DNA from: Pararhodobacter aggregans
GTDB lineage: Bacteria > Pseudomonadota > Alphaproteobacteria > Rhodobacterales > Rhodobacteraceae
Direction of reading: 5' to 3'
Assembly: GCF_003075525.1 (NCBI RefSeq)
Contig: NZ_QDDR01000011.1
Coordinates: 124,001-188,000, forward strand
Length of the DNA: 64,000 nt
Both the position numbers and the translations under genes were made by a program. Of this stretch, positions 1-64,000 are shown piece by piece. The notes below the pieces were generated by a model. It was not told where the DNA came from. It searched no databases and saw only the letters and a list, made by a program, of their open reading frames with translations. Numbering within the stretch: position 1 is the stretch's first letter; every line of letters begins with the position of its first letter.

Positions 1-706
1 TCGAGAGTTCCTGCAGCGAATAGGCGGTGAAGGCATAGGTATAGGGATAGACGATGGCATCGAGCGCGCCGCGCTCCATCGAACTGTAGAGATCGGGCGC
101 CGGGATCGTCGTCGAGACCGCGCCCAGCGCCTGCATCAGCGCCGCATGCCCGCCCGAGGCGTTGATCCTGAGGCCCGACCAGGCGGCCAGATCGGCGGGC
201 GGGGTGCCGCGGCCCATGACCTCGTAATTGGGCATCAGCACGGACATCACCGGCACCGCGCTCCAGCCCGCCCATTCCGCGGCGACGGCCGGGTGGCGCA
301 GGTATTCGGCATAGGTGCGGTACTGGCTTTCCAGCGTCGGCAGCGGCAGCATCGCCAGGTTCAGGCCGGTCGAGATCGGCAGCTTGCCGGGGTGGTAGAA
401 CGAGCAGACGGTCGCCATCTCGAAAGCGCCGATCTGCAGGCCGTCGATGTTCTCGGTCGGGTCGGACAGCACCGCGCCGTATTGCAGCGACAGCTGGAAA
501 TTGCCGTCGGTCTTCTCCGACAGATAGGCGGCCAGCGCCTCGACCCCTTCGGTGAAGCCCCGGCGGTTGCCCCAGAGCGAGACCTGCCAGGTGATCGCCG
601 GGCCGTCGACCTCGGCGGCGCGGGCGGGGCCCGCGACCGGAAGCGTCAGGCCGCTCAGCATCAGGGCCCCAAGGGCAATGGGGGTGCTCAATACGCGCAT
701 CGTCAT
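1..706 (-). CDS. TRAP transporter substrate-binding protein DctP, 3' part outside window
   Basis: Periplasmic solute-binding subunit of a TRAP (tripartite ATP-independent periplasmic) importer. About 235 N-terminal residues are visible; the usual length is 330-370, so the C-terminal third lies beyond the left edge. The ATG at 706 follows a strong ribosome site (GGAGG, about 5 nt upstream). Residues 1 to about 31 form a signal peptide with an Ala-rich cleavage region. The segment with TLESQYRTYAEYL and the MSVLMPNYEVMGRG stretch are typical of DctP proteins. The substrate cannot be read from the sequence. The next gene on the same strand (enoyl-CoA hydratase, 46 bp upstream) suggests a carboxylic acid substrate, but that is inference. 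Confidence 0.85.
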   Translation of the reverse strand, partial: MTMRVLSTPIALGALMLSGLTLPVAGPARAAEVDGPAITWQVSLWGNRRGFTEGVEALAAYLSEKTDGNFQLSLQYGAVLSDPTENIDGLQIGAFEMATVCSFYHPGKLPISTGLNLAMLPLPTLESQYRTYAEYLRHPAVAAEWAGWSAVPVMSVLMPNYEVMGRGTPPADLAAWSGLRINASGGHAALMQALGAVSTTIPAPDLYSSMERGALDAIVYPYTYAFTAYSLQELS

Positions 707-752
707 GTTTTCCTCCCGTGACGTGGTTGTTTGGGCCGGGCGCGGGCTGCGC

Positions 753-1529
753 TCAGCGATGGGTGAAGGCGGGTTTGCGTTTCTCGGCGAAAGCGTTCAT
801 GCCCTCGCGCCGGTCGTCGGTGGCGAAGGTCGCGTAAAGGAGGCGGCGCTCCAGATAGATCCCCTCGCTCAGATGCGTCTCATGCGCGTGGTTCACCGCT
901 TCCTTGGCCAGCATCAGGATCGGCCGCGAGCGGGCGGCGATGTCCCCCGCCAGCGCCACGGCGGCCTCCAGATAGGCGTCGAGCGGCAGGACCCGGCTGA
1001 CGAGGCCCCGGGCCAGCGCCTCGTCGGCGGTCATGACCCGGCCGGACAGGATCATGTCCATGGCGACGGCCTTGCCGACGATCCGGGTCAGCCGCTGCGT
1101 GCCGCCCGCGCCGGGGATCACGCCGACGGCGGTTTCCGGCAGGCTGAAGCGCGCGGTCTCCGAAGCGATCACGATGTCGCACATCAAGGCCAGCTCGCAG
1201 CCGCCCCCCGCCGCATGGCCCGAGACCGCGGCGATGATCGGCTTGCGGCAGCGGGCGGGGCCCTCCCAGCTGCGGGTGATGAGTTGTTCGGCGTAGACCT
1301 CGGCGAAGGTCTTGTCCTTCAGCTCTTTCAGATCGGCCCCGGCGGCGAAGGCGCGGTCATCGCCCGTCAGGACGATGGCGCCGATGGAATCGTCCGCGTC
1401 GAAGGCCGCCAGCGCCGCCGACATCTCGGTCGTCAGCGCCAGATTCAGCGCGTTCAGCGCCTGCGGCCGGTTCAGCCGGACGATGCCGACCGCGCCCCGG
1501 GTCTCGGTCAGGATGGACGAATGGGTCAT
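753..1529 (-). CDS. enoyl-CoA hydratase/isomerase (crotonase family)
   Basis: 258-residue crotonase-fold enzyme, the normal length for the family, probably hydrating 2-enoyl-CoA esters in beta-oxidation. Oxyanion-hole segments are visible: AFAAGADLKEL near residue 60 and SGHAAGGGCELALMCD near residue 105, the latter with the catalytic-type Glu. PGAGGTQRL near residue 140 is also typical. The ATG at 1529 has a GGAG ribosome site. A longer reading frame to 1718 lacks family similarity in its extension. The gene is divergent from an acyl-CoA dehydrogenase, which supports a shared acyl-CoA pathway. The exact acyl substrate is unknown. Confidence 0.93.
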   Translation of the reverse strand: MTHSSILTETRGAVGIVRLNRPQALNALNLALTTEMSAALAAFDADDSIGAIVLTGDDRAFAAGADLKELKDKTFAEVYAEQLITRSWEGPARCRKPIIAAVSGHAAGGGCELALMCDIVIASETARFSLPETAVGVIPGAGGTQRLTRIVGKAVAMDMILSGRVMTADEALARGLVSRVLPLDAYLEAAVALAGDIAARSRPILMLAKEAVNHAHETHLSEGIYLERRLLYATFATDDRREGMNAFAEKRKPAFTHR

Positions 1530-1696
1530 GCGATCTCCGTGTTCCCTGCCGCGATCCCGATGATCGCGGGACGTGAAACGAGGATCCCGCCACGCCGGGC
1601 AGAGGCCCGCCGCCGCGCCCCTTTGGGGGCGAGCGGGACACCCCCCTCGGAAGCCAAGCCTCCGGGGGTGCGGGCACGCAGGACGGCCGCCGTCAT
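1526..1696 (-). CDS. possible 56-residue leader ORF
   Basis: Small open frame starting at the ATG at 1696 behind a good purine-rich ribosome site (GGTGGAGGAGAATCTC). Its TGA overlaps the start codon of the enoyl-CoA hydratase as ATGA, the usual sign of translational coupling. The predicted peptide is Arg/Gly/Ala-rich and I recognise no domain. A strong hairpin lies inside the frame, so this may be an untranslated leader with a repeat rather than a protein gene. Confidence 0.25.
   Translation of the reverse strand: MTAAVLRARTPGGLASEGGVPLAPKGARRRASARRGGILVSRPAIIGIAAGNTEIA
1639..1670. repeat. GC-rich hairpin, small palindromic repeat type
   Basis: Arms CACCCCC and GGGGGTG enclose an inner stem (GGAAGC / GCCTCC with one mismatch) around a three-base loop. 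Short hairpins of this TCGGAAGCCAAGCCTCCGG type are common between genes in Rhodobacterales; that similarity is from memory. It sits in the leader of the enoyl-CoA hydratase gene and could influence its expression. Confidence 0.5.
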
Positions 1697-1721
1697 GAGA
1701 TTCTCCTCCACCTCGCAACTA

Positions 1722-1737
1722 TGTAAACACGTTAACA
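1722..1737. promoter_or_regulatory. candidate operator dyad upstream of enoyl-CoA hydratase
   Basis: TGTAAACACGTTAACA, an imperfect 16-bp palindrome (six of eight pairs match), lies just upstream of the leader ORF and its ribosome site, where a repressor would act. No cognate regulator gene is adjacent. TetR and LacI proteins commonly use sites of this form, so the assignment is open. Confidence 0.35.
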
Positions 1738-1927
1738 CAGTTACAGCAAGCCCCACGCGATCCGCGCTTCACTCAGCCTGCATTCCCCGGGAACATTACT
1801 GCAAATCACGGGAGAAAGCTGTGCACCTAGCGTGAGTTCTCTTGCACTTTGGCCGCGAGATTCAGCTTGCGCCAAGTGTCTAAAATGACAATATATTGCC
1901 TTTAAATTTGCGCAAGGGAGAGCTTCC

Positions 1928-3082
1928 ATGAGTCTCGACAAGGACATCCGCGACCAGTTGGTCGCCACCATTCGCCGCTTTGTCGATGAACGGCTGATCC
2001 CCGCGGAAAGCACCGTGGCCGAGAGCGATGCCATGCCCGGGGCTCTGGTGGACGCGATGCGCGAGCTTGGCCTTTTCGGCCTCTCCATCGCCGAGGAATA
2101 CGGCGGCCTCGGCCTGACGATGGAGGAAGAGGCGCTGGTCATCCTGGAACTGGGCCGCGCCGCGCCCGCCTTCCGCTCGATGATCGCCACCAATGTCGGC
2201 ATCGGCAGCCAGGGCATCGCGCTGGACGGCACGCCCGAGCAGAAGGCGCGCTACCTGCCCCGGCTGGCCAGCGGCTCGCTGATCGGCTCCTTCGCGCTGA
2301 CCGAGCCCGAGGTCGGCTCGGACGCGGGATCGGTGCGCACCAGCGCCCGGAAGGACGGCGAGCATTACGTGCTGAACGGCACCAAGCGCTTCATCACCAA
2401 TGCGCCGGTTGCCGGGCTCTTCACCGTCATGGCCCGCACCGATCCGGCGCAGAAGGGGGCGCGCGGCGTCTCGGCCTTCGCGGTCGAGGCGGGGATTCCG
2501 GGTCTGTCAATCGGCAAGCCCGAGCACAAGATGGGCCAGCAGGGCGCGCATGTCGCCGATGTGGTGTTTCAGGACTGCCGGATCCCGGCCTCGGCGCTGA
2601 TCGGCGGGGTCGAGGGGATGGGCTTCAAGACAGCGATGAAGGTGCTGGACAAGGGCCGCCTGCACATCGCCGCCGCCTGCACCGGGCTGGCCGAACGGAT
2701 CATCGACGACATGGTGGATTACGCCACGGGGCGGCAGCAGTTCGGCCGTCCGATCAGCGAGTTCCAGCTGTTGCAGGCGATGTTCGCCGACAGTCACGCC
2801 GAAGCCTATGCGGCCCGGTCCATGGTGCTGGATGCCGCCCGGCGCCGGGATGCGGGCGAGGATGTGAGCGTCGAGGCGGCCAGCGCCAAGATGTTCGCCT
2901 CGGAAATGGTCGGCCGGGTCGCCGACCGCAATGTGCAGGTCCATGGCGGCAACGGCTATATCCGCGATTACCGGGCCGAGCAGCTGTTCCGCGACGCGCG
3001 GCTGTTTCGCATCTACGAGGGGACGACGCAGATCCAGCAGGGCATCATCGCCCGCGAGATGATCCGGCGCCGGGCGGGATAG
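1928..3082 (+). CDS. acyl-CoA dehydrogenase
   Basis: 384-residue FAD-dependent acyl-CoA dehydrogenase, the standard length. The order is an N-terminal helical domain, a middle beta domain with FALTEPEVGSDAGS (residues about 120-133) and FITNAP, and a C-terminal helical domain with RQQFGRPISEFQ and VQVHGGNGYI. The catalytic base is the Glu in RIYEGTTQIQQ (about residue 364). It forms the trans-2 double bond in an acyl-CoA and passes electrons to ETF. The start is an ATG with GGGAGAG upstream. It is divergent from an enoyl-CoA hydratase, the next enzyme in beta-oxidation. The chain specificity is not readable. Confidence 0.95.
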   Translation: MSLDKDIRDQLVATIRRFVDERLIPAESTVAESDAMPGALVDAMRELGLFGLSIAEEYGGLGLTMEEEALVILELGRAAPAFRSMIATNVGIGSQGIALDGTPEQKARYLPRLASGSLIGSFALTEPEVGSDAGSVRTSARKDGEHYVLNGTKRFITNAPVAGLFTVMARTDPAQKGARGVSAFAVEAGIPGLSIGKPEHKMGQQGAHVADVVFQDCRIPASALIGGVEGMGFKTAMKVLDKGRLHIAAACTGLAERIIDDMVDYATGRQQFGRPISEFQLLQAMFADSHAEAYAARSMVLDAARRRDAGEDVSVEAASAKMFASEMVGRVADRNVQVHGGNGYIRDYRAEQLFRDARLFRIYEGTTQIQQGIIAREMIRRRAG

Positions 3083-3096
3083 GCCACCAGAACGGG

Positions 3097-3132
3097 AAAG
3101 GCCGGGGTTTGCGCCCCGGCCTTTCTTGTTTT
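3097..3132 (+). terminator. intrinsic terminator after acyl-CoA dehydrogenase
   Basis: The 11-bp stem AAAGGCCGGGG / CCCCGGCCTTT with a six-base loop is followed by CTTGTTTT. It lies between two convergent genes and may act in both directions, since an A-run precedes the stem. Confidence 0.85.
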
Positions 3133-3145
3133 CCAGAGGGGGCGG

Positions 3146-4405
3146 TCAGGCCGCCTCGCCCAGGCCCTTCAGCGCGGCCAGCAGCTGGGCCACTTCCTGC
3201 TCGGTGTTGTAATGGCACAGCGAGATGCGGATGCAATCGGGCAGGCCCAGCGGGTTCAGCACGTTGCCGCTGTAATGGTCGGCCTTGCGGGTATGGGTGC
3301 GGATCCCCTGCTCGTTCAGCATCCGCACCACCTCGGGCGAGGGCTTGCCCTTGACCACGATGGACACCAGCCCCTCGCGCGCCGGGTTGTCGGCGCCCGC
3401 CAGGATCGTCACATGCGCCATGTCGCGCAGGCCGGGCAGGTTGCCGATGCCGTTAATCATGCTGTCGGTCAGGTGGGTCTCATACTCGTGGATGGCGCGG
3501 CCCGCGGCCTCGATCCGGGCGCGGGGCTCGGTCTCCTGCGAGACCTCGCCACCCAGCCAGTCGAAATAGGCCACCACATCCGAGAGCGTGGCATAGGCGC
3601 CGGTGTCGCGGGTGCCGAATTCCCAGCCGGTCGCCGGGGCGTCGATCAGCATGTCATGCGGCATCGCGCTCAGCCTGTCCGAGATCCAGGCCATGCCATA
3701 CCCATGGCGCGAGAACATCTTGTAGGGCGAGATCACGTAGCCGTCGACGTCATAGGCGGCGAGGTCCATCTGGCCGTGGGCGGCGTGCTGGATGCCGTCG
3801 ACGACGATCAGGCACTCGGGCGCCACGGCGCGGATCGCCTTGGAGATCGCCGCCACATCCATCCCCATCCCGGTCACGGGCGAGGCATGCAGGATCGTCG
3901 CCACCGCCACATCCGGGGTCATCAGCGCGGCGTAATCGGCGGCGGTGACGGTGCCGGTCGCATCGTCATGGGGGACGTTCACATACTCCAGACCGGCAAT
4001 CTCGGCCCAGCGACGGGCGGCGCTGCGCGAGGCCGGATGCTCGATCGACGAGCCGATGACCTTGCCCCCTTTCGGCGCGTTCACGCAGGCGGTGCGGATC
4101 ACCCGGAACAGCAGTTCGGTCCCGCTTTCGCCCATGAAGAACTGCCCGGATTGGGCGTTCATCAGCAGCGCCATATCGGCCTTGGCGGCGTTGATCTTGT
4201 CGACCAGCGCATGGGCGGCGACGTTGTCACGGCCCTGATTGTCCGGGATCGCGGCGAAGAAGGCCGAGGTCTCGACCACCGATTTCAGGGTCAGCGCCCC
4301 CCCGGCATTTTCAAAGAAGATGCGCTCGCCCTGGAAAGGGCAGCTGTCGACATGCGCGAAGCGGTCGCGGATGGCGGAAATCAGGGTCGGGTTGCCGGTG
4401 ATCAT
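3146..4405 (-). CDS. aminotransferase class V family PLP enzyme
   Basis: 419-residue fold-type I PLP enzyme of the class V group, which includes cysteine desulfurases, isopenicillin-N-epimerase-like proteins and serine-pyruvate aminotransferases. Visible marks are FFENAGGALT near the N-terminus, VIGSSIEHPASRSAARRW, VVDGIQHAAHG (the PLP Asp segment) and SPYKMFSRHGYG with the Schiff-base Lys. The ATG at 4405 gives a start matching the family; an in-frame extension to 4567 has no similarity. The conserved Cys loop of a dedicated Fe-S cysteine desulfurase is not evident, so I do not call it one. It stands alone, convergent with the acyl-CoA dehydrogenase gene. Substrate unknown. Confidence 0.85.
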   Translation of the reverse strand: MITGNPTLISAIRDRFAHVDSCPFQGERIFFENAGGALTLKSVVETSAFFAAIPDNQGRDNVAAHALVDKINAAKADMALLMNAQSGQFFMGESGTELLFRVIRTACVNAPKGGKVIGSSIEHPASRSAARRWAEIAGLEYVNVPHDDATGTVTAADYAALMTPDVAVATILHASPVTGMGMDVAAISKAIRAVAPECLIVVDGIQHAAHGQMDLAAYDVDGYVISPYKMFSRHGYGMAWISDRLSAMPHDMLIDAPATGWEFGTRDTGAYATLSDVVAYFDWLGGEVSQETEPRARIEAAGRAIHEYETHLTDSMINGIGNLPGLRDMAHVTILAGADNPAREGLVSIVVKGKPSPEVVRMLNEQGIRTHTRKADHYSGNVLNPLGLPDCIRISLCHYNTEQEVAQLLAALKGLGEAA

Positions 4406-4595
4406 GGCGAATGTCCTGTACTGCGGTGCGCTGGCGGGCCGTCCTCGTCCGAGGAAGGGCGCGGTCGTTGATCGAGGGTGAGCAGGCCGATATCGGGCGA
4501 CGGCGGCCTGACGGGATGGGAAACCTTGCGGACCCCGCCCAGAGGGCGGAGAGCTTCCGCCTCCCATAGCAATCCCGCAACCGGCTTGATGCGGC

Positions 4596-4626
4596 GTTTT
4601 TCCGGCTTCTGTGTTCAGAAAAACTG
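4596..4626. promoter_or_regulatory. candidate regulator-binding dyad upstream of class V aminotransferase
   Basis: Arms GTTTTTCCG and TCAGAAAAAC form an imperfect inverted repeat in the 256-bp gap between 4405 and 4662. The right arm is part of TTCAGAAAAACTG, which recurs with small changes near 9446-9490 and 12017-12028. The local LysR protein (11121-11987) is a possible partner. The rest of this gap holds no gene that I recognise. Confidence 0.4.
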
Positions 4627-4661
4627 TGGATCGGGGCGTGGGTCCGCAGCCAATCTGGCGA

Positions 4662-5609
4662 TCAGGCCCCCCTCGCCCCGCTCAGGCTGCGCCGGTCCAG
4701 GCGGCAATGCACGCCCTTCTGACCGTTGACCACCTGGGTGATGCTGAGGTCGGCCAGCATGCTGGCATGGCGATAGGCCTCCCGCCGGGTGAGGCCGGTA
4801 TGGGCGCAGATCCAGTCCAGCAGGCGCGAGGCCGCCTGCCCGGTGGCCGTGTCGAGGTCGGCGGCGAAACCCATGGTGATGATCGCCTCGCCGATCTCGA
4901 TTTCCGGGGCCTCGGGCGCGGTGCCTTTCTCCAGTTCGAAGCGGAAGCGGCCGTTCAGCGCGGTTTCCAGCGCCGTGTCGCAGATCTCGCCATCGCCTTG
5001 CAGGGCGTGGCCGTCGCCCGCGAGGAACAGCGCGCCGGGCACCTGTACCGGAAAGCTGATCCGCGCGCCCTGACGGAAGGCGCGGTTGTCGACATTGCCG
5101 CCGAAGACCCCGGGCGGGACGGAACTCACGCGGCCCTGCGACGGCGTCACGGCGAGGATGCCGAAGAAGGGGGCGAGCGCCACCTCCGGCCCCCAGGGCA
5201 GGCGGGCGGTGCCGCGGGCGGCGTCGATCGGCACGACCAGGCTTTCATAGGCGGGCGCGAGGTCGGGGAAGAGGCCGAAGCCGGGTTCAATCGCGCTCCA
5301 CCCCCAGTCCTGGGCGAAATCCACCGCCTCCACCTCGACAATCAGCCGGTCGCCGGGCTCGGCACCCTCGACATAGACCGGCCCGGTCAGCATATGCGGG
5401 CCGAGGTCGGGCTTCTGTGCGGCCATGACCGCGCGGTGGCTGTCCAAGGGCCGATGCGGGCTGCCCTCCCCCGGCAGGTTCCGCGGCCCGCCCGACAGCG
5501 TGTCGATGCGCACACTGTCGCCGGGCCGGATGCGCAGCACCGGGGCGGCGGCGGGGTCGAGATGGCCCCAGAGGATCGTCTCGGGCGTGGCGGGCAGATG
5601 GTGGAGCAT
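4662..5609 (-). CDS. acetamidase/formamidase family protein
   Basis: 315-residue protein of the FmdA/AmdA family, which hydrolyses short amides to ammonia and a carboxylate. Typical segments are IRPGDSVRIDTLSGG, HMLTGPVYVEGAEPGD, FGGNVDNR and LFLAGDGHALQGDGEICDTALE. The ATG at 5609 is preferred over an in-frame ATG at 5630, because a ribosome-site-like GGGA precedes 5609 and the upstream ATG abuts a terminator. The gene lies directly downstream of the DapA/RraA/SDR/aminotransferase operon but behind a terminator, so it may be expressed by read-through or from its own promoter. The natural amide is unknown. Confidence 0.9.
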   Translation of the reverse strand: MLHHLPATPETILWGHLDPAAAPVLRIRPGDSVRIDTLSGGPRNLPGEGSPHRPLDSHRAVMAAQKPDLGPHMLTGPVYVEGAEPGDRLIVEVEAVDFAQDWGWSAIEPGFGLFPDLAPAYESLVVPIDAARGTARLPWGPEVALAPFFGILAVTPSQGRVSSVPPGVFGGNVDNRAFRQGARISFPVQVPGALFLAGDGHALQGDGEICDTALETALNGRFRFELEKGTAPEAPEIEIGEAIITMGFAADLDTATGQAASRLLDWICAHTGLTRREAYRHASMLADLSITQVVNGQKGVHCRLDRRSLSGARGA

Positions 5610-5631
5610 GGCGGATCCCGGAAGCGGCATG

Positions 5632-5664
5632 AAAAAGGCGGCGCGCCCTTCATGACGCGCCGCC
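5632..5664 (-). terminator. intrinsic terminator of the aminotransferase-SDR-RraA-DapA operon
   Basis: Read on the minus strand, a 9-bp GC stem (GGCGGCGCG / CGCGCCGCC) with a 10-base loop is followed by TTTTT. It lies 31 bp after the DapA-like gene and just before the acetamidase gene. Confidence 0.85.
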
Positions 5665-5695
5665 CCGGCGATGGAAAGCCTTGATCCGGCGCGGA

Positions 5696-6622
5696 TCAGA
5701 GGGCCGCGCGGGGATCGTGCCGCGCGACGCGCGCCAGCAGGTAATCCACCTCGGCCCGGGCCGGGGCACTCAGCACGCTGCCCGGCTTGCGCTGCGCGGC
5801 CGAGGTCAGGATGCCGCGCTTTTGCAGCACATACTTACGCACGGCGAGGCCCACACCCTGCTGCTGTTCATAGCGCATCAGCGGCAGATGCGCGTCGAAG
5901 AGGTCATGCGCCGCCTCTCGCTCGCCCGCCGCCGACAGCCGCACGATATCGGCCAGGGCGTCGGTGAAGCCATAGCCGGTCATCGCCCCGTCGGCGCCGC
6001 GCTCCATCTCGAAATCGAGGAAGAGCGCGCCGTTGCCGGTCAGGATCGAGACCGGGCGCAGGCTGCCCTCGGACTGGAACCGCCGCAGGGCCGAGATCTT
6101 TTCCAGCCCCGGCCAATCCTCGTGCTTGAGCATCACGCAGGACGGATTGGCCTGGATGACGTCGCGCACCACGCCCGGGCTCATCACCACGCTCAGGGTC
6201 AGCGGATAATCCTGCAAGACCCAGGGGATATCCCGGCCCACGGCCTCGACCGCCTGGTCGAAATAGCCGCGGATCTGGTCGTCGGTGCGCAGCGCGGGCG
6301 TGGGGGCGATCATCACCCCCGCCGCGCCCAGCGCCATCGACTCGCCCGCCAGCCGCCGCATCGCCGCCAGCCCGGGGGCCGAGACGCCGACGACGATGGG
6401 CAGCGCCGAGCGTGTCACCACCCGGCGCACGATCTCCAGCGATTCCTCGGCCTCGAGCTTGTTCGCCTCGCCCATGATGCCGAGGATGGTGATCCCGGTC
6501 GCCCCGGCCTCGGCATAGAAATCCGTCAGCCGGTCGAGGGAGTCGAGGTCAAGGCGGCCATCGTCGTGAAACGGCGTCGCGGCAATGGCGTAGACGCCCT
6601 TGGCGGTGTGATCGAGGCTCAA
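5696..6622 (-). CDS. dihydrodipicolinate synthase family aldolase/lyase
   Basis: 308-residue TIM-barrel enzyme of the DapA/N-acetylneuraminate lyase family, which forms or splits C-C bonds through a Schiff base with pyruvate-like substrates. The Schiff-base Lys is in CVMLKHEDWPG (about residue 170), and GITILGIMGEANKL is the usual GTTGE-type loop, here as GIMGE. It is very unlikely to be the biosynthetic DapA, given its catabolic neighbours. It overlaps the upstream RraA-like gene by ATGA, so the two proteins are probably made together and may act in sequence on a 2-oxo acid. Confidence 0.9.
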   Translation of the reverse strand: MSLDHTAKGVYAIAATPFHDDGRLDLDSLDRLTDFYAEAGATGITILGIMGEANKLEAEESLEIVRRVVTRSALPIVVGVSAPGLAAMRRLAGESMALGAAGVMIAPTPALRTDDQIRGYFDQAVEAVGRDIPWVLQDYPLTLSVVMSPGVVRDVIQANPSCVMLKHEDWPGLEKISALRRFQSEGSLRPVSILTGNGALFLDFEMERGADGAMTGYGFTDALADIVRLSAAGEREAAHDLFDAHLPLMRYEQQQGVGLAVRKYVLQKRGILTSAAQRKPGSVLSAPARAEVDYLLARVARHDPRAAL

Positions 6623-7338
6623 AACCCGTTCTCCGCCTTCCAGGCGGCGTAGCGCGCCTTGTTCTCGGCGTTGGACGGATAGAGGCCCGGCAGCGGATGG
6701 CCCGCCTCGACCTGGCTCATGATCCAGCCTTCCAGCCGCTCCTGTTCGATGCCTTCGGTGACGACCTCATCGACCAGCTTGGCGGGGATCAGCACGGCGC
6801 CGTCCTCGTCCACGACGATCAGGTCATCGGGATAGACCGCGACGCCACCGCAGGCGACGGGTTCCTGCCAGTTGACGAAGGTCAGCCCGGCGACCGAGGC
6901 CGGGGCGGCGACGCCCGCGCACCAGATCGGCAGCCGGGTGCCGCGCACGCCCGCCACGTCGCGCACCGCGCCATCGGTGACCAGCGCCGCGATGCCGCGC
7001 TTCTGCATCCGGGCGCAGAGGATATCGCCGAAGATCCCGGCATCGGTCACGCCCATGGCATCGACCACGGCGATCACGCCCTCGGGCATCGCCTCGATGG
7101 CGGCGCGGGTCGAGATGGGCGAGCCCCAGCTTTCCGGCGTCGCCAGATCCTCGCGCGCCGGGACGAAGCGAAGGGTGAAGGCGCGGCCGACGATGCGGGG
7201 CTGGCCGGGTTCCAGCGGCATGGCACCGCGCAGATAGACGTTGCGCAGGCCCTTCTTCAGCAGGATCGTGGTCAGGGTGGCGGTGGTGACGGCCTTCAGC
7301 TCGGCGATGGCCCGGGCTTCGTCATAGGGAAGGGTCAT
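6619..7338 (-). CDS. RraA family protein (HMG aldolase-like)
   Basis: 239-residue protein of the RraA / 4-hydroxy-4-methyl-2-oxoglutarate aldolase fold. Visible are VVDAMGVTDAGIFGDILC and ALVTDGAVRDVAGVRG, the latter holding the conserved Asp-Gly-x-x-Arg-Asp metal and substrate segment, followed by PDDLIVVDEDGAVLIP. Metabolic members are divalent-metal aldolases or decarboxylases of 2-oxo acids; the E. coli RraA RNase inhibitor lacks such an operon setting. The gene overlaps the DapA-like gene (ATGA) and lies 11 bp after the SDR. Function in this pathway is inferred from context. Confidence 0.88.
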   Translation of the reverse strand: MTLPYDEARAIAELKAVTTATLTTILLKKGLRNVYLRGAMPLEPGQPRIVGRAFTLRFVPAREDLATPESWGSPISTRAAIEAMPEGVIAVVDAMGVTDAGIFGDILCARMQKRGIAALVTDGAVRDVAGVRGTRLPIWCAGVAAPASVAGLTFVNWQEPVACGGVAVYPDDLIVVDEDGAVLIPAKLVDEVVTEGIEQERLEGWIMSQVEAGHPLPGLYPSNAENKARYAAWKAENGF

Positions 7339-7349
7339 GGAAATTCTCC

Positions 7350-8135
7350 TCAGATGCTGGGCACATAGCCACCATCCACGCGGATGGTGCTGCCGGTGAT
7401 GTAGCCGGCGCGGGCGCTGGCCAGGAAGGCGACCATGTCGCCGTATTCGGAGGGTTCGCCATAGCGCCCGGCCGGGATCGCGGCGAGGCTTTCAGCCTGC
7501 ACATCGGCCAGAGGACGCCCCTCGCGCTGGGCTTTCTGCTCGTCCAGGAAGCTGATGCGCGGCGTGGCGATGCGCCCGGGCAGGACGATATTGGCGGTGA
7601 TGCCATCGGCGCCGACCTCACGCGCCAGCGTCTTCGACCAGCCGACCAGCGCGATGCGCAGGGCGTTCGACAGGCCCAGATTGGGGATCGGCGCGATCAC
7701 GCCCGACGAGGTGGAGGTGATGATCCGGCCCCATTTGCGGGCCTTCATGCCGGGCAGCACGCGGTCGGTGATGGCGATGACCGACAGCACCATGGAGTCG
7801 AAGCTGGCCCGCCAGAGCGCCGGATCCTGACCCGAGACGGTGCCGGGACGCGGGCCGCCGGTGTTGTTGACCAGAATCTCGACCGGGCCCCATTCGGCCT
7901 CGATCCGGGCGATATTGGGCTCGATGGCACCCGCATCGCCCAGATCCCAGGCCATCGACATCGCCTGCCCGCCGGTGGCGCGCAGCGCCGCGGCATTGGC
8001 CTCGGCCGCCTTGGGGTCGATATCGGCCAGCACCACCTTGACGCCCTCGGCCGCCAGCGAGCGGGCGATCGCCCCGCCCAGACCGCCCCCGGCGCCGAGC
8101 ACCAGCGCCACCTTTCCCGAAATCCCGAAATCCAT
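7350..8135 (-). CDS. SDR family oxidoreductase with atypical active site
   Basis: 261-residue Rossmann-fold short-chain dehydrogenase/reductase. Its N-terminal cofactor loop is GAGGGLGGAIA, followed by NNTGGPRPG. The catalytic region reads ITSTSSGVIAP, but the usual Tyr-x3-Lys is replaced by Ser-x3-Arg in GLSNALRIALVG. The C-terminal PGRIATPR and GSTIRVDGGYVPSI are normal. The SNxxR form is found in a subgroup of SDRs, so this is probably not a damaged gene, but classical Tyr/Lys chemistry cannot be assumed. It sits between the aminotransferase and RraA genes in one minus-strand operon. Confidence 0.9.
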   Translation of the reverse strand: MDFGISGKVALVLGAGGGLGGAIARSLAAEGVKVVLADIDPKAAEANAAALRATGGQAMSMAWDLGDAGAIEPNIARIEAEWGPVEILVNNTGGPRPGTVSGQDPALWRASFDSMVLSVIAITDRVLPGMKARKWGRIITSTSSGVIAPIPNLGLSNALRIALVGWSKTLAREVGADGITANIVLPGRIATPRISFLDEQKAQREGRPLADVQAESLAAIPAGRYGEPSEYGDMVAFLASARAGYITGSTIRVDGGYVPSI

Positions 8136-8155
8136 CTGAGTCGTCCTTTGTCGTG

Positions 8156-9370
8156 TTAGGCCAGTTTCGCGCAGGAAGCGGCGATCCGGCGGCAGGCCTC
8201 CTCGAGCCTTTCGGTCGAGGTGGCGAAAGAGATGCGGAAATAGGGCGCCAGACCGAAGGCCGAGCCCGGCACCACCGCCACGCCGCCGTCTTCCAGCAGC
8301 CAGGTGGCGAAATCGGCGTCGGTTGCGATGACCTGCCCGTCCGGCCGCTTGCGCCCGATCATCCCGGCGCAGGAGGGGAACAGGTAGAAGGCCCCGTCCG
8401 GCTTGCGGCAGGACAGCCCGTCGATGGCGTTGAAGGCGGCAAGGCAGAGGTCGCGCCGGGTCTGGAAGACCGCGTTGCGCTCGGCCAGAAAATCGAGCGG
8501 ACCGGTCAGCGCCGCCACCGCCGCCGCCTGACTGACCGAGCTGGGGTTGGTCGTGCTTTGCGATTGCAGCGTCGCCATCGCCTTGATGAGCGGTGCCGGG
8601 CCGCCCGCATAGCCGATCCGCCAGCCGGTCATCGCATAGGCCTTGGAGACGCCGTTGCAGGTCAGCGTCCGCTCGGCCAGCCGCGGCTCGACCGCGGCGA
8701 TGGTGGCGAAATCGAAGCCGTCGTAGCGGATATGCTCGTACATATCGTCGGTCATCACCATGACCTGCGGGGCCTCGAGCAGCACATCGGCCAGCGCCCT
8801 GAGCGCCGCCGCGGTATAGCCGGCGCCCGTGGGGTTCGAGGGCGAGTTGAGGATCAGCCAGCGGGTCCGGGGGGTGATCGCCGCGCGCAGGGCGTCGGCG
8901 GTCAGCAGGAAATCATCCCCCTCGGGGCAGGCCACGGTGACCGGCACCCCGCCCGCCAGCCGCACCATGTCGGGATAGCTGACCCAATAGGGCGCGGGGA
9001 TGATGACCTCGTCACCTTCGTCCAGCGTGGCGAAGAGGGCGTTATAGAGCACCTGCTTGCCGCCGGTGCCGACGCTGATCTGCGCGACGTCGTAGCTCAG
9101 CCCGTTCTCGCGGGCGAATTTGGCGACGATGGCGGCTTTCAGCTCGGGCGTGCCGTCGACATCGGTGTAGCGGGTCTGCCCGGCCTCGATGGCGCGGGCG
9201 GCGGCCTGCCGGATATGCTCGGGCGTGTCGAAATCGGGCTCGCCCTGCGACAGGCCGATGACATCGCGCCCGGCGCGGCGCATCTCGTTGGCCAGCCGGG
9301 TGATGGCGATGGTGGGCGAGGGCTGCACCGCGCCCATACGCGCGGCCAGTTTGATCGGCAGTGCCGCCAT
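8156..9370 (-). CDS. pyridoxal phosphate aminotransferase (class I/II, AspC-like)
   Basis: 404-residue class I aminotransferase, the normal length. Visible marks are SQGEPDFDTPEHI, RYTDVDGTPELKAAI, APYWVSYPDM, NSPSNPTGAGY and SKAYAMTGWRIGY, which carries the PLP Lys. FRISFATS near the C-terminus holds the substrate-carboxylate Arg. The pattern fits aspartate/prephenate-type enzymes, but the amino donor is uncertain. The ATG at 9370 has GGAG upstream. It is the first gene of a minus-strand operon (aminotransferase, SDR, RraA, DapA-like) that ends at the 5632-5664 terminator. Confidence 0.92.
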   Translation of the reverse strand: MAALPIKLAARMGAVQPSPTIAITRLANEMRRAGRDVIGLSQGEPDFDTPEHIRQAAARAIEAGQTRYTDVDGTPELKAAIVAKFARENGLSYDVAQISVGTGGKQVLYNALFATLDEGDEVIIPAPYWVSYPDMVRLAGGVPVTVACPEGDDFLLTADALRAAITPRTRWLILNSPSNPTGAGYTAAALRALADVLLEAPQVMVMTDDMYEHIRYDGFDFATIAAVEPRLAERTLTCNGVSKAYAMTGWRIGYAGGPAPLIKAMATLQSQSTTNPSSVSQAAAVAALTGPLDFLAERNAVFQTRRDLCLAAFNAIDGLSCRKPDGAFYLFPSCAGMIGRKRPDGQVIATDADFATWLLEDGGVAVVPGSAFGLAPYFRISFATSTERLEEACRRIAASCAKLA

Positions 9371-9728
9371 GGATCGTGATCTCCGAATTGCCGACCGAGG
9401 GCACCCGAGCCGCCCGGTTCGCCCCTATGTGACGCAAAGCGGATGTTCAGAAAATAGCAGCATTTTCACATTCAATCTGCAGAAAAACTGAATTTACTGA
9501 GGGCGCCCGCACGGATCGCCGGTGAATTCGGCACTCCGCCCCGATAGTATTGTGCTATTTCAACGCACTAGATCGGAACACTACCCCATCGCCCCACCAC
9601 GACCGTCCCGCCTCCTCGACACACCAGCCCGGACCCGGGCTTGTGGGGGACCGGGGGCGCGGCTAGCTTCCGGCCACCAACGCCCCGGGGTCCAGCGCCC
9701 CGGGGCCCCAGCAGTGACAGAGGATTCC
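9371..9728. other. divergent intergenic region between aminotransferase and amidase
   Basis: 358 bp without a gene that I can support. The left part (9440-9500) is AT-rich and holds two copies of a TTCAGAAAA-like motif, probably the aminotransferase promoter. The right part is GC-rich and carries CGCCCCGGGG twice (9681-9690 and 9696-9705), followed by the amidase ribosome site. No terminator or RNA gene is visible. Confidence 0.6.
9446..9490. promoter_or_regulatory. two TTCAGAAAA-type motifs upstream of the aminotransferase operon
   Basis: TTCAGAAAATAG starts at 9446 and TGCAGAAAAACTG at 9478. Both resemble the motifs at 4614-4626 and 12017-12028. They lie 76-120 bp upstream of the aminotransferase start, a plausible position for activation by a LysR-type regulator. 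Confidence 0.4.
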
Positions 9729-11081
9729 ATGAGCAAAGCCTGGCACCAGGAAACCGCGGCCGATCTGGGCCGCGGCATCGGCGAGGGGCGGATCTGCCCG
9801 GTCGAACTGACCGAGTATTTCCTGGCGCGCAGCGCGGGACAGGGCCTTGAGGGCGGCGCGGCGCTGGCCGACCGGATCTATGCCAGGCTGATGGCGCCCC
9901 AGGCCCGGGCCGAGGCCGAAGCCGCCCGCGACCGGGCGCGCAATGGCACGCGCCGCGGGCTTCTGGACGGGGTGCCGGTCGCCTGGAAAGACCTGTTCGA
10001 CACCGCAGGCGTGGCGACCGAGGCGGGCTCGGCCCTGCTGGCCGGTCGGGTGCCCGCGGCCGATGCCGTGGTGGTCGAACGCCTGACCCAGGCGGGTCTG
10101 CCGCCGCTCGGCAAGACGCATATGACGGAGCTGGCCTTCTCGGGCCTCGGCCTCAACCCGATCACCGCCCATCCGCCCTGCGTCAACGATCCCGAGGCGG
10201 CGCCCGGCGGCTCGTCCTCGGGCTCGGCGGCGGCGGTGGCCTTTGGCGCGGCGCCGCTGGCCATCGGCTCGGACACCGGCGGCTCGGTGCGCCTGCCCGC
10301 GGCCTGGAACGATCTGGTGGGGCTGAAGACCTCGCCCGGGCGGATCCCGGCCAAGGGCGCGGTGCCGCTGGCCGCGCGCTTCGACACGATCGGGCCGCTG
10401 GCGAAAAGCGTCGAGGATGCGGCGCTGGCCTTCGCCCTGCTCGACGGCTCGGCGGCGCCGGATCTGACGGGCGCCAGCCTCAGGGGCAAGCGGCTGCTGG
10501 TGCTGGAAACCATCGCGCTGGACGACCTGGAGGAACCCGTCGCGCGGGGCTTCGAGGCGGCGCTCTTGCGCCTTGCCGCGGCCGGGGCCGAGATCAGGCA
10601 CGCCGCCATCCCGCCGGTGGCCGAGGCGATGGCGATTTCCGGGATTCTCTATACCGCGGAATGCTATGGCACCTGGGAGACGGTCATCGAGGCCGCGCCC
10701 GAAAAGATGTATCCGCCGGTGCTGGAGCGGTTCCGCGCCGGGGCCGGGCATCGCGCCTGCGATTATGTGGCGGCCTGGCTGCGGCTCGATGAGCTGCGCG
10801 AGGAATGGGCGCAGATGGTCGCCGGGTATGACGCGGTGATCCTGCCGACCAACGCCATCCTGCCGCCGAAAGTGGCGCCGCTTCTGGCCGATGCCGCGGC
10901 CTTCGCCCGCACCAACCTCGCGACGCTGCGCAACACGCGGATCGGCAACCTGTCGGGCGGCTGCGGGCTGACCCTGCCCAGCGGCACGGCCTCGGTCGGG
11001 GTGTCCTTCATGGCGCCCGCGGGCGGTGAGGCGGCGCTGCTGCGTCTGGGCGCTGCCGCGGAAAAAGCGCTGGCGGGCTGA
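9729..11081 (+). CDS. amidase (amidase signature family)
   Basis: 450-residue amidase signature hydrolase. The Ser-cisSer-Lys triad can be placed: Lys about 87 in VAWKDLFD, the cis-Ser in APGGSSSGSAAAVA (about 162-164) and the nucleophile Ser about 186 in SDTGGSVRLP. The Gly/Ser-rich signature is complete. The ATG at 9729 follows AGAGGA; a longer frame reaching back to 9522 has no similarity in the extra part. No signal peptide, so a cytoplasmic amide hydrolase, perhaps a second amidase beside the acetamidase at 4662-5609. It lacks GatA-like partners nearby, so it is not likely to be part of tRNA amidotransferase. Confidence 0.92.
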   Translation: MSKAWHQETAADLGRGIGEGRICPVELTEYFLARSAGQGLEGGAALADRIYARLMAPQARAEAEAARDRARNGTRRGLLDGVPVAWKDLFDTAGVATEAGSALLAGRVPAADAVVVERLTQAGLPPLGKTHMTELAFSGLGLNPITAHPPCVNDPEAAPGGSSSGSAAAVAFGAAPLAIGSDTGGSVRLPAAWNDLVGLKTSPGRIPAKGAVPLAARFDTIGPLAKSVEDAALAFALLDGSAAPDLTGASLRGKRLLVLETIALDDLEEPVARGFEAALLRLAAAGAEIRHAAIPPVAEAMAISGILYTAECYGTWETVIEAAPEKMYPPVLERFRAGAGHRACDYVAAWLRLDELREEWAQMVAGYDAVILPTNAILPPKVAPLLADAAAFARTNLATLRNTRIGNLSGGCGLTLPSGTASVGVSFMAPAGGEAALLRLGAAAEKALAG

Positions 11082-11088
11082 GGCGTTG

Positions 11089-11119
11089 ACCCCCGGGCGC
11101 GGGATCCGCACCCGGGGGT
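11089..11119. terminator. hairpin between convergent amidase and LysR genes
   Basis: Arms ACCCCCGGG and CCCGGGGGT form a perfect 9-bp stem exactly in the 39-bp gap between convergent genes. No T-run follows, so it is a likely but not certain terminator. Confidence 0.55.
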
Positions 11120-11120
11120 A

Positions 11121-11987
11121 TCAGGCCTGACCGGCCTCTTGCAGGAAGGTGCGGATCAGCGGCAGGCGCCCGGCCGAACGCGACCAGAGCACGCCCACTT
11201 CGCGCAGCGGCGCGTCCGGCAGCGGGAAACTCTCGACCTGCACGCCCGCGGGCCAGGGCGCGGGCCAATCGGGGATGATCGAAACGCCGAGCCCCCGGGA
11301 AACCATAATCATGATCGCTTCCAGCGAATCGAGTTCATGCCCGTCGCGCGGCTGCAATTGCTGGGCGCGCAGGTATTGCTCGACCGCGCGGCCGCCCCAA
11401 TGGTTGCGGTCGTAACGCAGGAAGGGGAATTCGGCGAGCAGCGTCTCGGTCGGCGCGGCGGGGGTGCCGGGGGGCGCGATCAGCAGGTGCTTCTCGCGCC
11501 GCAGCGTCAGCCAGTCATAGCTTTTCGGCAGCGGGAAATGCGGCCTGACCAGCACCGCCAGATCGAGCGATCCGCCGCTGAGCTGGTCCCACAGATCCCC
11601 CGAGGCGCCCGGCACCAGATACAGGTCGATCCCCGGCCGGTTGCGCCTGAGCGCCAGCAGGATATCGGGCATGATCCCGGTCAGCGCGGTCTGGATCACC
11701 CCCACCCTGAGCAGGCCCGAGGCCCCGTCGACCGAGGCCGCGGCGCGCAGATCGTCCTCCAGCGCCAGCATGCGCTCGGCGATAATCATGATCGCCTCGG
11801 CCGCGGCGCTGGGGCGCAGGCGCTGGCCGTGGCGTTGCAGCAGGGGCTGGCCGATCTCGGCTTCCAGCGCCCGGATGCGCTGCGACACGGCCGAGGGGGT
11901 GATGTTCATGCGCCGCGCCGTCTCGGCGGCCGAGCCGGTGCGGACGATGGTGAGAAAGGTCTGGAGGAATCGGGTATCCATCGGCAC
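11121..11987 (-). CDS. LysR family transcriptional regulator
   Basis: 288-residue LysR-type regulator. The N-terminal winged helix-turn-helix covers residues 5-65 (FLQTFLTIVRTGSAAETA, then NITPSAVSQRIRALEAEIG), followed by a periplasmic-binding-like effector domain. The start is GTG at 11987 or ATG at 11981; neither has a strong ribosome site. It lies between the amidase (convergent) and the carboxylase pair (same strand, upstream). A motif shared with the promoters of the two aminotransferase genes lies just before it, so it may control the 4-10 kb cluster and itself. That link is inference. Confidence 0.9.
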   Translation of the reverse strand: MPMDTRFLQTFLTIVRTGSAAETARRMNITPSAVSQRIRALEAEIGQPLLQRHGQRLRPSAAAEAIMIIAERMLALEDDLRAAASVDGASGLLRVGVIQTALTGIMPDILLALRRNRPGIDLYLVPGASGDLWDQLSGGSLDLAVLVRPHFPLPKSYDWLTLRREKHLLIAPPGTPAAPTETLLAEFPFLRYDRNHWGGRAVEQYLRAQQLQPRDGHELDSLEAIMIMVSRGLGVSIIPDWPAPWPAGVQVESFPLPDAPLREVGVLWSRSAGRLPLIRTFLQEAGQA

Positions 11988-12016
11988 ATTTCTTAATCAA
12001 ATGAAAAATGGCCGCA

Positions 12017-12028
12017 AGTTTTTCTGAA
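12017..12028. promoter_or_regulatory. AGTTTTTCTGAA motif upstream of LysR gene
   Basis: The reverse complement is TTCAGAAAAACT, identical over 12 bases to the motif at 4614-4625. Together with GAAAAAT at 12004-12010 it forms a loose dyad about 20-40 bp upstream of the LysR start, a position suited to autoregulation. Confidence 0.4.
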
Positions 12029-12029
12029 C

Positions 12030-12062
12030 GTCAGGGGCGACCTTTCCCTTGCCGCCCCTGAC
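12030..12062 (-). terminator. hairpin downstream of the biotin carboxylase gene
   Basis: A perfect 10-bp stem GTCAGGGGCG / CGCCCCTGAC with a 13-base loop follows the carboxylase stop codon by about 16 bp. No T-run follows, so factor-independent termination is likely but not certain. Confidence 0.55.
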
Positions 12063-12077
12063 CCGCCCTCGCCGTCC

Positions 12078-14039
12078 TCAGTCCAGTTCGAGGATCACCT
12101 GCCCCGCCGCCAGCAGCGCGCCCGGCTGCGCCAGGATCCGCGCCACGCGCCCGGCGAGCGGCGCCAGCAGCGGGCTTTCCATCTTCATCGCCTCGATCAC
12201 CGCGAGGCGCTGTCCGGCGTCGACCCGGTCGCCCTCGGCCACCAGCAGCGCGCTGAGCTGGGCGGCGGCCGGGCTGCGAAGCTGGCGTTCCTCCTCGCCC
12301 TGATCGGGGGCGGGCATGGTTTCGATCAGCCGGTCGGCCAGCGCGTCCAGCACCCGCAGACGGGTCACAGCGCCGCCGCGGCTGATGGTCCAGCTCTCGC
12401 CCTGACGCTCCAGCGCGGCGGTGACCGGCTGGCCGTCGATCCGCCCGCGCCAGACCGCCTGCCCGGGCAGCCAGCCGCTGGCCACGAGGGCCGCAGCGCC
12501 GAGGCCCTCGATCCGCAGCGCACCGTCACTCCCCGTGTTTAGCGTGACGTCCTGCGCCGCCTTGGCGCCGCGCAGGACCAGCGCGCGGGGCAAGGCGACA
12601 TCGGGCTCGCGGCTGTGGGTCGCGGCGGCGGCGATGAGCCCGGCAAGGCGGCGGTCATCCGCGCTGCCCTCGGGCGAATATCCCTCGGGGAATTCCTCGG
12701 CCAGGAACCCGGTGGCAAGCCGCCCCTCGCGCCAGCGGGGATGGCGCATCAGGCGGGAGAGAAACGGAATGTTGTGGCGGATGCCGCCGATGGCGAAGGC
12801 GTCGAGCGCCTCGGCCTGCGCCTCGATCGCCTCGGCGCGGGTCGGCGCATGGGTCACCAGCTTGGCGATCATCGGATCGTAATGGACCGGGATCTCGCCG
12901 CCCTCGAAGACGCCGGTGTCGTTGCGGGTGGTGACGCCCGCGACCACGCCCTCGGCCGGCGGGCGATAGGTGGTCAGCCGCCCGGTCGAGGGCATGAAGC
13001 CCTGCTCGGGATCCTCGGCATAGATCCGGCTTTCGACGGCCCAGCCGTTCAGCCGGACGTCCGTCTGCGCCAACGGCAGCGGTTCGCCCGCGGCGGAGCG
13101 GATCATCAGCTCGACCAGATCCTGCCCGGTGACCAGTTCGGTGACCGGGTGTTCGACCTGCAGCCGCGTGTTCATCTCGAGGAAATAGAAGCTGCGGTCC
13201 TGACCGACGACGAATTCCACCGTGCCCGCGCTGTCATAGCCCACCGCCTGCGCCAGCGCGACCGATTCCGCGCCCATCCTCGCCCGGGTCTCGGGGTCCA
13301 GAAGCGGCGAGGGGGCCTCTTCCAGAACCTTCTGGTTGCGGCGCTGGATCGAGCATTCGCGCTCGCCGAGATAGACGCAGTTGCCGTGCTTGTCGGCGAT
13401 GATCTGGATTTCGATATGGCGCGGATTCTCGATGAATTTCTCGACGAAGACCCGGTCGTCGCCGAAGGACGCTGCCGCTTCCGACTTCGCCCGGGCGAAC
13501 CCCTCGCGCACCTCGCCCGGGCTGTGGGCGATCCGCATCCCCTTGCCGCCGCCCCCGGCCGAGGCCTTTATCATCACCGGATAGCCGATGCCGGCGGCAA
13601 TGCGCTCGGCCTCTTCGGGCGTGTCGATGACACCGACGTGGCCCGGCACGGTGCTGACGCCCGCCTGCACCGCGGCGCGCTTCGATTCGATCTTGTCGCC
13701 CATCGCCTCGATGGCGTGGGGGTTGGGGCCGATGAAGGTGATCCCCTCCTCGGCCAGCCGCCGGGCGAAGAGCGCGCGCTCCGAAAGGAACCCGTAGCCC
13801 GGATGCACCGCCTCGGCGCCGGTGGCCTTGCAGGCGGCGATGATCTTTTCGATGGAGAGGTAACTGTCCGTGGCGGGCGCGGCGCCGATCAGCACCGCCT
13901 CGTCCGCCAGACGCACATGCAGGGCGCGGGCGTCGGCCTCGGAATAGACGGCGACGGTCTTGATGCCCATGCGGCGCGCGGTGCGGATGATGCGGCAGGC
14001 GATTTCGCCGCGATTGGCGATCAGGATCTTGGAAAACAT
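12078..14039 (-). CDS. acetyl/propionyl-type acyl-CoA carboxylase, biotin carboxylase and biotin carrier subunit
   Basis: 653-residue fused subunit. Biotin carboxylase comes first (residues 1 to about 450) with KILIANRGEIACRIIRT, the ATP loop KASAGGGGKGMRI and EMNTRLQVEHPVTE. The biotin carrier domain is at the C-terminus, with EAMKMESP around residue 616 holding the biotinylated Lys. This layout is typical of propionyl-, methylcrotonyl- and geranyl-CoA carboxylases. It carboxylates biotin with bicarbonate and ATP. The carboxyltransferase partner lies 9 bp upstream in the same operon. The location next to 5-oxoprolinase genes suggests a specialised carboxylase rather than the housekeeping fatty acid enzyme. 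Confidence 0.92.
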   Translation of the reverse strand: MFSKILIANRGEIACRIIRTARRMGIKTVAVYSEADARALHVRLADEAVLIGAAPATDSYLSIEKIIAACKATGAEAVHPGYGFLSERALFARRLAEEGITFIGPNPHAIEAMGDKIESKRAAVQAGVSTVPGHVGVIDTPEEAERIAAGIGYPVMIKASAGGGGKGMRIAHSPGEVREGFARAKSEAAASFGDDRVFVEKFIENPRHIEIQIIADKHGNCVYLGERECSIQRRNQKVLEEAPSPLLDPETRARMGAESVALAQAVGYDSAGTVEFVVGQDRSFYFLEMNTRLQVEHPVTELVTGQDLVELMIRSAAGEPLPLAQTDVRLNGWAVESRIYAEDPEQGFMPSTGRLTTYRPPAEGVVAGVTTRNDTGVFEGGEIPVHYDPMIAKLVTHAPTRAEAIEAQAEALDAFAIGGIRHNIPFLSRLMRHPRWREGRLATGFLAEEFPEGYSPEGSADDRRLAGLIAAAATHSREPDVALPRALVLRGAKAAQDVTLNTGSDGALRIEGLGAAALVASGWLPGQAVWRGRIDGQPVTAALERQGESWTISRGGAVTRLRVLDALADRLIETMPAPDQGEEERQLRSPAAAQLSALLVAEGDRVDAGQRLAVIEAMKMESPLLAPLAGRVARILAQPGALLAAGQVILELD

Positions 14040-14048
14040 CGAAAAACC

Positions 14049-15290
14049 TTACCGCTGAGGGGTGTCGTGACCGGCGAGCGCCGCGATCAGGGCGCGCTTG
14101 GTCTGGTTCGGGGAAAGGGGCTGCGGGACCTCGGGTCCCTCGCTGCCGCCACCAAGGCCGATCCGCGCGCCGGGCCAGGCCAGCAGCCGGGTACGGGCAT
14201 CGCCCAGACCAAGCGCCAGCGCGGCGATGCCCTGGGCGCGGCGCAGGACCAGCGCCACCGGCGGCTGCGGCAGGGCGGTCAGGGCCCGGCGCAGCGCGGC
14301 GGCTTCGGCCAGCGCGCCTGCGGCTTCCTCGGCCTGACCGGGCAGGCTGCCGGGGGTGTCCAGCAGCATGACCAGCGCCAGCCCCTGCCCCGCCAGAAAA
14401 TCGACGAAGCGGCGGGCCTTGCGGCTGGCAGCGGCGTCGAGCGCGCCGCCGTTCTGCGCGGGATTGCTGGCGATGAGCCCGACCGGCTGGCCACCGATCC
14501 GCGCCAGATGGCAGCCCAGCGCCGTCCCGTGGTCGGGCCAAAGGGCGAGGCTTTCGCCCTCGTCCGCGACAAGGCGGACCAGCGCCGCACTGTCCCAACC
14601 CTCGAACGGGTCGAGGGGGAGGAGCGTGGTGAAGGCCTCGTCGCTTTCCGCCAGCGCCGCCGCGCGGGGCCGGGTGAGGCCCAGCAGGCGGCGGATGTCC
14701 AGCACCAGCCGCACGTCATCGGCCGCGCCGAGGGCGGCAAGCCCGGTGCCTGCGCCATGCAGCCCGGCCCCGCCATAGGCGGCCTCCGGGTCGTCCTCGT
14801 GCCCCAGACGATGGGCAAGCTCGGCCCCGCCCAGCGACCAGAACCCGGCGGCCCGGTGCATGACCACCAGATCGGCCAGCGCCGGGGTCAGCGCCATCGG
14901 GCCCAGCGCCGGGCCTGACAGCGCGGTGATCGACAGGCCCCGCCCCTTCAGTGCGGCGCGGGCGGTCAGGCAGGCGTCCATCGCCGCCAGCCCCTCGACC
15001 CCGGCAGCGCCCGTCAGCGGCGGGCAGTCGAGGAATTCGACCAGCGCCACACCGTCGTTCGCGACACGCCGGTAGAAGGCCGCGCGCTGGTGCAGCACCG
15101 CCGGATCGCCGGGTCCGGCATCGGCCAGCGCCAGCACCGGCCGCCCGTGGACCAGCCCCGAACCGAACCGCAGCGCGCCCGATCCCTCGATCCCGGCGCT
15201 GCCCGGATCGAAGAGCAGCCGCAGGCGATCCTCGGCGGTCAGGAGCCCGCGCGCGGCCTCGGGGTGCGGAGAGAGGGAAGAAGCAAGCAT
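14049..15290 (-). CDS. short, divergent acyl-CoA carboxyltransferase subunit
   Basis: 413 residues; carboxyltransferase beta subunits of this class are usually about 510. The C-terminal half shows family marks: GGQPVGLIASNPAQNGGALD, then SRKARRFVDFLAGQGLALV, LLDTPGSLPGQ (usually DTPGFLPG) and a degenerate RRAQGIAALAL before LLAWPGARIG. The N-terminal half is recognisable but compressed. It should pair with the biotin carboxylase subunit 9 bp downstream. The shortening and loss of some conserved Gly-rich loop positions make its acceptor substrate uncertain. The gene is intact, with a start at 15290 and no frameshift, so I read it as a divergent enzyme rather than a pseudogene. Confidence 0.8.
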   Translation of the reverse strand: MLASSLSPHPEAARGLLTAEDRLRLLFDPGSAGIEGSGALRFGSGLVHGRPVLALADAGPGDPAVLHQRAAFYRRVANDGVALVEFLDCPPLTGAAGVEGLAAMDACLTARAALKGRGLSITALSGPALGPMALTPALADLVVMHRAAGFWSLGGAELAHRLGHEDDPEAAYGGAGLHGAGTGLAALGAADDVRLVLDIRRLLGLTRPRAAALAESDEAFTTLLPLDPFEGWDSAALVRLVADEGESLALWPDHGTALGCHLARIGGQPVGLIASNPAQNGGALDAAASRKARRFVDFLAGQGLALVMLLDTPGSLPGQAEEAAGALAEAAALRRALTALPQPPVALVLRRAQGIAALALGLGDARTRLLAWPGARIGLGGGSEGPEVPQPLSPNQTKRALIAALAGHDTPQR

Positions 15291-15338
15291 TGGAAAGTCC
15301 CTGATAATCCCGCGCGGCCCGGGTCTGGGGGCGGACCC

Positions 15339-15989
15339 TCAGATCGCCGCCAGCAGCGCGATGATGCTTTTCTTGACGTTTTCGATGTGGGTTTCGACCA
15401 GATGGCGGGACTGGGCCTGATCGCCCCGGCGCAGGGCCGCGACGATCCCCAGATGCTCGCCATGGCCGATGCGGAACCGTTCGGGGATCCGCTCGACGTT
15501 GAACATATGCGTCTTGAGGCGCAGGTCACCGATCATCCGGGCCAGCAGCGCGTTGCCGGAATGCTCGGCAATCGCACCATGGAGCAGGTTGTCGATGGCC
15601 CAATCCTCGTCCGGGCGCGGCGCGGTCTTGGCCAGAAGGGCGTGGATCGCCTGATCGATGGCGTCGAGGTCGGCCTCGGGGATCTTGCCCGCGGCGTGAA
15701 AGGCGGCCTCGCCCTCCAGCAGGCGCCGGACGTTCAGCGCCTCGATCAGCTCGCGGGTGGAAAGGCCGCGCAGCACCAGCGCCCGCCCGGCTTCGCGCAC
15801 GACGATACCCTCGGATTCCAGCCGGTTCAGCGCCTCGCGCGCCGGGGTGCGCGAGACGTTCAGCATCTCGGAAACCCGCCGTTCGTGCAGGACCGAGCCC
15901 AGCGGCAGGTCGCGGCGCAGGATCATGTCCAGAAGCTGGTGATAGACCCGCTCGCTGAGCAGCGTCTCGGGGGTGGAGGGCTCGGCCAT
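15339..15989 (-). CDS. GntR family regulator, FCD subgroup
   Basis: 216-residue regulator. The N-terminal winged helix (residues about 8-70) includes LGSVLHERRVSEMLNVSRTPAREALNRLESEG. The C-terminal all-helical FCD ligand domain has ELIEALNVRRLLEGEAA and the metal-type His residues around HGAIAEHSGN and HGEHLGIVAAL. The ATG at 15989 lies 8 bp after the pxpA stop. It sits inside the pxpA to carboxylase operon. The perfect palindrome AGTGGTATACCACT between pxpA and pxpB is the expected kind of site for this subgroup, so autoregulation of both divergent operons is a reasonable inference. Confidence 0.92.
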   Translation of the reverse strand: MAEPSTPETLLSERVYHQLLDMILRRDLPLGSVLHERRVSEMLNVSRTPAREALNRLESEGIVVREAGRALVLRGLSTRELIEALNVRRLLEGEAAFHAAGKIPEADLDAIDQAIHALLAKTAPRPDEDWAIDNLLHGAIAEHSGNALLARMIGDLRLKTHMFNVERIPERFRIGHGEHLGIVAALRRGDQAQSRHLVETHIENVKKSIIALLAAI

Positions 15990-15997
15990 CGGCGGGC

Positions 15998-16765
15998 TCA
16001 CAACGGGGCGAGCGGGCTGACGGCGATCCCCGCCGCTTCCAGCCGGGCCCTGAGGCGGGCCGCCATCTGCACCGCGCCGGGCGTGTCGCCATGCACGCAA
16101 ACGGTGTCGATGGCCACCGGGATCCGCGCGCCCGAGAGGGTTTCCAGCGCCCCCGCTTCCAGCATCCTCAGCACCCGGTCGGCGGCCAGATCCGCGTCAT
16201 GGATGACCGACCCGGCGATCCGGCGGGAGACCAGATTGCCGGTCTCGGCATAGGCGCGGTCGGCGAAGATCTCGCGCGCCAGCCGCAGCCCGTGGCGTTC
16301 CCCGGCCTTCTCCGTCTCCATCCCCGGCATGACCATGAAGATCAGGTCCGGCGCGCAGGCCTTCAGCGCCCGGGCGATGGTGTCGGCCAGGACCGGGTCC
16401 TCGTTGGCCATGGTGTTGAGCGTGCCGTGCGGTTTCACGTGCTGGAGGGGGACGCCGACCACCGCGGCCATGCCGCGCATGGCGCCGATCTGGTAGATGA
16501 TCTGCTTCTCGATATCGTCCATGCTTTCGCCGCGGATCTCCCGCCGGCCGAAACCGTAAAGGTCGAGGAAACCAGGATGCGCCCCGGGGCGGACGCCCTT
16601 TTGCCGGGCCAGCGTCAGGGTGCGGTGCATGACGCTGGGATCGCCGCCATGAAAGCCGCAGGCGATATTGGCCGAGCTGACGATGTCCAGCATCGCCGCG
16701 TCATCGCCCATCGTCCAGGCGCCGAAGGCCTCGCCCATATCGCAATTGAGATCAATGGCGCGCAT
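15998..16765 (-). CDS. pxpA: 5-oxoprolinase subunit PxpA (LamB/YcsF family)
   Basis: 255-residue LamB/YcsF protein, the normal length. It has DLNCDMGEAFGAW at the N-terminus, SANIACGFHGGDPSVM, GAHPGFLDLYGFGRR and VKPHGTLNTMA, all strongly conserved. With PxpB and PxpC it forms the ATP-dependent prokaryotic 5-oxoprolinase that opens 5-oxo-L-proline to L-glutamate. The start at 16765 has GGGGAGG upstream. Here pxpA is divergent from pxpBC instead of lying in one operon, and heads a minus-strand unit with the GntR gene and the carboxylase pair. Confidence 0.95.
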   Translation of the reverse strand: MRAIDLNCDMGEAFGAWTMGDDAAMLDIVSSANIACGFHGGDPSVMHRTLTLARQKGVRPGAHPGFLDLYGFGRREIRGESMDDIEKQIIYQIGAMRGMAAVVGVPLQHVKPHGTLNTMANEDPVLADTIARALKACAPDLIFMVMPGMETEKAGERHGLRLAREIFADRAYAETGNLVSRRIAGSVIHDADLAADRVLRMLEAGALETLSGARIPVAIDTVCVHGDTPGAVQMAARLRARLEAAGIAVSPLAPL

Positions 16766-16828
16766 CGCGACCTCCCCTTCCGCAGCCGGTGGCTCCCTGT
16801 CGCGCAGGGCGCTTGGCGTTAGTGTTCC

Positions 16829-16842
16829 AGTGGTATACCACT
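16829..16842. promoter_or_regulatory. perfect palindromic operator in the pxpA/pxpBC divergent promoter
   Basis: AGTGGTATACCACT is a perfect 14-bp palindrome, 63 bp from the pxpA start and 34 bp from the pxpB start. Its core TGGTATACCA matches the dyad form bound by FCD-type GntR proteins. The operon-encoded GntR (15339-15989) is the natural candidate. Confidence 0.75.
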
Positions 16843-16876
16843 AGAATACCGATTCTGAAAACAGAGGGAAGCGCCA

Positions 16877-17686
16877 ATGCGACACAATCCGCCGCCGCGC
16901 GAGCCGACGCTCGACAGGCCCTTGGAATTGCCGCGTTTTCTGCCTGCGGGGACCGGCGCCCTGGTGGTGGAATTCGGCGCCCGGGTGGACGAATCGACCA
17001 GCGAGGCCGTGCTGGCCCTGGACCGCGCGGTGACCGCCGCCGGGATCGAGGGCGTGATCGAGCTGGTGCCGACCTATCGCTCGCTCCTCGTGCATTTCGA
17101 TCCGGCAGTGATTCGGGCCGCCGCCCTGCGCCGGAGGCTCGAGACGCTGGTCGCCCATCCCGAGGCCGCCCCGCGCGAGGAGCGTCTGTGGACGATCCCC
17201 GTCTGCTATGGCGGCGCCTGCGGCGAGGATCTGGAGGCGGTGGCGACGCTGCACAAGCTCGACCCGCAGGAGGTCGTGGCGATCCACGCCGCCTCGGATT
17301 TCCGGGTCTACATGATCGGCTTCGCGCCGGGGTTCGCCTATCTCGGCGGCCTCGATCCGCGGCTGCACACCAGCCGCCGGGTCGAGCCGCGGCTCAGGAC
17401 GCCGGCGCGCTCGGTGTCCATCGGCGGGGCGCAGAGCGCGCTCAACCCGCCCTTCGAACTGCCGAGCGGCTGGCATCTGCTGGGCCAGACGCCGGTGCAT
17501 CTGTGGGACCCGCGGCGCGAGGGTGATGCCACCATCGGCCCCTCGCTGCTTTTGCCCGGCGACCGCGTGCGCCTCAGCCCCGTCGGGCCCGAGGAATACC
17601 GCGATCTCTGCGCCAGGGCCGACGCGGGCGATCCCGTGGCTCAGTTGCAGATCCAGCCCCGAACCGCCGAGGAGACACCGGCATGA
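16877..17686 (+). CDS. pxpB: 5-oxoprolinase subunit PxpB
   Basis: 269-residue PxpB (KipI-like, allophanate hydrolase subunit 1 family). The N-terminal part is GTGALVVEFGARVDE; the family signature is IGFAPGFAYLGGLDPRL around residue 138-154, followed by RTPARSVSIGGAQSALNP. It partners PxpC and, with PxpA, hydrolyses 5-oxoproline using ATP. The start has GAGGGAAG upstream. The last codons overlap the pxpC start as ATGA, so the two subunits are translationally coupled. Confidence 0.95.
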   Translation: MRHNPPPREPTLDRPLELPRFLPAGTGALVVEFGARVDESTSEAVLALDRAVTAAGIEGVIELVPTYRSLLVHFDPAVIRAAALRRRLETLVAHPEAAPREERLWTIPVCYGGACGEDLEAVATLHKLDPQEVVAIHAASDFRVYMIGFAPGFAYLGGLDPRLHTSRRVEPRLRTPARSVSIGGAQSALNPPFELPSGWHLLGQTPVHLWDPRREGDATIGPSLLLPGDRVRLSPVGPEEYRDLCARADAGDPVAQLQIQPRTAEETPA

Positions 17687-18714
17687 GCGCGAACGACACC
17701 CCCGGGCTGCGGCTGGTTGAAGCGGGCCTCGGCACCTCATTGCAGGACCTCGGACGGCGGCATTTCCAGCGGTTCGGGATCTCCGAATCCGGGGCTCTGG
17801 ACGCGCCCGCGCTGCGGCTGGCGAATGCGCTGCTGGGCAACGAGCCCGGCACCGCGGCGCTGGAGATCACGCTGTCCGGCCCGGTGATCGACATCGAGGC
17901 CGAGCGCGTGCGCCTGGCGCTGGTCGGCGCCGATTTCCCGGTCACGCTGAACGGTCAGGCCCTGCGCTGCGGCCGCTCCTTCGAGGCCCAGCGCGGTGAC
18001 CGGCTGGTCATCGGTCTGGCGCGTCAGGGGGCGCGGGCCTATCTGGCCGTGGCGGGCGGCTTCGCCGCCGCGCCGACGCTGGGCAGCCTGTCGACGCATT
18101 CGCGCTCGCGCCTCGGCGGGCTGGATGGCGGCTATCTGAAGGCGGGCGACCGGCTGGCGCTGACGCCGGGCGCCGCGGGCGAGGGTCCGCAGCTGGCGCT
18201 GCCCGCCCTCCCCGCCCCCGAGGCCGCAAAGCTGCGCGTGGTGCTGGGTCCGCAGGACGATTTCTTCACCGATCAGGGGATCGAGACCTTCCTCAGCGCG
18301 CGCTACCAGGTCTCGCCCCGCGCCGACCGCATGGGCTATCAGGTCGAGGGCCCGGCCATCGCCCATGCCAAGGGGTTCAACATCGTCTCGGACGGGATCG
18401 TCAACGGCTCGATCCAGGTGCCGGGCAACGGCCAGCCCATCGTCCTGCTGGCCGACCGCCAGACCACCGGCGGTTATCCCAAGATCGCCACGGTGATCGA
18501 GGCCGACCTGCCGATCCTGGCGCAGCTGCGCCCCGGCGAGAGCCTCGGCTTCACCGCCGTCACCGCCGACGAGGCCGAAGAGATCGTGCTGGAAGCCCGC
18601 GCCGCGCAGGCCGCGCGGGAGGCGGCGCTGGTCGAGGTGGGCGCGGCGCGGCGTCCGCCCGCGATCCGGGCGCTGCTGAGCGCCGATCTGACCGCCGGTC
18701 TGGCGCGGGTCTGA
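17683..18714 (+). CDS. pxpC: 5-oxoprolinase subunit PxpC (biotin-dependent carboxyltransferase family)
   Basis: 343-residue PxpC (KipA-like, allophanate hydrolase subunit 2 family). Visible are LQDLGRRHFQRFGISESGALD near residue 20, ALEITLSGP, YLAVAGGF and VLGPQDDFFT, then QVPGNGQPIVLLADRQTTGGYPK around residue 245-267, the strongest signature. It forms the catalytic complex with PxpB. It is the last gene before a hairpin at 18741-18769, so pxpBC is a two-gene transcript. Confidence 0.95.
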   Translation: MSANDTPGLRLVEAGLGTSLQDLGRRHFQRFGISESGALDAPALRLANALLGNEPGTAALEITLSGPVIDIEAERVRLALVGADFPVTLNGQALRCGRSFEAQRGDRLVIGLARQGARAYLAVAGGFAAAPTLGSLSTHSRSRLGGLDGGYLKAGDRLALTPGAAGEGPQLALPALPAPEAAKLRVVLGPQDDFFTDQGIETFLSARYQVSPRADRMGYQVEGPAIAHAKGFNIVSDGIVNGSIQVPGNGQPIVLLADRQTTGGYPKIATVIEADLPILAQLRPGESLGFTAVTADEAEEIVLEARAAQAAREAALVEVGAARRPPAIRALLSADLTAGLARV

Positions 18715-18740
18715 CCCCGCGCCCCCCGGCGCCTTCAACC

Positions 18741-18769
18741 GTCCGGGCGGAGGCAACCGCCGCCCGGAC
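18741..18769. terminator. hairpin between convergent pxpC and DUF2848 genes
   Basis: A perfect 10-bp stem GTCCGGGCGG / CCGCCCGGAC with a 9-base loop, placed between two convergent genes. No T-run, so probably a bidirectional, weaker terminator. Confidence 0.6.
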
Positions 18770-18773
18770 AGGC

Positions 18774-19472
18774 TCACGCCACCACCGGCAGCGTCTCGAC
18801 CGCATAGGACAGCCGCAGCGAGCGGTTGCGGCGCGGGTCGTAGAGTTCGCCCTCGAAATGGCTGCCCGGACGGATCCCGCCCTGCACCCCCAGCGTGCCG
18901 CAGAACATCGCATGACCGGGGGCCAGCTGGCGGTCGGCGAAGCCGTAGCGCTCGAACAGCTCGCGCGGGTGCAGCAGGCTCGCCACATTGCCCTCCTGAT
19001 AAAGGCAGCGCTCGCCGTCGATCACCGCCCAGGAGCGCAGGACCAGCTCGTCCCAGTAATCCTCGACATCCTTCAGGCGCCACAGCTCGCGCGAGACGGG
19101 CTTGGCCGAGATCTGCTTGGAAAAGGCGATGGAATAGGCTTCGAGCTTGCGGTCGGTATGGTCGGAGCCCACGCCGAGCAGCAGTTCATCGCCATCGGCG
19201 AACAGCACCGCCTCGATCTCGCCCGAGGTGTCGCCGCCCAGCACCTGCACCGGCTGCCCGGCGTCGCATTGGCAGAGCAGCGCCTCGGCCACACGGTAAT
19301 AGACCGGCACGCTCGACGGCGCGGGCACGCCGATGGCGGCCAGTTCGTGGATATGTTCCTCGACCGCGGCACGGTCGCGCCCGGCCCAGCCGGCCACGAT
19401 CAGCTGCGCGACATCGAAGCGGCGCTCGGCGCGGCCGCCCTCGGCGTCCAGAACGGAGAAGGTCATCTGCAT
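18774..19472 (-). CDS. DUF2848 family protein
   Basis: 232-residue protein that I recognise as DUF2848, a family found beside TRAP transporters and amide or lactam hydrolases; its chemistry is not established. Conserved-looking parts are GVGSDHTDRKLEAYSIAFSK (residues about 100-119), DYWDELVLRSW and LAPGHAMFCGTLGVQGGIRPG. The His/Asp-rich core resembles hydrolases of the fumarylacetoacetase kind, but that is only an impression. No signal peptide. It follows the TRAP permease genes on the same strand but behind a strong terminator, so it may be made at a lower level by read-through. Confidence 0.85.
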   Translation of the reverse strand: MQMTFSVLDAEGGRAERRFDVAQLIVAGWAGRDRAAVEEHIHELAAIGVPAPSSVPVYYRVAEALLCQCDAGQPVQVLGGDTSGEIEAVLFADGDELLLGVGSDHTDRKLEAYSIAFSKQISAKPVSRELWRLKDVEDYWDELVLRSWAVIDGERCLYQEGNVASLLHPRELFERYGFADRQLAPGHAMFCGTLGVQGGIRPGSHFEGELYDPRRNRSLRLSYAVETLPVVA

Positions 19473-19492
19473 GGGGGTATCCTTGGACAGAG

Positions 19493-19523
19493 AAAAGGGG
19501 CCGGCCAGTCGTCGGCCGGCCCC
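19493..19523 (-). terminator. intrinsic terminator between dctM and DUF2848
   Basis: On the minus strand a perfect 10-bp stem (GGGGCCGGCC / GGCCGGCCCC, 7-base loop) is followed by TTTTC. It ends the DUF1445-dctPQM transcript 20 bp after dctM and lies only about 20 bp before the DUF2848 start. Confidence 0.85.
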
Positions 19524-19543
19524 GCAGGTCGGCTGACGCGGGC

Positions 19544-20833
19544 CTAGCCGCCCGTCGCCAGATTGGGCAGGAACAGCGCCAGCCCCGGGAAGGCGATGAG
19601 CAGCAGCACCATCACGAACATCAGCAGGACGAAGGGGATGGAGCCGACGATCACCTCATTCAGGGTGCCGCGCTTGCGCACCCCCTGAACGACGAACAGG
19701 TTGAGGCCCACGGGCGGCGTGATGAGCGCCATCTCGATCAGCACGATCAGCAGGATCCCGAACCAGACCGGATCGAAGCCCAGCGAGGTGATGAGCGGCG
19801 CCACCAGCGGGATGGTGATAATCATCAGCGACAGGGTTTCGATGAAGAAGCCCAGGATGATGTAGAAGCCGATCAGCAGGAACAGCGTCTGCATCGGCGA
19901 CAGCTCCAGCGTGGCGATGGTCGACAGCAGGGAATCCGTCAGCCCGATGGAGGCCAGAATGAAGTTCAGGAAGTTCGCGGCGATCATGATCAGCATGATC
20001 ATGCAGGTGGTGCGCATTGTGCCTTCCAGCGCCTCGCCCACCATCTTCCACGACAGCGTGCCCGCCATGAAGGCCATGATCAGCGCCACCACCGTCCCGA
20101 TGGCCGCGGCCTCGGTCGGCGTGGCCCAGCCGGTATAGATCGCGCCCATGATGAAGCCGAACAGCACCAGCACCGGCACCAGATGCACCAGCTTGGCGAA
20201 GCGCTGGGCCATGGTCGACTTGCGCCGCTCGCCGCCCCATTCGGGCTTGATCAGGCACATGATCAGGATCGCCAGCATGAAGAGGCCCGACAGCACCAGA
20301 CCGGGGATGATGCCCGCCATGAACAATTGCGGGATCGAGGCCTGGGCCAGGAAGCCATAGACGATCAGGTTGATCGAGGGCGGCAGCAGGATGCCCAGCG
20401 TGCCCCCGGCGGCGATGGACCCGGCGAAGAAGCGTTCGTCGTAGCCAAAGCGCGGGGCCTGCGGCAGGGCGATGGTGCCGACGGTGGCGGCCGTCGCGAC
20501 CGAGGAACCCGAGGTGGCCGAGAACATCGTCGCGGTGCCGATATTGGCGTGCATCAGCCCGCCCGGCATCCACGACAGCCAGGAATCGAGCGCGTCATAG
20601 ACCTTGGTGGCGATGCCCGAGCGCAGCAGCAATTCCCCGATCAGGATGAAAAGCGGGATCGAGACCAGGATGAAATTGGTGCTGGTGTCCCAGATCTGGT
20701 GGCCCAGCGCCCGGCTGAGCGGGGCGGCGGCGAATTCCCATTCCAGCACCATGGCCAGAATGAACAGCGCGGCGGCCACCGGGATGGTCAGCGCCAGAAG
20801 GCCGAGCAGGACGAAAATGGCGGTCAGAAGCAT
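19544..20833 (-). CDS. TRAP transporter large permease DctM
   Basis: 429-residue, very hydrophobic large membrane subunit with about 12-13 segments, the usual length. It has FSATSGSSVATAATVGTIALP (the conserved SGSS region) and PPSINLIVYG, then TPTEAAAIG and TPPVGLNLFVVQG near the C-terminus. It is the sodium-driven channel of a TRAP importer with DctQ and DctP. Its start shares one base with the dctQ stop. The substrate is unknown; the DUF1445 and 5-oxoprolinase neighbours suggest D-glutamate, 5-oxoproline or a related acid. Confidence 0.95.
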   Translation of the reverse strand: MLLTAIFVLLGLLALTIPVAAALFILAMVLEWEFAAAPLSRALGHQIWDTSTNFILVSIPLFILIGELLLRSGIATKVYDALDSWLSWMPGGLMHANIGTATMFSATSGSSVATAATVGTIALPQAPRFGYDERFFAGSIAAGGTLGILLPPSINLIVYGFLAQASIPQLFMAGIIPGLVLSGLFMLAILIMCLIKPEWGGERRKSTMAQRFAKLVHLVPVLVLFGFIMGAIYTGWATPTEAAAIGTVVALIMAFMAGTLSWKMVGEALEGTMRTTCMIMLIMIAANFLNFILASIGLTDSLLSTIATLELSPMQTLFLLIGFYIILGFFIETLSLMIITIPLVAPLITSLGFDPVWFGILLIVLIEMALITPPVGLNLFVVQGVRKRGTLNEVIVGSIPFVLLMFVMVLLLIAFPGLALFLPNLATGG

Positions 20834-21447
20834 CAGCCGTTCCTCTTTTGCAGGGCTTCGGCCTCGGCGATGGCCTGTTCGGTCTCATCGAGGACAGAGA
20901 CGGTGCCAGTGACCCGGTTGACCACGGCGTAGTCGCGCTCGATCAGCACCGCGGCCAGCACGCGCAGCAGGATCAGCGCGGTGACGAGGGTGAAGAACAC
21001 CAGCCCGGCGACGAACAGGCCCTGCGGGATCCACATCGGGGTCTCCAGCGTGGTGATCGAGGTCGAGCCGCGGTTCCACGAGCGCTGGAAGACATGGAAC
21101 ATCGCCTGCGTGGTGGCGAAGGCCATGTAGCCCAGCCCCAGCAGCGCGATGATATGCAGGACCACCTTGCCCATGTCCGGCACGCGGCTGGTCACCAGAT
21201 CAATGCGGATATGCGCCTTCACCAGAAGCGTATAGGCACAGGCCCAGCTCGTCGAAACGGCGAGGGCGTAATACGACAATTCATCGGCGCCCCAGGTGGA
21301 CAGGCCGAAGAACCGCCGCGAGAGAATGTCGAAACTGATCAGGAAGGCGGAGATGAGGATCGCTCCGCCCCCGGCATAGACGGCCCAGCGAGAGACGACG
21401 AGGGCCCCCGCCAACAGCCGATCGAGGAGCCGCGGCAATGCGTGCAT
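20833..21447 (-). CDS. TRAP transporter small permease DctQ
   Basis: 204-residue membrane protein with four predicted hydrophobic segments, typical of DctQ. Visible are AGGGAILISAFLISFDILSRR, GADELSYYALAVSTSWACAY, and HIRIDLVTSRVPD, which is the conserved RVD-like loop. It bridges DctM and assists docking of DctP. The C-terminal tail of about 40 residues after the last segment is cytoplasmic-looking. It lies between dctP (76 bp upstream, with a stem-loop in between) and dctM (1-base overlap). Confidence 0.92.
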   Translation of the reverse strand: MHALPRLLDRLLAGALVVSRWAVYAGGGAILISAFLISFDILSRRFFGLSTWGADELSYYALAVSTSWACAYTLLVKAHIRIDLVTSRVPDMGKVVLHIIALLGLGYMAFATTQAMFHVFQRSWNRGSTSITTLETPMWIPQGLFVAGLVFFTLVTALILLRVLAAVLIERDYAVVNRVTGTVSVLDETEQAIAEAEALQKRNG

Positions 21448-21481
21448 GGGTGGGTTCCGGGATAGGGGTCACATAAGGCGC

Positions 21482-21510
21482 GCCGCCCCCGGACATGTTC
21501 CGGGGGCGGC
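21482..21510 (-). promoter_or_regulatory. intercistronic stem-loop between dctP and dctQ
   Basis: Perfect 11-bp stem GCCGCCCCCGG / CCGGGGGCGGC with loop ACATGTT, about 13 bp after the dctP stop. No T-run follows. It probably protects the dctP part of the mRNA or reduces read-through into dctQM, giving excess binding protein. Confidence 0.65.
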
Positions 21511-21523
21511 GGCGTCGAGTATC

Positions 21524-22555
21524 TTACTCGGTCAGGACGGCGTCGAGCAGGGGCGCCACGGTGGCGGCGAAGGTCTCGGCGCATTCACCGGCGCAACGCT
21601 CGTTCCAGCGCGGCAGCACGACGTCGCGGGTCAGTTCCACGGCGCGGCGCTGGTCGGCCTCGGTGATTTCGACCAGGGTCAGGTTCTGCGCCGTGCCGAC
21701 CGCGCATTCGCCGCCGGTGTTGCAGGCGATGCCCAGCTGGTTGTCGGCCACGGCGTTGTTCCAGATCTGGTCTTCCAGCGCGGCGACCTGCTCGCGCAGC
21801 AGGGTCTGGGTTTCCTCGTCAAGGCTGTTCCAGCTGTCGTTGTTCATCGCGAAGCCGACCGGATCCCAGCCGCCGATGGGCAGCGGGTAGAAGTGGGTCG
21901 AGACCTCGGACCAGCCGCCGAAGAACCCGGACAGCGTGCCGGTGATGCCGCAATCGATAACGCCACGGTCCAGCGCCACCGGAACCTCGTTGAAGGCGAT
22001 GGAGACGCCGGTGCCGCCGACCGCTTCGATGAAGTCCATGGTCATGCGGCCCGAGCCACGGATGCGCAGACCGGCCAGATCGTCGAGCCCGTTGATCTCG
22101 GCCTTGCAGAACACCACCTGCGCGGTGAAGGGCGCGACGCCCAGCAGCACGGAATCGAAGGCCTCGTCGAAGACGCGCTCCAGATAGGGGCGGTAGGCGA
22201 TCGAGATTTCGCGGGCCAGCGCCGGGTCGGCGATGGCGGGGATGTCCAGACCCTCGACGCGGGGCTCGTCACCGGCCACGTAGTCGATGATCGTGGTGCC
22301 GATGTCATAGACGCCCTGTTCCACCATCTCGTAGACTGCGGCGCCGCCGAGGCCGAGCCGGTCGAAGGCCTGCACGGTGACGTTGATGCGGCCACCGCTG
22401 GCGGCGGGCAGCGTCTCGGTCCAGAACGGCAGTTCATAGGTCGGATAGAGGCTCGAGGTGCTGAGGCTGCCGACCACGTTCAGGTCATAGCTCTGGGCCA
22501 GCGCGACCCCCGAGGTGCTGAGCAGCAGGGCTGCGGCAAGAGCGGTTCTTTTCAT
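21524..22555 (-). CDS. TRAP transporter substrate-binding protein DctP
   Basis: 343-residue periplasmic binding protein. A clear signal peptide spans residues 1 to about 21 (MKRTALAAALLLSTSGVALA). The mature part has PFWTETLPAASGGRINVTVQ, DLAGLRIRGSGRMTMDFIEAVGG and RGVIDCGITG, characteristic of DctP with the Arg that binds carboxylate ligands. Four or more Cys in the C-terminal part (CNTGGECAVG, NERCAGECAE) are unusual and may form disulfides. It lies 43 bp after the DUF1445 gene and shares a transcript with dctQM. Confidence 0.94.
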   Translation of the reverse strand: MKRTALAAALLLSTSGVALAQSYDLNVVGSLSTSSLYPTYELPFWTETLPAASGGRINVTVQAFDRLGLGGAAVYEMVEQGVYDIGTTIIDYVAGDEPRVEGLDIPAIADPALAREISIAYRPYLERVFDEAFDSVLLGVAPFTAQVVFCKAEINGLDDLAGLRIRGSGRMTMDFIEAVGGTGVSIAFNEVPVALDRGVIDCGITGTLSGFFGGWSEVSTHFYPLPIGGWDPVGFAMNNDSWNSLDEETQTLLREQVAALEDQIWNNAVADNQLGIACNTGGECAVGTAQNLTLVEITEADQRRAVELTRDVVLPRWNERCAGECAETFAATVAPLLDAVLTE

Positions 22556-22598
22556 GGTTAACTCCCTGTCTGGTTGTTGGGCGACCCGGCGAACCGGA

Positions 22599-23420
22599 TC
22601 AGAGGATGGAAAATTCGGTGTTCTTGCGGTCGGTGACCAGCATGCTGCCCGGCGCGTGGGTGATGGCGAACGAGGGTTTCGCCTGGGCGATCACCGCCTG
22701 GGGCGTCACGCCGCAGGCCCAGAAGACCGGGATCTCGCCCTCACGCGGGGGGTTCGGATCGCCGTAATCGGGCTTGGCGATATCGGCAATGCCGATCGCC
22801 TCGGGCAGGCCGATGTGGATGGGCGCGCCATGGACCGAGGGGAAGCGCGTGGTGATCTGGATGGCGCGGATCGCCTGGGCGGGCACCAGCGGCCGCATCG
22901 AGACCACGGTCGGCCCGTGGAACCGCCCGGCCGGGACGCAGGGAATGCTGGTGCGGTACATCGGCACGTGCTGGCCGTTCTCGACATGGCGCAGCGGCAG
23001 GCCTTCCTGCAACAGCGCCTCTTCGAAGGACAGCGAGCAGCCGATGACGAAGCTGACCAGATCGTCGCGCCAATAGTCGCTGACGTCCTTGACCTCGGCC
23101 ACCATCTCGCCGTTCTCCCAGACGCGATAGGCCGGAAGGTCGGTGCGCAGGTCCAGATCCTCGCCCAGCGAGGGCACGAAGGGGCTGCCGCGCTCGGCCA
23201 CGCCGATCACCGGGCAGGCGCGCGGGTTGGCATTGGCGAAGCGCAGGAATTCCTCGGCGTATTCATAGGGCAGGATGGCGAGGTTCGCCTGGACATAGCC
23301 CGGCGCGGTCCCGGCGGTGCTGTAGTCGATCTCGCCCGAGCGGCAGGCGAGGCGCACGTCGCGGCCGGTCGAGCCGTGGCCCCAAGTCTCGCGCGCCATA
23401 GGTTGCTTTGTTGCTGTCAT
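22599..23420 (-). CDS. DUF1445 family putative hydro-lyase (D-glutamate cyclase-like)
   Basis: 273-residue DUF1445 protein, about the family's usual length (260-270). Typical parts are [62 protein letters not shown] and [12 protein letters not shown] vertebrate relative is D-glutamate cyclase, which interconverts D-glutamate and 5-oxo-D-proline; bacterial members are usually annotated putative hydro-lyase. Neighbouring 5-oxoprolinase genes and a TRAP importer make a D-glutamate or 5-oxoproline role attractive, though unproven. It is first in the minus-strand operon and divergent from a LysR gene. Confidence 0.9.
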
Positions 23421-23490
23421 GATGTCGTCCAGGGAACATTCTTGTTACCGAAAGAAGATCATCCCGCGTTTTGCTTGTCCAATAATGGTA

Positions 23491-23506
23491 ATCGATGCTT
23501 TTCGAT
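23491..23506. promoter_or_regulatory. candidate LysR-type site in the DUF1445/LysR divergent region
   Basis: ATCGA-TGCTTT-TCGAT, a 16-bp interrupted palindrome, sits 71 bp from the DUF1445 start and 50 bp from the LysR start. ATC-N10-GAT is close to the ATC-N9-GAT form of many LysR sites. The divergent LysR protein is the likely partner. Confidence 0.45.
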
Positions 23507-23555
23507 AACGATCTCTTATAGTATTGCGCGCCATCTGCCAGGGTCTGGGGGCCTC

Positions 23556-24449
23556 GTGACCGATTTCCGTTCGCTTGAATGTTTCTACTGGGTGGCCCGG
23601 CTGCAAAGCTTCAGCCGCACCGCCGAGCGGCTGAACACCACGCAGCCCGCCATCTCGCAGCGGGTCTCGGCGCTGGAGCATGAGCTGGGCGGCAAGCTGC
23701 TGGACCGCAACGGCCGCTCGATCTCGCTGACCCCCCGGGGCCTTGTTCTGGTTGAGTATTGCGAGCGCATGCTCGATCTGCGGACCGAGATGCTGACCGC
23801 CGTGACCGCGCCGCAGGCGGTGCGCGGCACGGTGCGGCTGGGGGTGTCCGAGACCATCGTCCGGCTCTGGCTCAACGCGTTTCTGGAACGCGTGCATGCG
23901 CTCTACCCCAATCTGGTGATCGACCTGTCGGTCGATGTGACGCCGGTCATGCTGGAACAATTGCTGCGGGGGGATCTGGACCTCTGTCTCTGCCTGTCGC
24001 TGACCGAGGATGTGCGAATCGCCAATCTGCCGCTTTTCACGGCGCCTCTGGTTTTCCTCGCCTCGACCGAGATGGAGATCGGCCCCGAGCCTTTGGGAAT
24101 CGAGGCGCTGCGGGCGGTGCCGATCATCACCTATCCCAAGGCGACCTCGCCCTATACGACGCTGATGCGCGCCCTGCACCGCGCCGGCGAGACGCGGCCG
24201 CGGGTCTATACCAATTCCTCGCTCGCCTCGATGATCCGCATGACGCTCGACCGGATCGGCATCTGCGCCATCCCCGAAGAGGTCGCCCGGACCGAGATCG
24301 AGGAGGGCAAGCTGCGGGTGATCCGGACGGTTCTGGAGCTGCCCGAACACCGGTTCAGCGCCTGCTACCTGCACCGCACCAGCGCCGGGGTGGTCGAGCA
24401 TCTGGCGATGCTGGCCCAGAAGGTGGGCGGCAGCGACCGGCAGTCCTGA
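23556..24449 (+). CDS. LysR family transcriptional regulator
   Basis: 297-residue LysR-type regulator beginning at a GTG (23556); no upstream ATG in frame gives a family-like start. The winged helix-turn-helix covers residues 3-63 (LECFYWVARLQSFSRTAERL, TTQPAISQRVSALEHELGG). The effector domain carries GTVRLGVSETIVRLWL. Divergent orientation to the DUF1445-dctPQM operon, with a dyad between them, makes it the probable activator or sensor of that transport operon. Confidence 0.92.
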   Translation: MTDFRSLECFYWVARLQSFSRTAERLNTTQPAISQRVSALEHELGGKLLDRNGRSISLTPRGLVLVEYCERMLDLRTEMLTAVTAPQAVRGTVRLGVSETIVRLWLNAFLERVHALYPNLVIDLSVDVTPVMLEQLLRGDLDLCLCLSLTEDVRIANLPLFTAPLVFLASTEMEIGPEPLGIEALRAVPIITYPKATSPYTTLMRALHRAGETRPRVYTNSSLASMIRMTLDRIGICAIPEEVARTEIEEGKLRVIRTVLELPEHRFSACYLHRTSAGVVEHLAMLAQKVGGSDRQS

Positions 24450-24461
24450 CCCGCGCCCGCC

Positions 24462-25652
24462 TCAGCGCCGCAGGCCCCAGACGCTGATATCCTGCCCCAT
24501 CGACACCGCCAGATCCTCGATCGAATCGTAGAGCAGCTCCAGCGCGTAATGCGGATTATGCGCATAGGCGCCCGGGTCGGCGGTGACGAATTTCCAGTTA
24601 TAGGCCGCGCGCAGCAGCCGCGGCGTCCAGGCGTTGAACGCAACCGCGCGCCCGTCCGCCATGTCCGGCTGGCCGTCGCCATTGGCATCGGCGAAGAAAT
24701 AGGGGTAGCGCGCGCCATCATAGAGCAGCGCCGTGTCCGCCACCCCGGCGGCATAGTCGCGCATCACCGACAGAAGCCGTGCGGCATTGGCGGCGATGTC
24801 GGCGCGGATCCCCTGCCCCAGATTGCCGCTGCCGTCATAGCTTTGCCGCGCGATGCGGATATCGGCCGGGGTGCCGGTCTCGTGGCAGGTGCGGCAGGTT
24901 TCCTCGGCCACCTCCAGCGAATGCGGCTCGTGGCAGGAGACGCAGGTATTGACCGGGCGGGCGTGGAAGAAGCGGCCGACATAGGTGCGGTCCGGGTAAT
25001 GGTAGCCGCCCTGCGCATGGCCCCCCAGCCAGACCGCCCCGGCGACGGCGTAATGCGGGTTGATGAAGCCCAGCGCGGGATCGGGCGTATCCACCGTCCC
25101 GGCCCCCGTCGCCTGCGCCACCTGCACGCCCGAGGCGCGGCCCTGGTGGCAGGTCAGGCAAGCCGTCTCGGCCGTGGTGGCGACGGGATGCATCACGCCG
25201 CTGGGCATGCGGACCTCGGTCACCCGGCCCAGGTTCGGATCGTGGCAGGTGGCGCAATCGACCACGCCGCCTGTGGGCAGGGGCGCCGCGGGCAGGCCCG
25301 GCGCGCTGCCGTCGAGGCCGTGATAGGACCGGAAGCCCGCGCCCGCGTGACAGACGGCGCAGGCGGGCGGGATCTCGCCCTCCTCGTTCCAATGGGCGAA
25401 GGATTCGGAGCGCGCATCGGCATGCGGCGAGCGCGCCCAGGCGCTGATCGCCGCCTGCTGGGCGATGGTGATCTGGTCGGGCCGGTAGGGGCCGGAGCGG
25501 GGCATGACGTAGAGTTCGAGCTGCTCGGCCAAGGCCTCGATATCGGGGGTGGCGACGGGGTCCGGCGCCTGCGCCGACGACGCAACCGGAGCGAGTGCCA
25601 GCAGCGCGCCGAAAACATACATCAAAAATATTGCTTTCGATTTCAATAGCAT
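24462..25652 (-). CDS. periplasmic pentaheme c-type cytochrome
   Basis: 396-residue exported protein with five CxxCH haem-binding motifs: CAVCH, CATCH, CLTCH, CVSCH and CRTCH, between residues about 95 and 255. The signal peptide covers residues 1 to about 28 (LLALAPVASSAQA). The C-terminal third has no haem motif but carries the segment NWKFVTADPGAYAHNPHYAL, which I have seen in other multihaem cytochromes. The ATG at 25652 is chosen; a GTG five codons upstream is possible. It is divergent from the nqr operon and probably exchanges electrons in the periplasm. A partner role with the Nqr complex is suggested only by position. Confidence 0.88.
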   Translation of the reverse strand: MLLKSKAIFLMYVFGALLALAPVASSAQAPDPVATPDIEALAEQLELYVMPRSGPYRPDQITIAQQAAISAWARSPHADARSESFAHWNEEGEIPPACAVCHAGAGFRSYHGLDGSAPGLPAAPLPTGGVVDCATCHDPNLGRVTEVRMPSGVMHPVATTAETACLTCHQGRASGVQVAQATGAGTVDTPDPALGFINPHYAVAGAVWLGGHAQGGYHYPDRTYVGRFFHARPVNTCVSCHEPHSLEVAEETCRTCHETGTPADIRIARQSYDGSGNLGQGIRADIAANAARLLSVMRDYAAGVADTALLYDGARYPYFFADANGDGQPDMADGRAVAFNAWTPRLLRAAYNWKFVTADPGAYAHNPHYALELLYDSIEDLAVSMGQDISVWGLRR

Positions 25653-25788
25653 GTTCCCGGCCCTCACATCCTATGGTCTACTCAACCCTGCCCGTTCATG
25701 CTATCCGTGAAAGCGAATTCCCGCAACGCCGACCGGGTCAAGACCCGGCGGCGCGCGCCGCGCCAGACCCGCGGACCATGGAGACGCG

Positions 25789-27039
25789 ATGCTGCCCGCC
25801 CGTTTTTCCGCAGGCCTGATCCTGCCCCAGCCCCGCCTGCCCGACCCGGCCGCTCCCGTCGCGACCGAGCTTACCGTCGAGGCCGCGGTCCAGCCCGCCC
25901 CGGGCGAGTCGCTGCGGGTCGAGCTGCTGGTGACCGAGGACGCCGAGGTGGCGCAGGGCCAGCCGCTGATGCGGCTGAAGACCGCGCCCGGGATCGCTCT
26001 GGTCGCGCCGATGGCGGCGCGGGTGGCGCGGATCGATCTGCAGCCCGGCCGCCGCTTGTCGCAACTCGTGCTGTTTCACGAGCCGGGCGGCGCGCGGCAT
26101 GCCTTCGACACCCGCGGCGCCGGGGGGGACCCGGCGCGGCTGCGGGCCCTGCTGCAGGAAAGCGGGCTCTGGCGGATGATCCGCAGCCGCCCGTTCGGCC
26201 GCATGCCCGCCCCGGCGGAGGCGCCCGCCGCGATCCTGGTCATGGGCCGGGACACCCGCCCCGGCGCCCCCGATCCGGCGCTGGCGATCACGGGGCGCGA
26301 GGAGGATCTGGCGCGCGGCCTTTCGGCGCTGGCGTCCCTGACCGCAGGCCCCCTCCTTTATGCCGGGCCCGGCGCCCCTGCCCCGGCCCGGCCCGTCGCC
26401 ACCGGCCCGCTGCATCCTCAGGGGCTGGCCGGGCCAGTGCTGCACCGCCATGTCCCGGCCCGGACCGGCGCCCCGGTCTGGGACCTGACGGCGGAAGACG
26501 CCGCCGATATCGGCGCGCTGCTGGCCACCGGGTTCCTGCCGCCAACGCGGCTGATCGCCATCACCGGCGAGGCGCTGCGCAGCCCGGCGCTGGTCCGCTG
26601 CCAGCCCGGCGCCGATCTGCGCGGGCTGACCCGGGCCCGGGTGCTGCCCGGCCCGCATGACGTGCTGAGCGGCTCGGCGCTGGACGGGCGCCCGGCGCTG
26701 TGGCTCGGGGCGCGCGACCGGCAGGTGACCGCCCTGCCCCGCGCCCCGCGCCCGGCGGGCCGCCACTGGTTCCGCGCCGCGCTGGACCGCGCCGCGCGCC
26801 ATGCGCCGATCATCCCGACCGCGGCGCTGGACCAGGCGCTGGGCGGCGACCTGCCCGCCGCCGCCCTGGTCCGGGCGCTGGCCGCGGGCGATGCCGAGGG
26901 GCTGATCCGGCTGGGCGGGCTGTCCTTGCTGGAGGAAGATCTGGCGCTGGCCGATTACGCCACCGGCTCGGACCAGCGGCTGGCGCGGCAATTGCGGGCG
27001 CTGCTGGACCGGATCGCCGCCGAGGAGGGTTTGGCATGA
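25789..27039 (+). CDS. nqrA: Na+-translocating NADH:quinone reductase subunit A (NqrA-like)
   Basis: 416-residue soluble subunit of the Nqr complex; usual length about 446. The N-terminal part has the NqrA beta-barrel-like segments EGAAVQ-type (here LTVEAAVQPAPGESLRV, VTEDAEVAQGQPLMRLK) and APMAARVARIDLQPGRRLSQL. It ends in a helical region, LVRALAAGDAEGLIRLGGLSLLEEDLALADYA, which matches the NqrA C-terminus. Unlike RnfC it has no 4Fe-4S cysteine motifs. The ATG at 25789 follows GGAGAC. Its stop overlaps the nqrB start (ATGA). It is somewhat diverged, as is the rest of the operon. Confidence 0.88.
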   Translation: MLPARFSAGLILPQPRLPDPAAPVATELTVEAAVQPAPGESLRVELLVTEDAEVAQGQPLMRLKTAPGIALVAPMAARVARIDLQPGRRLSQLVLFHEPGGARHAFDTRGAGGDPARLRALLQESGLWRMIRSRPFGRMPAPAEAPAAILVMGRDTRPGAPDPALAITGREEDLARGLSALASLTAGPLLYAGPGAPAPARPVATGPLHPQGLAGPVLHRHVPARTGAPVWDLTAEDAADIGALLATGFLPPTRLIAITGEALRSPALVRCQPGADLRGLTRARVLPGPHDVLSGSALDGRPALWLGARDRQVTALPRAPRPAGRHWFRAALDRAARHAPIIPTAALDQALGGDLPAAALVRALAAGDAEGLIRLGGLSLLEEDLALADYATGSDQRLARQLRALLDRIAAEEGLA

Positions 27040-27812
27040 AACAGGGCCTGTGGGACCGCGAGACGGTGGCGCTGCTGCTGCTGGCGGCCTTGCTGCCGAT
27101 GCTGCTGGCCTGGCTCTGGGACGGCGGGCTGATGGCAGCGGGACGGCTGGGGTTCGCGCTGGTCGTCTCGGGCTTCTGGCATCTGGCCTTCATGCTGATC
27201 CGCGCCCAGCCGCCGTCCGTCGCGGGCGTGCTGACCGCGCTGGCCGTGGCGATGCTCGCGCCCGAGGACCTCAGCCTGTTGCAGCTGATCCTCGGCATCA
27301 GCTTCGGCTCGGTCATCGCCGAGCTGGTCTTCGGTGGCTGGGGCCGCAACGTGCTGAACCCGGCGACGGTGACGCTGGCCTTCCTGGGCTTCGGCTTTCC
27401 CGCCGCGCCCTGGCCGGATCTGGCCCTGCCCGTCGGCTGGGCGGCGATCCCGGCGCTGGGGCTCGGCGTCCTCTTCGGCGTCATGGCGCTGCGGCTGGTG
27501 CTGGGCGCGGTGCTGGCCCTGGCCCTGTGCCTCTGGGCCGGGGTGCCGCTGGCCCCGCTGCTGCCGGTCGCCGGCATCGTGCTGGCGCTGCTGGTCAGCG
27601 ATCCGGTCGCCAGCGCGTCCACGAAGCTGGGCGGCTGGCTGAACGGCGCGCTTTACGGCCTGTTGCTGGCGCTCTTCGCCGCCCATTGGCAGGGCGCGGC
27701 GCCGGTGCAGATGGCGGTTTCGGCCGCGCTTCTGGCGTCCCTCGCCGCCCCCCTTCTCGATGAAATCGCGCTCGCGCTCTGGATCCTGCGCAGGAGGATG
27801 CACCATGGCTGA
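27036..27812 (+). CDS. nqrB: NqrB-like membrane subunit, short and lacking the FMN-attachment loop
   Basis: 258-residue integral membrane protein with about eight hydrophobic segments; canonical NqrB has about 410. SFGSVIAELVFGGWGRNVLNPATVTLAF (residues about 90-117) and LVSDPVASASTKLGGWLNGALYG (about 190-212) match NqrB/RnfD. Between them the usual periplasmic stretch with the S-G-A-T flavinylated Thr is absent, as is part of the N-terminal domain. The frame is open throughout and overlaps both neighbours (ATGA with nqrA, 8 bp with nqrC), so this is a compact variant, not obvious decay. Loss of one covalent FMN would change the electron route through the complex. Confidence 0.85.
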   Translation: MKQGLWDRETVALLLLAALLPMLLAWLWDGGLMAAGRLGFALVVSGFWHLAFMLIRAQPPSVAGVLTALAVAMLAPEDLSLLQLILGISFGSVIAELVFGGWGRNVLNPATVTLAFLGFGFPAAPWPDLALPVGWAAIPALGLGVLFGVMALRLVLGAVLALALCLWAGVPLAPLLPVAGIVLALLVSDPVASASTKLGGWLNGALYGLLLALFAAHWQGAAPVQMAVSAALLASLAAPLLDEIALALWILRRRMHHG

Positions 27813-28605
27813 CCTCAACCCGCTCACCGCCTGGCGCCGGCTGCTGGCGCTGCCGAACGAGAGCCGGACCAAGACGCTGGTCATGGCCTTTCTGGTCTCG
27901 GTGATCTGCGCACTGGCGGTCAGCGGCGCCACGGTGATCCTGCGCCCGATCCAGGCCGCCAACCGCGCCGCCGAGCAACAGGCGCGGCTGGAGGCGCTGG
28001 TCGCGGGCATCCCCGGCATGTCCGAGCTGCTGGCCAGCGCGGGCGGCACGCTCACCACCGTGGTGATCGACCTGAAGCGCGGCCGCGCCGCCGGGGAGGT
28101 CACGCCCGCCACCCTCGCTGCCGCGCTGCAAGACAGCGGCAACTGGACCGCGCTGAGCCCCGCGCAGGACCTCGCGGGCCTCGGCCAGCGGCCGGATTTC
28201 GCGCAGATCTATCTGCTGCGGGGCGAGGGCGACGCGCTGTCGCTGGTGCTGCTGCCGGTCAGCGGCGCGGGCTACAACGGCCCGATCGACGCCATCGTCG
28301 CGCTCAGGGCCGACATGAACACCATCGCCGGGCTGGCGATCACCGGCCAGTCCGAGACCCCGGGCCTGGGCGGACGGGTCGAGGAACCGGCCTGGCTGGC
28401 GCAATTCCCCGGCACGCCGGTGGCGGATGCCGGCGGCACGGTCCGCTTTGCCGTGGCGCGGGGACCGGCGGGCAGCGAGTACGAGGTCGACGGCATCACC
28501 GGCGCCACCCGCACCTCGAACGCGATGACGCAGATCATGCGCTTCTGGCTGGGGCCGGACGGCTATGGCCCGTTCCTGACCGCCGTGCGGCGCGGGGAGT
28601 TCTGA
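27805..28605 (+). CDS. nqrC: NqrC, covalent FMN subunit
   Basis: 266-residue subunit with one N-terminal transmembrane segment (residues about 20-42) and a periplasmic FMN-binding domain. The flavinylation motif is DGITGATRTSNAM (about residues 228-240), the Thr of GAT being the FMN-phosphate acceptor; the first Ser of the usual SGAT is Thr here. YNGPIDAIVALRADMNTIAGL and GQSETPGLGGRVEEPAWLAQF are family signatures. The ATG at 27805 has AGGAGGATG upstream. ApbE in the same operon would attach the FMN. Confidence 0.93.
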   Translation: MADLNPLTAWRRLLALPNESRTKTLVMAFLVSVICALAVSGATVILRPIQAANRAAEQQARLEALVAGIPGMSELLASAGGTLTTVVIDLKRGRAAGEVTPATLAAALQDSGNWTALSPAQDLAGLGQRPDFAQIYLLRGEGDALSLVLLPVSGAGYNGPIDAIVALRADMNTIAGLAITGQSETPGLGGRVEEPAWLAQFPGTPVADAGGTVRFAVARGPAGSEYEVDGITGATRTSNAMTQIMRFWLGPDGYGPFLTAVRRGEF

Positions 28606-28608
28606 GGC

Positions 28609-29274
28609 ATGGCGGCGCGCCCCTCCTCCTGGTCGATCCTGACCGATCCGCTGATCCGGCAGAACCCGGTGACCTTGCAGATCCTCGGGCTCTGTTCGGC
28701 GCTGGCGGTGACCACTTCGGTCGCGACGGCGCTCACCATGTCGGCGGCGCTGACCGCGGTGCTGGTCCTGTCGGCGGCGCTGATCTCGATGATCCGCAAC
28801 CATATCCCCGGCTCGATCCGGCTGATCGTGCAGATCGTCATCGTCGCCTCGCTGGTCATCGTCATCGACCAGCTGCTGCAGGCCTATCTCTTTGACATCA
28901 GCCAACGGCTGTCGGTCTTCGTCAGCCTCATCACCACCAATTGCCTGGTGCTGGGCCGGACCGAGAGCTTCTCGCGCCACAACCCGCCGGGCCGCGCCAT
29001 GCTCGACGCTCTGGGCAACGGCCTTGGCTATTCGCTGGCGCTGCTGGTGATCGGCTCGATCCGCGAATTGTTCGGGACCGGCGCCTGGCTCGGCTGGCAG
29101 GTGCTGCCGACGGTCGATCAGGGCGGCTGGTTCACGCCGCTGTCGCTGATGCTGCTGGCGCCCTCGGGCTTTTTCCTCTTGGGCGGGCTGGTCTGGGCGC
29201 TGCGCTCGGTGCTGCCCGAACAGGCCGAGGACCCGGAACTCCTGCCGCCCGACCGGCCGGAGGATATCGCATGA
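28609..29274 (+). CDS. nqrD: NqrD membrane subunit
   Basis: 221-residue membrane subunit with six hydrophobic segments, homologous to NqrE/RnfA/RnfE. It keeps both conserved Cys: in LQILGLCSALAVTTS (about residue 29) and LITTNCLVLGRTE (about residue 112), which ligate the intramembrane iron centre in known Nqr. SLALLVIGSIRELFGTGAWLG matches the family. The C-terminus has an extra acidic tail. The stop overlaps the nqrE start by ATGA. Confidence 0.94.
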   Translation: MAARPSSWSILTDPLIRQNPVTLQILGLCSALAVTTSVATALTMSAALTAVLVLSAALISMIRNHIPGSIRLIVQIVIVASLVIVIDQLLQAYLFDISQRLSVFVSLITTNCLVLGRTESFSRHNPPGRAMLDALGNGLGYSLALLVIGSIRELFGTGAWLGWQVLPTVDQGGWFTPLSLMLLAPSGFFLLGGLVWALRSVLPEQAEDPELLPPDRPEDIA

Positions 29275-29882
29275 GCGATCTCGCCTCCCTCTTCCTGCGC
29301 GCGGCCTTTGTCGAGAACATGCCGCTGACCTTCTTTCTGGGCCTGTGCACCTTCATCGCGCTGTCGCGCAAGACCGGCCCCGCGCTGGGTCTGGGCGTGG
29401 CGATGGTCGCGGTGATGGGGGTGACGGTGCCGCTCAATCACGTGATCTTCCACGGGCTTCTGGCCCCGGGCGCCTGGGCCTGGGCCGGGCTCGCGGATAC
29501 CGACCTGTCCTATCTGCGGCTCATCGCCTTCATCGGCGTCATCGCCGCCACGGTGCAGCTGCTGGAGATGGTGCTGGACCGTTTCTTCCCGGCGATCCAT
29601 GCCTCGTTCGGGGTGTTCCTGCCGCTTTTGACCGTGCAATGCGCGATCCTCGCGGGCAGCCTGTTCATGGTCGAGCGCAGCTATACGCTGGCGCAATCCA
29701 CCGTCTTCGGTCTGGGCGCGGGCTTCGGCTTTGCCGTGGCCGCGGTCATGCTGGCGGCGATCCGGGCGCGGCTTTCCTATGCCGATCTGCCGCGCGGGCT
29801 GAACGGGCTGGGGATCACCTTTTTCCTCGCGGGGCTGATGTCGCTGGGCTTTTCCGCCTTCGCGCAGATGGTGGCCTCATGA
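29271..29882 (+). CDS. nqrE: NqrE membrane subunit
   Basis: 203-residue membrane subunit with six hydrophobic segments, normal length. The conserved iron-ligating Cys are present in FFLGLCTFIALS (about residue 23) and LLTVQCAILAGSLF (about residue 119). AFVENMPLTFFLG and RGLNGLGITFFLAGLMSLGF are typical. It forms the inverted-topology pair with NqrD. It is coupled by ATGA overlaps to both nqrD and nqrF. Confidence 0.94.
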   Translation: MSDLASLFLRAAFVENMPLTFFLGLCTFIALSRKTGPALGLGVAMVAVMGVTVPLNHVIFHGLLAPGAWAWAGLADTDLSYLRLIAFIGVIAATVQLLEMVLDRFFPAIHASFGVFLPLLTVQCAILAGSLFMVERSYTLAQSTVFGLGAGFGFAVAAVMLAAIRARLSYADLPRGLNGLGITFFLAGLMSLGFSAFAQMVAS

Positions 29883-31098
29883 GTGAGATCCTGCTGGGCG
29901 CCCTGCTGATTACGCTCCTGATCGTCGTGCTGACACTGGTGCTGCTGGCCACCCGGCAGCGGCTGATCCCGGCCGAAAGCATCACCGTCACGGTGAACGG
30001 GACCGAAACCATCGAGGCCCGGCGCGGCGACCGGCTGCTGACGGTGCTGCATGGCGCGTCCATCGGCATCCCGGCGGCCTGTGGCGGATCCGGCACCTGC
30101 GGGCTTTGTCGCTGCACGGTGACGGGTGAGGGCGCCGGACAGGCGCAGGCCACCGAAAAGGGCATTCTGTCCGCGGCCGAGCGCAAGGCCGGGGTGCGGC
30201 TGGCCTGCCAGACGGCGCTGCGCGGGCCCTGCGCCGTCACCGTCCCGGCCGAATTCCTCGGCGCCACTGGCTTCACCTGCACCGTCGTCTCGAACCGGCA
30301 GATGGCGCCCCTGATCCGCGAGCTGGTGCTGGACCTGCCGCCCGGCCAGCCCTTCGACTTCCGCGCCGGGGGCTTCCTGCAACTGACCGCCCCGCCCTAT
30401 GCGCTGGATTTCCAGGACGTCGCGGTCGACGCCCCCTTCCGCGAGGCCTGGCAGCTGGCCGACTGGCCCAGCATGCGCTCGGTCTCGGACCAGCGGGTCA
30501 CGCGGGCCTATTCCATCGCCAACCGGCCCGAGGATCAGGGCCGCGCCGTCTTCAACATCCGCCTCGCCGCGCCGCCTGCCGGGCAGGAACATGACCTGCC
30601 GCCGGGCGTCGTCTCGTCCTGGCTCTTCGCCCGCAAGCCCGGTGACAGGGTCGAGGCCTCGGGGCCCTTCGGCGAGTTCCACGTCCAGCCGACCGACCGC
30701 GAAAAGATCTTCATCGGCGGCGGTGTCGGCATGGCGCCGCTCAGGTCGATGATCCACGAACAGGTGGGCCAGGGCAGCACGCGGCCCATGCGCTATTTCT
30801 ATGGCGCGCGCTCGGCGGCGGACCTGTTCTATGTCGAGGAATTCGAACGGATCGCCGCCACGTATCCGCATTTCCGCTGGACCCCGGCGCTGTCCGACCC
30901 GGCCCCCGGCGACCGCTGGCAGGGCGAGACGGCTTCATCCATGACGTGGTGCGCGCCCATCTGTCGCGCCATCCCGCGCCCGAGGACTGCGAGTTTTACC
31001 TCTGCGGGCCGCCGGTGATGATCAACGCCGTGCTGCACACGCTGGCCAGGCTGGGCGTCGAGCCGCAGTCCATCTTCAACGACGATTTCGGAGGCTGA
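29879..31098 (+). pseudogene. nqrF: NqrF, NADH-oxidising flavoprotein subunit, one-base frameshift
   Basis: NqrF normally has an N-terminal membrane anchor, a 2Fe-2S ferredoxin domain and an FAD/NADH reductase domain (about 407 residues). All are visible: a transmembrane segment at residues 3-24, CGGSGTCGLCRC plus a later LACQTAL Cys, RAYSIANRP for FAD and [15 protein letters not shown] for NADH. At 30930-30933 (GAGACGGCTTC) one G appears to be missing. The upstream frame then runs to a stop at 31018, while the next frame from 30934 gives [19 protein letters not shown] and on to SIFNDDFGG. Restoring one base gives 406 residues. Either a recent mutation that disables the complex or a sequencing error in a G run. 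Confidence 0.88.
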
Positions 31099-31101
31099 GC
31101 C

Positions 31102-32082
31102 ATGCCCTTCCACCCCACCCGTCGCCGGATGATCGCCGCCAGCGGCGCCTTCGCCGCGACCCTGCTGCTGCCGGGGCCGGGCCGGGCGCAGAACCCGGTC
31201 GAGGTGATGGAGGGCCGCGCCTTCGCCAGCCATTGGCGGGTGAGTGCCCCCGCCGGACAGGGGATCGAGCGGCACCGGGCGGCCATCACCGCGCTGCTGG
31301 CCGGGATCGACGCGCAGATGTCGCCCTGGCGCGCCGATAGCGAGGTGACGCGCTTCAACGAGGGCACCCGGGCGGCGAGCCCGGTTTCGGCCGGGACCGC
31401 CCATGTCGCCCGCGCCGCGCTGGATCTGGCGGCGGCCAGCGGCGGCTGGTTCGATCCGAGTGTCGGCCCGCTGGTCGCGCGCTGGGGCTTTGGTCCGATC
31501 CGGGGCAGCGAGGCGGGCGATTGGCGGGGGCTGAGCGTCGGCGAGGCAGGCCTGGGCCGCGACCGGCCCGGGCTGACCATGGATCTCTGCGGCATCGCCA
31601 AGGGGCGGGCGCTGGATCTGGTGCGGGCGCTGCTGCTCGACGCGGGCGTCACCGACGCGCTGGTCGATCTGGGGGGCGAGCTGGGCAGCCTGGGGCGTCA
31701 CCCTGCCGGCCGCGACTGGCGGGTGGCGGTCGAGGATCCGCGACCCCGCAACCCCGGCGCGGCGATGGGCCTGCGCCTGCCCGCGGGGCTGGCCGTCGCC
31801 ACCTCGGGCACCCGGGCGCAAAGCTATGCCTTGGGCGGGCACCGCTATGGCCATATCATCGCCCCCCGCGCGGGGCGGCCCAGCGAGGGGCGCTTTGCCT
31901 CGGTCTCGGTTCTGGCCGACAGCGCGATGCGCGCCGATGGCTGGGCCACCGCGCTGATGGCGGCGGGCGAGGAGGGGCCGGACCTGGCCCGCGCTCAGGG
32001 GCTTGCGGCGCTGTTTCTCGCGGTCGAGGGCGACAGCCTGCGGCCGGTGACGACCGGCGATGTCGCCCGCTACCTGCTGTGA
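31102..32082 (+). CDS. apbE: FAD:protein FMN transferase ApbE
   Basis: 326-residue flavin transferase that attaches FMN to Thr in NqrC (and normally NqrB). The N-terminus has a twin-Arg export-like signal, RRRMIAASGAFAATLLLPG, so it acts in the periplasm. Family marks are MSPWRADSEVTRFNEG, GWFDPSVGPLV, MDLCGIAKGRALD, DLGGELGSLG, and ATSGTRAQSYALGGHRYGHI with the metal-site region. Usual length is 320-350. It lies 3 bp after the nqrF stop within the operon, as in many nqr loci. Confidence 0.94.
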   Translation: MPFHPTRRRMIAASGAFAATLLLPGPGRAQNPVEVMEGRAFASHWRVSAPAGQGIERHRAAITALLAGIDAQMSPWRADSEVTRFNEGTRAASPVSAGTAHVARAALDLAAASGGWFDPSVGPLVARWGFGPIRGSEAGDWRGLSVGEAGLGRDRPGLTMDLCGIAKGRALDLVRALLLDAGVTDALVDLGGELGSLGRHPAGRDWRVAVEDPRPRNPGAAMGLRLPAGLAVATSGTRAQSYALGGHRYGHIIAPRAGRPSEGRFASVSVLADSAMRADGWATALMAAGEEGPDLARAQGLAALFLAVEGDSLRPVTTGDVARYLL

Positions 32083-32093
32083 CGGAGGGTGTG

Positions 32094-32261
32094 ATGGAAC
32101 TGCTTCTGGGGATCGCCGTGGTGCTGCTGGCCGCAGGCGGGCTGGCGCTGGGCCTCGCCTTCGGGCGCGGGCCGGTCAAGGGCTCGTGCGGCGGCATGGC
32201 CTGCCTCAAGGACGTGGCCTGCGAGGGCTGCCCGCACCGTCCCGAGGGGCGCGGGGCATGA
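32094..32261 (+). CDS. nqrM: NqrM maturation factor
   Basis: 55-residue protein with one transmembrane segment (residues 1-24) and four Cys in a short tail: SCGGMACLKDVACEGCPH. This is the NqrM pattern (formerly DUF539), needed to insert the iron centre between NqrD and NqrE. Too short for many gene finders. It starts at an ATG 11 bp after apbE, and its stop overlaps the CBS gene start (ATGA). Its presence shows the complex is a true Nqr rather than an Rnf. Confidence 0.9.
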   Translation: MELLLGIAVVLLAAGGLALGLAFGRGPVKGSCGGMACLKDVACEGCPHRPEGRGA

Positions 32262-32653
32262 GCGCGCATGAGACGCTGCACGGGCTGCTCAGGGCCGACG
32301 GCCCGGTGCTGGCGCCCGACATGCCGATCCGCCGCGCCGTGGCGATGCTGGTGGGCGGGCGCGTTTCGGCCGCGCCGGTGATCGACGACAGCGGCGCGCT
32401 GGTCGGCATCCTCAGCCAGAAGGATTGCTTCCGGCCGACGCTGAACGCGAGCTATTATCAGGAATGGAAGGGCAATGTGGTCGATTTCATGACACCCCGG
32501 GTCGTGACCCTGCAGGCCGGGATCGACATCGCCGACGCGGCCGAGGCCTTTCTCGCCCATTCCCACCGCGCCTTTCCGGTGCTGGAGGGGGACCGCTTTC
32601 TGGGCATGCTGCACCGCTCGGACCTGCTGCAGCGGCTGGTCGAGCTGAGTTGA
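32258..32653 (+). CDS. CBS domain protein
   Basis: 131-residue protein made of two CBS domains: residues about 10-55 (GGRVSAAPVIDDSGALVGILSQKD) and about 78-128 (SHRAFPVLEGDRFLGMLHRSDLLQRL). Between them is NVVDFMTPRVVTLQ. CBS pairs usually bind adenine nucleotides and regulate a partner. It ends the nqr operon and overlaps nqrM by ATGA, so it may sense AMP/ATP or NADH for the Nqr complex. That role is inference; CBS proteins at the end of nqr operons are not standard. Confidence 0.88.
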   Translation: MSAHETLHGLLRADGPVLAPDMPIRRAVAMLVGGRVSAAPVIDDSGALVGILSQKDCFRPTLNASYYQEWKGNVVDFMTPRVVTLQAGIDIADAAEAFLAHSHRAFPVLEGDRFLGMLHRSDLLQRLVELS

Positions 32654-32918
32654 ACGGCCCTCCGGCCCTCGGTCATTGACAAAGCGCCTGCGAAGCCCCA
32701 CATCAGAAGGGCGCCACTGCTTTGCCGCGTGAGCAGGCGGGTTCCATCCGCCCCCGGCCTTGGCGCAGAGTTTTCCCACATCACGAGAGGGGGGACGCCG
32801 CCCGGTGCGGCTCGCGGTACAATACGGTGCCGGAGTGTTCGCCAGGGTGCACCCCGTTCGACCCGGCGCATGGGCGCTGGTCGGCGATACCCGGACCCCG
32901 GTCCGGACAAGGATTGAC
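32654..32918 (+). promoter_or_regulatory. long leader and promoter region of the DEAD-box helicase gene
   Basis: 265 bp between the CBS gene and the helicase start. TTGACA at 32676-32681 is a good -35 element; a clear -10 is not visible, as is common in alphaproteobacteria. If transcription begins near 32710, the leader is about 200 nt. Long structured leaders are common for cold-induced RNA helicase genes. No small protein that I can support. Confidence 0.4.
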
Positions 32919-34124
32919 ATGACTTTCACTGAACTCGGGCTCAACGCCCGCATGGTCTCGCGGCTCGAAGCCCTGGGGCTGACCACGCCCACCCCGATCC
33001 AGCAGCAGGCGATCCCCGTGGCGCTGCAGGGCCGCGACGTGCTGGGCATCGCCCAGACCGGCACCGGCAAGACCGCCGCCTTCGGCATCCCGCTGGTCGT
33101 GGCGCTGTCGAAAGCCCCCGAGCGCCCGCAGCCGCGTTCGGCCCGCGGGCTGATCCTGGCGCCGACGCGCGAACTGGCGGGCCAGATCGTCCGCACGCTG
33201 GAGGGGCTGACCGCCGACCTGCGCATCACCTTGGTGGTCGGCGGCAAGTCGATCCACGGCCAGTCCTCGGCCCTGTCGCGCGGCACCGATATCCTGGTCG
33301 CCACCCCGGGCCGCCTGATCGACCTGATCGACCGCGGCTCGGTGACGCTGGGCCAGACCCGGTTCCTGGTGCTGGACGAGGCCGACCAGATGCTCGACAT
33401 CGGCTTCATCCATGCCCTGCGCCGGATCGCGCCGCTTCTGGGCAAGGACCGCCAGACGATGATGTTCTCGGCCACGATGCCCAAGTCGATGGCGGATCTG
33501 TCGCGCAGCTACCTGACCGATCCGGTCCGGGTCGAGGTCTCGCCGCCCGGCAAGGTCGCCGACAAGGTCACCCATTCGGTGCATTTCGTCGCCAAGGAAG
33601 AAAAGCAGGACCTGCTGATCGGCCTGCTGCGCGGCCACCGCGAGGACCGGGCGCTGGTCTTCTCGCGCACCAAGCACGGGGCCGAGCGGCTGATGAAGCA
33701 GCTTGACCGCGCCGGTTTCGCCGCCGCCTCGATCCATGGCAACAAGAGCCAGGGCCAGCGCGACCGCGCGCTTCAGGCGTTCCGCTCGGGTTCGGTCACC
33801 GTGCTGGTCGCGACCGATGTCGCGGCGCGCGGGATCGACATTCCCGGCGTCGGCCATGTCTATAATTTCGACCTGCCGAACGTGCCCGAGAACTATGTCC
33901 ACCGCATCGGCCGCACCGCCCGCGCCGGCACCGCCGGCCGCGCCATCGCCTTTTGCGATGCCGATGAGGTGAGCGAACTCAAGGCCATCGAAAAGGTGCT
34001 CGGCATGCCGGTCGAGGTCGCCGGGGGCAGCCCCTGGCAGACCCGGGCCCAGGCGCCGAAACCGCAAAAGGGGCGCAGGCCGCGCCGTCGCACCGGGGGG
34101 ACCTCGGCGCGACTGGCTGCGTGA
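32919..34124 (+). CDS. DEAD-box ATP-dependent RNA helicase
   Basis: 401-residue DEAD-box helicase. Motifs in order: Q motif PTPIQQQAIP, motif I AQTGTGKT, Ia APTRELA, Ib TPGRLIDLI, II DEADQ (the classic DEAD with Gln next), III SATMP, IV ALVFSRT, V ATDVAARGIDIP, VI YVHRIGRTARAG. A short basic tail (KPQKGRRPRRRTGG) probably binds RNA. The length and tail fit the RhlE group. The ATG at 32919 gives the natural start; extension upstream is not family-like. Likely roles are ribosome assembly and cold adaptation. Confidence 0.95.
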   Translation: MTFTELGLNARMVSRLEALGLTTPTPIQQQAIPVALQGRDVLGIAQTGTGKTAAFGIPLVVALSKAPERPQPRSARGLILAPTRELAGQIVRTLEGLTADLRITLVVGGKSIHGQSSALSRGTDILVATPGRLIDLIDRGSVTLGQTRFLVLDEADQMLDIGFIHALRRIAPLLGKDRQTMMFSATMPKSMADLSRSYLTDPVRVEVSPPGKVADKVTHSVHFVAKEEKQDLLIGLLRGHREDRALVFSRTKHGAERLMKQLDRAGFAAASIHGNKSQGQRDRALQAFRSGSVTVLVATDVAARGIDIPGVGHVYNFDLPNVPENYVHRIGRTARAGTAGRAIAFCDADEVSELKAIEKVLGMPVEVAGGSPWQTRAQAPKPQKGRRPRRRTGGTSARLAA

Positions 34125-34238
34125 TCTCACGCAGCCCCCCATCTTCCTGAGGACCGAGCCCGCGCTGAACCGGCAGTTGACTGCGACCCGGACAGGCTTT
34201 CACAGCGACGCGGCGCTTTCCCCGCAGGAGGATGAGAC

Positions 34239-34625
34239 ATGACGACTCCCGACTGGATCAAACCCGGCCTCTACGGCGCCCTGATCGGCGCCGTCGCCGT
34301 CGCCGTCCTGGGCTTCACCTGGGGCGGCTGGGTGACCGGCGGCACCGCGCATGACCAGGCGATGGCGCTGTCGCGCAACGAGGTGGCCGCGGCCATGGTC
34401 CCCGTCTGCCTCGGCATGGCGGAACGCGATCCCGACCGGCTGGAAACGCTGGCGACGATCCGCGCCGCGACCAGCTACCGGCGCCGCGATGCGCTGATGG
34501 CGACCGGCTGGGCGACCATGCCGGGCACCGAAGCACCAAACCGCGACGTGGCCCAGGCCTGCCTCGCCGCGCTCGAGGTCGACGCGATGCCCGAAACCCC
34601 GGCCAGCGCGGCGGACGAAGGGTGA
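34239..34625 (+). CDS. conserved small membrane protein, function unknown
   Basis: 128 residues with one hydrophobic segment near the N-terminus (GLYGALIGAVAVAVLGFTWGGWV, residues 10-32) and a soluble, probably periplasmic domain. I recognise no named domain; similar short proteins occur in Rhodobacterales genomes. The ATG has an excellent ribosome site (AGGAGGATGAGAC). Two Cys (VCLGM, ACLAAL) could pair. It lies downstream of the helicase and upstream of the transglutaminase genes on the same strand. Confidence 0.8.
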   Translation: MTTPDWIKPGLYGALIGAVAVAVLGFTWGGWVTGGTAHDQAMALSRNEVAAAMVPVCLGMAERDPDRLETLATIRAATSYRRRDALMATGWATMPGTEAPNRDVAQACLAALEVDAMPETPASAADEG

Positions 34626-34691
34626 GCGGCCCCCGCGCCGCCGCCCGCCCCCGGGCCTTGAACGGGGAACACGCCCTTGGATGATACCCCC

Positions 34692-35555
34692 ATGCAACGG
34701 ACCGCGCCGGGCATGCGGATGCGCATCGGCTGCCGCATGCGCTATCGCATGGAGCAGCCGACGCCGCTGATCGCCATGCTGAACGTGCATTACTCGCGCT
34801 TCGGCGATCTGGAGCGGGCCGATTACCTCGTGACCTCGCCCAGCGTGCCGCTGGAAAGCTACCGCGACGGTTTCGGCAATTGGTGCACGCGGATGGTGGC
34901 CCCGGCGGGGGAATTCATCCTGGCCTCGGACGGGATCTTCCGCGATTCCGGCCTGCCCGATCCTTTCGCGCCCGAGGCCCGGCAGGCCGCGGTGCAGGAC
35001 CTGCCCTTCGACACGCTGGTCTACCTGCTGGGCAGCCGCTATTGCGACACCGACCTGCTGTCCGAGGAGGCCTGGCGCCTCTTCGCGCAGACGCCGACCG
35101 GCTGGGCGCGGGTACAGGCGATCTGCGATTATGTGCACGAGACGGTGGCCTTCGACTACATGCAGGCCAGCGCCACTCGCACCGCCTCGGAAACGCTGCG
35201 GGGACGGCACGGGGTCTGCCGCGACTTCACCCATCTCGCCATCGCCTTTTGCCGCTGCATGAACATCCCCGCGCGCTATTGCACCGGGTATCTGAGCGAT
35301 ATCGGCGAGCCGATGCCCTATCCCGCCGGCGATTTCGCCGCCTGGATGGAGGTGTACCTGGACGGTCGCTGGTGGGTCTTCGACCCGCGCAACAACACCC
35401 GCCGTCTGGGCCGGATCCTGATCGCCCGGGGACGGGATGCGGCCGATGTGCCGCTGACCCAGACCTTCGGGCCGAACACGCTGACGCAATTCGACGTCTG
35501 GACCTGGGACGCGCATGACGACCCGTTCGAGGCCGTGCCCGGCGCCCGGAACTGA
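34692..35555 (+). CDS. transglutaminase-like cysteine-protease-fold protein, His replaced
   Basis: About 287 residues. The transglutaminase core has GVCRDFTHLAIAFCRCM (Cys nucleophile position) and AAWMEVYLDGRWWVFDPRNN (Asp position). The catalytic His expected before AW is Ala here (GDFAAWMEVYL). Relatives with a similar non-His residue at this site exist as a subgroup. The start is uncertain: TTG at 34677, ATG at 34692 and ATG at 34719 are in frame, and 34692 is my choice. It pairs with the second transglutaminase-like gene at 35855-36727, a common arrangement of unknown function. Confidence 0.85.
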   Translation: MQRTAPGMRMRIGCRMRYRMEQPTPLIAMLNVHYSRFGDLERADYLVTSPSVPLESYRDGFGNWCTRMVAPAGEFILASDGIFRDSGLPDPFAPEARQAAVQDLPFDTLVYLLGSRYCDTDLLSEEAWRLFAQTPTGWARVQAICDYVHETVAFDYMQASATRTASETLRGRHGVCRDFTHLAIAFCRCMNIPARYCTGYLSDIGEPMPYPAGDFAAWMEVYLDGRWWVFDPRNNTRRLGRILIARGRDAADVPLTQTFGPNTLTQFDVWTWDAHDDPFEAVPGARN

Positions 35556-35631
35556 GGGGCGGGCCCGGTTCCCGGCCCGCGCCTGACAGAGCAAGACACG
35601 CCCCCTGACGCAACCTGAACTGGAGAAGACC

Positions 35632-35763
35632 ATGGCCAAGGGCAAAAACCGTCGCGGCCGCGAAGACAAGAAGCCGAAACAGACCAAGGCCGCTCCGGCG
35701 CCGGTCATGTCCTTCAGCAAGGGCCTGACCCCCGACACGGCCACCAAGCTCAAGAAGGCCTGA
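35632..35763 (+). CDS. 43-residue basic conserved peptide
   Basis: [20 protein letters not shown] opens a 43-residue, Lys/Arg-rich peptide that continues [23 protein letters not shown]. The ATG at 35632 follows TGGAGAAGACC, a good ribosome site. It is short enough to be missed by length filters. Its charge suggests contact with nucleic acid or ribosomes, but I know no function. It lies between the two transglutaminase-like genes. Confidence 0.75.
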
Positions 35764-35854
35764 GCCCGGTCGCCCGGGGGGAGCGCGCGCCTCTGCGATT
35801 GACCCGCCTCGCCCCCCCCCCGGGCGCCTGACCGACCGCCGAAAGACACCGACC

Positions 35855-36727
35855 GTGACCACGCTGACGACCTATCACAAGACCGAGTACCGCTATGCCA
35901 ATCCGGTCCTGCTGGGGCCGCACCGGATGATGCTGCGCCCGCGTGAGGCGCGCGAACTCAGGCTTGTGTCGCACGAGATCACCCTCACGCCGCCCGCCCC
36001 CCTCACCTGGTCGCATGACGTGGCGGGCAATGCCGTCGCCACCGCCCGGTTCGACCAGCCGACCGATCATCTGCTGATCGAGAGCCGGGCAACCGTCGTT
36101 CTGACCGCGCCGGTCTGGCCGGTCTTCGCCATCGCCGCCGAGGCGATCCGCTTTCCCTTCCTCTATTCGGCCGATGACTGGACCGACCTCGGCGCCCTGA
36201 CCACCCCGCAATACGCCGATCCCGAGGGCCAGTTCTCGCGCTGGGTCGAGGGTTTCGTCTTTCAGCGCCCGACCGACACGCTGTCCCTGCTCAAGGACAT
36301 CGCCAACGGCGTCTCCAGCCAGATCTCGTATCAGGGCCGCGAACGGGAGGGGACGCAATCGCCCCTTGAGACGCTGGCCCGCGGCTGGGGCTCGTGCCGG
36401 GATTTCGCCGTGCTCTTCGCCGAGGCCGCGCGCATTCTCAGCTTCGGGGCGCGCATCGTCTCGGGCTACCTTTTCGACCCCGAGACCCGGCTCGTGGGCT
36501 CCGAAGGCGCAGGCTCGACCCATGCCTGGGCCGAGGTCTTCATCCCCGGCGCGGGCTGGGTGGCGTTCGACCCGACCAACCAGAGCGTCGGCTCCAAGAA
36601 CCTGATCCCGGTGGCGGTGGCGCGCGGCATTCACCAGGTGGTTCCGGTGGCCGGCAGTTTCGTCGGGCTGGGCAATCCGCTGCTCGGCATGACTGTCGAC
36701 GTGCGTCATTCGGTGATCGGCTATTGA
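35855..36727 (+). CDS. transglutaminase family protein with N-terminal beta domain
   Basis: 290-residue protein with an N-terminal beta-rich domain (residues 1 to about 85, [20 protein letters not shown]) and a transglutaminase core. The triad is intact: Cys in [11 protein letters not shown] (about residue 188), His in [10 protein letters not shown] and Asp in VAFDPTNQ. The start is GTG at 35855 with AAAGA upstream. Proteins of this form are cytoplasmic cysteine proteases or amide-modifying enzymes of uncertain substrate. It forms a cluster with the related His-less protein and the 43-residue peptide. Confidence 0.92.
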
Positions 36728-36798
36728 CCAGGAATGCCGCGATCCCGGGCCCTGTGCCCAGCGCCGCCCTTGCGCTTCCCTGCCTTGGCGTGCGCCGG

Positions 36799-37533
36799 TC
36801 AGGTCAGCAGCGGGCCGGTCTGATCCAGATAGGCCGGGTCAAAGCCCGCAAAGGCCACCAGCCCCCGGTAATCATGCAGCGTCACATGGCCCTCGCGGAA
36901 GGTGACCAGACCGTTTTCGCGCAATTGCCGCAGCACGCGGTTCACATGGACCGCGCTCAGCCCGAGCGCATCGGCGAGGTGGTACTGGGTGAGCGGGCAA
37001 TCATAGCCCTCCCGGCTGCCCAGCCCGACCAGCGCCAGCCGCGCGCCGAGTTCGAGCAGGAAATGCGCCATGCGGGCGCCCGCGTCCCGCCGGCCGATCC
37101 CGACCAGATGCTCGACCACCATCGCCTCGTCCCGGGACGCGGCCCAGAGGATCGCCATCGCCAGCCGCGGCGTCTGCGCGAAGACCTCGAGCAGGTCGCC
37201 GGTCAGGACCTCGGCCGCCTCGATATCGACGATGGGCTCGAACCCGTGGTCCGAGGTGCGCAACAGCACGCTGCGCAGCCCGAGGAAATCGCCGGGCACC
37301 TGGAAGTCGACGATCTGGCGGGTGCCGTCCGGCTGCAGCTTGTAGGAACAGACCCAGCCCGAGGACAGGATATAGGCGGCCTGATCCGCCTGCCCCTGAT
37401 GCGCCATGTCCCGCCCCGCAGCAAAGCAGCGCCGCCGCCCGTGCAGACCGGCCAGAACGGCCAGCTCGGCCTCGGACAGCACCGCGAAGGCCGAAAGCTT
37501 GCGGGTCAGCGGGCTTGTCGCGGCCAGAACCAT
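36799..37533 (-). CDS. Crp/Fnr family transcriptional regulator
   Basis: 244 residues: an N-terminal cyclic-nucleotide-binding-like barrel (residues about 15-125, with VPGDFLGL) and a C-terminal winged helix (QYHLADALGLSAVHVNRVLRQLRENGLV, about 170-200). The Fnr Cys cluster at the N-terminus is absent, so it is not an oxygen-sensing Fe-S Fnr. Members of this type respond to redox or other signals. It is divergent from a small gene and the desaturase. Targets unknown. Confidence 0.92.
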   Translation of the reverse strand: MVLAATSPLTRKLSAFAVLSEAELAVLAGLHGRRRCFAAGRDMAHQGQADQAAYILSSGWVCSYKLQPDGTRQIVDFQVPGDFLGLRSVLLRTSDHGFEPIVDIEAAEVLTGDLLEVFAQTPRLAMAILWAASRDEAMVVEHLVGIGRRDAGARMAHFLLELGARLALVGLGSREGYDCPLTQYHLADALGLSAVHVNRVLRQLRENGLVTFREGHVTLHDYRGLVAFAGFDPAYLDQTGPLLT

Positions 37534-37674
37534 GGCCTGTCCCTTTCGATGGCGCGGGAATGTCGGGAACGACGGGTAGACTGCTCTCGATCAGTCCAGC
37601 ATAGAGCATTTCATGCGCAAGGTGGGCAGCCGTCTGACAAGCGTCATGGCGGCATGAGAAAAGGATCCCACCGA

Positions 37675-37917
37675 ATGTCTAGCACGAGCGGCGCCGCGGG
37701 ACTGGCCGCCCTGTCGATCTGCGAATCGCTGCTGCTGGCCCTGACCGACCGCGGGCTCCTGCCCGGGCACGAGGTCGCCGGGGTCCTGCGCGACGCCGCG
37801 GCCACGCATGAGAACACCCAGGGCGCCGGACCGGAGGCCGAGATGCACCGCGCCGCCGCGGCCCTCATCAACACGATCATCGCGGCGGAAACCTCGCTGC
37901 GCCGACCGGCGCCCTGA
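37675..37917 (+). CDS. small hypothetical protein, 80 residues
   Basis: 80 residues, mostly helical and Ala/Leu-rich: GLAALSICESLLLALTDRGL, then HEVAGVLRDAAATHEN. No membrane segment and no recognised domain; the pattern resembles short conserved Rhodobacterales proteins. AAGGA lies about 13 nt upstream of the ATG at 37675. An ATG at 37654 in frame is an alternative. It precedes the desaturase gene by 31 bp. Confidence 0.6.
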   Translation: MSSTSGAAGLAALSICESLLLALTDRGLLPGHEVAGVLRDAAATHENTQGAGPEAEMHRAAAALINTIIAAETSLRRPAP

Positions 37918-37948
37918 CGCCACAAAACGTAGAGGATCTGCACCACCC

Positions 37949-39028
37949 ATGACGCGACTGTCCACCTCAGACATGACCATGCCCCGACCGCCCGAAACGC
38001 GGGAGCTTTCCGACAGCAGCGCCGAGGCGCCGCGCCCTGCCTCGGACTGGACCCGGACGCTGGCCGCCTATCGCCAGCCGATCCAGTCCCGCAGTGTCTT
38101 CGAACTGGCGGTGACGCTGGTGCCGCTTGTCGCGCTCTGGGCGGCGGCCTGGTGGGCGATGTCGGTCAGCCCCCTGCTGGCGATCCTGCTGGCGCTGGTC
38201 AACGCGGGCTTTCTGGTGCGCGCTTTCATGGTGCAGCACGATTGCGGGCACGGCTCGCTGTTCCGCGACCGGCGGGTCGGCGACTGGGTCGGGCGCGGGC
38301 TGGGGGTGCTCACGCTGACCCCCTACGATGTCTGGCGCAAGACCCATGCGATCCACCATGCCACCACCGGCAATCTGGACCAGCGCGGGATCGGCGACAT
38401 GCCGACGCTGACGGTGCGGGAATACGCGGAAAAGGGCCCCCTCGGCCGCGCCGCCTATCGGCTGCTGCGCCATCCGGTCTTTCTGTTCGGGGTGGTGCCC
38501 TTCTACATGTTCTTCCTGCAAAACCGCCTGCCGGTGCATCTGATGCGCTCGGGCTGGCGGTACTGGCTCAGCGCGATGGGCACCAATGCCGCCATCGCCC
38601 TGCTGGTTGGCGCGATCCTCTGGCTGGGCGGCTGGCAGGTTCTGCTCTGCGTCTTCCTGCCGACGACGATGCTGGCGGCGACGATCGGCATGTGGTTCTT
38701 CTACGTGCAGCACCAGTTCGAGGATACCAGCTGGCACCGCGGCGAGGACTGGAACGTGCAGGAGGCGGCGCTGTACGGCAGTTCGCATTACGCCCTGCCC
38801 GCGCCGCTGCGCTGGATCAGCGGCAATATCGGCGCGCATCACGTGCACCATCTGGCCAGCCGCATCCCCTTCTACCGTCTGGACGAGGTGATCCGCGATC
38901 ATCAGGTCCTGGCCGGGACCAAGCGCATCACGCTGTGGCAGAGTTTCCGCTGCGCGCGGCTGCACCTGTGGGACGAGGAGGGCCGGAAACTCCTGTCCTT
39001 CGCCGAGGCCCGGGCGCTGTCCGCCTGA
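37949..39028 (+). CDS. fatty acid desaturase
   Basis: 359-residue di-iron membrane desaturase. The three His boxes are HDCGHG (about residue 98), HAIHH (about 134) and HVHH (about 300), with a further QHQFEDTSWHR segment. Four or more hydrophobic segments are present. It introduces a double bond in membrane acyl chains using oxygen and reduced electron carriers, or hydroxylates a related lipid. Start choice: the ATG at 37949 with AGAGGA upstream; ATGs 8 or 10 codons later are possible. Regulation by the divergent Crp/Fnr protein is possible. Confidence 0.92.
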   Translation: MTRLSTSDMTMPRPPETRELSDSSAEAPRPASDWTRTLAAYRQPIQSRSVFELAVTLVPLVALWAAAWWAMSVSPLLAILLALVNAGFLVRAFMVQHDCGHGSLFRDRRVGDWVGRGLGVLTLTPYDVWRKTHAIHHATTGNLDQRGIGDMPTLTVREYAEKGPLGRAAYRLLRHPVFLFGVVPFYMFFLQNRLPVHLMRSGWRYWLSAMGTNAAIALLVGAILWLGGWQVLLCVFLPTTMLAATIGMWFFYVQHQFEDTSWHRGEDWNVQEAALYGSSHYALPAPLRWISGNIGAHHVHHLASRIPFYRLDEVIRDHQVLAGTKRITLWQSFRCARLHLWDEEGRKLLSFAEARALSA

Positions 39029-39047
39029 GGCGCCGCGCGCGCAGGAA

Positions 39048-39071
39048 AACGGGGCCAGCTCGGGCCCCGTT
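39048..39071 (-). terminator. terminator between desaturase and zinc-ribbon genes
   Basis: The 9-bp stem AACGGGGCC / GGCCCCGTT with a six-base loop is followed on the minus strand by TTTTCC, fitting an end for the minus-strand small genes. It may also stop the desaturase transcript. Confidence 0.7.
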
Positions 39072-39091
39072 CGCCTGTCAGGGACCGCCGA

Positions 39092-39286
39092 TTATCGCTG
39101 CCGCCCCGTCGAAGGCGCGAATTGCACCGAGCTGCGCCAGCTGCTCGATCCCTTGCAGCGGCGGCAGATCCTTTCGCCGAACCCCTCGCTGGGGAAGGGC
39201 ACGCGGCAGCGCAGGCAGAGGCGTTCCTGCGGCGCGTCGCTGGGCGGGCGCAGCGGCAGGCTGTCGGGGTCCAGATGCCGGGTCAT
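39092..39286 (-). CDS. small zinc-ribbon protein
   Basis: 64 residues with two Cys pairs, CLRCRVPFPSEGFGERICRRC, a compact zinc-ribbon pattern. Basic and Arg-rich. Such short proteins are widespread in Rhodobacterales and have no assigned role. It follows the 98-residue gene by 11 bp on the same strand. Confidence 0.75.
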   Translation of the reverse strand: MTRHLDPDSLPLRPPSDAPQERLCLRCRVPFPSEGFGERICRRCKGSSSWRSSVQFAPSTGRQR

Positions 39287-39297
39287 GGATCTGCGCT

Positions 39298-39594
39298 TTA
39301 CTCTTCGATCAGCCGGGCCAGATCGCCCAGCGCCCGCTCGATCAGCTCCTGCCGCCGGGCGTCGCGGGCCTCAGCCGTCTCGGAATAGCGGCGGATCAGA
39401 TATTGCGCCTTGAGCGCCGCCTCGCGCCAATTGGCGGCGGGCTCGGCCAGAAGCTGCACCTCCAGCTCTTCCTGTCGCAGGCGCAGGGCCCGCTGGTCGG
39501 CTTCGAAATCGCGCAGCGAATGCCGCCGGATATCGGTCGCCATCCGGCTCTCGGCGCTGCGCCTGGTATCGAGGTTGACCGGATCGTCCGTCAT
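39298..39594 (-). CDS. small coiled-coil-like protein, 98 residues
   Basis: 98 residues, almost entirely charged helix: SLRDFEADQRALRLRQEELE and YSETAEARDARRQELIERAL. No membrane segment and no named domain. The ATG at 39594 is preceded by AGGGGAAAC about 6 nt upstream. A longer frame to 39951 is not protein-like. Paired with the zinc-ribbon gene. Confidence 0.7.
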   Translation of the reverse strand: MTDDPVNLDTRRSAESRMATDIRRHSLRDFEADQRALRLRQEELEVQLLAEPAANWREAALKAQYLIRRYSETAEARDARRQELIERALGDLARLIEE

Positions 39595-39832
39595 CGTGAG
39601 TTTCCCCTCGTCATGTCCGGGCCGCCATCGCGGGCGCCAGAGGTCGAACGCGTGGCCATGCCGGGTCTCCGTGCTGTCTGCTTGGGGCCAGCGGCGGATC
39701 CGCCCGTCTGGGGGCGGGCCTCGGTCGGCTGGTAGCCGCGTTTGTAGCCGGTGACGGGACGCCGCGCCCTGACGCAGGTTAGCCCCGGCACCCGGATCGG
39801 CACGGATCGGCGCGGTTCGAGGCCCCAGCGGG

Positions 39833-41197
39833 TCAGCCCATGAACTCGCTGGGCAAGAGCGCCTGATGCAGCAAGAGCAGGGTCTCGCGCAGTTCCTCGC
39901 GGCCAATCCGGCCGCCGAGGCAGACACGCAGCCTCTCCTGCGGCGGGCCATCGACGGTGAAGGCGTCCGAGGGGATGAGCCCCAGCGACCGCCCGGCCAT
40001 CTTCACCACGACATCGGCGCGGCCCACGCCCTCGGGCAGGGTCAGCCAGATGTTGAAGGCGTTCTCGGCGGCCTCGAAGCGGAACCCCTCCAGCGTCTCC
40101 TGGGCGATGGCCTGCCGGGCGGCGCTTTCGAGGCGGATGAAGCGGCGGATGGCGTCGGCGGTGCCGTCCTCGATCCATTGCGTCGTCAGCGCCGTGGACA
40201 AGGGCGAGGGCATCACCGACAGCGCCCGGATCGCCTGCGATAGACGGATCGCCCCGCGCGGCGAGGGGGCGACGGTGAAGGCCAGCCGCAGCCCGGCGCC
40301 CAGGCATTTCGCCAGGCCGCCGATATGCCAGGTCAGGTCCGGCGCCAATTGCGCCAGCGGCGCGGGCGTCTTGGCGGGGATGAAGCCATAGGCGTCATCC
40401 TCGATCAGCGTGAGCCCGGTGTCGTTCAGCACCTCGGCCAGCGCCTGCCGCCGCCCGGCCGGGATGGTCAGGGTCGTCGGGTTCTGCAGCGTCGGGTTGA
40501 GATAGAGCGCTTTCGGCTGATGCCGGGCGATGGCGGCGCGCAGGGCCTCGGGCGTGATGCCCTGCGCGTCCATCTCCAGCCCGATCAGCGTCACGCCGAA
40601 GCGCGCGGCGATGTTGCGGATGCCGGGATAGGTGAGGCGCTCGCAGAGGATCCGGTCGCCGGGGCTGGTCACGATCGACAGGATCGCCGCCATCGTCGCA
40701 TGCGCCCCGGGGGTCACGGCGATCCGCTCCGGCGCCGGCGTCAGGCCGCGCTGGCCCAGCCAGCCGGCGGCGGCGATCCGGTCACGCTCGGCCCCGATCG
40801 GCGATTGATAGCGCAGCAGGTCGACGAGATTGGCCGAAACCATGCCCAGCCCCGCCTGCATCCGGCCAAGGAGCACGGGGTCCGTGGGTTCGGGCGGCAG
40901 GTTCATCGACAGATCGCCCGCGCGCCTGCGCTCGGGATCCTCGGTCGTGGCCGGACGCGGCGCGACGAAGGTGCCGCGGCCGACGTGACCGGCGATCAGC
41001 CCGCGGGCCTGCGCTTCGGCATAAGCCCGCGAGACGGTGGTGAAATCGAGGCCGAGGTGCGCCGCGAGGCGGCGCTGCGGCGGCAGCCGGTCGCCGATGC
41101 GCAGCAGGCCCTGCTGGATGCCCTGCGCGATGGCATCGGCAATCGCCAGATAACGCGGCTTGCCGGTGTCTTCCAGCTGGGGAACCCAATCCATCAT
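39833..41197 (-). CDS. MocR-type regulator (GntR helix-turn-helix fused to aminotransferase)
   Basis: 454 residues. The N-terminal GntR winged helix (residues about 10-78) has YLAIADAIAQGIQQGLLRIG and FTTVSRAYAEAQARGLI. It is followed by a fold-type I aminotransferase domain with TPGAHATMAAILS, NPTLQNPTTLTIP and GGLAKCLGAGLRLAF, the Lys being the PLP attachment site. Proteins of this class sense PLP or PLP-amino acid adducts; examples are PdxR, TauR and GabR. The target is unknown; the divergent neighbour is a DUF983 gene, and an inverted repeat lies between. Confidence 0.92.
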   Translation of the reverse strand: MMDWVPQLEDTGKPRYLAIADAIAQGIQQGLLRIGDRLPPQRRLAAHLGLDFTTVSRAYAEAQARGLIAGHVGRGTFVAPRPATTEDPERRRAGDLSMNLPPEPTDPVLLGRMQAGLGMVSANLVDLLRYQSPIGAERDRIAAAGWLGQRGLTPAPERIAVTPGAHATMAAILSIVTSPGDRILCERLTYPGIRNIAARFGVTLIGLEMDAQGITPEALRAAIARHQPKALYLNPTLQNPTTLTIPAGRRQALAEVLNDTGLTLIEDDAYGFIPAKTPAPLAQLAPDLTWHIGGLAKCLGAGLRLAFTVAPSPRGAIRLSQAIRALSVMPSPLSTALTTQWIEDGTADAIRRFIRLESAARQAIAQETLEGFRFEAAENAFNIWLTLPEGVGRADVVVKMAGRSLGLIPSDAFTVDGPPQERLRVCLGGRIGREELRETLLLLHQALLPSEFMG

Positions 41198-41378
41198 CGC
41201 GGCACCTCTTGTTCAGCAGCAGGCTAACGGAATGATTCGGAGAATTGAAGGGCAATTGTATGCATCACGTGACCCAGCAGCCTGACACGATGCTTTGCCC
41301 TTGTTCTGCATCCCGCACGCGGGCACCCTGCTGCCCCCAACAACCAGAATACCAATCAATCATGCTACAATGTCGCAC

Positions 41379-41404
41379 ATTGAATGCGATTTTTGCCATT
41401 CAAT
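41379..41404. promoter_or_regulatory. inverted repeat in the MocR/DUF983 divergent region
   Basis: ATTGAATG and CATTCAAT are perfect 8-bp arms separated by 10 bases. The right arm overlaps TTCAAT, which sits 16 bp before TATATT (41421-41426) as a plausible promoter for DUF983. The 264-bp gap otherwise holds no gene. Confidence 0.4.
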
Positions 41405-41461
41405 TTCCCCCAATCCGCCCTATATTCACCCCATGCGTCTTGACCGAAAGCGAGTACGACC

Positions 41462-41842
41462 ATGAGCACCCCTGCCCCCCGTGATACCAAGCTGGCCGTC
41501 CGGCGCGGCCTGATGCTGCGGTGCCCGGCCTGTGGCGAGGGAAAGCTCTTCGGCCGCTACCTGAAGGTCAATCACACCTGCGCCGCCTGTGGCGAGGAGC
41601 TGCACCATCAACGCGCCGACGATGGCCCGGCCTATCTGACGATCCTGGTCGTCGTGCATGTGGTCGGGATCGCGCTGCACAGCCTCGTCGGCCGCTATCA
41701 GGACCACCCGCTGCAACTGGCGCTGATCCTCTGTACGGTGGCGACGGTGCTGTCGCTGGCGCTGCTGCCCCGGATGAAGGGGCTGATGGTGGCGATCCAA
41801 TGGGCCAAGGAGATGCACGGGTTCGGCAAGGCCACGTCCTGA
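41462..41842 (+). CDS. DUF983 family membrane protein
   Basis: 126 residues. Two Cys pairs, CPACGEGKLFGRYLKVNHTC and CAACGEEL, form a zinc ribbon, followed by two hydrophobic segments (about 58-75 and 82-102). GLMLRCPACGEGKLF and DDGPAYLTI are DUF983 signatures. The family is common in alphaproteobacteria, often near cytochrome oxidase genes, with no firm function. It is followed by a strong terminator. Confidence 0.92.
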   Translation: MSTPAPRDTKLAVRRGLMLRCPACGEGKLFGRYLKVNHTCAACGEELHHQRADDGPAYLTILVVVHVVGIALHSLVGRYQDHPLQLALILCTVATVLSLALLPRMKGLMVAIQWAKEMHGFGKATS

Positions 41843-41860
41843 ACGCCCCCGCCGAAAGGA

Positions 41861-41895
41861 AAGGAGCGCGCTGTCCCCGGCGCGCTCCTTTTTTT
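41861..41895 (+). terminator. strong intrinsic terminator after DUF983
   Basis: The 11-bp stem AAGGAGCGCGC / GCGCGCTCCTT with an 8-base loop runs into TTTTTTT. The best terminator in the window, and also suited to stop the convergent tct operon. Confidence 0.92.
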
Positions 41896-41912
41896 CGTTT
41901 CCGGCCGCCGGG

Positions 41913-43859
41913 TCAGCCCAGCAGGGACGTGACCAGCCCTTGCGGCAGGCGCAGCGACATGCCGGTGGTGATGCCATAGATGAAAGCCAGCGCCGAGGCG
42001 GTCAGGATCAGCGACCGGATCACCGGGGCCTTGCCGATCAGGATCAGGAACAGCGGGAAGAACAGCGCCATCGACGGCAGGAAGCCGATCAGCCAGATCG
42101 CGGCGACCACGGCGACGAAGAGCCCGAGATACAGCTCGCGCCCCGACCAGCGGCCGGCGATTGCCAGCGCCGCATCGTCGTCGTGCAGCGCCGAGGCACG
42201 CCCCATCGCCAGATGCACCAACACCCAGACCGCGCCGCCCGCCGCCAGCAGACCCACGGTCAGCGGGAAGACCTGGCCGAGGAAGCTCAACCCCAGGGCG
42301 GTGACGATGCAGGCCAGCGCGGCGCCGAGGAACAGCGCGGTGAAGGCCATCTGCCGCGGGCGGGTCGCGGCGGCGGCGGGGTCCGTCTCGCCCTCGCTGG
42401 AGATATCGGCGCCATAGCGCAGGCCGAGGACAACCGAGGCCACGGTGATCGCGGCGATGATCAGCACGCCCGGCCGCCAGATCCAGTCCCAGTCGTAGAA
42501 CTGGACGGCCTGATAGAGGTAGCCCTCGGCCCCCGGGGCCAGCACGAAGCCGATCAGCAGCGCCGGCCGCGGCCAGCCGAAGCGGCGCATATACAGGCCG
42601 ACCGCCCCCATCACCACCAGCGCCACCAGATCGGCGATCGAGCGCGTGGCCTGGAAGGCCGCGAACATGGTGATCATGATCATGAAGGGCGCGAGATAGA
42701 CGAAGCGGATCTGGGTCAGCCTGGCGACATAGCGCGCCAGCAGCACGCAGAGCCCCGCGCCAAGGATATTGGCCAGCGCCAGCGACCAGATGATCGTGTA
42801 GGTCAGGTCGAGCCGCGTCTGCACCAGCGTGATGCCGGGCTGGATCCCCAGCAGGACCATGCCGCCCAGGAACACCGCCATCGAGCCCGAGCCCGGCACG
42901 CCGAACAGCAGCGTCGGCACCAGCGCGCCACCCTGACAGGCGTTGTTGGCCGATTCCGGGGCGATGACGCCGCGGATGTCGCCCTTGCCGTATTGCGACT
43001 TGTCGCGGCTCGTTTGCACCGCGTGGCTATAGGCGATCCAGTCGACGACCGCGCCGCCCAGGCCCGGCAGCGCACCGATGACGCAGCCGAGACCGGCGCA
43101 GCGGGCGACCAGCCAGGGATGGCGCAGCACGTCGCGCAGCCCCTTGCCCCAGCCGCCGCCGAGGCCGGTGGTCTGGGAAATGGCGTTGCCGCGTTTCAGC
43201 AGGTCGATGATCTCGGGGATGGCGAACAGGCCCATGGCGACGACGACCAGCGGGATGCCGTCATAGAGATAGTCGATGCCCAGCGTCATGCGGGGCTCGC
43301 CGGTGGCGGGGGCGGTGCCGATCACGCCGACGATCAGGCCCAGACCCGCCGCGGCGATCCCCTTGGCGAGGCTTCGGCCCGACAGGACCGCGACCATGGA
43401 GAGGCCGAAGAGCGTCAGCATGAACAATTCCGCCGACGAGAAGGACAGCACCAGCGGCCGCGCCATGACGATGGCCACCGACAGGACCAGCGCGCCGATC
43501 ACGCCGCCCAGAAGCGAACTGGCGAAGGCGGCCGAGAGGGCCCGCGCCGCCTCGCCCTTCTTGGCGAGGGGGAAGCCGTCCAGCACCGTCGCCTGACTGG
43601 CGCTTGAGCCGGGTATCCCCATCATGACGGAGGTGAAGGTGTCGCCGGTCGGGATGACCGCGACCATGCCGATCAACATGCCGAGCGCCGAGGTCGGGTC
43701 CATCCCGTAGAGGAACGGCAGCAGGATGGACATGCCCGCGATGCCGCCCAGTCCGGGCATGATGCCCACGGCCAGGCCCACCAGGACACCGATGACCAGA
43801 AATCCGAGATGTGCGCCCGTGAAGACCTGGCCCAAAGCAAGAAGCGCCGCGTCGAGCAT
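41913..43859 (-). CDS. tripartite tricarboxylate transporter, fused TctA-TctB permease
   Basis: 648 residues. The first 500 are TctA, the large permease of about 12 segments: GIMPGLGGIAGMSILLPFLY, GIPGSSASQATVLDGFP, then GVIAPESANNACQGGALVP and LLFGVPGSGSMAVFLG. The last 150 residues have four hydrophobic segments matching the small TctB subunit, which is normally a separate gene. It works with TctC (upstream) as a cation-coupled carboxylate importer. No break in the frame at the junction. Substrate unknown; the PrpF-like isomerase points to an unsaturated tricarboxylate. Confidence 0.9.
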   Translation of the reverse strand: MLDAALLALGQVFTGAHLGFLVIGVLVGLAVGIMPGLGGIAGMSILLPFLYGMDPTSALGMLIGMVAVIPTGDTFTSVMMGIPGSSASQATVLDGFPLAKKGEAARALSAAFASSLLGGVIGALVLSVAIVMARPLVLSFSSAELFMLTLFGLSMVAVLSGRSLAKGIAAAGLGLIVGVIGTAPATGEPRMTLGIDYLYDGIPLVVVAMGLFAIPEIIDLLKRGNAISQTTGLGGGWGKGLRDVLRHPWLVARCAGLGCVIGALPGLGGAVVDWIAYSHAVQTSRDKSQYGKGDIRGVIAPESANNACQGGALVPTLLFGVPGSGSMAVFLGGMVLLGIQPGITLVQTRLDLTYTIIWSLALANILGAGLCVLLARYVARLTQIRFVYLAPFMIMITMFAAFQATRSIADLVALVVMGAVGLYMRRFGWPRPALLIGFVLAPGAEGYLYQAVQFYDWDWIWRPGVLIIAAITVASVVLGLRYGADISSEGETDPAAAATRPRQMAFTALFLGAALACIVTALGLSFLGQVFPLTVGLLAAGGAVWVLVHLAMGRASALHDDDAALAIAGRWSGRELYLGLFVAVVAAIWLIGFLPSMALFFPLFLILIGKAPVIRSLILTASALAFIYGITTGMSLRLPQGLVTSLLG

Positions 43860-43885
43860 GTTTCACCCTCCCAAGTGTTGAAAGA

Positions 43886-43913
43886 CCGGCGGCACCGTCC
43901 CGGGTGCCGCCGG
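43886..43913 (-). promoter_or_regulatory. intercistronic stem-loop between tctC and tctAB
   Basis: Perfect 11-bp stem CCGGCGGCACC / GGTGCCGCCGG with a six-base loop, 8 bp after the tctC stop. No T-run. A likely mRNA-stabilising or partial termination element that raises binding protein over permease. Confidence 0.65.
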
Positions 43914-43920
43914 CGCAGGG

Positions 43921-45009
43921 TCAGAAGCTGACGTTGAACTCGTCGCGCAGCCAGGTCACCAGGTAGTCGCGGACCGCGGGGTCGATCTGCAGCGCCCGGG
44001 TCAGCGCGGCATCGGCCTCGGCCCCGACCAGCTGGGTATAGGCGCCCAGTTCCTCACCCGCGCGCTGGCGGAAGTCCGGGGCATCGACGATGGCCTGCGC
44101 CGCGGCGGCATAGGCGGCGATGATCTCGGCCGGGACATCCCGCGGCAGGACCATCATCTTCTGCAGCGAGAAACCGGCCAGCATCAGCGAGCGCCAGGCG
44201 TCGAAGGCCTCGCCCTCGGGCGCGGCGCCGGTCGCTTCGGTGAAGAACTCGACGAAGGTCGGCAGGTCGGGGAAGGACGGATCGCGCGAGACGCTGCCAT
44301 CCGCGTTGACCACGCCGAGCGCGAAGAGCGGCACGGCGCTGCCCGCCTGCACCAGCGGGGCGACGCTGCTCAGATAGGCGGGCGTCGTCTGGAAATCGAT
44401 GCCCGACTCGCCCCGTTCGAACGCCAGGCGACCGGCGCCGCGGCTTTCCATGCCGAAGACGGCGCGGATGTTGAGGTCGAGCATCTCGAAGGCCAGCAGC
44501 ACCGGCATTTCCAGACCCGTGGCGCTTTGCGCGGCGAAGCGGATCTCGGAGCCGCGCAGGGCCTCGATATCGCCCGGGCCGCTCACGCCATAGCTGGGCG
44601 CGATATAGACGACGCCGCCAACCGGCGAGGCCAGAACCGCGGTCCAGTTGGCGTAGTCATAGCGCACGCGGGGATCGCCCAGAATGGCCGGGAACTGGGT
44701 CGAGGCCGAGGTGCCCAGCACCTCCAGCCCGTCCGACGCCGCGCGCATGGCGAACTGGTTCGCACCGGTAATCGAGCCGCCGCCGGGGACGTTCAGGACG
44801 ACCACATTGGGGTTGCCCGGCAGATGCTCGCTGAACTGCGGCGCGAAGAAGCGCGCCCAGACATCGGTGCCGCCGCCCACGCCGAAGGGAATGGTCCATT
44901 CGATGTTCTCGCCCGCGAAGTCCTGGGCGATGGCGGGCGTCGCCAGCGGGGCAAGGGCGATGGCCGACGCGAGCAGGCCGCGCAGGGTCAGGGATTTCAG
45001 GTTGGTCAT
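43921..45009 (-). CDS. tripartite tricarboxylate transporter substrate-binding protein TctC
   Basis: 362-residue periplasmic binding protein of the TctC (Bug) family. Signal peptide at residues 1 to about 29 (LLASAIALAPLATPAIA). FAGENIEWTIPFGVGGGTDVWARFF is the family N-terminal signature, and NVPGGGSITGANQFAMRA carries the ligand loop. It captures a carboxylate for the fused permease. It lies 26 bp after the PrpF-family gene. Confidence 0.9.
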   Translation of the reverse strand: MTNLKSLTLRGLLASAIALAPLATPAIAQDFAGENIEWTIPFGVGGGTDVWARFFAPQFSEHLPGNPNVVVLNVPGGGSITGANQFAMRAASDGLEVLGTSASTQFPAILGDPRVRYDYANWTAVLASPVGGVVYIAPSYGVSGPGDIEALRGSEIRFAAQSATGLEMPVLLAFEMLDLNIRAVFGMESRGAGRLAFERGESGIDFQTTPAYLSSVAPLVQAGSAVPLFALGVVNADGSVSRDPSFPDLPTFVEFFTEATGAAPEGEAFDAWRSLMLAGFSLQKMMVLPRDVPAEIIAAYAAAAQAIVDAPDFRQRAGEELGAYTQLVGAEADAALTRALQIDPAVRDYLVTWLRDEFNVSF

Positions 45010-45035
45010 GTCGTCTCCTCCTCAGGTTATGGCAG

Positions 45036-46115
45036 TCAGGCGGCGCTGTCGCGGACGTGGACGACGCCTTCGAGAATTCTGCGGGCGGTGCGGATCACCG
45101 AGACGCGGGTCACTTCGCCGGTCGCGGGGTTCTGCTCGATCTCGATCGGGGTGCTGCCCGAGGGATGCTCGATCTGCAGCAGGCGCCGCCCCTGCGCGTC
45201 GGGCGCGGGCAGCCGGGCCAGATCATGGGCGACGGTGCCGGGCGTGCAGCAGGCGGCGGCGATGCACACGGCGCCGGTCACCGCCACGGCGGTATGACAG
45301 GAATGCGGCATGAAATACCGGGCGCGGATCGTGCCGCCCGCGGCAGGCGCCGAGACCAGGATCGGCTTGGGGATCACCAGTTGCGACACGTCGCCAAGGC
45401 CCATCGCCCGCCCGGCCAGCAGGCGCGCGGCTTCCAGCTCTGCCATGAAGGCGCGGTCGGCATCCAGCGCGGCGGGGCTTTCGCCGCCGGTCTTTCCGAA
45501 GCTCTGCGCATCGGCCATCATCGCCGCGACCGCCATGTCGATCAGGCTGACCTCGTGCCCGGCGATCCGGTCGCGGGTCTGGCCGGTGGGCAGGAATTTC
45601 CCGGTCTTGGACCCGGCCGCATCCAGAAAGGCCAGCCGGATCGGCGCCGCGGTGCCGGGTACGCCGGCAATCGCGGTCGTGCCCTCATAGGTCACGCGGC
45701 CGCCGGGGGTTTCCACCGTCGATTCGATCAGCTTGCCGGTGTTGACGTTGTGGATCACCAGCCGCGTCAGCCCCGGGGTCGCAGGCACCAGCCCCTGTTC
45801 GATGGCGAAGGGGCCGACGGCCGCCAGCATGTTTCCGCAATTGGGTGCGGTATCGACCAGCGGTTTCTCCACATTCACCTGGGCGAACAGGTAATCGACA
45901 TCGGCACCGGGCACGCTGGCGGGGCCGACGATGGCCACCTTGCTGGTCAGCGGATTGCCGCCCCCCACGCCGTCGATCTGCAGCGGATGACCCGACCCGA
46001 GGGCCGAGATCAGCGCCGCATCCCGCGCGGCACGGTCGGCGGGCAGATCGGCGGACAGAAAGACCGGGCCCCGCGACGTGCCGCCACGCATCAGAACGCA
46101 AGGTATTGTGTGCAT
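45036..46115 (-). CDS. PrpF family isomerase (4-oxalomesaconate tautomerase-like)
   Basis: 359-residue protein of the PrpF fold (diaminopimelate epimerase-like), normal length. It opens with HTIPCVLMRGGTSRGPVFL, then GVGGGNPLTSKVAIV, NVEKPLVDTAPNCGNMLAAVG (a Cys of the active site) and RYFMPHSCHTAVAVTGAVC. Known members isomerise methylaconitate or tautomerise 4-oxalomesaconate. The ATG at 46115 has GGGAG upstream. As first gene of the tct operon, it probably processes the imported tricarboxylate. The exact substrate is not readable. Confidence 0.88.
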   Translation of the reverse strand: MHTIPCVLMRGGTSRGPVFLSADLPADRAARDAALISALGSGHPLQIDGVGGGNPLTSKVAIVGPASVPGADVDYLFAQVNVEKPLVDTAPNCGNMLAAVGPFAIEQGLVPATPGLTRLVIHNVNTGKLIESTVETPGGRVTYEGTTAIAGVPGTAAPIRLAFLDAAGSKTGKFLPTGQTRDRIAGHEVSLIDMAVAAMMADAQSFGKTGGESPAALDADRAFMAELEAARLLAGRAMGLGDVSQLVIPKPILVSAPAAGGTIRARYFMPHSCHTAVAVTGAVCIAAACCTPGTVAHDLARLPAPDAQGRRLLQIEHPSGSTPIEIEQNPATGEVTRVSVIRTARRILEGVVHVRDSAA

Positions 46116-46181
46116 CGGCTCGCTCCCGCTCCCTCGGACCCAGTCCGAACTCGAGGCGATACTTGCCACCTGCCATCTTTT

Positions 46182-46203
46182 GTGTGAAATGCATTTTTTA
46201 CAC
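46182..46203. promoter_or_regulatory. candidate LysR-type site between PrpF-like and LysR genes
   Basis: GTGT and ACAC arms flank an AT-rich core with AATGCATT in the 107-bp divergent gap, 19 bp before the LysR start. Suitable for autoregulation and control of the tct operon, but the symmetry is imperfect. Confidence 0.35.
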
Positions 46204-46222
46204 CCATCAATGCGTATGACAC

Positions 46223-47116
46223 ATGAATATTGACCTGGACGACCTCCGCGCCTTCGTCGCCACCGCCGAGATGCGCAACTTCGGCGCCGCGGCGGACAGT
46301 ATCCATCTGTCGCAACCGGCCCTCACCCGGCGCATCCAGAAGCTGGAATCGGTGCTGGGGGTGACGCTGCTGGACCGCACCACGCGGCGGGTCGAGCTGA
46401 CGGCGGTCGGGCGCGACTTCCTGGGCCGGGCGCGGCGCTTGCTGGACGATTTCGAGACCTCGCTGCTGTCGGTGAAAGAGATCGCCGAGCGTCGCTCGGG
46501 CCTCGTCAGCATCGCCTGCATCCCGACGGCGGCCTATTACTTCCTGCCCGACGTGGTGCGGGCCTTCAACACCGCCTATCCCGCGATCCGCATCCGCATC
46601 GTCGACAGCGGCGCCAATGAGGTGCTGCAGAGCGTCCTGAACCGCGAGGTCGATTTCGGCATCACCCTGCTGGGCGCGGACGACCCCGACGTCCTCTTCG
46701 CGCCGCTGGTCGAGGAGCCCTTCATGCTGGCCTGCCGCAAGGACCACGAGCTGGCGCAGCGCAGCGAGATCTCCTGGGCCGATCTGGCCGAGCACCGGTT
46801 CATCACCGTCGGCCGGTCCAGCGGCAACCGGCTGATCGTCGATCTGGGGCTGGGACGGGCGGGGATCCGGTCGAAATGGTTCTACGAGGTGCAGCACCTC
46901 TCGACGTCGCTGGGTCTGGTCGAGGCAGGCCTCGGCATCGCCGCCCTGCCCCGCATGTCGCTCCCCGGCGGCGACCACCCGACCATCGCCAGCCGTCCCC
47001 TGATCGACCCGGTGGTCACCCGGACGGTCGGTCTGGTGCGTCGTCTGGGGAGTACGCTATCGCCCTCGGCGGAGCGTTTTTACGGGATGATGATGGAGCG
47101 TTGGAAGGACCGGTGA
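46223..47116 (+). CDS. LysR family transcriptional regulator
   Basis: 297-residue LysR-type regulator. Helix-turn-helix in residues 3-62 (LDDLRAFVATAEMRNFGAAA, HLSQPALTRRIQKLESVLG), effector domain after residue 90 with SIACIPTAAYYFLPDVV. Divergent from the PrpF-like/tctC/tctAB operon, which it probably activates in response to a tricarboxylate or a derivative. Confidence 0.93.
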   Translation: MNIDLDDLRAFVATAEMRNFGAAADSIHLSQPALTRRIQKLESVLGVTLLDRTTRRVELTAVGRDFLGRARRLLDDFETSLLSVKEIAERRSGLVSIACIPTAAYYFLPDVVRAFNTAYPAIRIRIVDSGANEVLQSVLNREVDFGITLLGADDPDVLFAPLVEEPFMLACRKDHELAQRSEISWADLAEHRFITVGRSSGNRLIVDLGLGRAGIRSKWFYEVQHLSTSLGLVEAGLGIAALPRMSLPGGDHPTIASRPLIDPVVTRTVGLVRRLGSTLSPSAERFYGMMMERWKDR

Positions 47117-47162
47117 GGGGGGCCGCGCCCGGGACTTCTGGGTGTTCTGCCAACGCCGAAAG

Positions 47163-47182
47163 CCCGCTGGCTGGCCAGCGGG
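47163..47182. terminator. hairpin between convergent LysR and MBL-fold genes
   Basis: Perfect 8-bp stem CCCGCTGG / CCAGCGGG with loop CTGG; on the minus strand CTTTC follows. It lies in the 210-bp gap 47117-47326, where I see no gene. Confidence 0.55.
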
Positions 47183-47326
47183 TCGATCGGTCCCAGAAGG
47201 CCCTTTTCCCGGTGATGGATGCCTTGCCTGCCGGGCAATGGGTGCCGACGCTGCCCAGGTCGGCGCAATCGTCGACATCCAGAGCTTACGCCGCAGAGGG
47301 CCTATCCCTGCCACCGAGCGGCGGCA

Positions 47327-48286
47327 TCAGGCGAAGTGATCCCAGTAGGCGGCCTCGTAGCGGTAGCCGTCCGGACCCCGGCTGACGTAGCCGTGTCCCG
47401 GGAAAGGCAGGTGACTGCCGAGCACACCGATGCGGTCGCTGGCCACCATATCGAGCACGCGCGCGCGCGATGCGGCCGCCGTGGCGCCGTCGGTATCGAA
47501 GCTCAGCCGCCAGTCAGGATGCGCAAACTGGACCGCCGGGACGTGCACCACATCGCCCCACATCAACAGCTGCTCGTCGCCCGAGTGCAGCCTGAACCCG
47601 GTCATCCCCGGCGTGTGGCCCGGGATGGGAAGGGTCGAGATGCCGGGACCGGCCTGGGCCTCGCCCGACAACAGGATGAGGCGGTCGGCATAGGCCGCGA
47701 CCGCGCCTTGCGCGGCCGCAACCAGCGGCCGGAACCCCGCATCTGCGCTCGCCAGCAACGCGGGGTCGGTCCAGTAGTCGTGTTCGTCAGCGAGCAGGGT
47801 CAGCGTCGCATTGGGAAACATCGCCCGGCCGTCAGCGGTCAGCATCCCGCCGATATGATCGATGTGCAGATGGGTGAGCAGAAGCTGGTCGATCTGCTCA
47901 GAATCGATCCCCACCGCCGCCAGCCCGGCCTCGAGCCTGCCGAGCGTCGGAATGAACGACGACGGTCCTCCCGCGTCGATCAGGCACAACCGGCCTGCGG
48001 TGTTGACGACATAGGTATTCACATCCCCGATCAGCGGCTGCGATTGCGGCGTGTCTGCGAGCGCCGCGGCCACCGCGCCGGGTTCGCCGGCCAGAATGAT
48101 CTCCGGCGAAAACGGGATATAGCCGTCTGAAAGGGCGGTAATCTCGATCTCGCCCAAACGCAGGCGGTACTGGGCCGGGACCTGATGGTTGCTCATGGGC
48201 GCCTCGGCTTGGCTGGCAGACGGCAAGACAACGGTCCCCGCAGCGGCGGCGGGCAGCGATTGCAACAGGGTTCGACGCGAAATCAT
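47327..48286 (-). CDS. MBL fold metallo-hydrolase, exported
   Basis: 319 residues. Twin-Arg type signal at the N-terminus (SRRTLLQSLPAAAAGTVVLP, with an Ala-x-Ala cleavage region). The metal motif HxHxDH is LLTHLHIDHIGG (about residue 135), followed by PGHTPGMTG and MWGDVVHVPAVQ with the bridging Asp. It is the last gene in a minus-strand unit after the ABC importer. Such enzymes hydrolyse lactones, esters or lactams. A role in opening the imported substrate is possible but inferred. Confidence 0.9.
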   Translation of the reverse strand: MISRRTLLQSLPAAAAGTVVLPSASQAEAPMSNHQVPAQYRLRLGEIEITALSDGYIPFSPEIILAGEPGAVAAALADTPQSQPLIGDVNTYVVNTAGRLCLIDAGGPSSFIPTLGRLEAGLAAVGIDSEQIDQLLLTHLHIDHIGGMLTADGRAMFPNATLTLLADEHDYWTDPALLASADAGFRPLVAAAQGAVAAYADRLILLSGEAQAGPGISTLPIPGHTPGMTGFRLHSGDEQLLMWGDVVHVPAVQFAHPDWRLSFDTDGATAAASRARVLDMVASDRIGVLGSHLPFPGHGYVSRGPDGYRYEAAYWDHFA

Positions 48287-48317
48287 GGGGGCTCCTGCAC
48301 CGGACAGAGGAGAGATA

Positions 48318-48345
48318 CGGCGAGCAAGGCGAAGGCCGCTCGCCG
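48318..48345 (-). promoter_or_regulatory. stem-loop after the ABC binding-protein gene
   Basis: 8-bp stem CGGCGAGC / GCTCGCCG with a 12-base loop, 13 bp after the substrate-binding protein stop. No T-run. It matches the arrangement after dctP and tctC. Confidence 0.5.
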
Positions 48346-48358
48346 CAGGTATGGGGGG

Positions 48359-49450
48359 TCAGAGCGTCATTCCAAGATCCGTCAGGCCGGACTCGACGAA
48401 CGCCATGTGCAGCATTTGCGCGTAGGGGAAGGTCTCGGGGTCCGGGTTGCCGCCGATGCTCCCCGTCTCGAGCCAGGCGCGCAGGCCGTCCTCTGTAACG
48501 CGGGGCGTCCGGAAGGTCGGCAATTGCCCGGCCCAGACCGCCGGCCAGATCGCCTCGTCGATCGCGGCGAAGCGGGTGCGGCGCAGGGTGTCGCGCGCGG
48601 CATCCGGCTCCTCAAGGATCAGCTTGAGCGCGCGCAGATCGGCGCGAATGAAGGCGCTGAAATCGGCGGCGCGCTCTTCGATTTCGGCGCCGCGCGTGTG
48701 GAGCGCCTGCCCCTGCAACCGGGCTGCCGCCGGGATGTCGCCCACGGCGACGCCCAGCACCGGGACCGCGCCGAATTCGCGGGCGGTCTGCTCGGTGAAG
48801 GGCGACAGCAGCGCGCCGCCCTGGATCGCGCCATTGGCGATGCCCGAAACGACGTTGACGATGCTGCCCATGGGCACCAGTTGCACGTCGCTGTCCGGGT
48901 TCAGGCCGACCTGACGCAAGGACATGCGCGTGATGAGGTCGGTCGCACTTCCCGGCGCGGTGATCCCCAGACTGGCACCCCGCAGGGACGCAACGGCGGC
49001 TTCACGCGCGGCAAGCGGGCTGGCCGCATCCACACCTCGCTCCGCCGCAATCGCCTGCCCCAGGCAAAGGCTGTAGGCGTCGGTGGCGGTATAGCTTTCC
49101 AGAATGCGGATGTCCTGTCCCCGGCTGACGGCCGACAGCGCCTCGCCCGGCGTGGCGAGCTGCAGATCGCCCTCACCGGCCACCAGCGCCGTTGCCGCGA
49201 CCGGACCGCCGTTCAGCAGGATGCGCTCGATGGTCAGGCCCTCGTCGGCGTAATAGCCCATGTCTTCGGCCAGATAGGTAACCGACCACAGGGTCAGCGT
49301 CGCTGGCGAGGCGTGGATCACGCGCAGGTGGCCGCTGCCCTGGGCGCGAGCCCGTCCGCCGAGGAACGGGGCCGCGACAGCGGCCAGCCCCCCTGCTCCG
49401 ACGGCTCCCAACAGGCGGCGGCGGGTCATCCGAAGTGCTGATCTTGTCAT
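48359..49450 (-). CDS. ABC transporter substrate-binding protein (SsuA/NMT1-like)
   Basis: 363-residue periplasmic binding protein of the nitrate/sulfonate/thiamine-precursor group. Tat-type signal MTRRRLLGAVGAGGLAAVAA. TLWSVTYLAEDMGYYADEGL and LVAGEGDLQLATPGEAL are the family's ligand-lobe segments, followed by GITAPGSATDLITRM. The ATG at 49450 has GGGAGG upstream. It belongs with the permease and ATPase genes upstream. Substrates of this group are varied; here an acidic ring compound is possible. Confidence 0.9.
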   Translation of the reverse strand: MTRSALRMTRRRLLGAVGAGGLAAVAAPFLGGRARAQGSGHLRVIHASPATLTLWSVTYLAEDMGYYADEGLTIERILLNGGPVAATALVAGEGDLQLATPGEALSAVSRGQDIRILESYTATDAYSLCLGQAIAAERGVDAASPLAAREAAVASLRGASLGITAPGSATDLITRMSLRQVGLNPDSDVQLVPMGSIVNVVSGIANGAIQGGALLSPFTEQTAREFGAVPVLGVAVGDIPAAARLQGQALHTRGAEIEERAADFSAFIRADLRALKLILEEPDAARDTLRRTRFAAIDEAIWPAVWAGQLPTFRTPRVTEDGLRAWLETGSIGGNPDPETFPYAQMLHMAFVESGLTDLGMTL

Positions 49451-49557
49451 GATATCCTCCCATGTGCCGGGTTTCTGCCCGGGCGTCAGTCAACAATCCT
49501 CAAGGCGTGGCGCCTCTCCGGCGCCCCGTCAGACTTTTGGGATCGTGCGATCCGGTT

Positions 49558-50382
49558 CTACTGCCAGTGCAACAGGCGGCGCCCGATCAGGACGACCGAG
49601 GCATCCAGCAAGAGCCCCAGCATTGTCGTCACGACGAGCGTGGCGAACAATCCGGCGGTGTCGAACTGGCTGGCGCTGAGCGAGATCAGGTAGCCAAGCC
49701 CGCGGTTCGACGAGAACATCTCGGCAACGACAGCGCCAATCAGCGCGAAGGGGGCGGAAATGCGCAGCCCGGCAAAGACCCAGGACAAGGCCGAGGGCAC
49801 GAAGACCTTCGCCACCGCATTCCAGCGCGATGCGCCCATCACCTTGATCACGTCAATCAGGTCGGCATCGACCGATCGGATCCCCGACAGCGTGTTCATG
49901 AAGATCGGAAAGAACACCAGCAAGGCGGTGAAGGCGACCTTCATCTCGAACCCGATGCCAAGCCAAAGCACGAACAACGGCACCAGCGCGACGCGTGGCA
50001 GCGAATAGAGCCCCACCAGATAGGGGTCCAGCACCCGAGCCACGACCGGATTGAGGCCCAGAAGTATCCCCAGCCCCATGCCAAGCACGGTGCCCGAGGC
50101 AAACCCCGCGAGTGCCACGCCGACCGTCGCCGACACGGCCGAGACCATGCGCCCGTCAGCGGTCATGGTCCAGAGCGTGGTGACGATCTCGGACGGGCTG
50201 GAAACCCAGAAGCCCGAGAACCAGCGCCCGCTGCCCCATTCCCAAAGACCCAGCGACACCACCGCAAACAGGATCTGCAGGATCAGCACCAGCCGGTTCT
50301 CGCGGCGACGCAGGGCAATGGCGGGGTCGGCGTCGAGCGCTTGGTCAGCGCCGATGGGGTGTGGGTCGGTCACAATAGTCAT
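49558..50382 (-). CDS. ABC transporter permease (SsuC/TauC-like)
   Basis: 274-residue inner membrane permease with about six hydrophobic segments. The EAA loop is visible as VIKVMGASRWNAVAKVFVPSALSWVFAGLR, the ATPase contact site; LWEWGSGRWFSGFWVSSPSEI is typical of the N-terminus. The ATG at 50382 overlaps the ATPase stop (ATGA). Longer in-frame sequence upstream is a shadow of the ATPase gene. Confidence 0.92.
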   Translation of the reverse strand: MTIVTDPHPIGADQALDADPAIALRRRENRLVLILQILFAVVSLGLWEWGSGRWFSGFWVSSPSEIVTTLWTMTADGRMVSAVSATVGVALAGFASGTVLGMGLGILLGLNPVVARVLDPYLVGLYSLPRVALVPLFVLWLGIGFEMKVAFTALLVFFPIFMNTLSGIRSVDADLIDVIKVMGASRWNAVAKVFVPSALSWVFAGLRISAPFALIGAVVAEMFSSNRGLGYLISLSASQFDTAGLFATLVVTTMLGLLLDASVVLIGRRLLHWQ

Positions 50383-51173
50383 GTCGCGGCCTCCCCGCTG
50401 GCCAGATCCTGCTTGAGCGCAGCCCAGAGTTCCTCGAAGTAGTCGCCAAATTCCGGCTGAAAGCGGATGTGGAACACATCCCTCGGCCTGGGCAGCCGGA
50501 TATCGGCAATGGCGATGATCCTGCCGGGACGCCCCGACATGACGATCACCCGGTCGGCCAGCGAGATCGCCTCGGTCAGGTCGTGGGTGACGAAGATCAG
50601 CGTCTTGCCCGAGCCTTCCCATGTTTTCAGAAGCTCGGCCTGCAGCATCAGCTTGAGCTGCGCGTCCAGCGCGCCGAAAGGTTCGTCCATCAACAGCGTG
50701 TCGGGCTCATACACCAGGGACCGGGCCAGTTGCGCGCGCTTGCGCATGCCACCCGACAATTCCTTGGGATAGTGCTTCTCGAAGCCTTTCAGCCCGACCA
50801 TGGCGATATAGCGCGCCACGCGCTCGCGCTTTTCCGCCTCGGACAACCGCTTGTGCGGCCCCATCTCCAGCGGCAGGCGGATGTTCTGTTCGACGCTGCG
50901 CCACGGCAGAAGATTGTCCTTCTGCGTCACATAGGCGACTTGCGTGTTGGCGCCGCTGATCGCCTGGCCCTTGTAGCGTATGGCGCCGGTCCCGGGCTTC
51001 ATCAGCCCGGCGGTCATGTTCAGCAAGGTCGACTTGCCACAGCCCGACGGACCGACGACCGCCAGCAACTCGCCCTCGCGCACCGAAAGGTTCAGCCGCC
51101 CCAGCGCCTGTATCGGCACCGTTCCCTTGAAAAAGACCTTCGATACGTCGTCGAATTCCACGATGGGGATCAT
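50379..51173 (-). CDS. ABC transporter ATP-binding protein (SsuB/TauB-like)
   Basis: 264 residues. Walker A GPSGCGKST, Q-loop VTQKDNLLPW, signature LSGGMRKRAQLARSL, Walker B TLLMDEPFGALD and H-loop FVTHDLTEA are complete. It powers the importer made of the next two genes. GGAGGAGGG lies upstream of the start. It is 60 bp after the aldehyde dehydrogenase stop on the same strand, probably in one operon. Confidence 0.95.
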   Translation of the reverse strand: MIPIVEFDDVSKVFFKGTVPIQALGRLNLSVREGELLAVVGPSGCGKSTLLNMTAGLMKPGTGAIRYKGQAISGANTQVAYVTQKDNLLPWRSVEQNIRLPLEMGPHKRLSEAEKRERVARYIAMVGLKGFEKHYPKELSGGMRKRAQLARSLVYEPDTLLMDEPFGALDAQLKLMLQAELLKTWEGSGKTLIFVTHDLTEAISLADRVIVMSGRPGRIIAIADIRLPRPRDVFHIRFQPEFGDYFEELWAALKQDLASGEAAT

Positions 51174-51233
51174 TGTCCCTCCTCCCTGTCGCTGCCCGGC
51201 GCCGCCGCGTTCTCCTCCCGGCGGCGCGGCAGC

Positions 51234-52709
51234 TCAATTGTCGAGCCGGATCTGCACCGTCTTCACCGTCTGATATTCCTGCAAGCCCTGACGCCCGAAT
51301 TCGCGCCCGATCCCGCTGTCCTTGACGCCCCCGTGCGGCATGTCGTCGATACCCGCCGAATTATAGCAGTTCACGAACATCTTGCCTGTCCTGACGCTCC
51401 GGGCAACGCGCAACGCCGTGTCGATCGAGCGCGACCAGACCCCCCCGGCAAGACCGTAGGCGCTGTCATTGGCCAGGGCTACGGCCTCGGCCTCGTCGCT
51501 GAAGGGGATGACCGACAACACCGGGCCAAAGATTTCCTCCTGCGCAAGGCGCGAGGCATTGCTCAGGCCGGCAAAGATCGTCGGCGCCATGAAATACCCC
51601 TCGCCTGTCGGCCCGCCGCACAGTCGGCGCCCCTCGGTGTCGCCCAGTTCGACGTAGCGCGACACGCGCGCGAACTGCTCGTCGTTCACCAGGGGGCCCA
51701 TCGTTGTGGCCGCGTCCGCCGGGTTGCCCAGAACCTGCCGTCCTGCGGCCTGCGCCAGCGCCTCGACAAACTGGTCGTGGATCGAGCGCTGGACCAGCAA
51801 GCGGCTTCCGGCCGAGCATTGCTGACCGCTGTTGAAACAGAACGCGCTGATCGCGGTGGTCACAGCGGCCTCGAACGGCGCATCGGCAAAGACAATATTG
51901 GCCGATTTGCCCCCCAGTTCGAGTGCCACATGCTTGTTGTTGCCCGACGCCGCCCGCATCACCGCGCGGCCTGTCGTCGTCGAGCCGGTAAAGGCCACCT
52001 TGTCGACCAGATCGGACCCGGCCAGCACCTGCCCGACGGTGCCGCCCCGCTCCAGATCCGAGGTGACGAGGTTGAACACGCCCTCAGGCAACCCCGCTTC
52101 GGCCAGCACCTCGGCCAGCACGGCGACGGGGCCGGGGCACAGGTGCGACGGCTTGATGACCACGGTGCAGCCCGCCGCCAGTGCCGGTGCAATCTTGCAC
52201 ACCGGGTTGAGCATCGGGAAATTCCACGGCGTGATGAAGGCGCAGACCCCGACGGGTTCGGGCAGGATCAGCCCCATCGCCTGCGGAACGCGGCCAGCGA
52301 TTGCCGCTCCCTCATCCGCCAAAGCCAGGCCTGCATAATAGTCAAAGGTCCGGGCGGCCGCACCGGCCTCGCCCCGGGCCAGTGAAACCGGTTTGCCGGA
52401 TTCGGCGACCATCCGGGCGGCAAAATCCTCGATCCGGGCGCGGATGGCGTCTGCCACCCGGCGCAACAGATCGTGCCGTTCGCGGGCCGAGGACCGCGGC
52501 CAGGGTCCGGTGTCGAAGGCCCCGCGCGCGGCGCGGATCGCCGCGTCGGCGTCCGCGGCCGTGGCATTGGCGAAGCTGGCGGCTATGCTTCCATCATAGG
52601 GGTTGGTTCGATCGAACCGCCGGCCTTCCCGGGCCCCGGTCCATGCCGAGCCGATGAACAGCTCGTAGGCGGGCCCCTGAGCGCGAATGGATGCCGCGTT
52701 GATGGTCAT
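51234..52709 (-). CDS. NAD(P)-dependent aldehyde dehydrogenase
   Basis: 491-residue aldehyde dehydrogenase, normal length. NAD site FITPWNFPML and KPSHLCPGP; catalytic Glu in LELGGKSANIV (about residue 258) and Cys in FNSGQQCSAGSRL (about residue 292); EEIFGPVLSVIPF follows. The ATG at 52709 has GGGAGAAGG upstream. It heads the minus-strand unit with the ABC importer and MBL gene and shares a divergent promoter region with the hydroxyacid dehydrogenase. Substrate unknown; probably oxidises a pathway aldehyde. Confidence 0.95.
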   Translation of the reverse strand: MTINAASIRAQGPAYELFIGSAWTGAREGRRFDRTNPYDGSIAASFANATAADADAAIRAARGAFDTGPWPRSSARERHDLLRRVADAIRARIEDFAARMVAESGKPVSLARGEAGAAARTFDYYAGLALADEGAAIAGRVPQAMGLILPEPVGVCAFITPWNFPMLNPVCKIAPALAAGCTVVIKPSHLCPGPVAVLAEVLAEAGLPEGVFNLVTSDLERGGTVGQVLAGSDLVDKVAFTGSTTTGRAVMRAASGNNKHVALELGGKSANIVFADAPFEAAVTTAISAFCFNSGQQCSAGSRLLVQRSIHDQFVEALAQAAGRQVLGNPADAATTMGPLVNDEQFARVSRYVELGDTEGRRLCGGPTGEGYFMAPTIFAGLSNASRLAQEEIFGPVLSVIPFSDEAEAVALANDSAYGLAGGVWSRSIDTALRVARSVRTGKMFVNCYNSAGIDDMPHGGVKDSGIGREFGRQGLQEYQTVKTVQIRLDN

Positions 52710-52775
52710 GTCCTTCTCCCGACTTCTGCGCGACCCTTGAAGATCGCTTGTCCTGCGTCTCAGTATCGCTACAGT

Positions 52776-52789
52776 AATGTCCGAACATT
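52776..52789. promoter_or_regulatory. AATGT-N4-ACATT operator, site A
   Basis: AATGTCCGAACATT lies in the 100-bp gap between the aldehyde dehydrogenase and hydroxyacid dehydrogenase start codons. It is one of five related sites in the 52-62 kb cluster; the UTRA-type GntR protein (55132-55857) is the likely partner. Confidence 0.75.
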
Positions 52790-52809
52790 TGCAATCGGGA
52801 AACAGAAAA

Positions 52810-53883
52810 ATGTCTGACCGGCCACCCTTCCCCATTCGCCTGACCGACCACGACCATATTCTGCGGCTGGCTCAGGACCTGATCGCCTGGGACGATCCGG
52901 CCGCACAGGCTCGGGCCAAGGCCTTCTTTCTGCCCGAAAAGGCACAGCATACGCTGCTGGAATCGGTGTTCGCACCGTTGCGGGATCTGTGCCGGCCGAC
53001 AGTCTCGGCCCCCGGCACGCCCGCCGCCGAGGCGCGCGTCCTGCTCTCGCGCCGGGGCGCGGTCGACCGGGCCGCGCTGACCGAATCAGGCAAGGTTGCT
53101 CTGGTGCAACGGATCGGCGAGCGACCGAAAGGTCTGGACATTAGCGCCTGCAAAGCGCACGGGGTGGCGGTATCGCTGCTGCCCCGCCGCAGCCTCACGC
53201 ATGTCGCCGATCACGCGATGCTGCTGATCCTGGCGCTTTCGCGACGGGTTGAGGCGATGCAGGCCGGGCTTCGCGACTATCGTGGCACGCCGGGCGAGGC
53301 CGGCGCGGTCAGCTACAACTGGCCAGGGGTCGAGGGCATGCGCGCGCTGGCCGGCCAGACGCTTGGCATCGTCGGCATGGGCGAAATCGGCTGGTTGCTC
53401 GCCCGGCGCGCCGAGGCTTTCGGGATGCACATCGTCTGGACCGCGCGCTCTGCGCAAGCGGGCGATGGGCTGCCGCAGACCTGGCAGCGCAGGCATTTTC
53501 CCGACCTGCTGGCGCAAGCCGACGTCGTCACCCTGCATGTCCCCCCGACGGGGTTGAGCGGCCCGCTGATCGGCCACGCGGAACTGGCGCTGATGAAACC
53601 CGGCGCCCTGCTGATCAACACCGCGCGCGGCGCGCTGATCGATGAACAGGCGCTGCTCGCGGCGCTTCAGTCGGGGCTTTTGGCGGGAGCGGGTCTGGAC
53701 GTTCACGCCCGCGAACCCGTCATTGCTGCCGATCCCTTGCGGGCGCTGCCCAATGTGCTGGCCACGCCGCATGTCGCCGGCGGCTCGCGGCTCGAAGTGC
53801 TGCAGGAGATGCGGGCGATCTGCGACAATCTCGTCGATACGCTGAACGGCCAGCCGCCGCGCCACGGGAGGGTTCCGGCATGA
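52810..53883 (+). CDS. D-2-hydroxyacid dehydrogenase family protein
   Basis: 357-residue NAD(P)-dependent dehydrogenase of the formate/glycerate dehydrogenase family. GIVGMGEIGWLLARRAEAFG is the nucleotide loop (about residue 190). The catalytic Arg and Glu region is NTARGALIDEQALLAAL and GAGLDVHAREP, with TPHVAGG holding the catalytic His. The ATG at 52810 is chosen because the earlier ATG at 52777 lies inside the operator. It overlaps the next gene by ATGA. The N-terminal half is less conserved, as usual. Substrate unknown. Confidence 0.9.
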   Translation: MSDRPPFPIRLTDHDHILRLAQDLIAWDDPAAQARAKAFFLPEKAQHTLLESVFAPLRDLCRPTVSAPGTPAAEARVLLSRRGAVDRAALTESGKVALVQRIGERPKGLDISACKAHGVAVSLLPRRSLTHVADHAMLLILALSRRVEAMQAGLRDYRGTPGEAGAVSYNWPGVEGMRALAGQTLGIVGMGEIGWLLARRAEAFGMHIVWTARSAQAGDGLPQTWQRRHFPDLLAQADVVTLHVPPTGLSGPLIGHAELALMKPGALLINTARGALIDEQALLAALQSGLLAGAGLDVHAREPVIAADPLRALPNVLATPHVAGGSRLEVLQEMRAICDNLVDTLNGQPPRHGRVPA

Positions 53884-55127
53884 GGCGCCCCGCCCTCGCC
53901 CCCTTGTTGCGCCCGGGTGACATGCTGATGTGGTCGCAAGGTGCGGCGGAACCCGTTGACCTGATACGCGAAGCGCTGGCGGCCTTGCCCGACCTCGGCG
54001 ACCTTGCCGTGTTTCTGGCCGGTGGGTACGCGCGGCTGATCGGCCCCGACGCCGATCCGCGCCTGCGCATTCACGGTATGGGCGCGGTCGGGTCAAACCG
54101 TGCCCTTTGCGCAGCAGGCCGCATGCAGGTTCACCCGGTCAACCTGTCGCAACTCCCGTTCCTGCTTGAGCACGGGATCGTGCCGGTCTCGGTGGTGCTG
54201 CTGCAGACCGGCCCCGCCGGACCCGCAGGCCAGACCTCGCCCGGCGGGGTGCAGCCCTTCGCGCGCTACGCCCTGCCCCGGGCGCGGGTTGCCATGGCCG
54301 AGATCAACGCGGCGGCACCCCGCACCCGAACGCGACACCCCCTCGATCTTGCGCGATTCGACGGCGTTGTCGAAACTGAACGCCCGCTGATCGAGGTGCC
54401 GCAACCCGAACCCGGTGCTCTCGACCGACAGATCGCGCAGCACGCCGCGGCGCTGATCCGCGATGGCGACATCTTGCAGATCGGGATCGGCACCCTGCCC
54501 ACGGCGATCCTGCACGCCTTGCACGGTCATCGCCATCTTGGCCTGCACAGCGGGGTGATCGGTGACGCGGTGATGCCCCTGATCGACTCGGGCGTGATCG
54601 ACAACAGTCTGAAGACGCGCGACCCCGGCCTGACCGTGACAGGCGCTCTGGCTGGCAGCGCGGCGCTCTATCAATTCGCCGATGACAATCCGGCACTGCT
54701 GCTCGAACCCGTCCATTACACGCATGCCCCGGAAACTCTGGCCCGGCTGCGCAATTTCGTGGCTGTCAATTCGGCCATCGAGGTGGATCTCACCGGGCAG
54801 GCAGCCTCCGAGATCGCCGGCAGGCGCTATCTCGGCACCATCGGCGGGCAGGTCGATTTCGTGCGCGGGGCGCTGGCGTCAGAGGGGGGGCGCTCGCTGA
54901 TCTGTCTGCCCAGCCGGACAGCGAAAGGGCACGCACGCATCGTGGCCGGCCTGTCCTCGGGCATCGTCACCCTGCCGCGCGCCGAAGCGGATATCGTGGT
55001 CACGGAATGGGGTCACGCGACGCTGAGAGGGCTGAGTGTGCAGGAACGGGCGCGACGGATGATCGCCATCGCCCACCCTGATGACCGCGACGGGCTTGAG
55101 CGCGCGGCCAGAGAGCTGCCCGGATAG
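53880..55127 (+). CDS. acetyl-CoA hydrolase/CoA-transferase family protein
   Basis: 415-residue family I-type CoA-transferase (4-hydroxybutyrate or acetate CoA-transferase-like). It has DILQIGIGTLPTAILHAL, GLHSGVIGDAVMPLIDSG and FVAVNSAIEVDLTGQAASE, where the Glu is the expected CoA-thioester residue; GTIGGQVDFVRGA follows. It moves CoA between an acid and an acyl-CoA, so it may activate the pathway substrate. The start overlaps the dehydrogenase stop (ATGA). It is convergent with the GntR gene, with 4 bp between stops. Confidence 0.92.
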   Translation: MRRPALAPLLRPGDMLMWSQGAAEPVDLIREALAALPDLGDLAVFLAGGYARLIGPDADPRLRIHGMGAVGSNRALCAAGRMQVHPVNLSQLPFLLEHGIVPVSVVLLQTGPAGPAGQTSPGGVQPFARYALPRARVAMAEINAAAPRTRTRHPLDLARFDGVVETERPLIEVPQPEPGALDRQIAQHAAALIRDGDILQIGIGTLPTAILHALHGHRHLGLHSGVIGDAVMPLIDSGVIDNSLKTRDPGLTVTGALAGSAALYQFADDNPALLLEPVHYTHAPETLARLRNFVAVNSAIEVDLTGQAASEIAGRRYLGTIGGQVDFVRGALASEGGRSLICLPSRTAKGHARIVAGLSSGIVTLPRAEADIVVTEWGHATLRGLSVQERARRMIAIAHPDDRDGLERAARELPG

Positions 55128-55131
55128 GGGC

Positions 55132-55857
55132 TCAGGACGGGTTTTCGTGCAGGAAGTCAACCTCTTGCCGATAGCGGTCAGGCCGGGCGCTGACGCTGGT
55201 ATGCAAGATGGCCGCGCCTTGCGCGTCGAAATAGGTGCGCTTGAGGATCAGCACCGGATCGCCCACCGCCATCCCCAGCTGGCGCGCGGCGATCGCTCCC
55301 GCCGCAGCTGCCGTCGCGACCTGCCGCACCCGGACTGACCGCACCCGGCCATATTTCTCGACCAGCTGGATCAGGGGCTCGGTGCCCAGCAGAGCCTCGG
55401 GAATGTTGCGGGTCATCTCGGGGCGGGTGAAGACATCGGCCAGCGCATAGGGAATCCCCTCGGCCAGCAACAGGCGCATGATGTAGAACAACTGCGCCTC
55501 ACGCGGCAGGCCAAAGACCTGCGCGGCCTCGGCGTGCTCGGCCAGCCCGACATTCTGCGCCACCAGCGTCAGGTAATCCTCGGGGGCGAATTCGCCGATC
55601 AGGTTTCCCAGCACCCCCACCGCCCAGACGCCGCCGCGCGCCCGGTCGGTGATGCGGGTGCCGGAACCGGCGCGACGCTCGATCAATCCCTCGGCGACGA
55701 GGTGCTGCAACGCCGAGCGCATGGTGTGGCGGCTGCAATCGAACTCCTGCATCAGCAGAATTTCGGGCGGCAGTTCTTCAGCGTCGTAAAAGCCCTGCGC
55801 GATGCGCCGGCGCAGCTCGTCGCTGATCTTCAGATGCAGAGGGGGAACTCGGGTCAA
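55132..55857 (-). CDS. GntR family regulator with UTRA domain (HutC subgroup)
   Basis: 241 residues. The winged helix covers residues about 7-72 (SDELRRRIAQGFYDAEELPP, FDCSRHTMRSALQHLVAEGLI, RRAGSGTRI). The UTRA ligand domain follows, with QLFYIMRLLLAEGIPYALAD and VLILKRTYFDAQGAAILHTS. Such repressors usually respond to a pathway intermediate. A dyad of the AATGT-N4-ACATT kind lies just upstream of the gene and four more in the cluster, so it is the probable local regulator of the catabolic operons. Confidence 0.93.
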   Translation of the reverse strand: MTRVPPLHLKISDELRRRIAQGFYDAEELPPEILLMQEFDCSRHTMRSALQHLVAEGLIERRAGSGTRITDRARGGVWAVGVLGNLIGEFAPEDYLTLVAQNVGLAEHAEAAQVFGLPREAQLFYIMRLLLAEGIPYALADVFTRPEMTRNIPEALLGTEPLIQLVEKYGRVRSVRVRQVATAAAAGAIAARQLGMAVGDPVLILKRTYFDAQGAAILHTSVSARPDRYRQEVDFLHENPS

Positions 55858-55881
55858 AGGGCTCTCGTATGGCGGGTGCCA

Positions 55882-55895
55882 TTTGTTCTAACATT
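55882..55895. promoter_or_regulatory. AATGT-N4-ACATT-like operator, site E
   Basis: TTTGTTCTAACATT has nine of ten consensus arm bases. It lies 25 bp upstream of the GntR start, between it and the SDR gene, a good place for autoregulation. Confidence 0.55.
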
Positions 55896-55913
55896 TCCCA
55901 CGCAGAGATCAAC

Positions 55914-56693
55914 CTATCCCGCCGCGCGCCATCCGGGCACCGGCCACCCGGCGGTCAGACCGCCATCGACGACAAAGTCCTGTCCTGAAACGTAGGCGGC
56001 AGCGTCCGAGGCAAGGAAAGTCACCATCGAGGCAACCTCGTCCGGTTGCCCGGCGCGTCCAAGCGGGACCTGCGCGGCGAGATCGTCGAGATAGGGCTGG
56101 TCGCGGTTCATGGAAGTGACGACCAGGCCCGGGCATACGGTGTTCACCCTGATCCCAAGCGGCGCCAGCTCCATCGCGGCGGAGCGGCTCAATCCCCGGA
56201 CCGCCCATTTCGAGGCTGCGTAGACCGAAAAGCTGTGGCCGCCCAGCCCGGCAATCGACGCGATGTTCACGATGGATCCGCCACCAGAGCGGGCCATTGA
56301 TCCAGCGACCGCGCGCATGCCCAGCATGACCCCGTAAACGTTCACGGCGAAGAGGTGCTGACAGCGATCAAGGTCGCAGTCCAGAAGGCCCCGGCGTTCG
56401 GTCGTCCCGGCGCAATTGACCAGAATTTGCGGCGCCGAGGCGGCAGCGACGGCGTCCCAATCGGCGGATCGGGTCACATCGAGCGGGTGAAAACGGACCT
56501 CGAGGCCGCTCAGGCGCAGGTTTCGGGCAATCTGAGCCCCGGCCGGGTCGTTGAGATCGGCGATCGTCACCCGCGCCCCTGCCCTCGCCAATCCGGCGGC
56601 GATGGCCTGACCGAGCCCTCCGGCGCCGCCCGTGACCAGTGCCTGGCGGCCCGCCAGGCTGGTCGGCAAGTCCTTGGTGATTGGCCCGGACAC
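55914..56693 (-). CDS. SDR family oxidoreductase
   Basis: 259-residue short-chain dehydrogenase with the classical tetrad. The nucleotide loop is TGGAGGLGQAIA, then NCAGTTERRG. Ser lies in VNIASIAGLGG and Tyr-x3-Lys in SVYAASKWAV; PGLVVTSM and GQDFVVDGGLTAG complete the pattern. The start is a GTG sharing one base with the stop of the alcohol dehydrogenase. In a ring-degradation pathway it would oxidise a 3-hydroxyacyl-CoA (BadH-like role); that is inference from the BadI-like neighbour. Confidence 0.93.
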   Translation of the reverse strand: MSGPITKDLPTSLAGRQALVTGGAGGLGQAIAAGLARAGARVTIADLNDPAGAQIARNLRLSGLEVRFHPLDVTRSADWDAVAAASAPQILVNCAGTTERRGLLDCDLDRCQHLFAVNVYGVMLGMRAVAGSMARSGGGSIVNIASIAGLGGHSFSVYAASKWAVRGLSRSAAMELAPLGIRVNTVCPGLVVTSMNRDQPYLDDLAAQVPLGRAGQPDEVASMVTFLASDAAAYVSGQDFVVDGGLTAGWPVPGWRAAG

Positions 56694-57712
56694 TACACAT
56701 CCTCATCCAGATGAATGACGATTTTGCCAAACTGCCCGCGCCCGGCGCCATATCGCAACGCCTCGGAAATCGCGTCAGGCCCGAAGCGACGGTCGATAAC
56801 CGGCTCGATCCGCAAGGCCGAGAGCGCCTTGTTCATCGCCTCGAAATCGGCGCGGCTGCCCACAGCGATCCGCCGATATGTCGCGCCCATCGCCAGCATC
56901 AGGATCGCCGGATCAACCTTCGGCGCATCAACCGGCCTGCCGATCAGGTTGATCTGGGCGCCAATCGCGGCGGCCCGGATGGATTGCTCAAGCGTCCCGG
57001 CCTCGCCAATCTCGATGATATGGTCGGCACCCTGCCCCGCTGTGGCGCGCTTCACCGCGTCGCCCCAGTCGGGTGTTTGCCGGTAGTCGATGACCGTTTC
57101 GGCCCCCATCGCCCGCAGACGCTCGGCTTTTGCGGGGGACGAACTGGTGGCAATGACCCGTGCGCCAGCGGCGCGGGCGAATTGCAGGGCAAAGAGCGAA
57201 ACGCCGCCGGTTCCCTGCACAAGCACCACCTCTCCGGGCAGCACAGGACGCGCGCCGGTCAAGACCTGCCACCCGGTCAACCCCGCACAGGGCAGGCAGG
57301 CCGCCTGTCCCCAGTCGAGATGTGCCGGGGCCGCGACCACCGCGTCCTCGCGCAGGATCACCACCTCCTGCAGCATCCCGTCCACCGTCGACCCCGGTAT
57401 GACCGAGCGCGCGCCATCCGAGATCGGACCGGCCTGCCAGCGCGGGAAGAAGGTCGTAACGACCCGGTCGCCCGTCGTCCAGGCTGACACGGCCGGACCG
57501 ACCTCCAGCACCTCGCCCGCGCCGTCAGACAGCGGGACCAGCCCCGACCGGCCGCCGGGGAAGGTTCCGGCAATGACCTTGAGGTCGAGATAGTTCAGCG
57601 ACACAGCCCGCATGCGGACCGCAATCTCGCCCGGCCCCGGGCGCGGAATCGCGACGTCGGCCAGCGTGATTCCGTCCGGTCTGCCGCTTCCATCAGTTCT
57701 GTAGCTCTTCAT
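56693..57712 (-). CDS. zinc-independent alcohol dehydrogenase/quinone reductase-like (MDR family)
   Basis: 339-residue medium-chain dehydrogenase/reductase. It has the catalytic-domain segment AVSLNYLDLKVIAGTFPGG and the nucleotide loop VLVQGTGGVSLFALQFA (about residue 165). The Cys/His zinc ligands of true alcohol dehydrogenases are missing, so a quinone- or enoyl-reductase type NADPH enzyme is more likely. It heads the minus-strand unit with the SDR and GntR genes and is divergent from the thiolase. Confidence 0.9.
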   Translation of the reverse strand: MKSYRTDGSGRPDGITLADVAIPRPGPGEIAVRMRAVSLNYLDLKVIAGTFPGGRSGLVPLSDGAGEVLEVGPAVSAWTTGDRVVTTFFPRWQAGPISDGARSVIPGSTVDGMLQEVVILREDAVVAAPAHLDWGQAACLPCAGLTGWQVLTGARPVLPGEVVLVQGTGGVSLFALQFARAAGARVIATSSSPAKAERLRAMGAETVIDYRQTPDWGDAVKRATAGQGADHIIEIGEAGTLEQSIRAAAIGAQINLIGRPVDAPKVDPAILMLAMGATYRRIAVGSRADFEAMNKALSALRIEPVIDRRFGPDAISEALRYGAGRGQFGKIVIHLDEDV

Positions 57713-57778
57713 GTCTTCCTGCCGGGGCTGTGATTTGTTGCCGTGATGCTCGGACAGAAAATAGCGCTTGTCAATTTA

Positions 57779-57792
57779 AATGTCCGTACATT
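57779..57792. promoter_or_regulatory. AATGT-N4-ACATT operator, site B
   Basis: AATGTCCGTACATT, with perfect outer arms, lies in the 107-bp divergent region between the MDR gene and the thiolase, 27 bp from the thiolase start. Confidence 0.75.
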
Positions 57793-57819
57793 ATGGTGGC
57801 GACAAGAGGGAGAATCCAC

Positions 57820-58983
57820 ATGAGTGTCGAGATCATTGGCTGGGGCCACACCCGGTTCGGGCGCAGCGCATTGACGCTGGAAGCGCTGATTGTCGAGGCG
57901 GTAACGCAAGCCCTGGCGCATGCCGAAACGCCGGCGGAAGAGATCGACGAAATCGTGCTGGGCCATTTCAACGCCGGCTTCTCGGCGCAGGATTTCACCG
58001 CGGCATTGGTGTTGCAGGCCGACCCTGCCCTGCGTTTCCGGCCCGCGACGCGGGTCGAGAACGCCTGCGCGTCGGGCTCCGCGGCGGTTCATGCGGGCGT
58101 CCGTGCGATAGAGGCCGGACAGGCCGGCAAGGTGCTGGTGGTGGGGGCCGAACGGATGAGCGGCGTCACCGGCCCCGAGGTCGGACAAAACCTGCTGCGC
58201 GCCGCCTATCTTGAAGAGGAGAGCGGGGTCGCGGGTGGCTTTGCCGGGCTGTTCGGCCGGGTCGCCGCGCAATATTTCGCCCGCCATGGCGACCAGTCCG
58301 ACGCCCTGGCCGCGATTGCGGCCAAGAACCATCGCAACGGGGCCGACAACCCGCTGGCGCATCTGCAAAAGGATCTGGGGCTGGCGTTCTGCCGTGCCGT
58401 CACCCCCGAAAACCCCCTCGTCGCCGGCCCGCTCCGCCGCACCGATTGCTCACCGGTCTCTGACGGCGCGGCGGCCCTCGTGCTCAGCCTTGGCTCGGCG
58501 CATGACGCGCCCCGCGCGGTTCGGGTGGCCGGTACCGCGCATGTTCAGGATTTCCTGCCCGTCAGCTGGCGCGACCCGTTGCTGATGGAGGGCTGCACCG
58601 AGGCGTGGCACCGCGCCCTCAAGCATGCGGGCTGGAGCATGGACACGCTGTCCTTCGTCGAAACGCATGATTGTTTCACCATCGCGGAACTGCTGCAGTA
58701 CGAAGCCATGGGCCTCGCGCCACATGGCCACGGCGCCGATGTGGTGGCCAGCGGTCTGACCGAACGCGACGGACGCCTGCCGGTCAACCGCTCGGGCGGG
58801 CTGAAAGCCAAGGGCCACCCGATCGGCGCGACCGGCGTCTCGATGCACGTCATGGCCGCAATGCAACTCACCGGCGAAGCCCCCGATGCCATGCAGCTCG
58901 GCCGGGCCGACCGGGCGGGCATCTTCAACATGGGCGGGCTGGGCGTGGCGAATTACGTCACATTGCTGGAAGCCGGACGCTAG
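57820..58983 (+). CDS. thiolase family protein (acetyl-CoA acyltransferase-like)
   Basis: 387 residues, thiolase fold of the SCP2-type group. The nucleophilic Cys is in VENACASGSAAVHAG (about residue 85), with His in FVETHDCFTIAE and KAKGHPIGATG (about residues 285 and 335), so the active site is complete. It cleaves a 3-oxoacyl-CoA, the last step of beta-oxidation. The ATG at 57820 has AGAGGGAG upstream. It is followed 9 bp later by the acyl-CoA synthetase. A second, Cys-less thiolase-like protein is at the right edge. Confidence 0.92.
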   Translation: MSVEIIGWGHTRFGRSALTLEALIVEAVTQALAHAETPAEEIDEIVLGHFNAGFSAQDFTAALVLQADPALRFRPATRVENACASGSAAVHAGVRAIEAGQAGKVLVVGAERMSGVTGPEVGQNLLRAAYLEEESGVAGGFAGLFGRVAAQYFARHGDQSDALAAIAAKNHRNGADNPLAHLQKDLGLAFCRAVTPENPLVAGPLRRTDCSPVSDGAAALVLSLGSAHDAPRAVRVAGTAHVQDFLPVSWRDPLLMEGCTEAWHRALKHAGWSMDTLSFVETHDCFTIAELLQYEAMGLAPHGHGADVVASGLTERDGRLPVNRSGGLKAKGHPIGATGVSMHVMAAMQLTGEAPDAMQLGRADRAGIFNMGGLGVANYVTLLEAGR

Positions 58984-58992
58984 GAGGCGGCC

Positions 58993-60477
58993 ATGAACAT
59001 CGCCGACTGGCTCCATCGGACCGCCGCCCGATCCCCCGATCACCCGGCCCTTTTCAGCGGCACCCGGCCCTGCGCGACCTATGCAGGGTTCGCGCAACAG
59101 GCCGCAGGCCTTGCCGCAGCCCTGCAACGACACGGCGTTCAGCCCGGCGATCCCGTCGCCCTCTACATGCGCAACCAGCCTGAATACCTGATCGGCCTTT
59201 TCGCCATCTGGTGGCACGGCGCGGTTGCGGTGCCGGTCAATGCCAAACTCCACCCGCAGGAGGCAGCCTGGATTGTCACGCATTCCGGCAGTCGGCTGGT
59301 GCTGTCGGATACCGACCACGCCGGGCCGCTTGCCGAGACCCGGGTCGGCGTGCCGATCCTGACCGATCCCGGCGCCGCGCCCGGGGATGCCCTGGCCCGT
59401 CCCGCACCGCGTTCTCAGGATGATCTGGCGTGGATCTTCTACACCTCGGGAACCACGGGCCGGCCCAAGGGCGCAATGCTGAGCCATGGCAACCTTGCCG
59501 CCATGTCGCTGGCCTATCTGGCCGATGTCGACGATGTGCAACCCGCCGACTGCATGCTCTACGCCGCGCCGCTGTCGCATGGAGCCGGGCTCTATAGTCT
59601 GGTGCATGTGCTGCGCGGTGCGCGGCATTGCTTCCCTGAATCCGGCGGCTTCGACGGGGTCGAGGTGCTGGCCCTCGCCCGCGCTCTCGAGCGCGTGTCG
59701 CTGTTCGCCGCCCCCACCATGGTTCGCCGCATGACGGACGCCGCGCGGGACGAAGCGGCCGACGGACAGGGTCTGAAGACGGTTATCTATGGCGGCGGCC
59801 CGATGTATCAGGCCGATCTGGCACGGGCGATGGCGCAGTTCGGGCCGCGGTTCGTGCAGATCTATGGTCAGGGTGAATCGCCCATGACGATAACCGTCCT
59901 CGACCGGGCAGACCACGGAACCGCCGCCCTCCCCGGTCCGCATATCGCCAGCGTGGGCCGCCCCCATTCGACCATCGACCTGCGCGTCACCAACGATGGC
60001 CGCGAGGTCCCGCCCGGCACGCCCGGAGAGGTCGAATTGCGCGGCCCGACCGTCATGCGGGGCTATCTCAACGACCCGGACGCAACGGCCCGCAGCCTGA
60101 AGGATGGGTGGCTCTCCACCGGCGACATCGGCAGCCTTGACGCTCAGGGATACCTGACGCTGACCGACCGTTCGAAGGACGTGATCATCTCCGGCGGCTC
60201 GAATGTCTACCCGCGCGAGGTCGAGGAAATCCTGCTCAGGCATCCGCAGGTGCGCGAGGCTTCGGTGATCGGCGTGCCTGACCCGGAATGGGGCGAAATC
60301 GTCGTCGCCGTTCTGGCCGCCGGGGACTGCGCTGACCTCGAGGAGGAGCTGGACGCGCTGTGTCGCGACAGCATCGCCCGGTTCAAGCGACCCAAACGAT
60401 ATCTGCGTCTCACCGAGTTGCCCAAGAACAGCTACGGAAAAATCCTGAAGACCGAGCTGCGCCGTCTGCTCGCGTAA
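58993..60477 (+). CDS. AMP-dependent acyl-CoA synthetase
   Basis: 494-residue ANL-family ligase. Motifs: FYTSGTTGRPKGAMLSH (A3, ATP binding), VIYGGGPMYQADL, IYGQGESPMTI (A5), DGWLSTGDIGSLDAQGYL (A7-A8), SGGSNVYPREVE (hinge) and NSYGKILKTELR with the C-terminal catalytic Lys. It turns a carboxylic acid into its CoA ester with ATP, entering the pathway. GGAGG lies upstream of the start. Substrate unknown; a cyclic or branched acid is possible. Confidence 0.95.
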   Translation: MNIADWLHRTAARSPDHPALFSGTRPCATYAGFAQQAAGLAAALQRHGVQPGDPVALYMRNQPEYLIGLFAIWWHGAVAVPVNAKLHPQEAAWIVTHSGSRLVLSDTDHAGPLAETRVGVPILTDPGAAPGDALARPAPRSQDDLAWIFYTSGTTGRPKGAMLSHGNLAAMSLAYLADVDDVQPADCMLYAAPLSHGAGLYSLVHVLRGARHCFPESGGFDGVEVLALARALERVSLFAAPTMVRRMTDAARDEAADGQGLKTVIYGGGPMYQADLARAMAQFGPRFVQIYGQGESPMTITVLDRADHGTAALPGPHIASVGRPHSTIDLRVTNDGREVPPGTPGEVELRGPTVMRGYLNDPDATARSLKDGWLSTGDIGSLDAQGYLTLTDRSKDVIISGGSNVYPREVEEILLRHPQVREASVIGVPDPEWGEIVVAVLAAGDCADLEEELDALCRDSIARFKRPKRYLRLTELPKNSYGKILKTELRRLLA

Positions 60478-60517
60478 CGCCCCCAAAACGCACGGTCCGC
60501 CCGAGGCTGCGCCGCAA

Positions 60518-60531
60518 AATGTCCGTATAAT
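60518..60531. promoter_or_regulatory. AATGT-N4-ACATT-like operator, site C
   Basis: AATGTCCGTATAAT has a perfect left arm and half-matching right arm. It lies 14 bp before the ATG of the BadI-like gene, just ahead of the AAGGAG ribosome site. Confidence 0.55.
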
Positions 60532-60545
60532 TCAAGGAGCCGACA

Positions 60546-61343
60546 ATGGACTATTCTGACATCCTTTACGATGTGCGCGACCGCACCGCGACCATCACCG
60601 TCAACCGTCCCCACCGCCTGAACGCCGCGACGCGTCGCACGTATTACGAGATGACCGATGCCATCCGCCGGGCGGGCTGGGACCGCGACATCGGCGTGAT
60701 CGTGCTGACCGGCGCGGGCACGCGCGCCTTCGGTATCGGCGGCGACAAGGACGAAAAGAAAGCCGACCGGGTCGACAACGGCATCGGCGTTCTGGGCAAC
60801 GGGGTCGAGGAATTGCAGACCGCGATCCGCGACGTTCCCAAGCCGGTGATTGCCAAGGTCCGCGGCTATGCTGTCGGCTCGGGCAACGTGCTGGTAACGC
60901 TCTGCGATCTGGCAATTGCCGCTGAAAACGCCGAGTTCGGCCAAGTGGGCCCGAAAATGGGCTCGGTTGATCCCGGCTTTGGCACTGCCTTTCTGGCCCG
61001 CACCGTTGGCGAAAAACGCGCGCGGGAAATCTGGTATCTGTGCCGCCGCTACAAGGCGCACGAGGCTTTGGCGATGGGGCTTGTCAACGCGGTGGTGCCC
61101 GATGACAAGCTGGACGAGGAAGTCGACAGCTGGTGCCGCGAGATCAACGAGCGCAGCCCCACCGCTATCGCCATCGCCAAACGCTCGTTCAACGCCGACA
61201 GCGAGAATATTCGAGGCATCGGTCAGCTCGCGTTCTCGGCCCTCGCCCTCTACTTCGGCACCGACGAGGCCAAGGAAGGCGGCAACGCCCTGCGCGAGAA
61301 ACGCAAGCCCGATTTCGTCGGCTCGATGTACCGCGGCCGCTGA
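60546..61343 (+). CDS. crotonase family, BadI-like (2-ketocyclohexanecarboxyl-CoA hydrolase-like)
   Basis: 265-residue crotonase-fold protein. From memory its closest known match is BadI of Rhodopseudomonas, which opens the ring of 2-ketocyclohexanecarboxyl-CoA to pimeloyl-CoA. Shared stretches include AIRDVPKPVIAKVRGYAVG, FGQVGPKMGSVDPGFGTAFL, ARTVGEKRAREIWYLCRRY, AIAKRSFNAD and EKRKPDF. The GGDKDEKK segment replaces BadI's GGDQ loop. It may instead be a MenB-like 1,4-dihydroxynaphthoyl-CoA relative, but no menaquinone genes are here. If BadI-like, it hydrolyses a cyclic 2-oxo-acyl-CoA by a reverse Dieckmann reaction. Start ATG with AAGGAG. Confidence 0.85.
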   Translation: MDYSDILYDVRDRTATITVNRPHRLNAATRRTYYEMTDAIRRAGWDRDIGVIVLTGAGTRAFGIGGDKDEKKADRVDNGIGVLGNGVEELQTAIRDVPKPVIAKVRGYAVGSGNVLVTLCDLAIAAENAEFGQVGPKMGSVDPGFGTAFLARTVGEKRAREIWYLCRRYKAHEALAMGLVNAVVPDDKLDEEVDSWCREINERSPTAIAIAKRSFNADSENIRGIGQLAFSALALYFGTDEAKEGGNALREKRKPDFVGSMYRGR

Positions 61344-61361
61344 CCCTCGTTTGCCCGCCAA

Positions 61362-61375
61362 AATGTCCGGATATT
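61362..61375. promoter_or_regulatory. AATGT-N4-ACATT-like operator, site D
   Basis: AATGTCCGGATATT lies 4 bp before the family III CoA-transferase start codon, where a ribosome site would be. No separate Shine-Dalgarno is seen. Confidence 0.55.
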
Positions 61376-61379
61376 TCTC

Positions 61380-63395
61380 ATGACACAGCCCAAACAGCCT
61401 TTCCTCCCCCTGGCCGGTCTCACCGTTCTGGAACTGCCCGGCAGGGTCGAGCTGGCGGTCTGCGGCGGCCTCCTCGCCTCGCTGGGGGCGACGGTGCATG
61501 TCATCGAGGGAACGCCACGGCACCCTGCCCGTTACCGCACCGGCAAGCAGACGGTTCATCCGCGCCAGGCCGATGACATAGCCCTGCGCGCCGACGTGAT
61601 CCTTGCCTCGCCGGATGTGTGCCTGTTCCCGGTGCGCAGCCGCGAGGACACGATCCGGTGCGAGATCACGGCTTACGGCAACAGCGGGCCGCTGGCGGGT
61701 CGCCCGGACAGCGAGGCGTTGGTGCAGGCGCGGGCCGGGATCGCCGACACGACGGGACGACCGGAGGGCGCGCCCTGCCTGACAGGCGCGCCCTTCGTCG
61801 GGATGGAAACGGCGCTCTACGCGGCCTCGGCCATCCTCGCCGCCCTGCGCCACCGGGACGCGACAGGCCAAGGCCAGCGCATCGACATGGCGCTTTACGA
61901 TGTGGCAGTCAACGCGCTGCTCACCTTCCTGCCCCTCGCCTTTATCGGGGCCGAGGCGCGGCGCGCGGGCAACCGGCACCCCACGCTGGCGCCCTGGAAT
62001 GCCTACCGCGCCGCCGATGGCTGGGTCCTGATCTGCGCCCCCACCGATGACCAGTGGCGGCGTCTGTGCGGGGTCATGGGCCGCCCGGACATGGCCCTTG
62101 ACCCCGCCTATGACACCACCACCGCCCGGTTTCGCAATGTGGCGGCGCTGGACGCGGCAATCAACGCCTGGACGGGGGCGCATCCGGTCGCCGATGTCGT
62201 TGCTCGCGTCGGCGCGGCGGCCATCCCTTGCGGCGCAATCCACGCCCTGACGGACCTGGCCGGTGACGCGAACCTTCTCCACCGCCGCTCGCTGGTGCCA
62301 GACGAGGATGGCAAGTTTCTGGTCCGCAATCCAATCCGCGCCATCGGCTACGACGTTCCGCCCGTTGAGGGCAGCTCCACCCCGCCCTTGCCGAAACCCG
62401 CGCGCCCGCGCGCCATGGCTGACATCCGGGTGCTCGAGATCGGCATGAACACCGTCGCTCCCCTCGCCTGTCGGCATCTCGGCGCGCTGGGTGCCGAGGT
62501 TATCAAGGTCGAGCCACCGACGGGCGATTCAAACCGGGTCAACATGCCGTTGCGCGACAGCGACGGGCAGTCCTATGTCTTCGCGCTGTCGAACACGGAC
62601 AAGCATGGCATCGTTCTGGACCTGCGCGCGCCGGACGACGCGGCCATCCTTTGGCGGCTGGTCGATACCGCCGATGTGGTGATCGAGAACCTCAAGCCGG
62701 GCTCTCTTTCCCGGCTGGGTTTCGGCGCCGACGCGATCCGCGCCCGCCGTCCCGGGATCGTGCATTGCTCGGTCAGCGGCTTCGGGCATGACAGCGCCTG
62801 GCCCGGACGTCCCGCGCTGGACACGGTGGTTCAGGCCCTGTCGGGCGCGATGGCGGCAACGCCGGTCGACGGCATGCCGACCAAGGCCGGTATCTCGATC
62901 GCCGATCAGCTTGGCGGGCAGTTCGGGCTTCTGGGTATCCTCGCGGCCCTCTATTGGCGCGATCGCACCGGCTCGGGCGTCACGCTGGATATCGCGATGC
63001 AGGATTGCACCGTCTGGGCGACGCAGAGCGCCTTCGACGCCCTTGAGCCCGGCGCACGGCTGACCACCTGCCTGAACGGCTGGATCGCCGTCGAAGCCCC
63101 GGTTGACATGGCCCATCTTTCGCGCGACGCGGCGCTCAAAGCCTGCACGGCACGGGGGCAAGCGGTTGCGCCGGTGCTTTCCGTCGCCGAAGTCCTCGCC
63201 GCCCCCCAGACCGCCGCACGCGCGTTGTTGCTGGAGGTTCCGACAGCCGATGGCAGCCACTGGACGGTCCTTGGCTCCCCCCTGAAGCTGAGCGCGACGC
63301 CTGCGCGGGTGCGCTCGGCCATGCCGCGTCTGGGCTGGCCTGACCCGCTGGTGACGGCTCTGACCGCGTCGACGCGCGAGGCCCATGATGCGTGA
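61380..63395 (+). CDS. tandem fused family III CoA-transferase (CaiB/BaiF)
   Basis: 671 residues made of two family III CoA-transferase copies, roughly residues 1-340 and 345-671; ordinary members have one copy of about 400. The second copy has RVLEIGMNTVAPLACRHLG, ALSNTDKHGIVLDLR, VVIENLKPGSLSRLGFG and ISIADQLGGQFG with the catalytic-position Asp. The first copy has VLELPGRVELAV, PFVGMETALYAASAILAAL and APWNAYRAADGWVLICAPT, but Gly stands where the Asp belongs. It probably transfers CoA through the second copy only. Ribosome site weak; operator site D overlaps it. Frame intact. Confidence 0.9.
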   Translation: MTQPKQPFLPLAGLTVLELPGRVELAVCGGLLASLGATVHVIEGTPRHPARYRTGKQTVHPRQADDIALRADVILASPDVCLFPVRSREDTIRCEITAYGNSGPLAGRPDSEALVQARAGIADTTGRPEGAPCLTGAPFVGMETALYAASAILAALRHRDATGQGQRIDMALYDVAVNALLTFLPLAFIGAEARRAGNRHPTLAPWNAYRAADGWVLICAPTDDQWRRLCGVMGRPDMALDPAYDTTTARFRNVAALDAAINAWTGAHPVADVVARVGAAAIPCGAIHALTDLAGDANLLHRRSLVPDEDGKFLVRNPIRAIGYDVPPVEGSSTPPLPKPARPRAMADIRVLEIGMNTVAPLACRHLGALGAEVIKVEPPTGDSNRVNMPLRDSDGQSYVFALSNTDKHGIVLDLRAPDDAAILWRLVDTADVVIENLKPGSLSRLGFGADAIRARRPGIVHCSVSGFGHDSAWPGRPALDTVVQALSGAMAATPVDGMPTKAGISIADQLGGQFGLLGILAALYWRDRTGSGVTLDIAMQDCTVWATQSAFDALEPGARLTTCLNGWIAVEAPVDMAHLSRDAALKACTARGQAVAPVLSVAEVLAAPQTAARALLLEVPTADGSHWTVLGSPLKLSATPARVRSAMPRLGWPDPLVTALTASTREAHDA

Positions 63396-64000
63396 CGCCG
63401 GGCGCCTCTCTGCCCTGTCAGGCATTGCCGCGGTCGCGGGACTTGGCGAGACGGACTATGCCGCCGATGCCGAGGCCAGCCGGAACGGCCGGGTCTTTGA
63501 CAGCTACGGGCTTGCAGCGACCGCCTTTCAGCGCGCACTGACCGACGCCGGGCTGAAACGCCGTGACATTGACGGGCTGATCGTCGGCGCTCCCCTGGCG
63601 CTGGAACGGACCGGAGAGGTGCTTGGCCTCGACCTCGGGTTCGCGGTGCAGGCGGATGCCGTGAACGCGGTCATGCAGGCCGTCACAGCAATCCACGCGG
63701 GTCTGGCCGAGTGCATTGCCCTGGTCTACGGCAACAACCAGCGCAGCGCCGGAACCGCCTATGGCGGCCCGCAGGCGATGGGCGGCGACCGTTTCCTGGC
63801 CTATGTGCAATACGCCCCCTGGGGCCTGACCTCGCAGGGCGCCCTCTATGCGATGATGGCCAGCCGCTACATGGCCGAAACCGGCTTCACGGCTTCGGAC
63901 CTCGGCCAGATCGTCTCGGGCATCCGGGCTTTCGCCCGGCTCAATCCCCAGGCGATCCGGCGCCGCGCCCTGCCGGTGGCCGAGTATCTCGCCAGCCCCT
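63385..64000 (+). CDS. thiolase-like protein without active Cys, partial at right edge
   Basis: 205 codons visible from the ATG at 63385, overlapping the CoA-transferase end; the rest is outside the window. The thiolase-like fold is recognisable from GIAAVAGLGETDYAADAEAS, then GLIVGAPLALE and YGNNQRSAGTAYGG. At the place of the catalytic Cys the sequence reads AVNAVMQAVTAIHAG, that is Val-Met in place of Cys-x, so it should lack thiolase Cys chemistry. Such proteins often pair with a small OB-fold zinc protein, which could lie just beyond the edge. Confidence 0.8.
   Translation, partial: MMRDAGRLSALSGIAAVAGLGETDYAADAEASRNGRVFDSYGLAATAFQRALTDAGLKRRDIDGLIVGAPLALERTGEVLGLDLGFAVQADAVNAVMQAVTAIHAGLAECIALVYGNNQRSAGTAYGGPQAMGGDRFLAYVQYAPWGLTSQGALYAMMASRYMAETGFTASDLGQIVSGIRAFARLNPQAIRRRALPVAEYLASP

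Follow-up and report, generated by a model that had tools for sequence, protein, structure and literature searches.

Most operators of the HutC subfamily of GntR regulators are described as palindromes in which GT and AC stand 4 nt apart, with the consensus GTMTAKAC and a TA centre (PMC4494728). For NagR, Arg48 is reported to read G-4 and Arg38 to read G-5 (PMC4333415). The operator consensus given for AraR of Bacillus subtilis is At(T/A)tGTaCGTAcaa(A/T)T (PMC4218819), and AraR carries Asn53, not an arginine, at the position of FadR Arg35 (PMC4494728). On the side of the target genes, the cyclohexane carboxylate cluster bad-ali is described as combining a BadI-type enzyme, an acyl-CoA ligase and dehydrogenases under the local repressor BadR (PMC9795900).

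The window (the whole 64-kb stretch of DNA analysed here) carries a cluster of CoA-thioester genes with a GntR gene of its own. A preliminary description had listed five copies of an AATGT-N4-ACATT dyad in this cluster, one in each of two divergent regions and one each before the BadI-like gene, the CoA-transferase gene and gntR, and all five sequences were found at their coordinates and in these positions. The sites are in all likelihood operators of the cluster-encoded, UTRA-domain GntR, which would repress the whole cluster until an inducer releases it; we infer binding, repression (as opposed to activation), the roles of the internal sites and the effector. The genes and sites are listed below with their counterparts in Sinorhizobium fredii GR64 (site coordinates in locus L054).

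47327..48286, minus strand: MBL-fold hydrolase, at the end of the left operon (32% in S. fredii)
48359..49450, minus strand: NMT1-like ABC substrate-binding protein (54% in S. fredii)
49558..50382, minus strand: ABC transporter permease, named by reading (70% in S. fredii)
50379..51173, minus strand: ABC transporter ATPase (77% in S. fredii)
51234..52709, minus strand: aldehyde dehydrogenase, with the ABC transporter and MBL genes downstream (66% in S. fredii)
52776..52789, no strand: putative operator 1, AATGTCCGAACATT, divergent gap between aldehyde dehydrogenase (left) and D-2-hydroxyacid dehydrogenase (right); counterpart L054:25384
52810..53883, plus strand: D-2-hydroxyacid dehydrogenase (47% in S. 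fredii)
53880..55127, plus strand: acetyl-CoA hydrolase/transferase-like CoA-transferase (56% in S. fredii)
55132..55857, minus strand: GntR-family regulator with UTRA domain (HutC subfamily; Pfam GntR, UTRA), proposed binder of the sites
55882..55895, minus strand: weak putative autoregulatory operator, TTTGTTCTAACATT on the plus strand, preceding gntR; similar site L054:29577 before MBL-gntR
55914..56693, minus strand: short-chain dehydrogenase (49% in S. fredii, elsewhere in the cluster)
56693..57712, minus strand: zinc-type alcohol dehydrogenase/quinone reductase-like protein (61% in S. fredii)
57779..57792, no strand: putative operator 2, AATGTCCGTACATT, divergent gap flanked by the zinc alcohol dehydrogenase-like gene on the left and the thiolase operon on the right; counterpart L054:10776
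57820..58983, plus strand: thiolase, PRK07516 family (65% in S. fredii)
58993..60477, plus strand: AMP-dependent acyl-CoA ligase (57% in S. fredii)
60518..60531, plus strand: putative operator 3, AATGTCCGTATAAT, gap preceding the BadI-like gene; this gap also holds a weak site in S. fredii, L054:13655, of 11.8 bits
60546..61343, plus strand: BadI-like (MenB/BadI group) enoyl-CoA hydratase homologue, TIGR03210 (84% in S. fredii)
61362..61375, plus strand: putative operator 4, AATGTCCGGATATT, 4 bp 5' of the CoA-transferase start codon; counterpart L054:14532
61380..63395, plus strand: two-domain family III CoA-transferase, CaiB type (52% in S. fredii)
63385..64000, plus strand: second thiolase-like gene, named by reading, running to window coordinate 64566 on the contig (65% in S. 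fredii for the in-window part)

Judged by strand and gaps, the sites stand before operons that together hold about 15 genes in 47.3–64.6 kb and make up one regulon. That these genes answer to one regulator, as had been proposed, is supported; the further step to one pathway does not follow, as one regulator does not prove it, and a shared pathway is a presumption. The genes at 43.9–47.1 kb (an unidentified/TctC-like gene, PrpF and LysR) have no site scoring at least 10 and lie outside the regulon.

Sites 52776 and 57779 match the dyad without mismatch, 61362 with one mismatch, and 60518 and 55882 with two. The nine foreign sites have a CG centre, as do the four strong sites of the window on which models were built; the two weak sites, 55882 and L054:29577, have CT instead. 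GT-N4-AC is present in all nine foreign sites and in 52776 and 57779; the suggestion that the TGT-N4-ACA core suits GntR proteins agrees with the GT-N4-AC spacing described for the HutC subfamily (PMC4494728). Only 619 bases of 47327–64000 fall outside assigned genes, and all five sites lie within them; five hits in these bases were reached in none of 300 palindrome-preserving column permutations, the maximum being two.

Allowing up to two mismatches to the dyad gives 10 matches in the window, where 4.39 are expected and no more than 9 were reached in any of 100 shuffles. Across the 5,079,942-base genome the bare dyad AATGTNNNNACATT is exact at four places, two of them in the window, and is found with at most one mismatch at 16 places, four of them in the window (52776, 57779, 61362 and the unlisted 53129). 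It is clustered in the window, yet not unique to the region. The dyad with G at position 8 (AATGTNNGNACATT) is exact at two places genome-wide, both in the window, and the CG-centred form AATGTCCGNANANT at four places in the 5.08 Mb genome, all in the window, a count that gauges specificity and not discovery, since the pattern was derived from those same four sites. The refuting condition named beforehand, a dyad as frequent elsewhere as chance predicts, was checked with these counts: the bare form also turns up outside the region, at two of its four exact places, but the CG-centred form is restricted to it.

A held-out weight matrix built from the nine foreign sites ranks the five sites 1, 2, 3, 4 and 7 over the 64 kb (30.9, 30.2, 26.3, 19.7 and 15.5), and the top score over 40 simulated windows was 15.88. 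The gntR-proximal site 55882 is the weakest of the five (15.5) and is marginal taken alone. Ranks 5 and 6 fall to 8731 (19.0) and 53129 (18.1), both within coding sequence. The former, inside an ORF and far from the cluster, was rejected as an operator. The latter, AAGGTCTGGACATT, lies within the 2-hydroxyacid dehydrogenase gene and is probably a chance match, given its location in coding sequence and the absence of an S. fredii counterpart at the same place; S. fredii site L054:26463 lies near the opposite end of that gene.

Two models scored over this genome and the S. fredii plasmid find places only in this cluster and its S. fredii counterpart. Model R1, made from foreign sites only (the S. 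fredii GR64 plasmid and one MAG), found three places at its threshold of E<=10 in the whole genome (150 of 524 loose candidates scored), all in the window: 52776, 57779 and 61362 (the last at E 1.0); 60518 and 55882 were not recovered at this threshold. The reciprocal model R2, run with stricter filters than the genome search, found five places in the S. fredii plasmid (2.52 Mb), each of them within the syntenic cluster, and missed S. fredii sites 10776, 10895, 13655, 22038 and 29577. Around other BadI-like genes the same matrix, set to the window's G+C, reaches at least 10 in 6 of 29 loci (AT-richer or similar genomes; maximum 18.7), so scores of 15–19 alone prove little; none of the six loci, each of at most 3.7 kb, has a GntR match. 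Three of the 29 (L025, L032 and L035) contain a two-mismatch dyad match. Maximum scores are 5.6 and 6.3 in two loci with BadI-like/CoA-transferase relatives and no GntR match at 1e-8, and scores in the paralogous BadI cluster of the window genome do not exceed 5.3. The window genome has a separate bad-ali-like cluster, named by reading. In genome G675, weak sites on contigs C73 and C2 are inside ORFs, and those on C25 and C40 score 19.0 and 17.7. A chance origin of the sites was rejected on the CG-centred genome counts, the foreign-site models and the column permutations, with the bare dyad still exact at two other places.

The GntR protein has an N-terminal winged helix-turn-helix domain (PF00392, 4.9e-14, 52.2 bits against a cut-off of 27) and a C-terminal UTRA domain (PF07702, 3.5e-17, 63 bits against 23.8). 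It falls under the curated cut-off of all 18 NCBIfam families matched (e.g. TIGR02018, 82.3 against 220, and TIGR02325, 78.4 against 156.8). Its match to NagR chains 2wv0 and 4u0v is nearly full-length (positions 5–230 of 241). In the NagR register, Arg48 becomes Arg43 at G-4, whereas Arg38 becomes Ile33 and the base at -5 is T. Judging from these residues, a recognition helix with Arg43-His44 and no equivalent of Arg38 would fit the operator and appears to resemble that of AraR. The UTRA GntR is very probably the binder of the sites, because the sites co-occur with GntR in three settings and because residues and bases correlate.

Of 18 window genes tested, 15 have counterparts in S. fredii GR64 (32–84%), and these are the full set from the MBL gene through the second thiolase. 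Sites occur there in the matching gaps, the two gaps within operons among them, along with some extra ones. In L056, a 20.7-kb locus with a different gene setting, GntR is the only cluster protein shared by tblastn (45%), and three perfect sites, the only exact ones in the 4.4 Mb assembly, lie 6–7 kb from it. Two genomes of one genus (G470 and G641; GntR relatives of 32–34%) have one WWTGTNCGNACAWW each genome-wide, placed immediately ahead of their own gntR, with TTGACA on one side of the palindrome and TAGCGT on the other. Other relatives lack such an arrangement: the sole exact palindrome of G474 is far from its GntR gene, with none before gntR; G380 has no exact palindrome and a degenerate one before gntR; and for the Salipiger abyssi relative (38%) a stretch of 30.7 kb holds nothing within two mismatches, just the three-mismatch AATGGTATGACATT. 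Counting the window genome in each case, the GntR search matched 1 of 295 family genomes at E<=1e-30, and profile A2 matched 5 of 385 class genomes at 1e-35 and 1 of 398 phylum genomes at 1e-40; a contig-level genome search gave one locus. No further orthologous cluster was found among these family, class and phylum genomes (n=295, 385 and 398), and BadI-like proteins turned up in 44 of the 385 class genomes, a number that counts the window genome; the 29 loci scored above belong to the others.

The sites might belong to another regulator, such as the LysR protein (46223–47116) or a global regulator, with GntR a bystander. The gntR-proximal site is indeed the weakest, but this explanation is very unlikely: L056 shares just GntR with the cluster and yet has its three perfect sites, G470 and G641 each have their single copy of the related palindrome immediately ahead of gntR, and both spacing and residues fit a HutC-type GntR. 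No equivalent of the LysR gene is present in the S. fredii stretch, and a global regulator was rejected, as CG-centred sites do not occur outside the cluster. It is also unlikely, though less markedly so, that the operators are the two exact sites alone, perhaps with 61362, and that 60518 and 55882 match by chance. Each of these departs from the dyad at two positions and stays under the R1 threshold, the coding-sequence match 8731 is about level with 60518, and scores of 10–19 arise in 6 of 29 loci elsewhere. However, 60518 keeps an intact AATGTCCG half and shares its gap with an S. fredii site, 55882 is alike in 12 of 14 bases to the S. fredii site before the MBL-gntR pair (TATGTTCTGACATT), and both are within the 619 bases outside genes.

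That the repeats are promoter elements (e.g. -10-like TACATT/TATAAT in context) and not protein-bound operators is highly improbable. The right half is like a -10 hexamer and can be read as one in 60518, TTGACT-17-TACATT lies upstream of the S. fredii SBP gene, and 15 of 24 site-orientations overlap a promoter-like core (at least 8 of 12 matches) compared to 5% of 400 random, mostly coding positions. On the other hand, the sites have two-fold symmetry with both halves kept in divergent gaps, the palindromes of loci L062 and L064 lie in the spacer between -35 and -10, 61362 is too near the start codon to serve as its own -10, and 17 kb of the window hold one promoter-like pair where 1.4 are expected. 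Operator 2 itself sits within the spacer of TTGTCA-18-TATGGT.

With GntR as the binder, a dimer would sit on AATGTNCGNACATT-type palindromes, each AATGT half taken by one subunit, at the divergent aldehyde dehydrogenase/2-hydroxyacid dehydrogenase and alcohol dehydrogenase/thiolase gaps and at two sites within the thiolase-ligase-BadI-CoA-transferase operon. In the uninduced state it would cover promoter elements and keep the whole cluster repressed, and at the internal sites it may either cover weak promoters inside the operon or stand in the way of the polymerase. An acid or CoA-thioester intermediate in the UTRA domain would release it, and the weaker operator before gntR would provide autoregulation. 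The sites are very probably the switchboard of the cluster's regulator gene, an ordinary kind of bacterial control for which this regulator and site were not found described. Literature searches gave nothing joining TGTCCGGACA with GntR, no title on this operator for GntR/operator/UTRA/ATGTCCG among the matches listed, titles on the p53 family or eIF2 alone for ATGTCCGGACAT, and none on GntR for TGTCCGTACA among the matches listed; no matching gene cluster appeared in the search listings.

A set of generic dehydrogenases, thiolases and CoA enzymes becomes in this way one testable regulon with a regulator, an operator and borders at about 47.3–64.6 kb. An uncharacterised UTRA protein is given a candidate operator, and this pairing helps in finding the inducer and hence the substrate. 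It also allows the GntR residue-base code (T-5, CG centre) to be tested on a natural example. A wider proposal, whose chances we put a little short of even, is that a distinct UTRA-GntR clade reads a CG-centred, AraR-like operator through an Arg-His pair and the loss of the NagR Arg38 contact, the same base code having arisen on two effector-domain types. In two bacteria this clade might use external operators, together with conserved ones inside operons, to control a CoA-dependent ring-cleavage pathway that has not been described before and that is located in one of them on a conjugative megaplasmid.

Compared to local regulons of the GntR/HutC type (NagR/YvoA, DasR, HutC and PhnF), the locus has the same combination of GntR helix-turn-helix and UTRA domains, the same GT-N4-AC spacing and the same placement of sites in divergent gaps and ahead of the regulator gene. 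It differs in the CG centre of its operators in place of the MTAK centre, which is usual and not subfamily-defining, in its targets, which form a CoA-thioester cluster, and, from NagR, in having no arginine at the Arg38 position. With AraR it shares the TGT-NCG-NACA operator core, SRHT in the recognition helix, where His44 goes with a CG-centred operator, and the lack of an arginine at the FadR Arg35 position. The DNA-binding domain matches AraR 4egy (1.9e-07, SRHT common) and, slightly better, PdhR 5kvr (4.2e-09). The effector domain of AraR is sugar-binding and of another kind than UTRA; the window GntR has a UTRA domain, its operators have AATGT/ACATT flanks, and its targets are others. The operator of BadR is CAAN4TTG. 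Like bad-ali, the cluster joins a BadI-type enzyme, an acyl-CoA ligase and dehydrogenases with a local regulator. Unlike bad-ali, its BadI-like protein falls under the TIGR03210 BadI equivalog cut-off (386.1 bits against 467.6), no acyl-CoA dehydrogenase was found among the window genes scanned, and the cluster adds thiolases and a two-domain family III CoA-transferase under a regulator of the GntR family.

All five AATGT-N4-ACATT copies that the preliminary description reported are present as described, two of them without mismatches, one with one and two with two, and all lie within the 619 non-genic bases of 47327–64000:

52776, operator 1
57779, operator 2
60518, operator 3
61362, operator 4
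55882, weak site before gntR

At up to two mismatches, the window alone has 10 matches to the dyad against 4.39 expected by chance; this is only about twice chance, and whole-genome and cross-species tests were therefore used. The window is C11:124001–188000 of an assembly of 5,079,942 bases, in which the dyad AATGTNNNNACATT occurs exactly at four places, two in the window and one each on contigs C1 (AATGTGTATACATT) and C4 (AATGTAATAACATT). Allowing one mismatch raises this to 16 places, four of them in the window (the pattern read backwards gives four). The bare dyad is thus enriched in the window, not unique to it. As a genome-wide mark of this locus, it is the CG-centred forms that stand, their exact copies being confined to the window. 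With G at position 8, the form AATGTNNGNACATT has two exact copies, both in the window, and nine further places at one mismatch, two in the window (53129 and 61362). The pattern AATGTCCGNANANT, drawn from the four window sites themselves, is exact at four places, all in the window (operators 1–4); when one mismatch is allowed, the counts are 15 (forward) and 7 (reverse), compared with 3 + 3 for its backward reading.

A foreign-site weight matrix ranks the five sites 1, 2, 3, 4 and 7 in the 64-kb window; ranks 5 and 6 (8731 and 53129) both fall within genes. The maximum score in 40 simulated windows averaged 8.35 and reached 15.88 overall, and none of 300 palindrome-preserving column permutations placed five hits in the 619 non-genic bases (maximum 2). 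Three neighbouring contig stretches (32 kb), which take in the paralogous BadI cluster, score at most 7.3, and 43.0–47.3 kb of the window scores below 0. Matrix scores below about 20 are weak evidence by themselves, because, of 29 loci that surround BadI-like genes in other genomes, 6 reach at least 10 when scored against the window's G+C as background (at most 18.7; 39–62% G+C where scoring); all six lack a GntR match within the locus. The segment 53129–53142 (AAGGTCTGGACATT), one mismatch from the dyad, lies within the 2-hydroxyacid dehydrogenase gene and might serve as an auxiliary operator, but the unrelated gene at 8731 yields a comparable score. Adjoining the regulon, 43921–47116 carries genes for a protein that matches no Pfam family and looks TctC-like by eye, for a PrpF-family protein and, divergently, for a LysR protein, with no operator-like site in this interval.

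The best plasmid relatives of the regulator (55%) and the BadI-like protein (84%) both lie on pSfreGR64c of Sinorhizobium fredii GR64. A stretch of this plasmid (L054) has counterparts, at 32–84% identity, for 15 of 18 window genes tested, from MBL through the second thiolase, with that of the SDR elsewhere within the cluster; the three window genes left of MBL have none there at 1e-8. Its sites match the window situation, apart from the extra ones in the last two lines, where the window has none:

L054:10776 and 10895, before thiolase
L054:13655, before the BadI-like gene
L054:14532, before the family III CoA-transferase
L054:25384, between ALDH and 2-hydroxyacid dehydrogenase
L054:29577 and 29732, before MBL-gntR
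L054:21919 and 22038, extra, before the ABC binding protein
L054:26463, extra, inside the end of the 2-hydroxyacid dehydrogenase gene

Run against the complete window genome, a sequence-only model (R1) built from six S. fredii sites and three from a 20.7-kb MAG locus (L056) returns three hits at E ≤ 10, 57779 (E 0.013), 52776 (0.068) and 61362 (1.0); of 524 loose candidates, 150 were scored. A reciprocal model, R2, built from four sites of the window and three of L056, finds five places in the 2.52-Mb S. fredii plasmid, all within the cluster, and does not recover 10776, 10895, 13655, 22038 and 29577. At up to one mismatch, AATGTNCGNACATT has seven places in the plasmid, six of which belong to the cluster. 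In S. fredii, the operator preceding the CoA-transferase gene sits in a 28-bp near-perfect palindrome (L054:14525–14552, GCTTCTAAATGTTCGTACATTTAGAAGC).

The proposed binder is encoded next to the weak site:

55132–55857, minus strand, protein with GntR HTH and UTRA domains, below the cut-offs of all 18 NCBIfam families matched

Its link to the sites is supported by three lines, namely L056, two genomes of one genus (G470 and G641) and the recognition residues. In L056, a GntR homologue (45%) is the sole one of 18 window proteins found by tblastn, and three perfect sites (3316, 3636 and 3668), the sole exact ones in that 4.4-Mb assembly, precede a Porin_2 gene 6–7 kb from gntR. Two of these three perfect operators are 32 bp apart, which suggests cooperative binding. 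The title of the MAG says Planctomycetota; its porin family and a lyase gene with rhizobial matches suggest that this contig is alphaproteobacterial. The G470 and G641 relatives are 32–34% identical to the window protein, and each genome has exactly one WWTGTNCGNACAWW, as ATTGTCCGGACAAT directly before its own gntR, between TTGACA and TAGCGT. Other GntR relatives fit this link less well. In G474 the only exact site is distant from the GntR gene, and G380 has no exact site and a degenerate AATGTACGTATGTT before gntR. The Salipiger abyssi relative (38%) has SRPT in place of SRHT in the helix, and its 30.7-kb locus (L055) has no site at up to two mismatches. There, AATGGTATGACATT (L055:18091–18104, three mismatches) is perhaps a diverged operator; it lies close to the GntR relative, in the gap upstream of an ABC transporter that shares 45% (permease) and 48% (ATPase) identity with that of the window.

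Sites in two divergent gaps and before gntR are as expected if the protein represses as a dimer and binds an inducer through its UTRA domain; site position and family habit favour repression over activation. A scan of 17 kb of the window yielded a single promoter-like pair (1.4 expected), which spans operator 2. Of the 24 site-orientations across all species, 15 overlap a promoter-like core (at least 8 of 12 matches); among 400 random positions the share is 5%, a lenient control since these are mostly coding. In several sites the ACATT half is at the same time a −10-like hexamer, which may reflect a compromise between operator and promoter, and the right half of operator 3 (60526–60531) is a perfect TATAAT. 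Within 57820–64000, just two gaps of the thiolase operon exceed 30 bp, with one site in each, and the same gaps carry sites in S. fredii. Because the 61362 site ends 4 bp upstream of the CoA-transferase start codon, it is likelier to be a roadblock or auxiliary operator than to serve a promoter of its own.

The regulon codes for an ABC importer, several dehydrogenases, enzymes for two kinds of CoA activation, a BadI/MenB-type enzyme and thiolases, families that make a CoA-thioester route with ring cleavage and thiolysis probable. The set does not qualify as the bad-ali pathway, as the BadI equivalog cut-off is not reached and a separate cluster of that kind exists:

G000:C11:110150–116280 (L061:5150–11280, on the contig left of the window), second, bad-ali-like cluster at a distance of about 8 kb

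By reading, it contains a GntR-type regulator, two SDRs, an acyl-CoA ligase and an acyl-CoA dehydrogenase; its BadI homologue is 66% identical to the window's, and it has no dyad copy. Two plasmid loci (L066 and L067) with BadI-like and two-domain CoA-transferase relatives, and without a GntR match, have no site either (best scores 5.6 and 6.3). Past the second thiolase, from 64567 (L084:567–1800, on the contig right of the window), there is a Cys-rich start such as thiolase partner proteins have, and then an SDR resembling L054:18351–19217 by eye.

The reading of the sites as a local regulon is supported by the CG-centred forms, the foreign-site models, the co-occurrence with GntR relatives and the residue-base fit, and the mechanism in outline is very probably right. 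Among the matches listed in a literature search, none describes this regulator, operator and regulon; the kind of system is ordinary. According to PMC4333415, NagR reads G-4 by Arg48 and G-5 by Arg38. In alignments, the window protein has Arg43 at the Arg48 position and Ile33 at that of Arg38, and the operator keeps G-4 and has T at −5. The next position is Met in NagR and His in the window, S. fredii and L056 proteins, whose sites have a CG centre, whereas the HutC consensus centre is TA (PMC4494728). The same paper reports that HTH position 39 correlates with the central operator bases in HutC proteins, that a histidine there correlates with G/C in YtrA proteins, and that AraR makes a His–G contact. 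The histidine is not required for the CG centre, because its place is taken by Gln or Tyr in the proteins of G470 and G641, whose sites have the same centre. AraR, like the window protein, carries SRHT, and its operator consensus reads At(T/A)tGTaCGTAcaa(A/T)T (PMC4218819).
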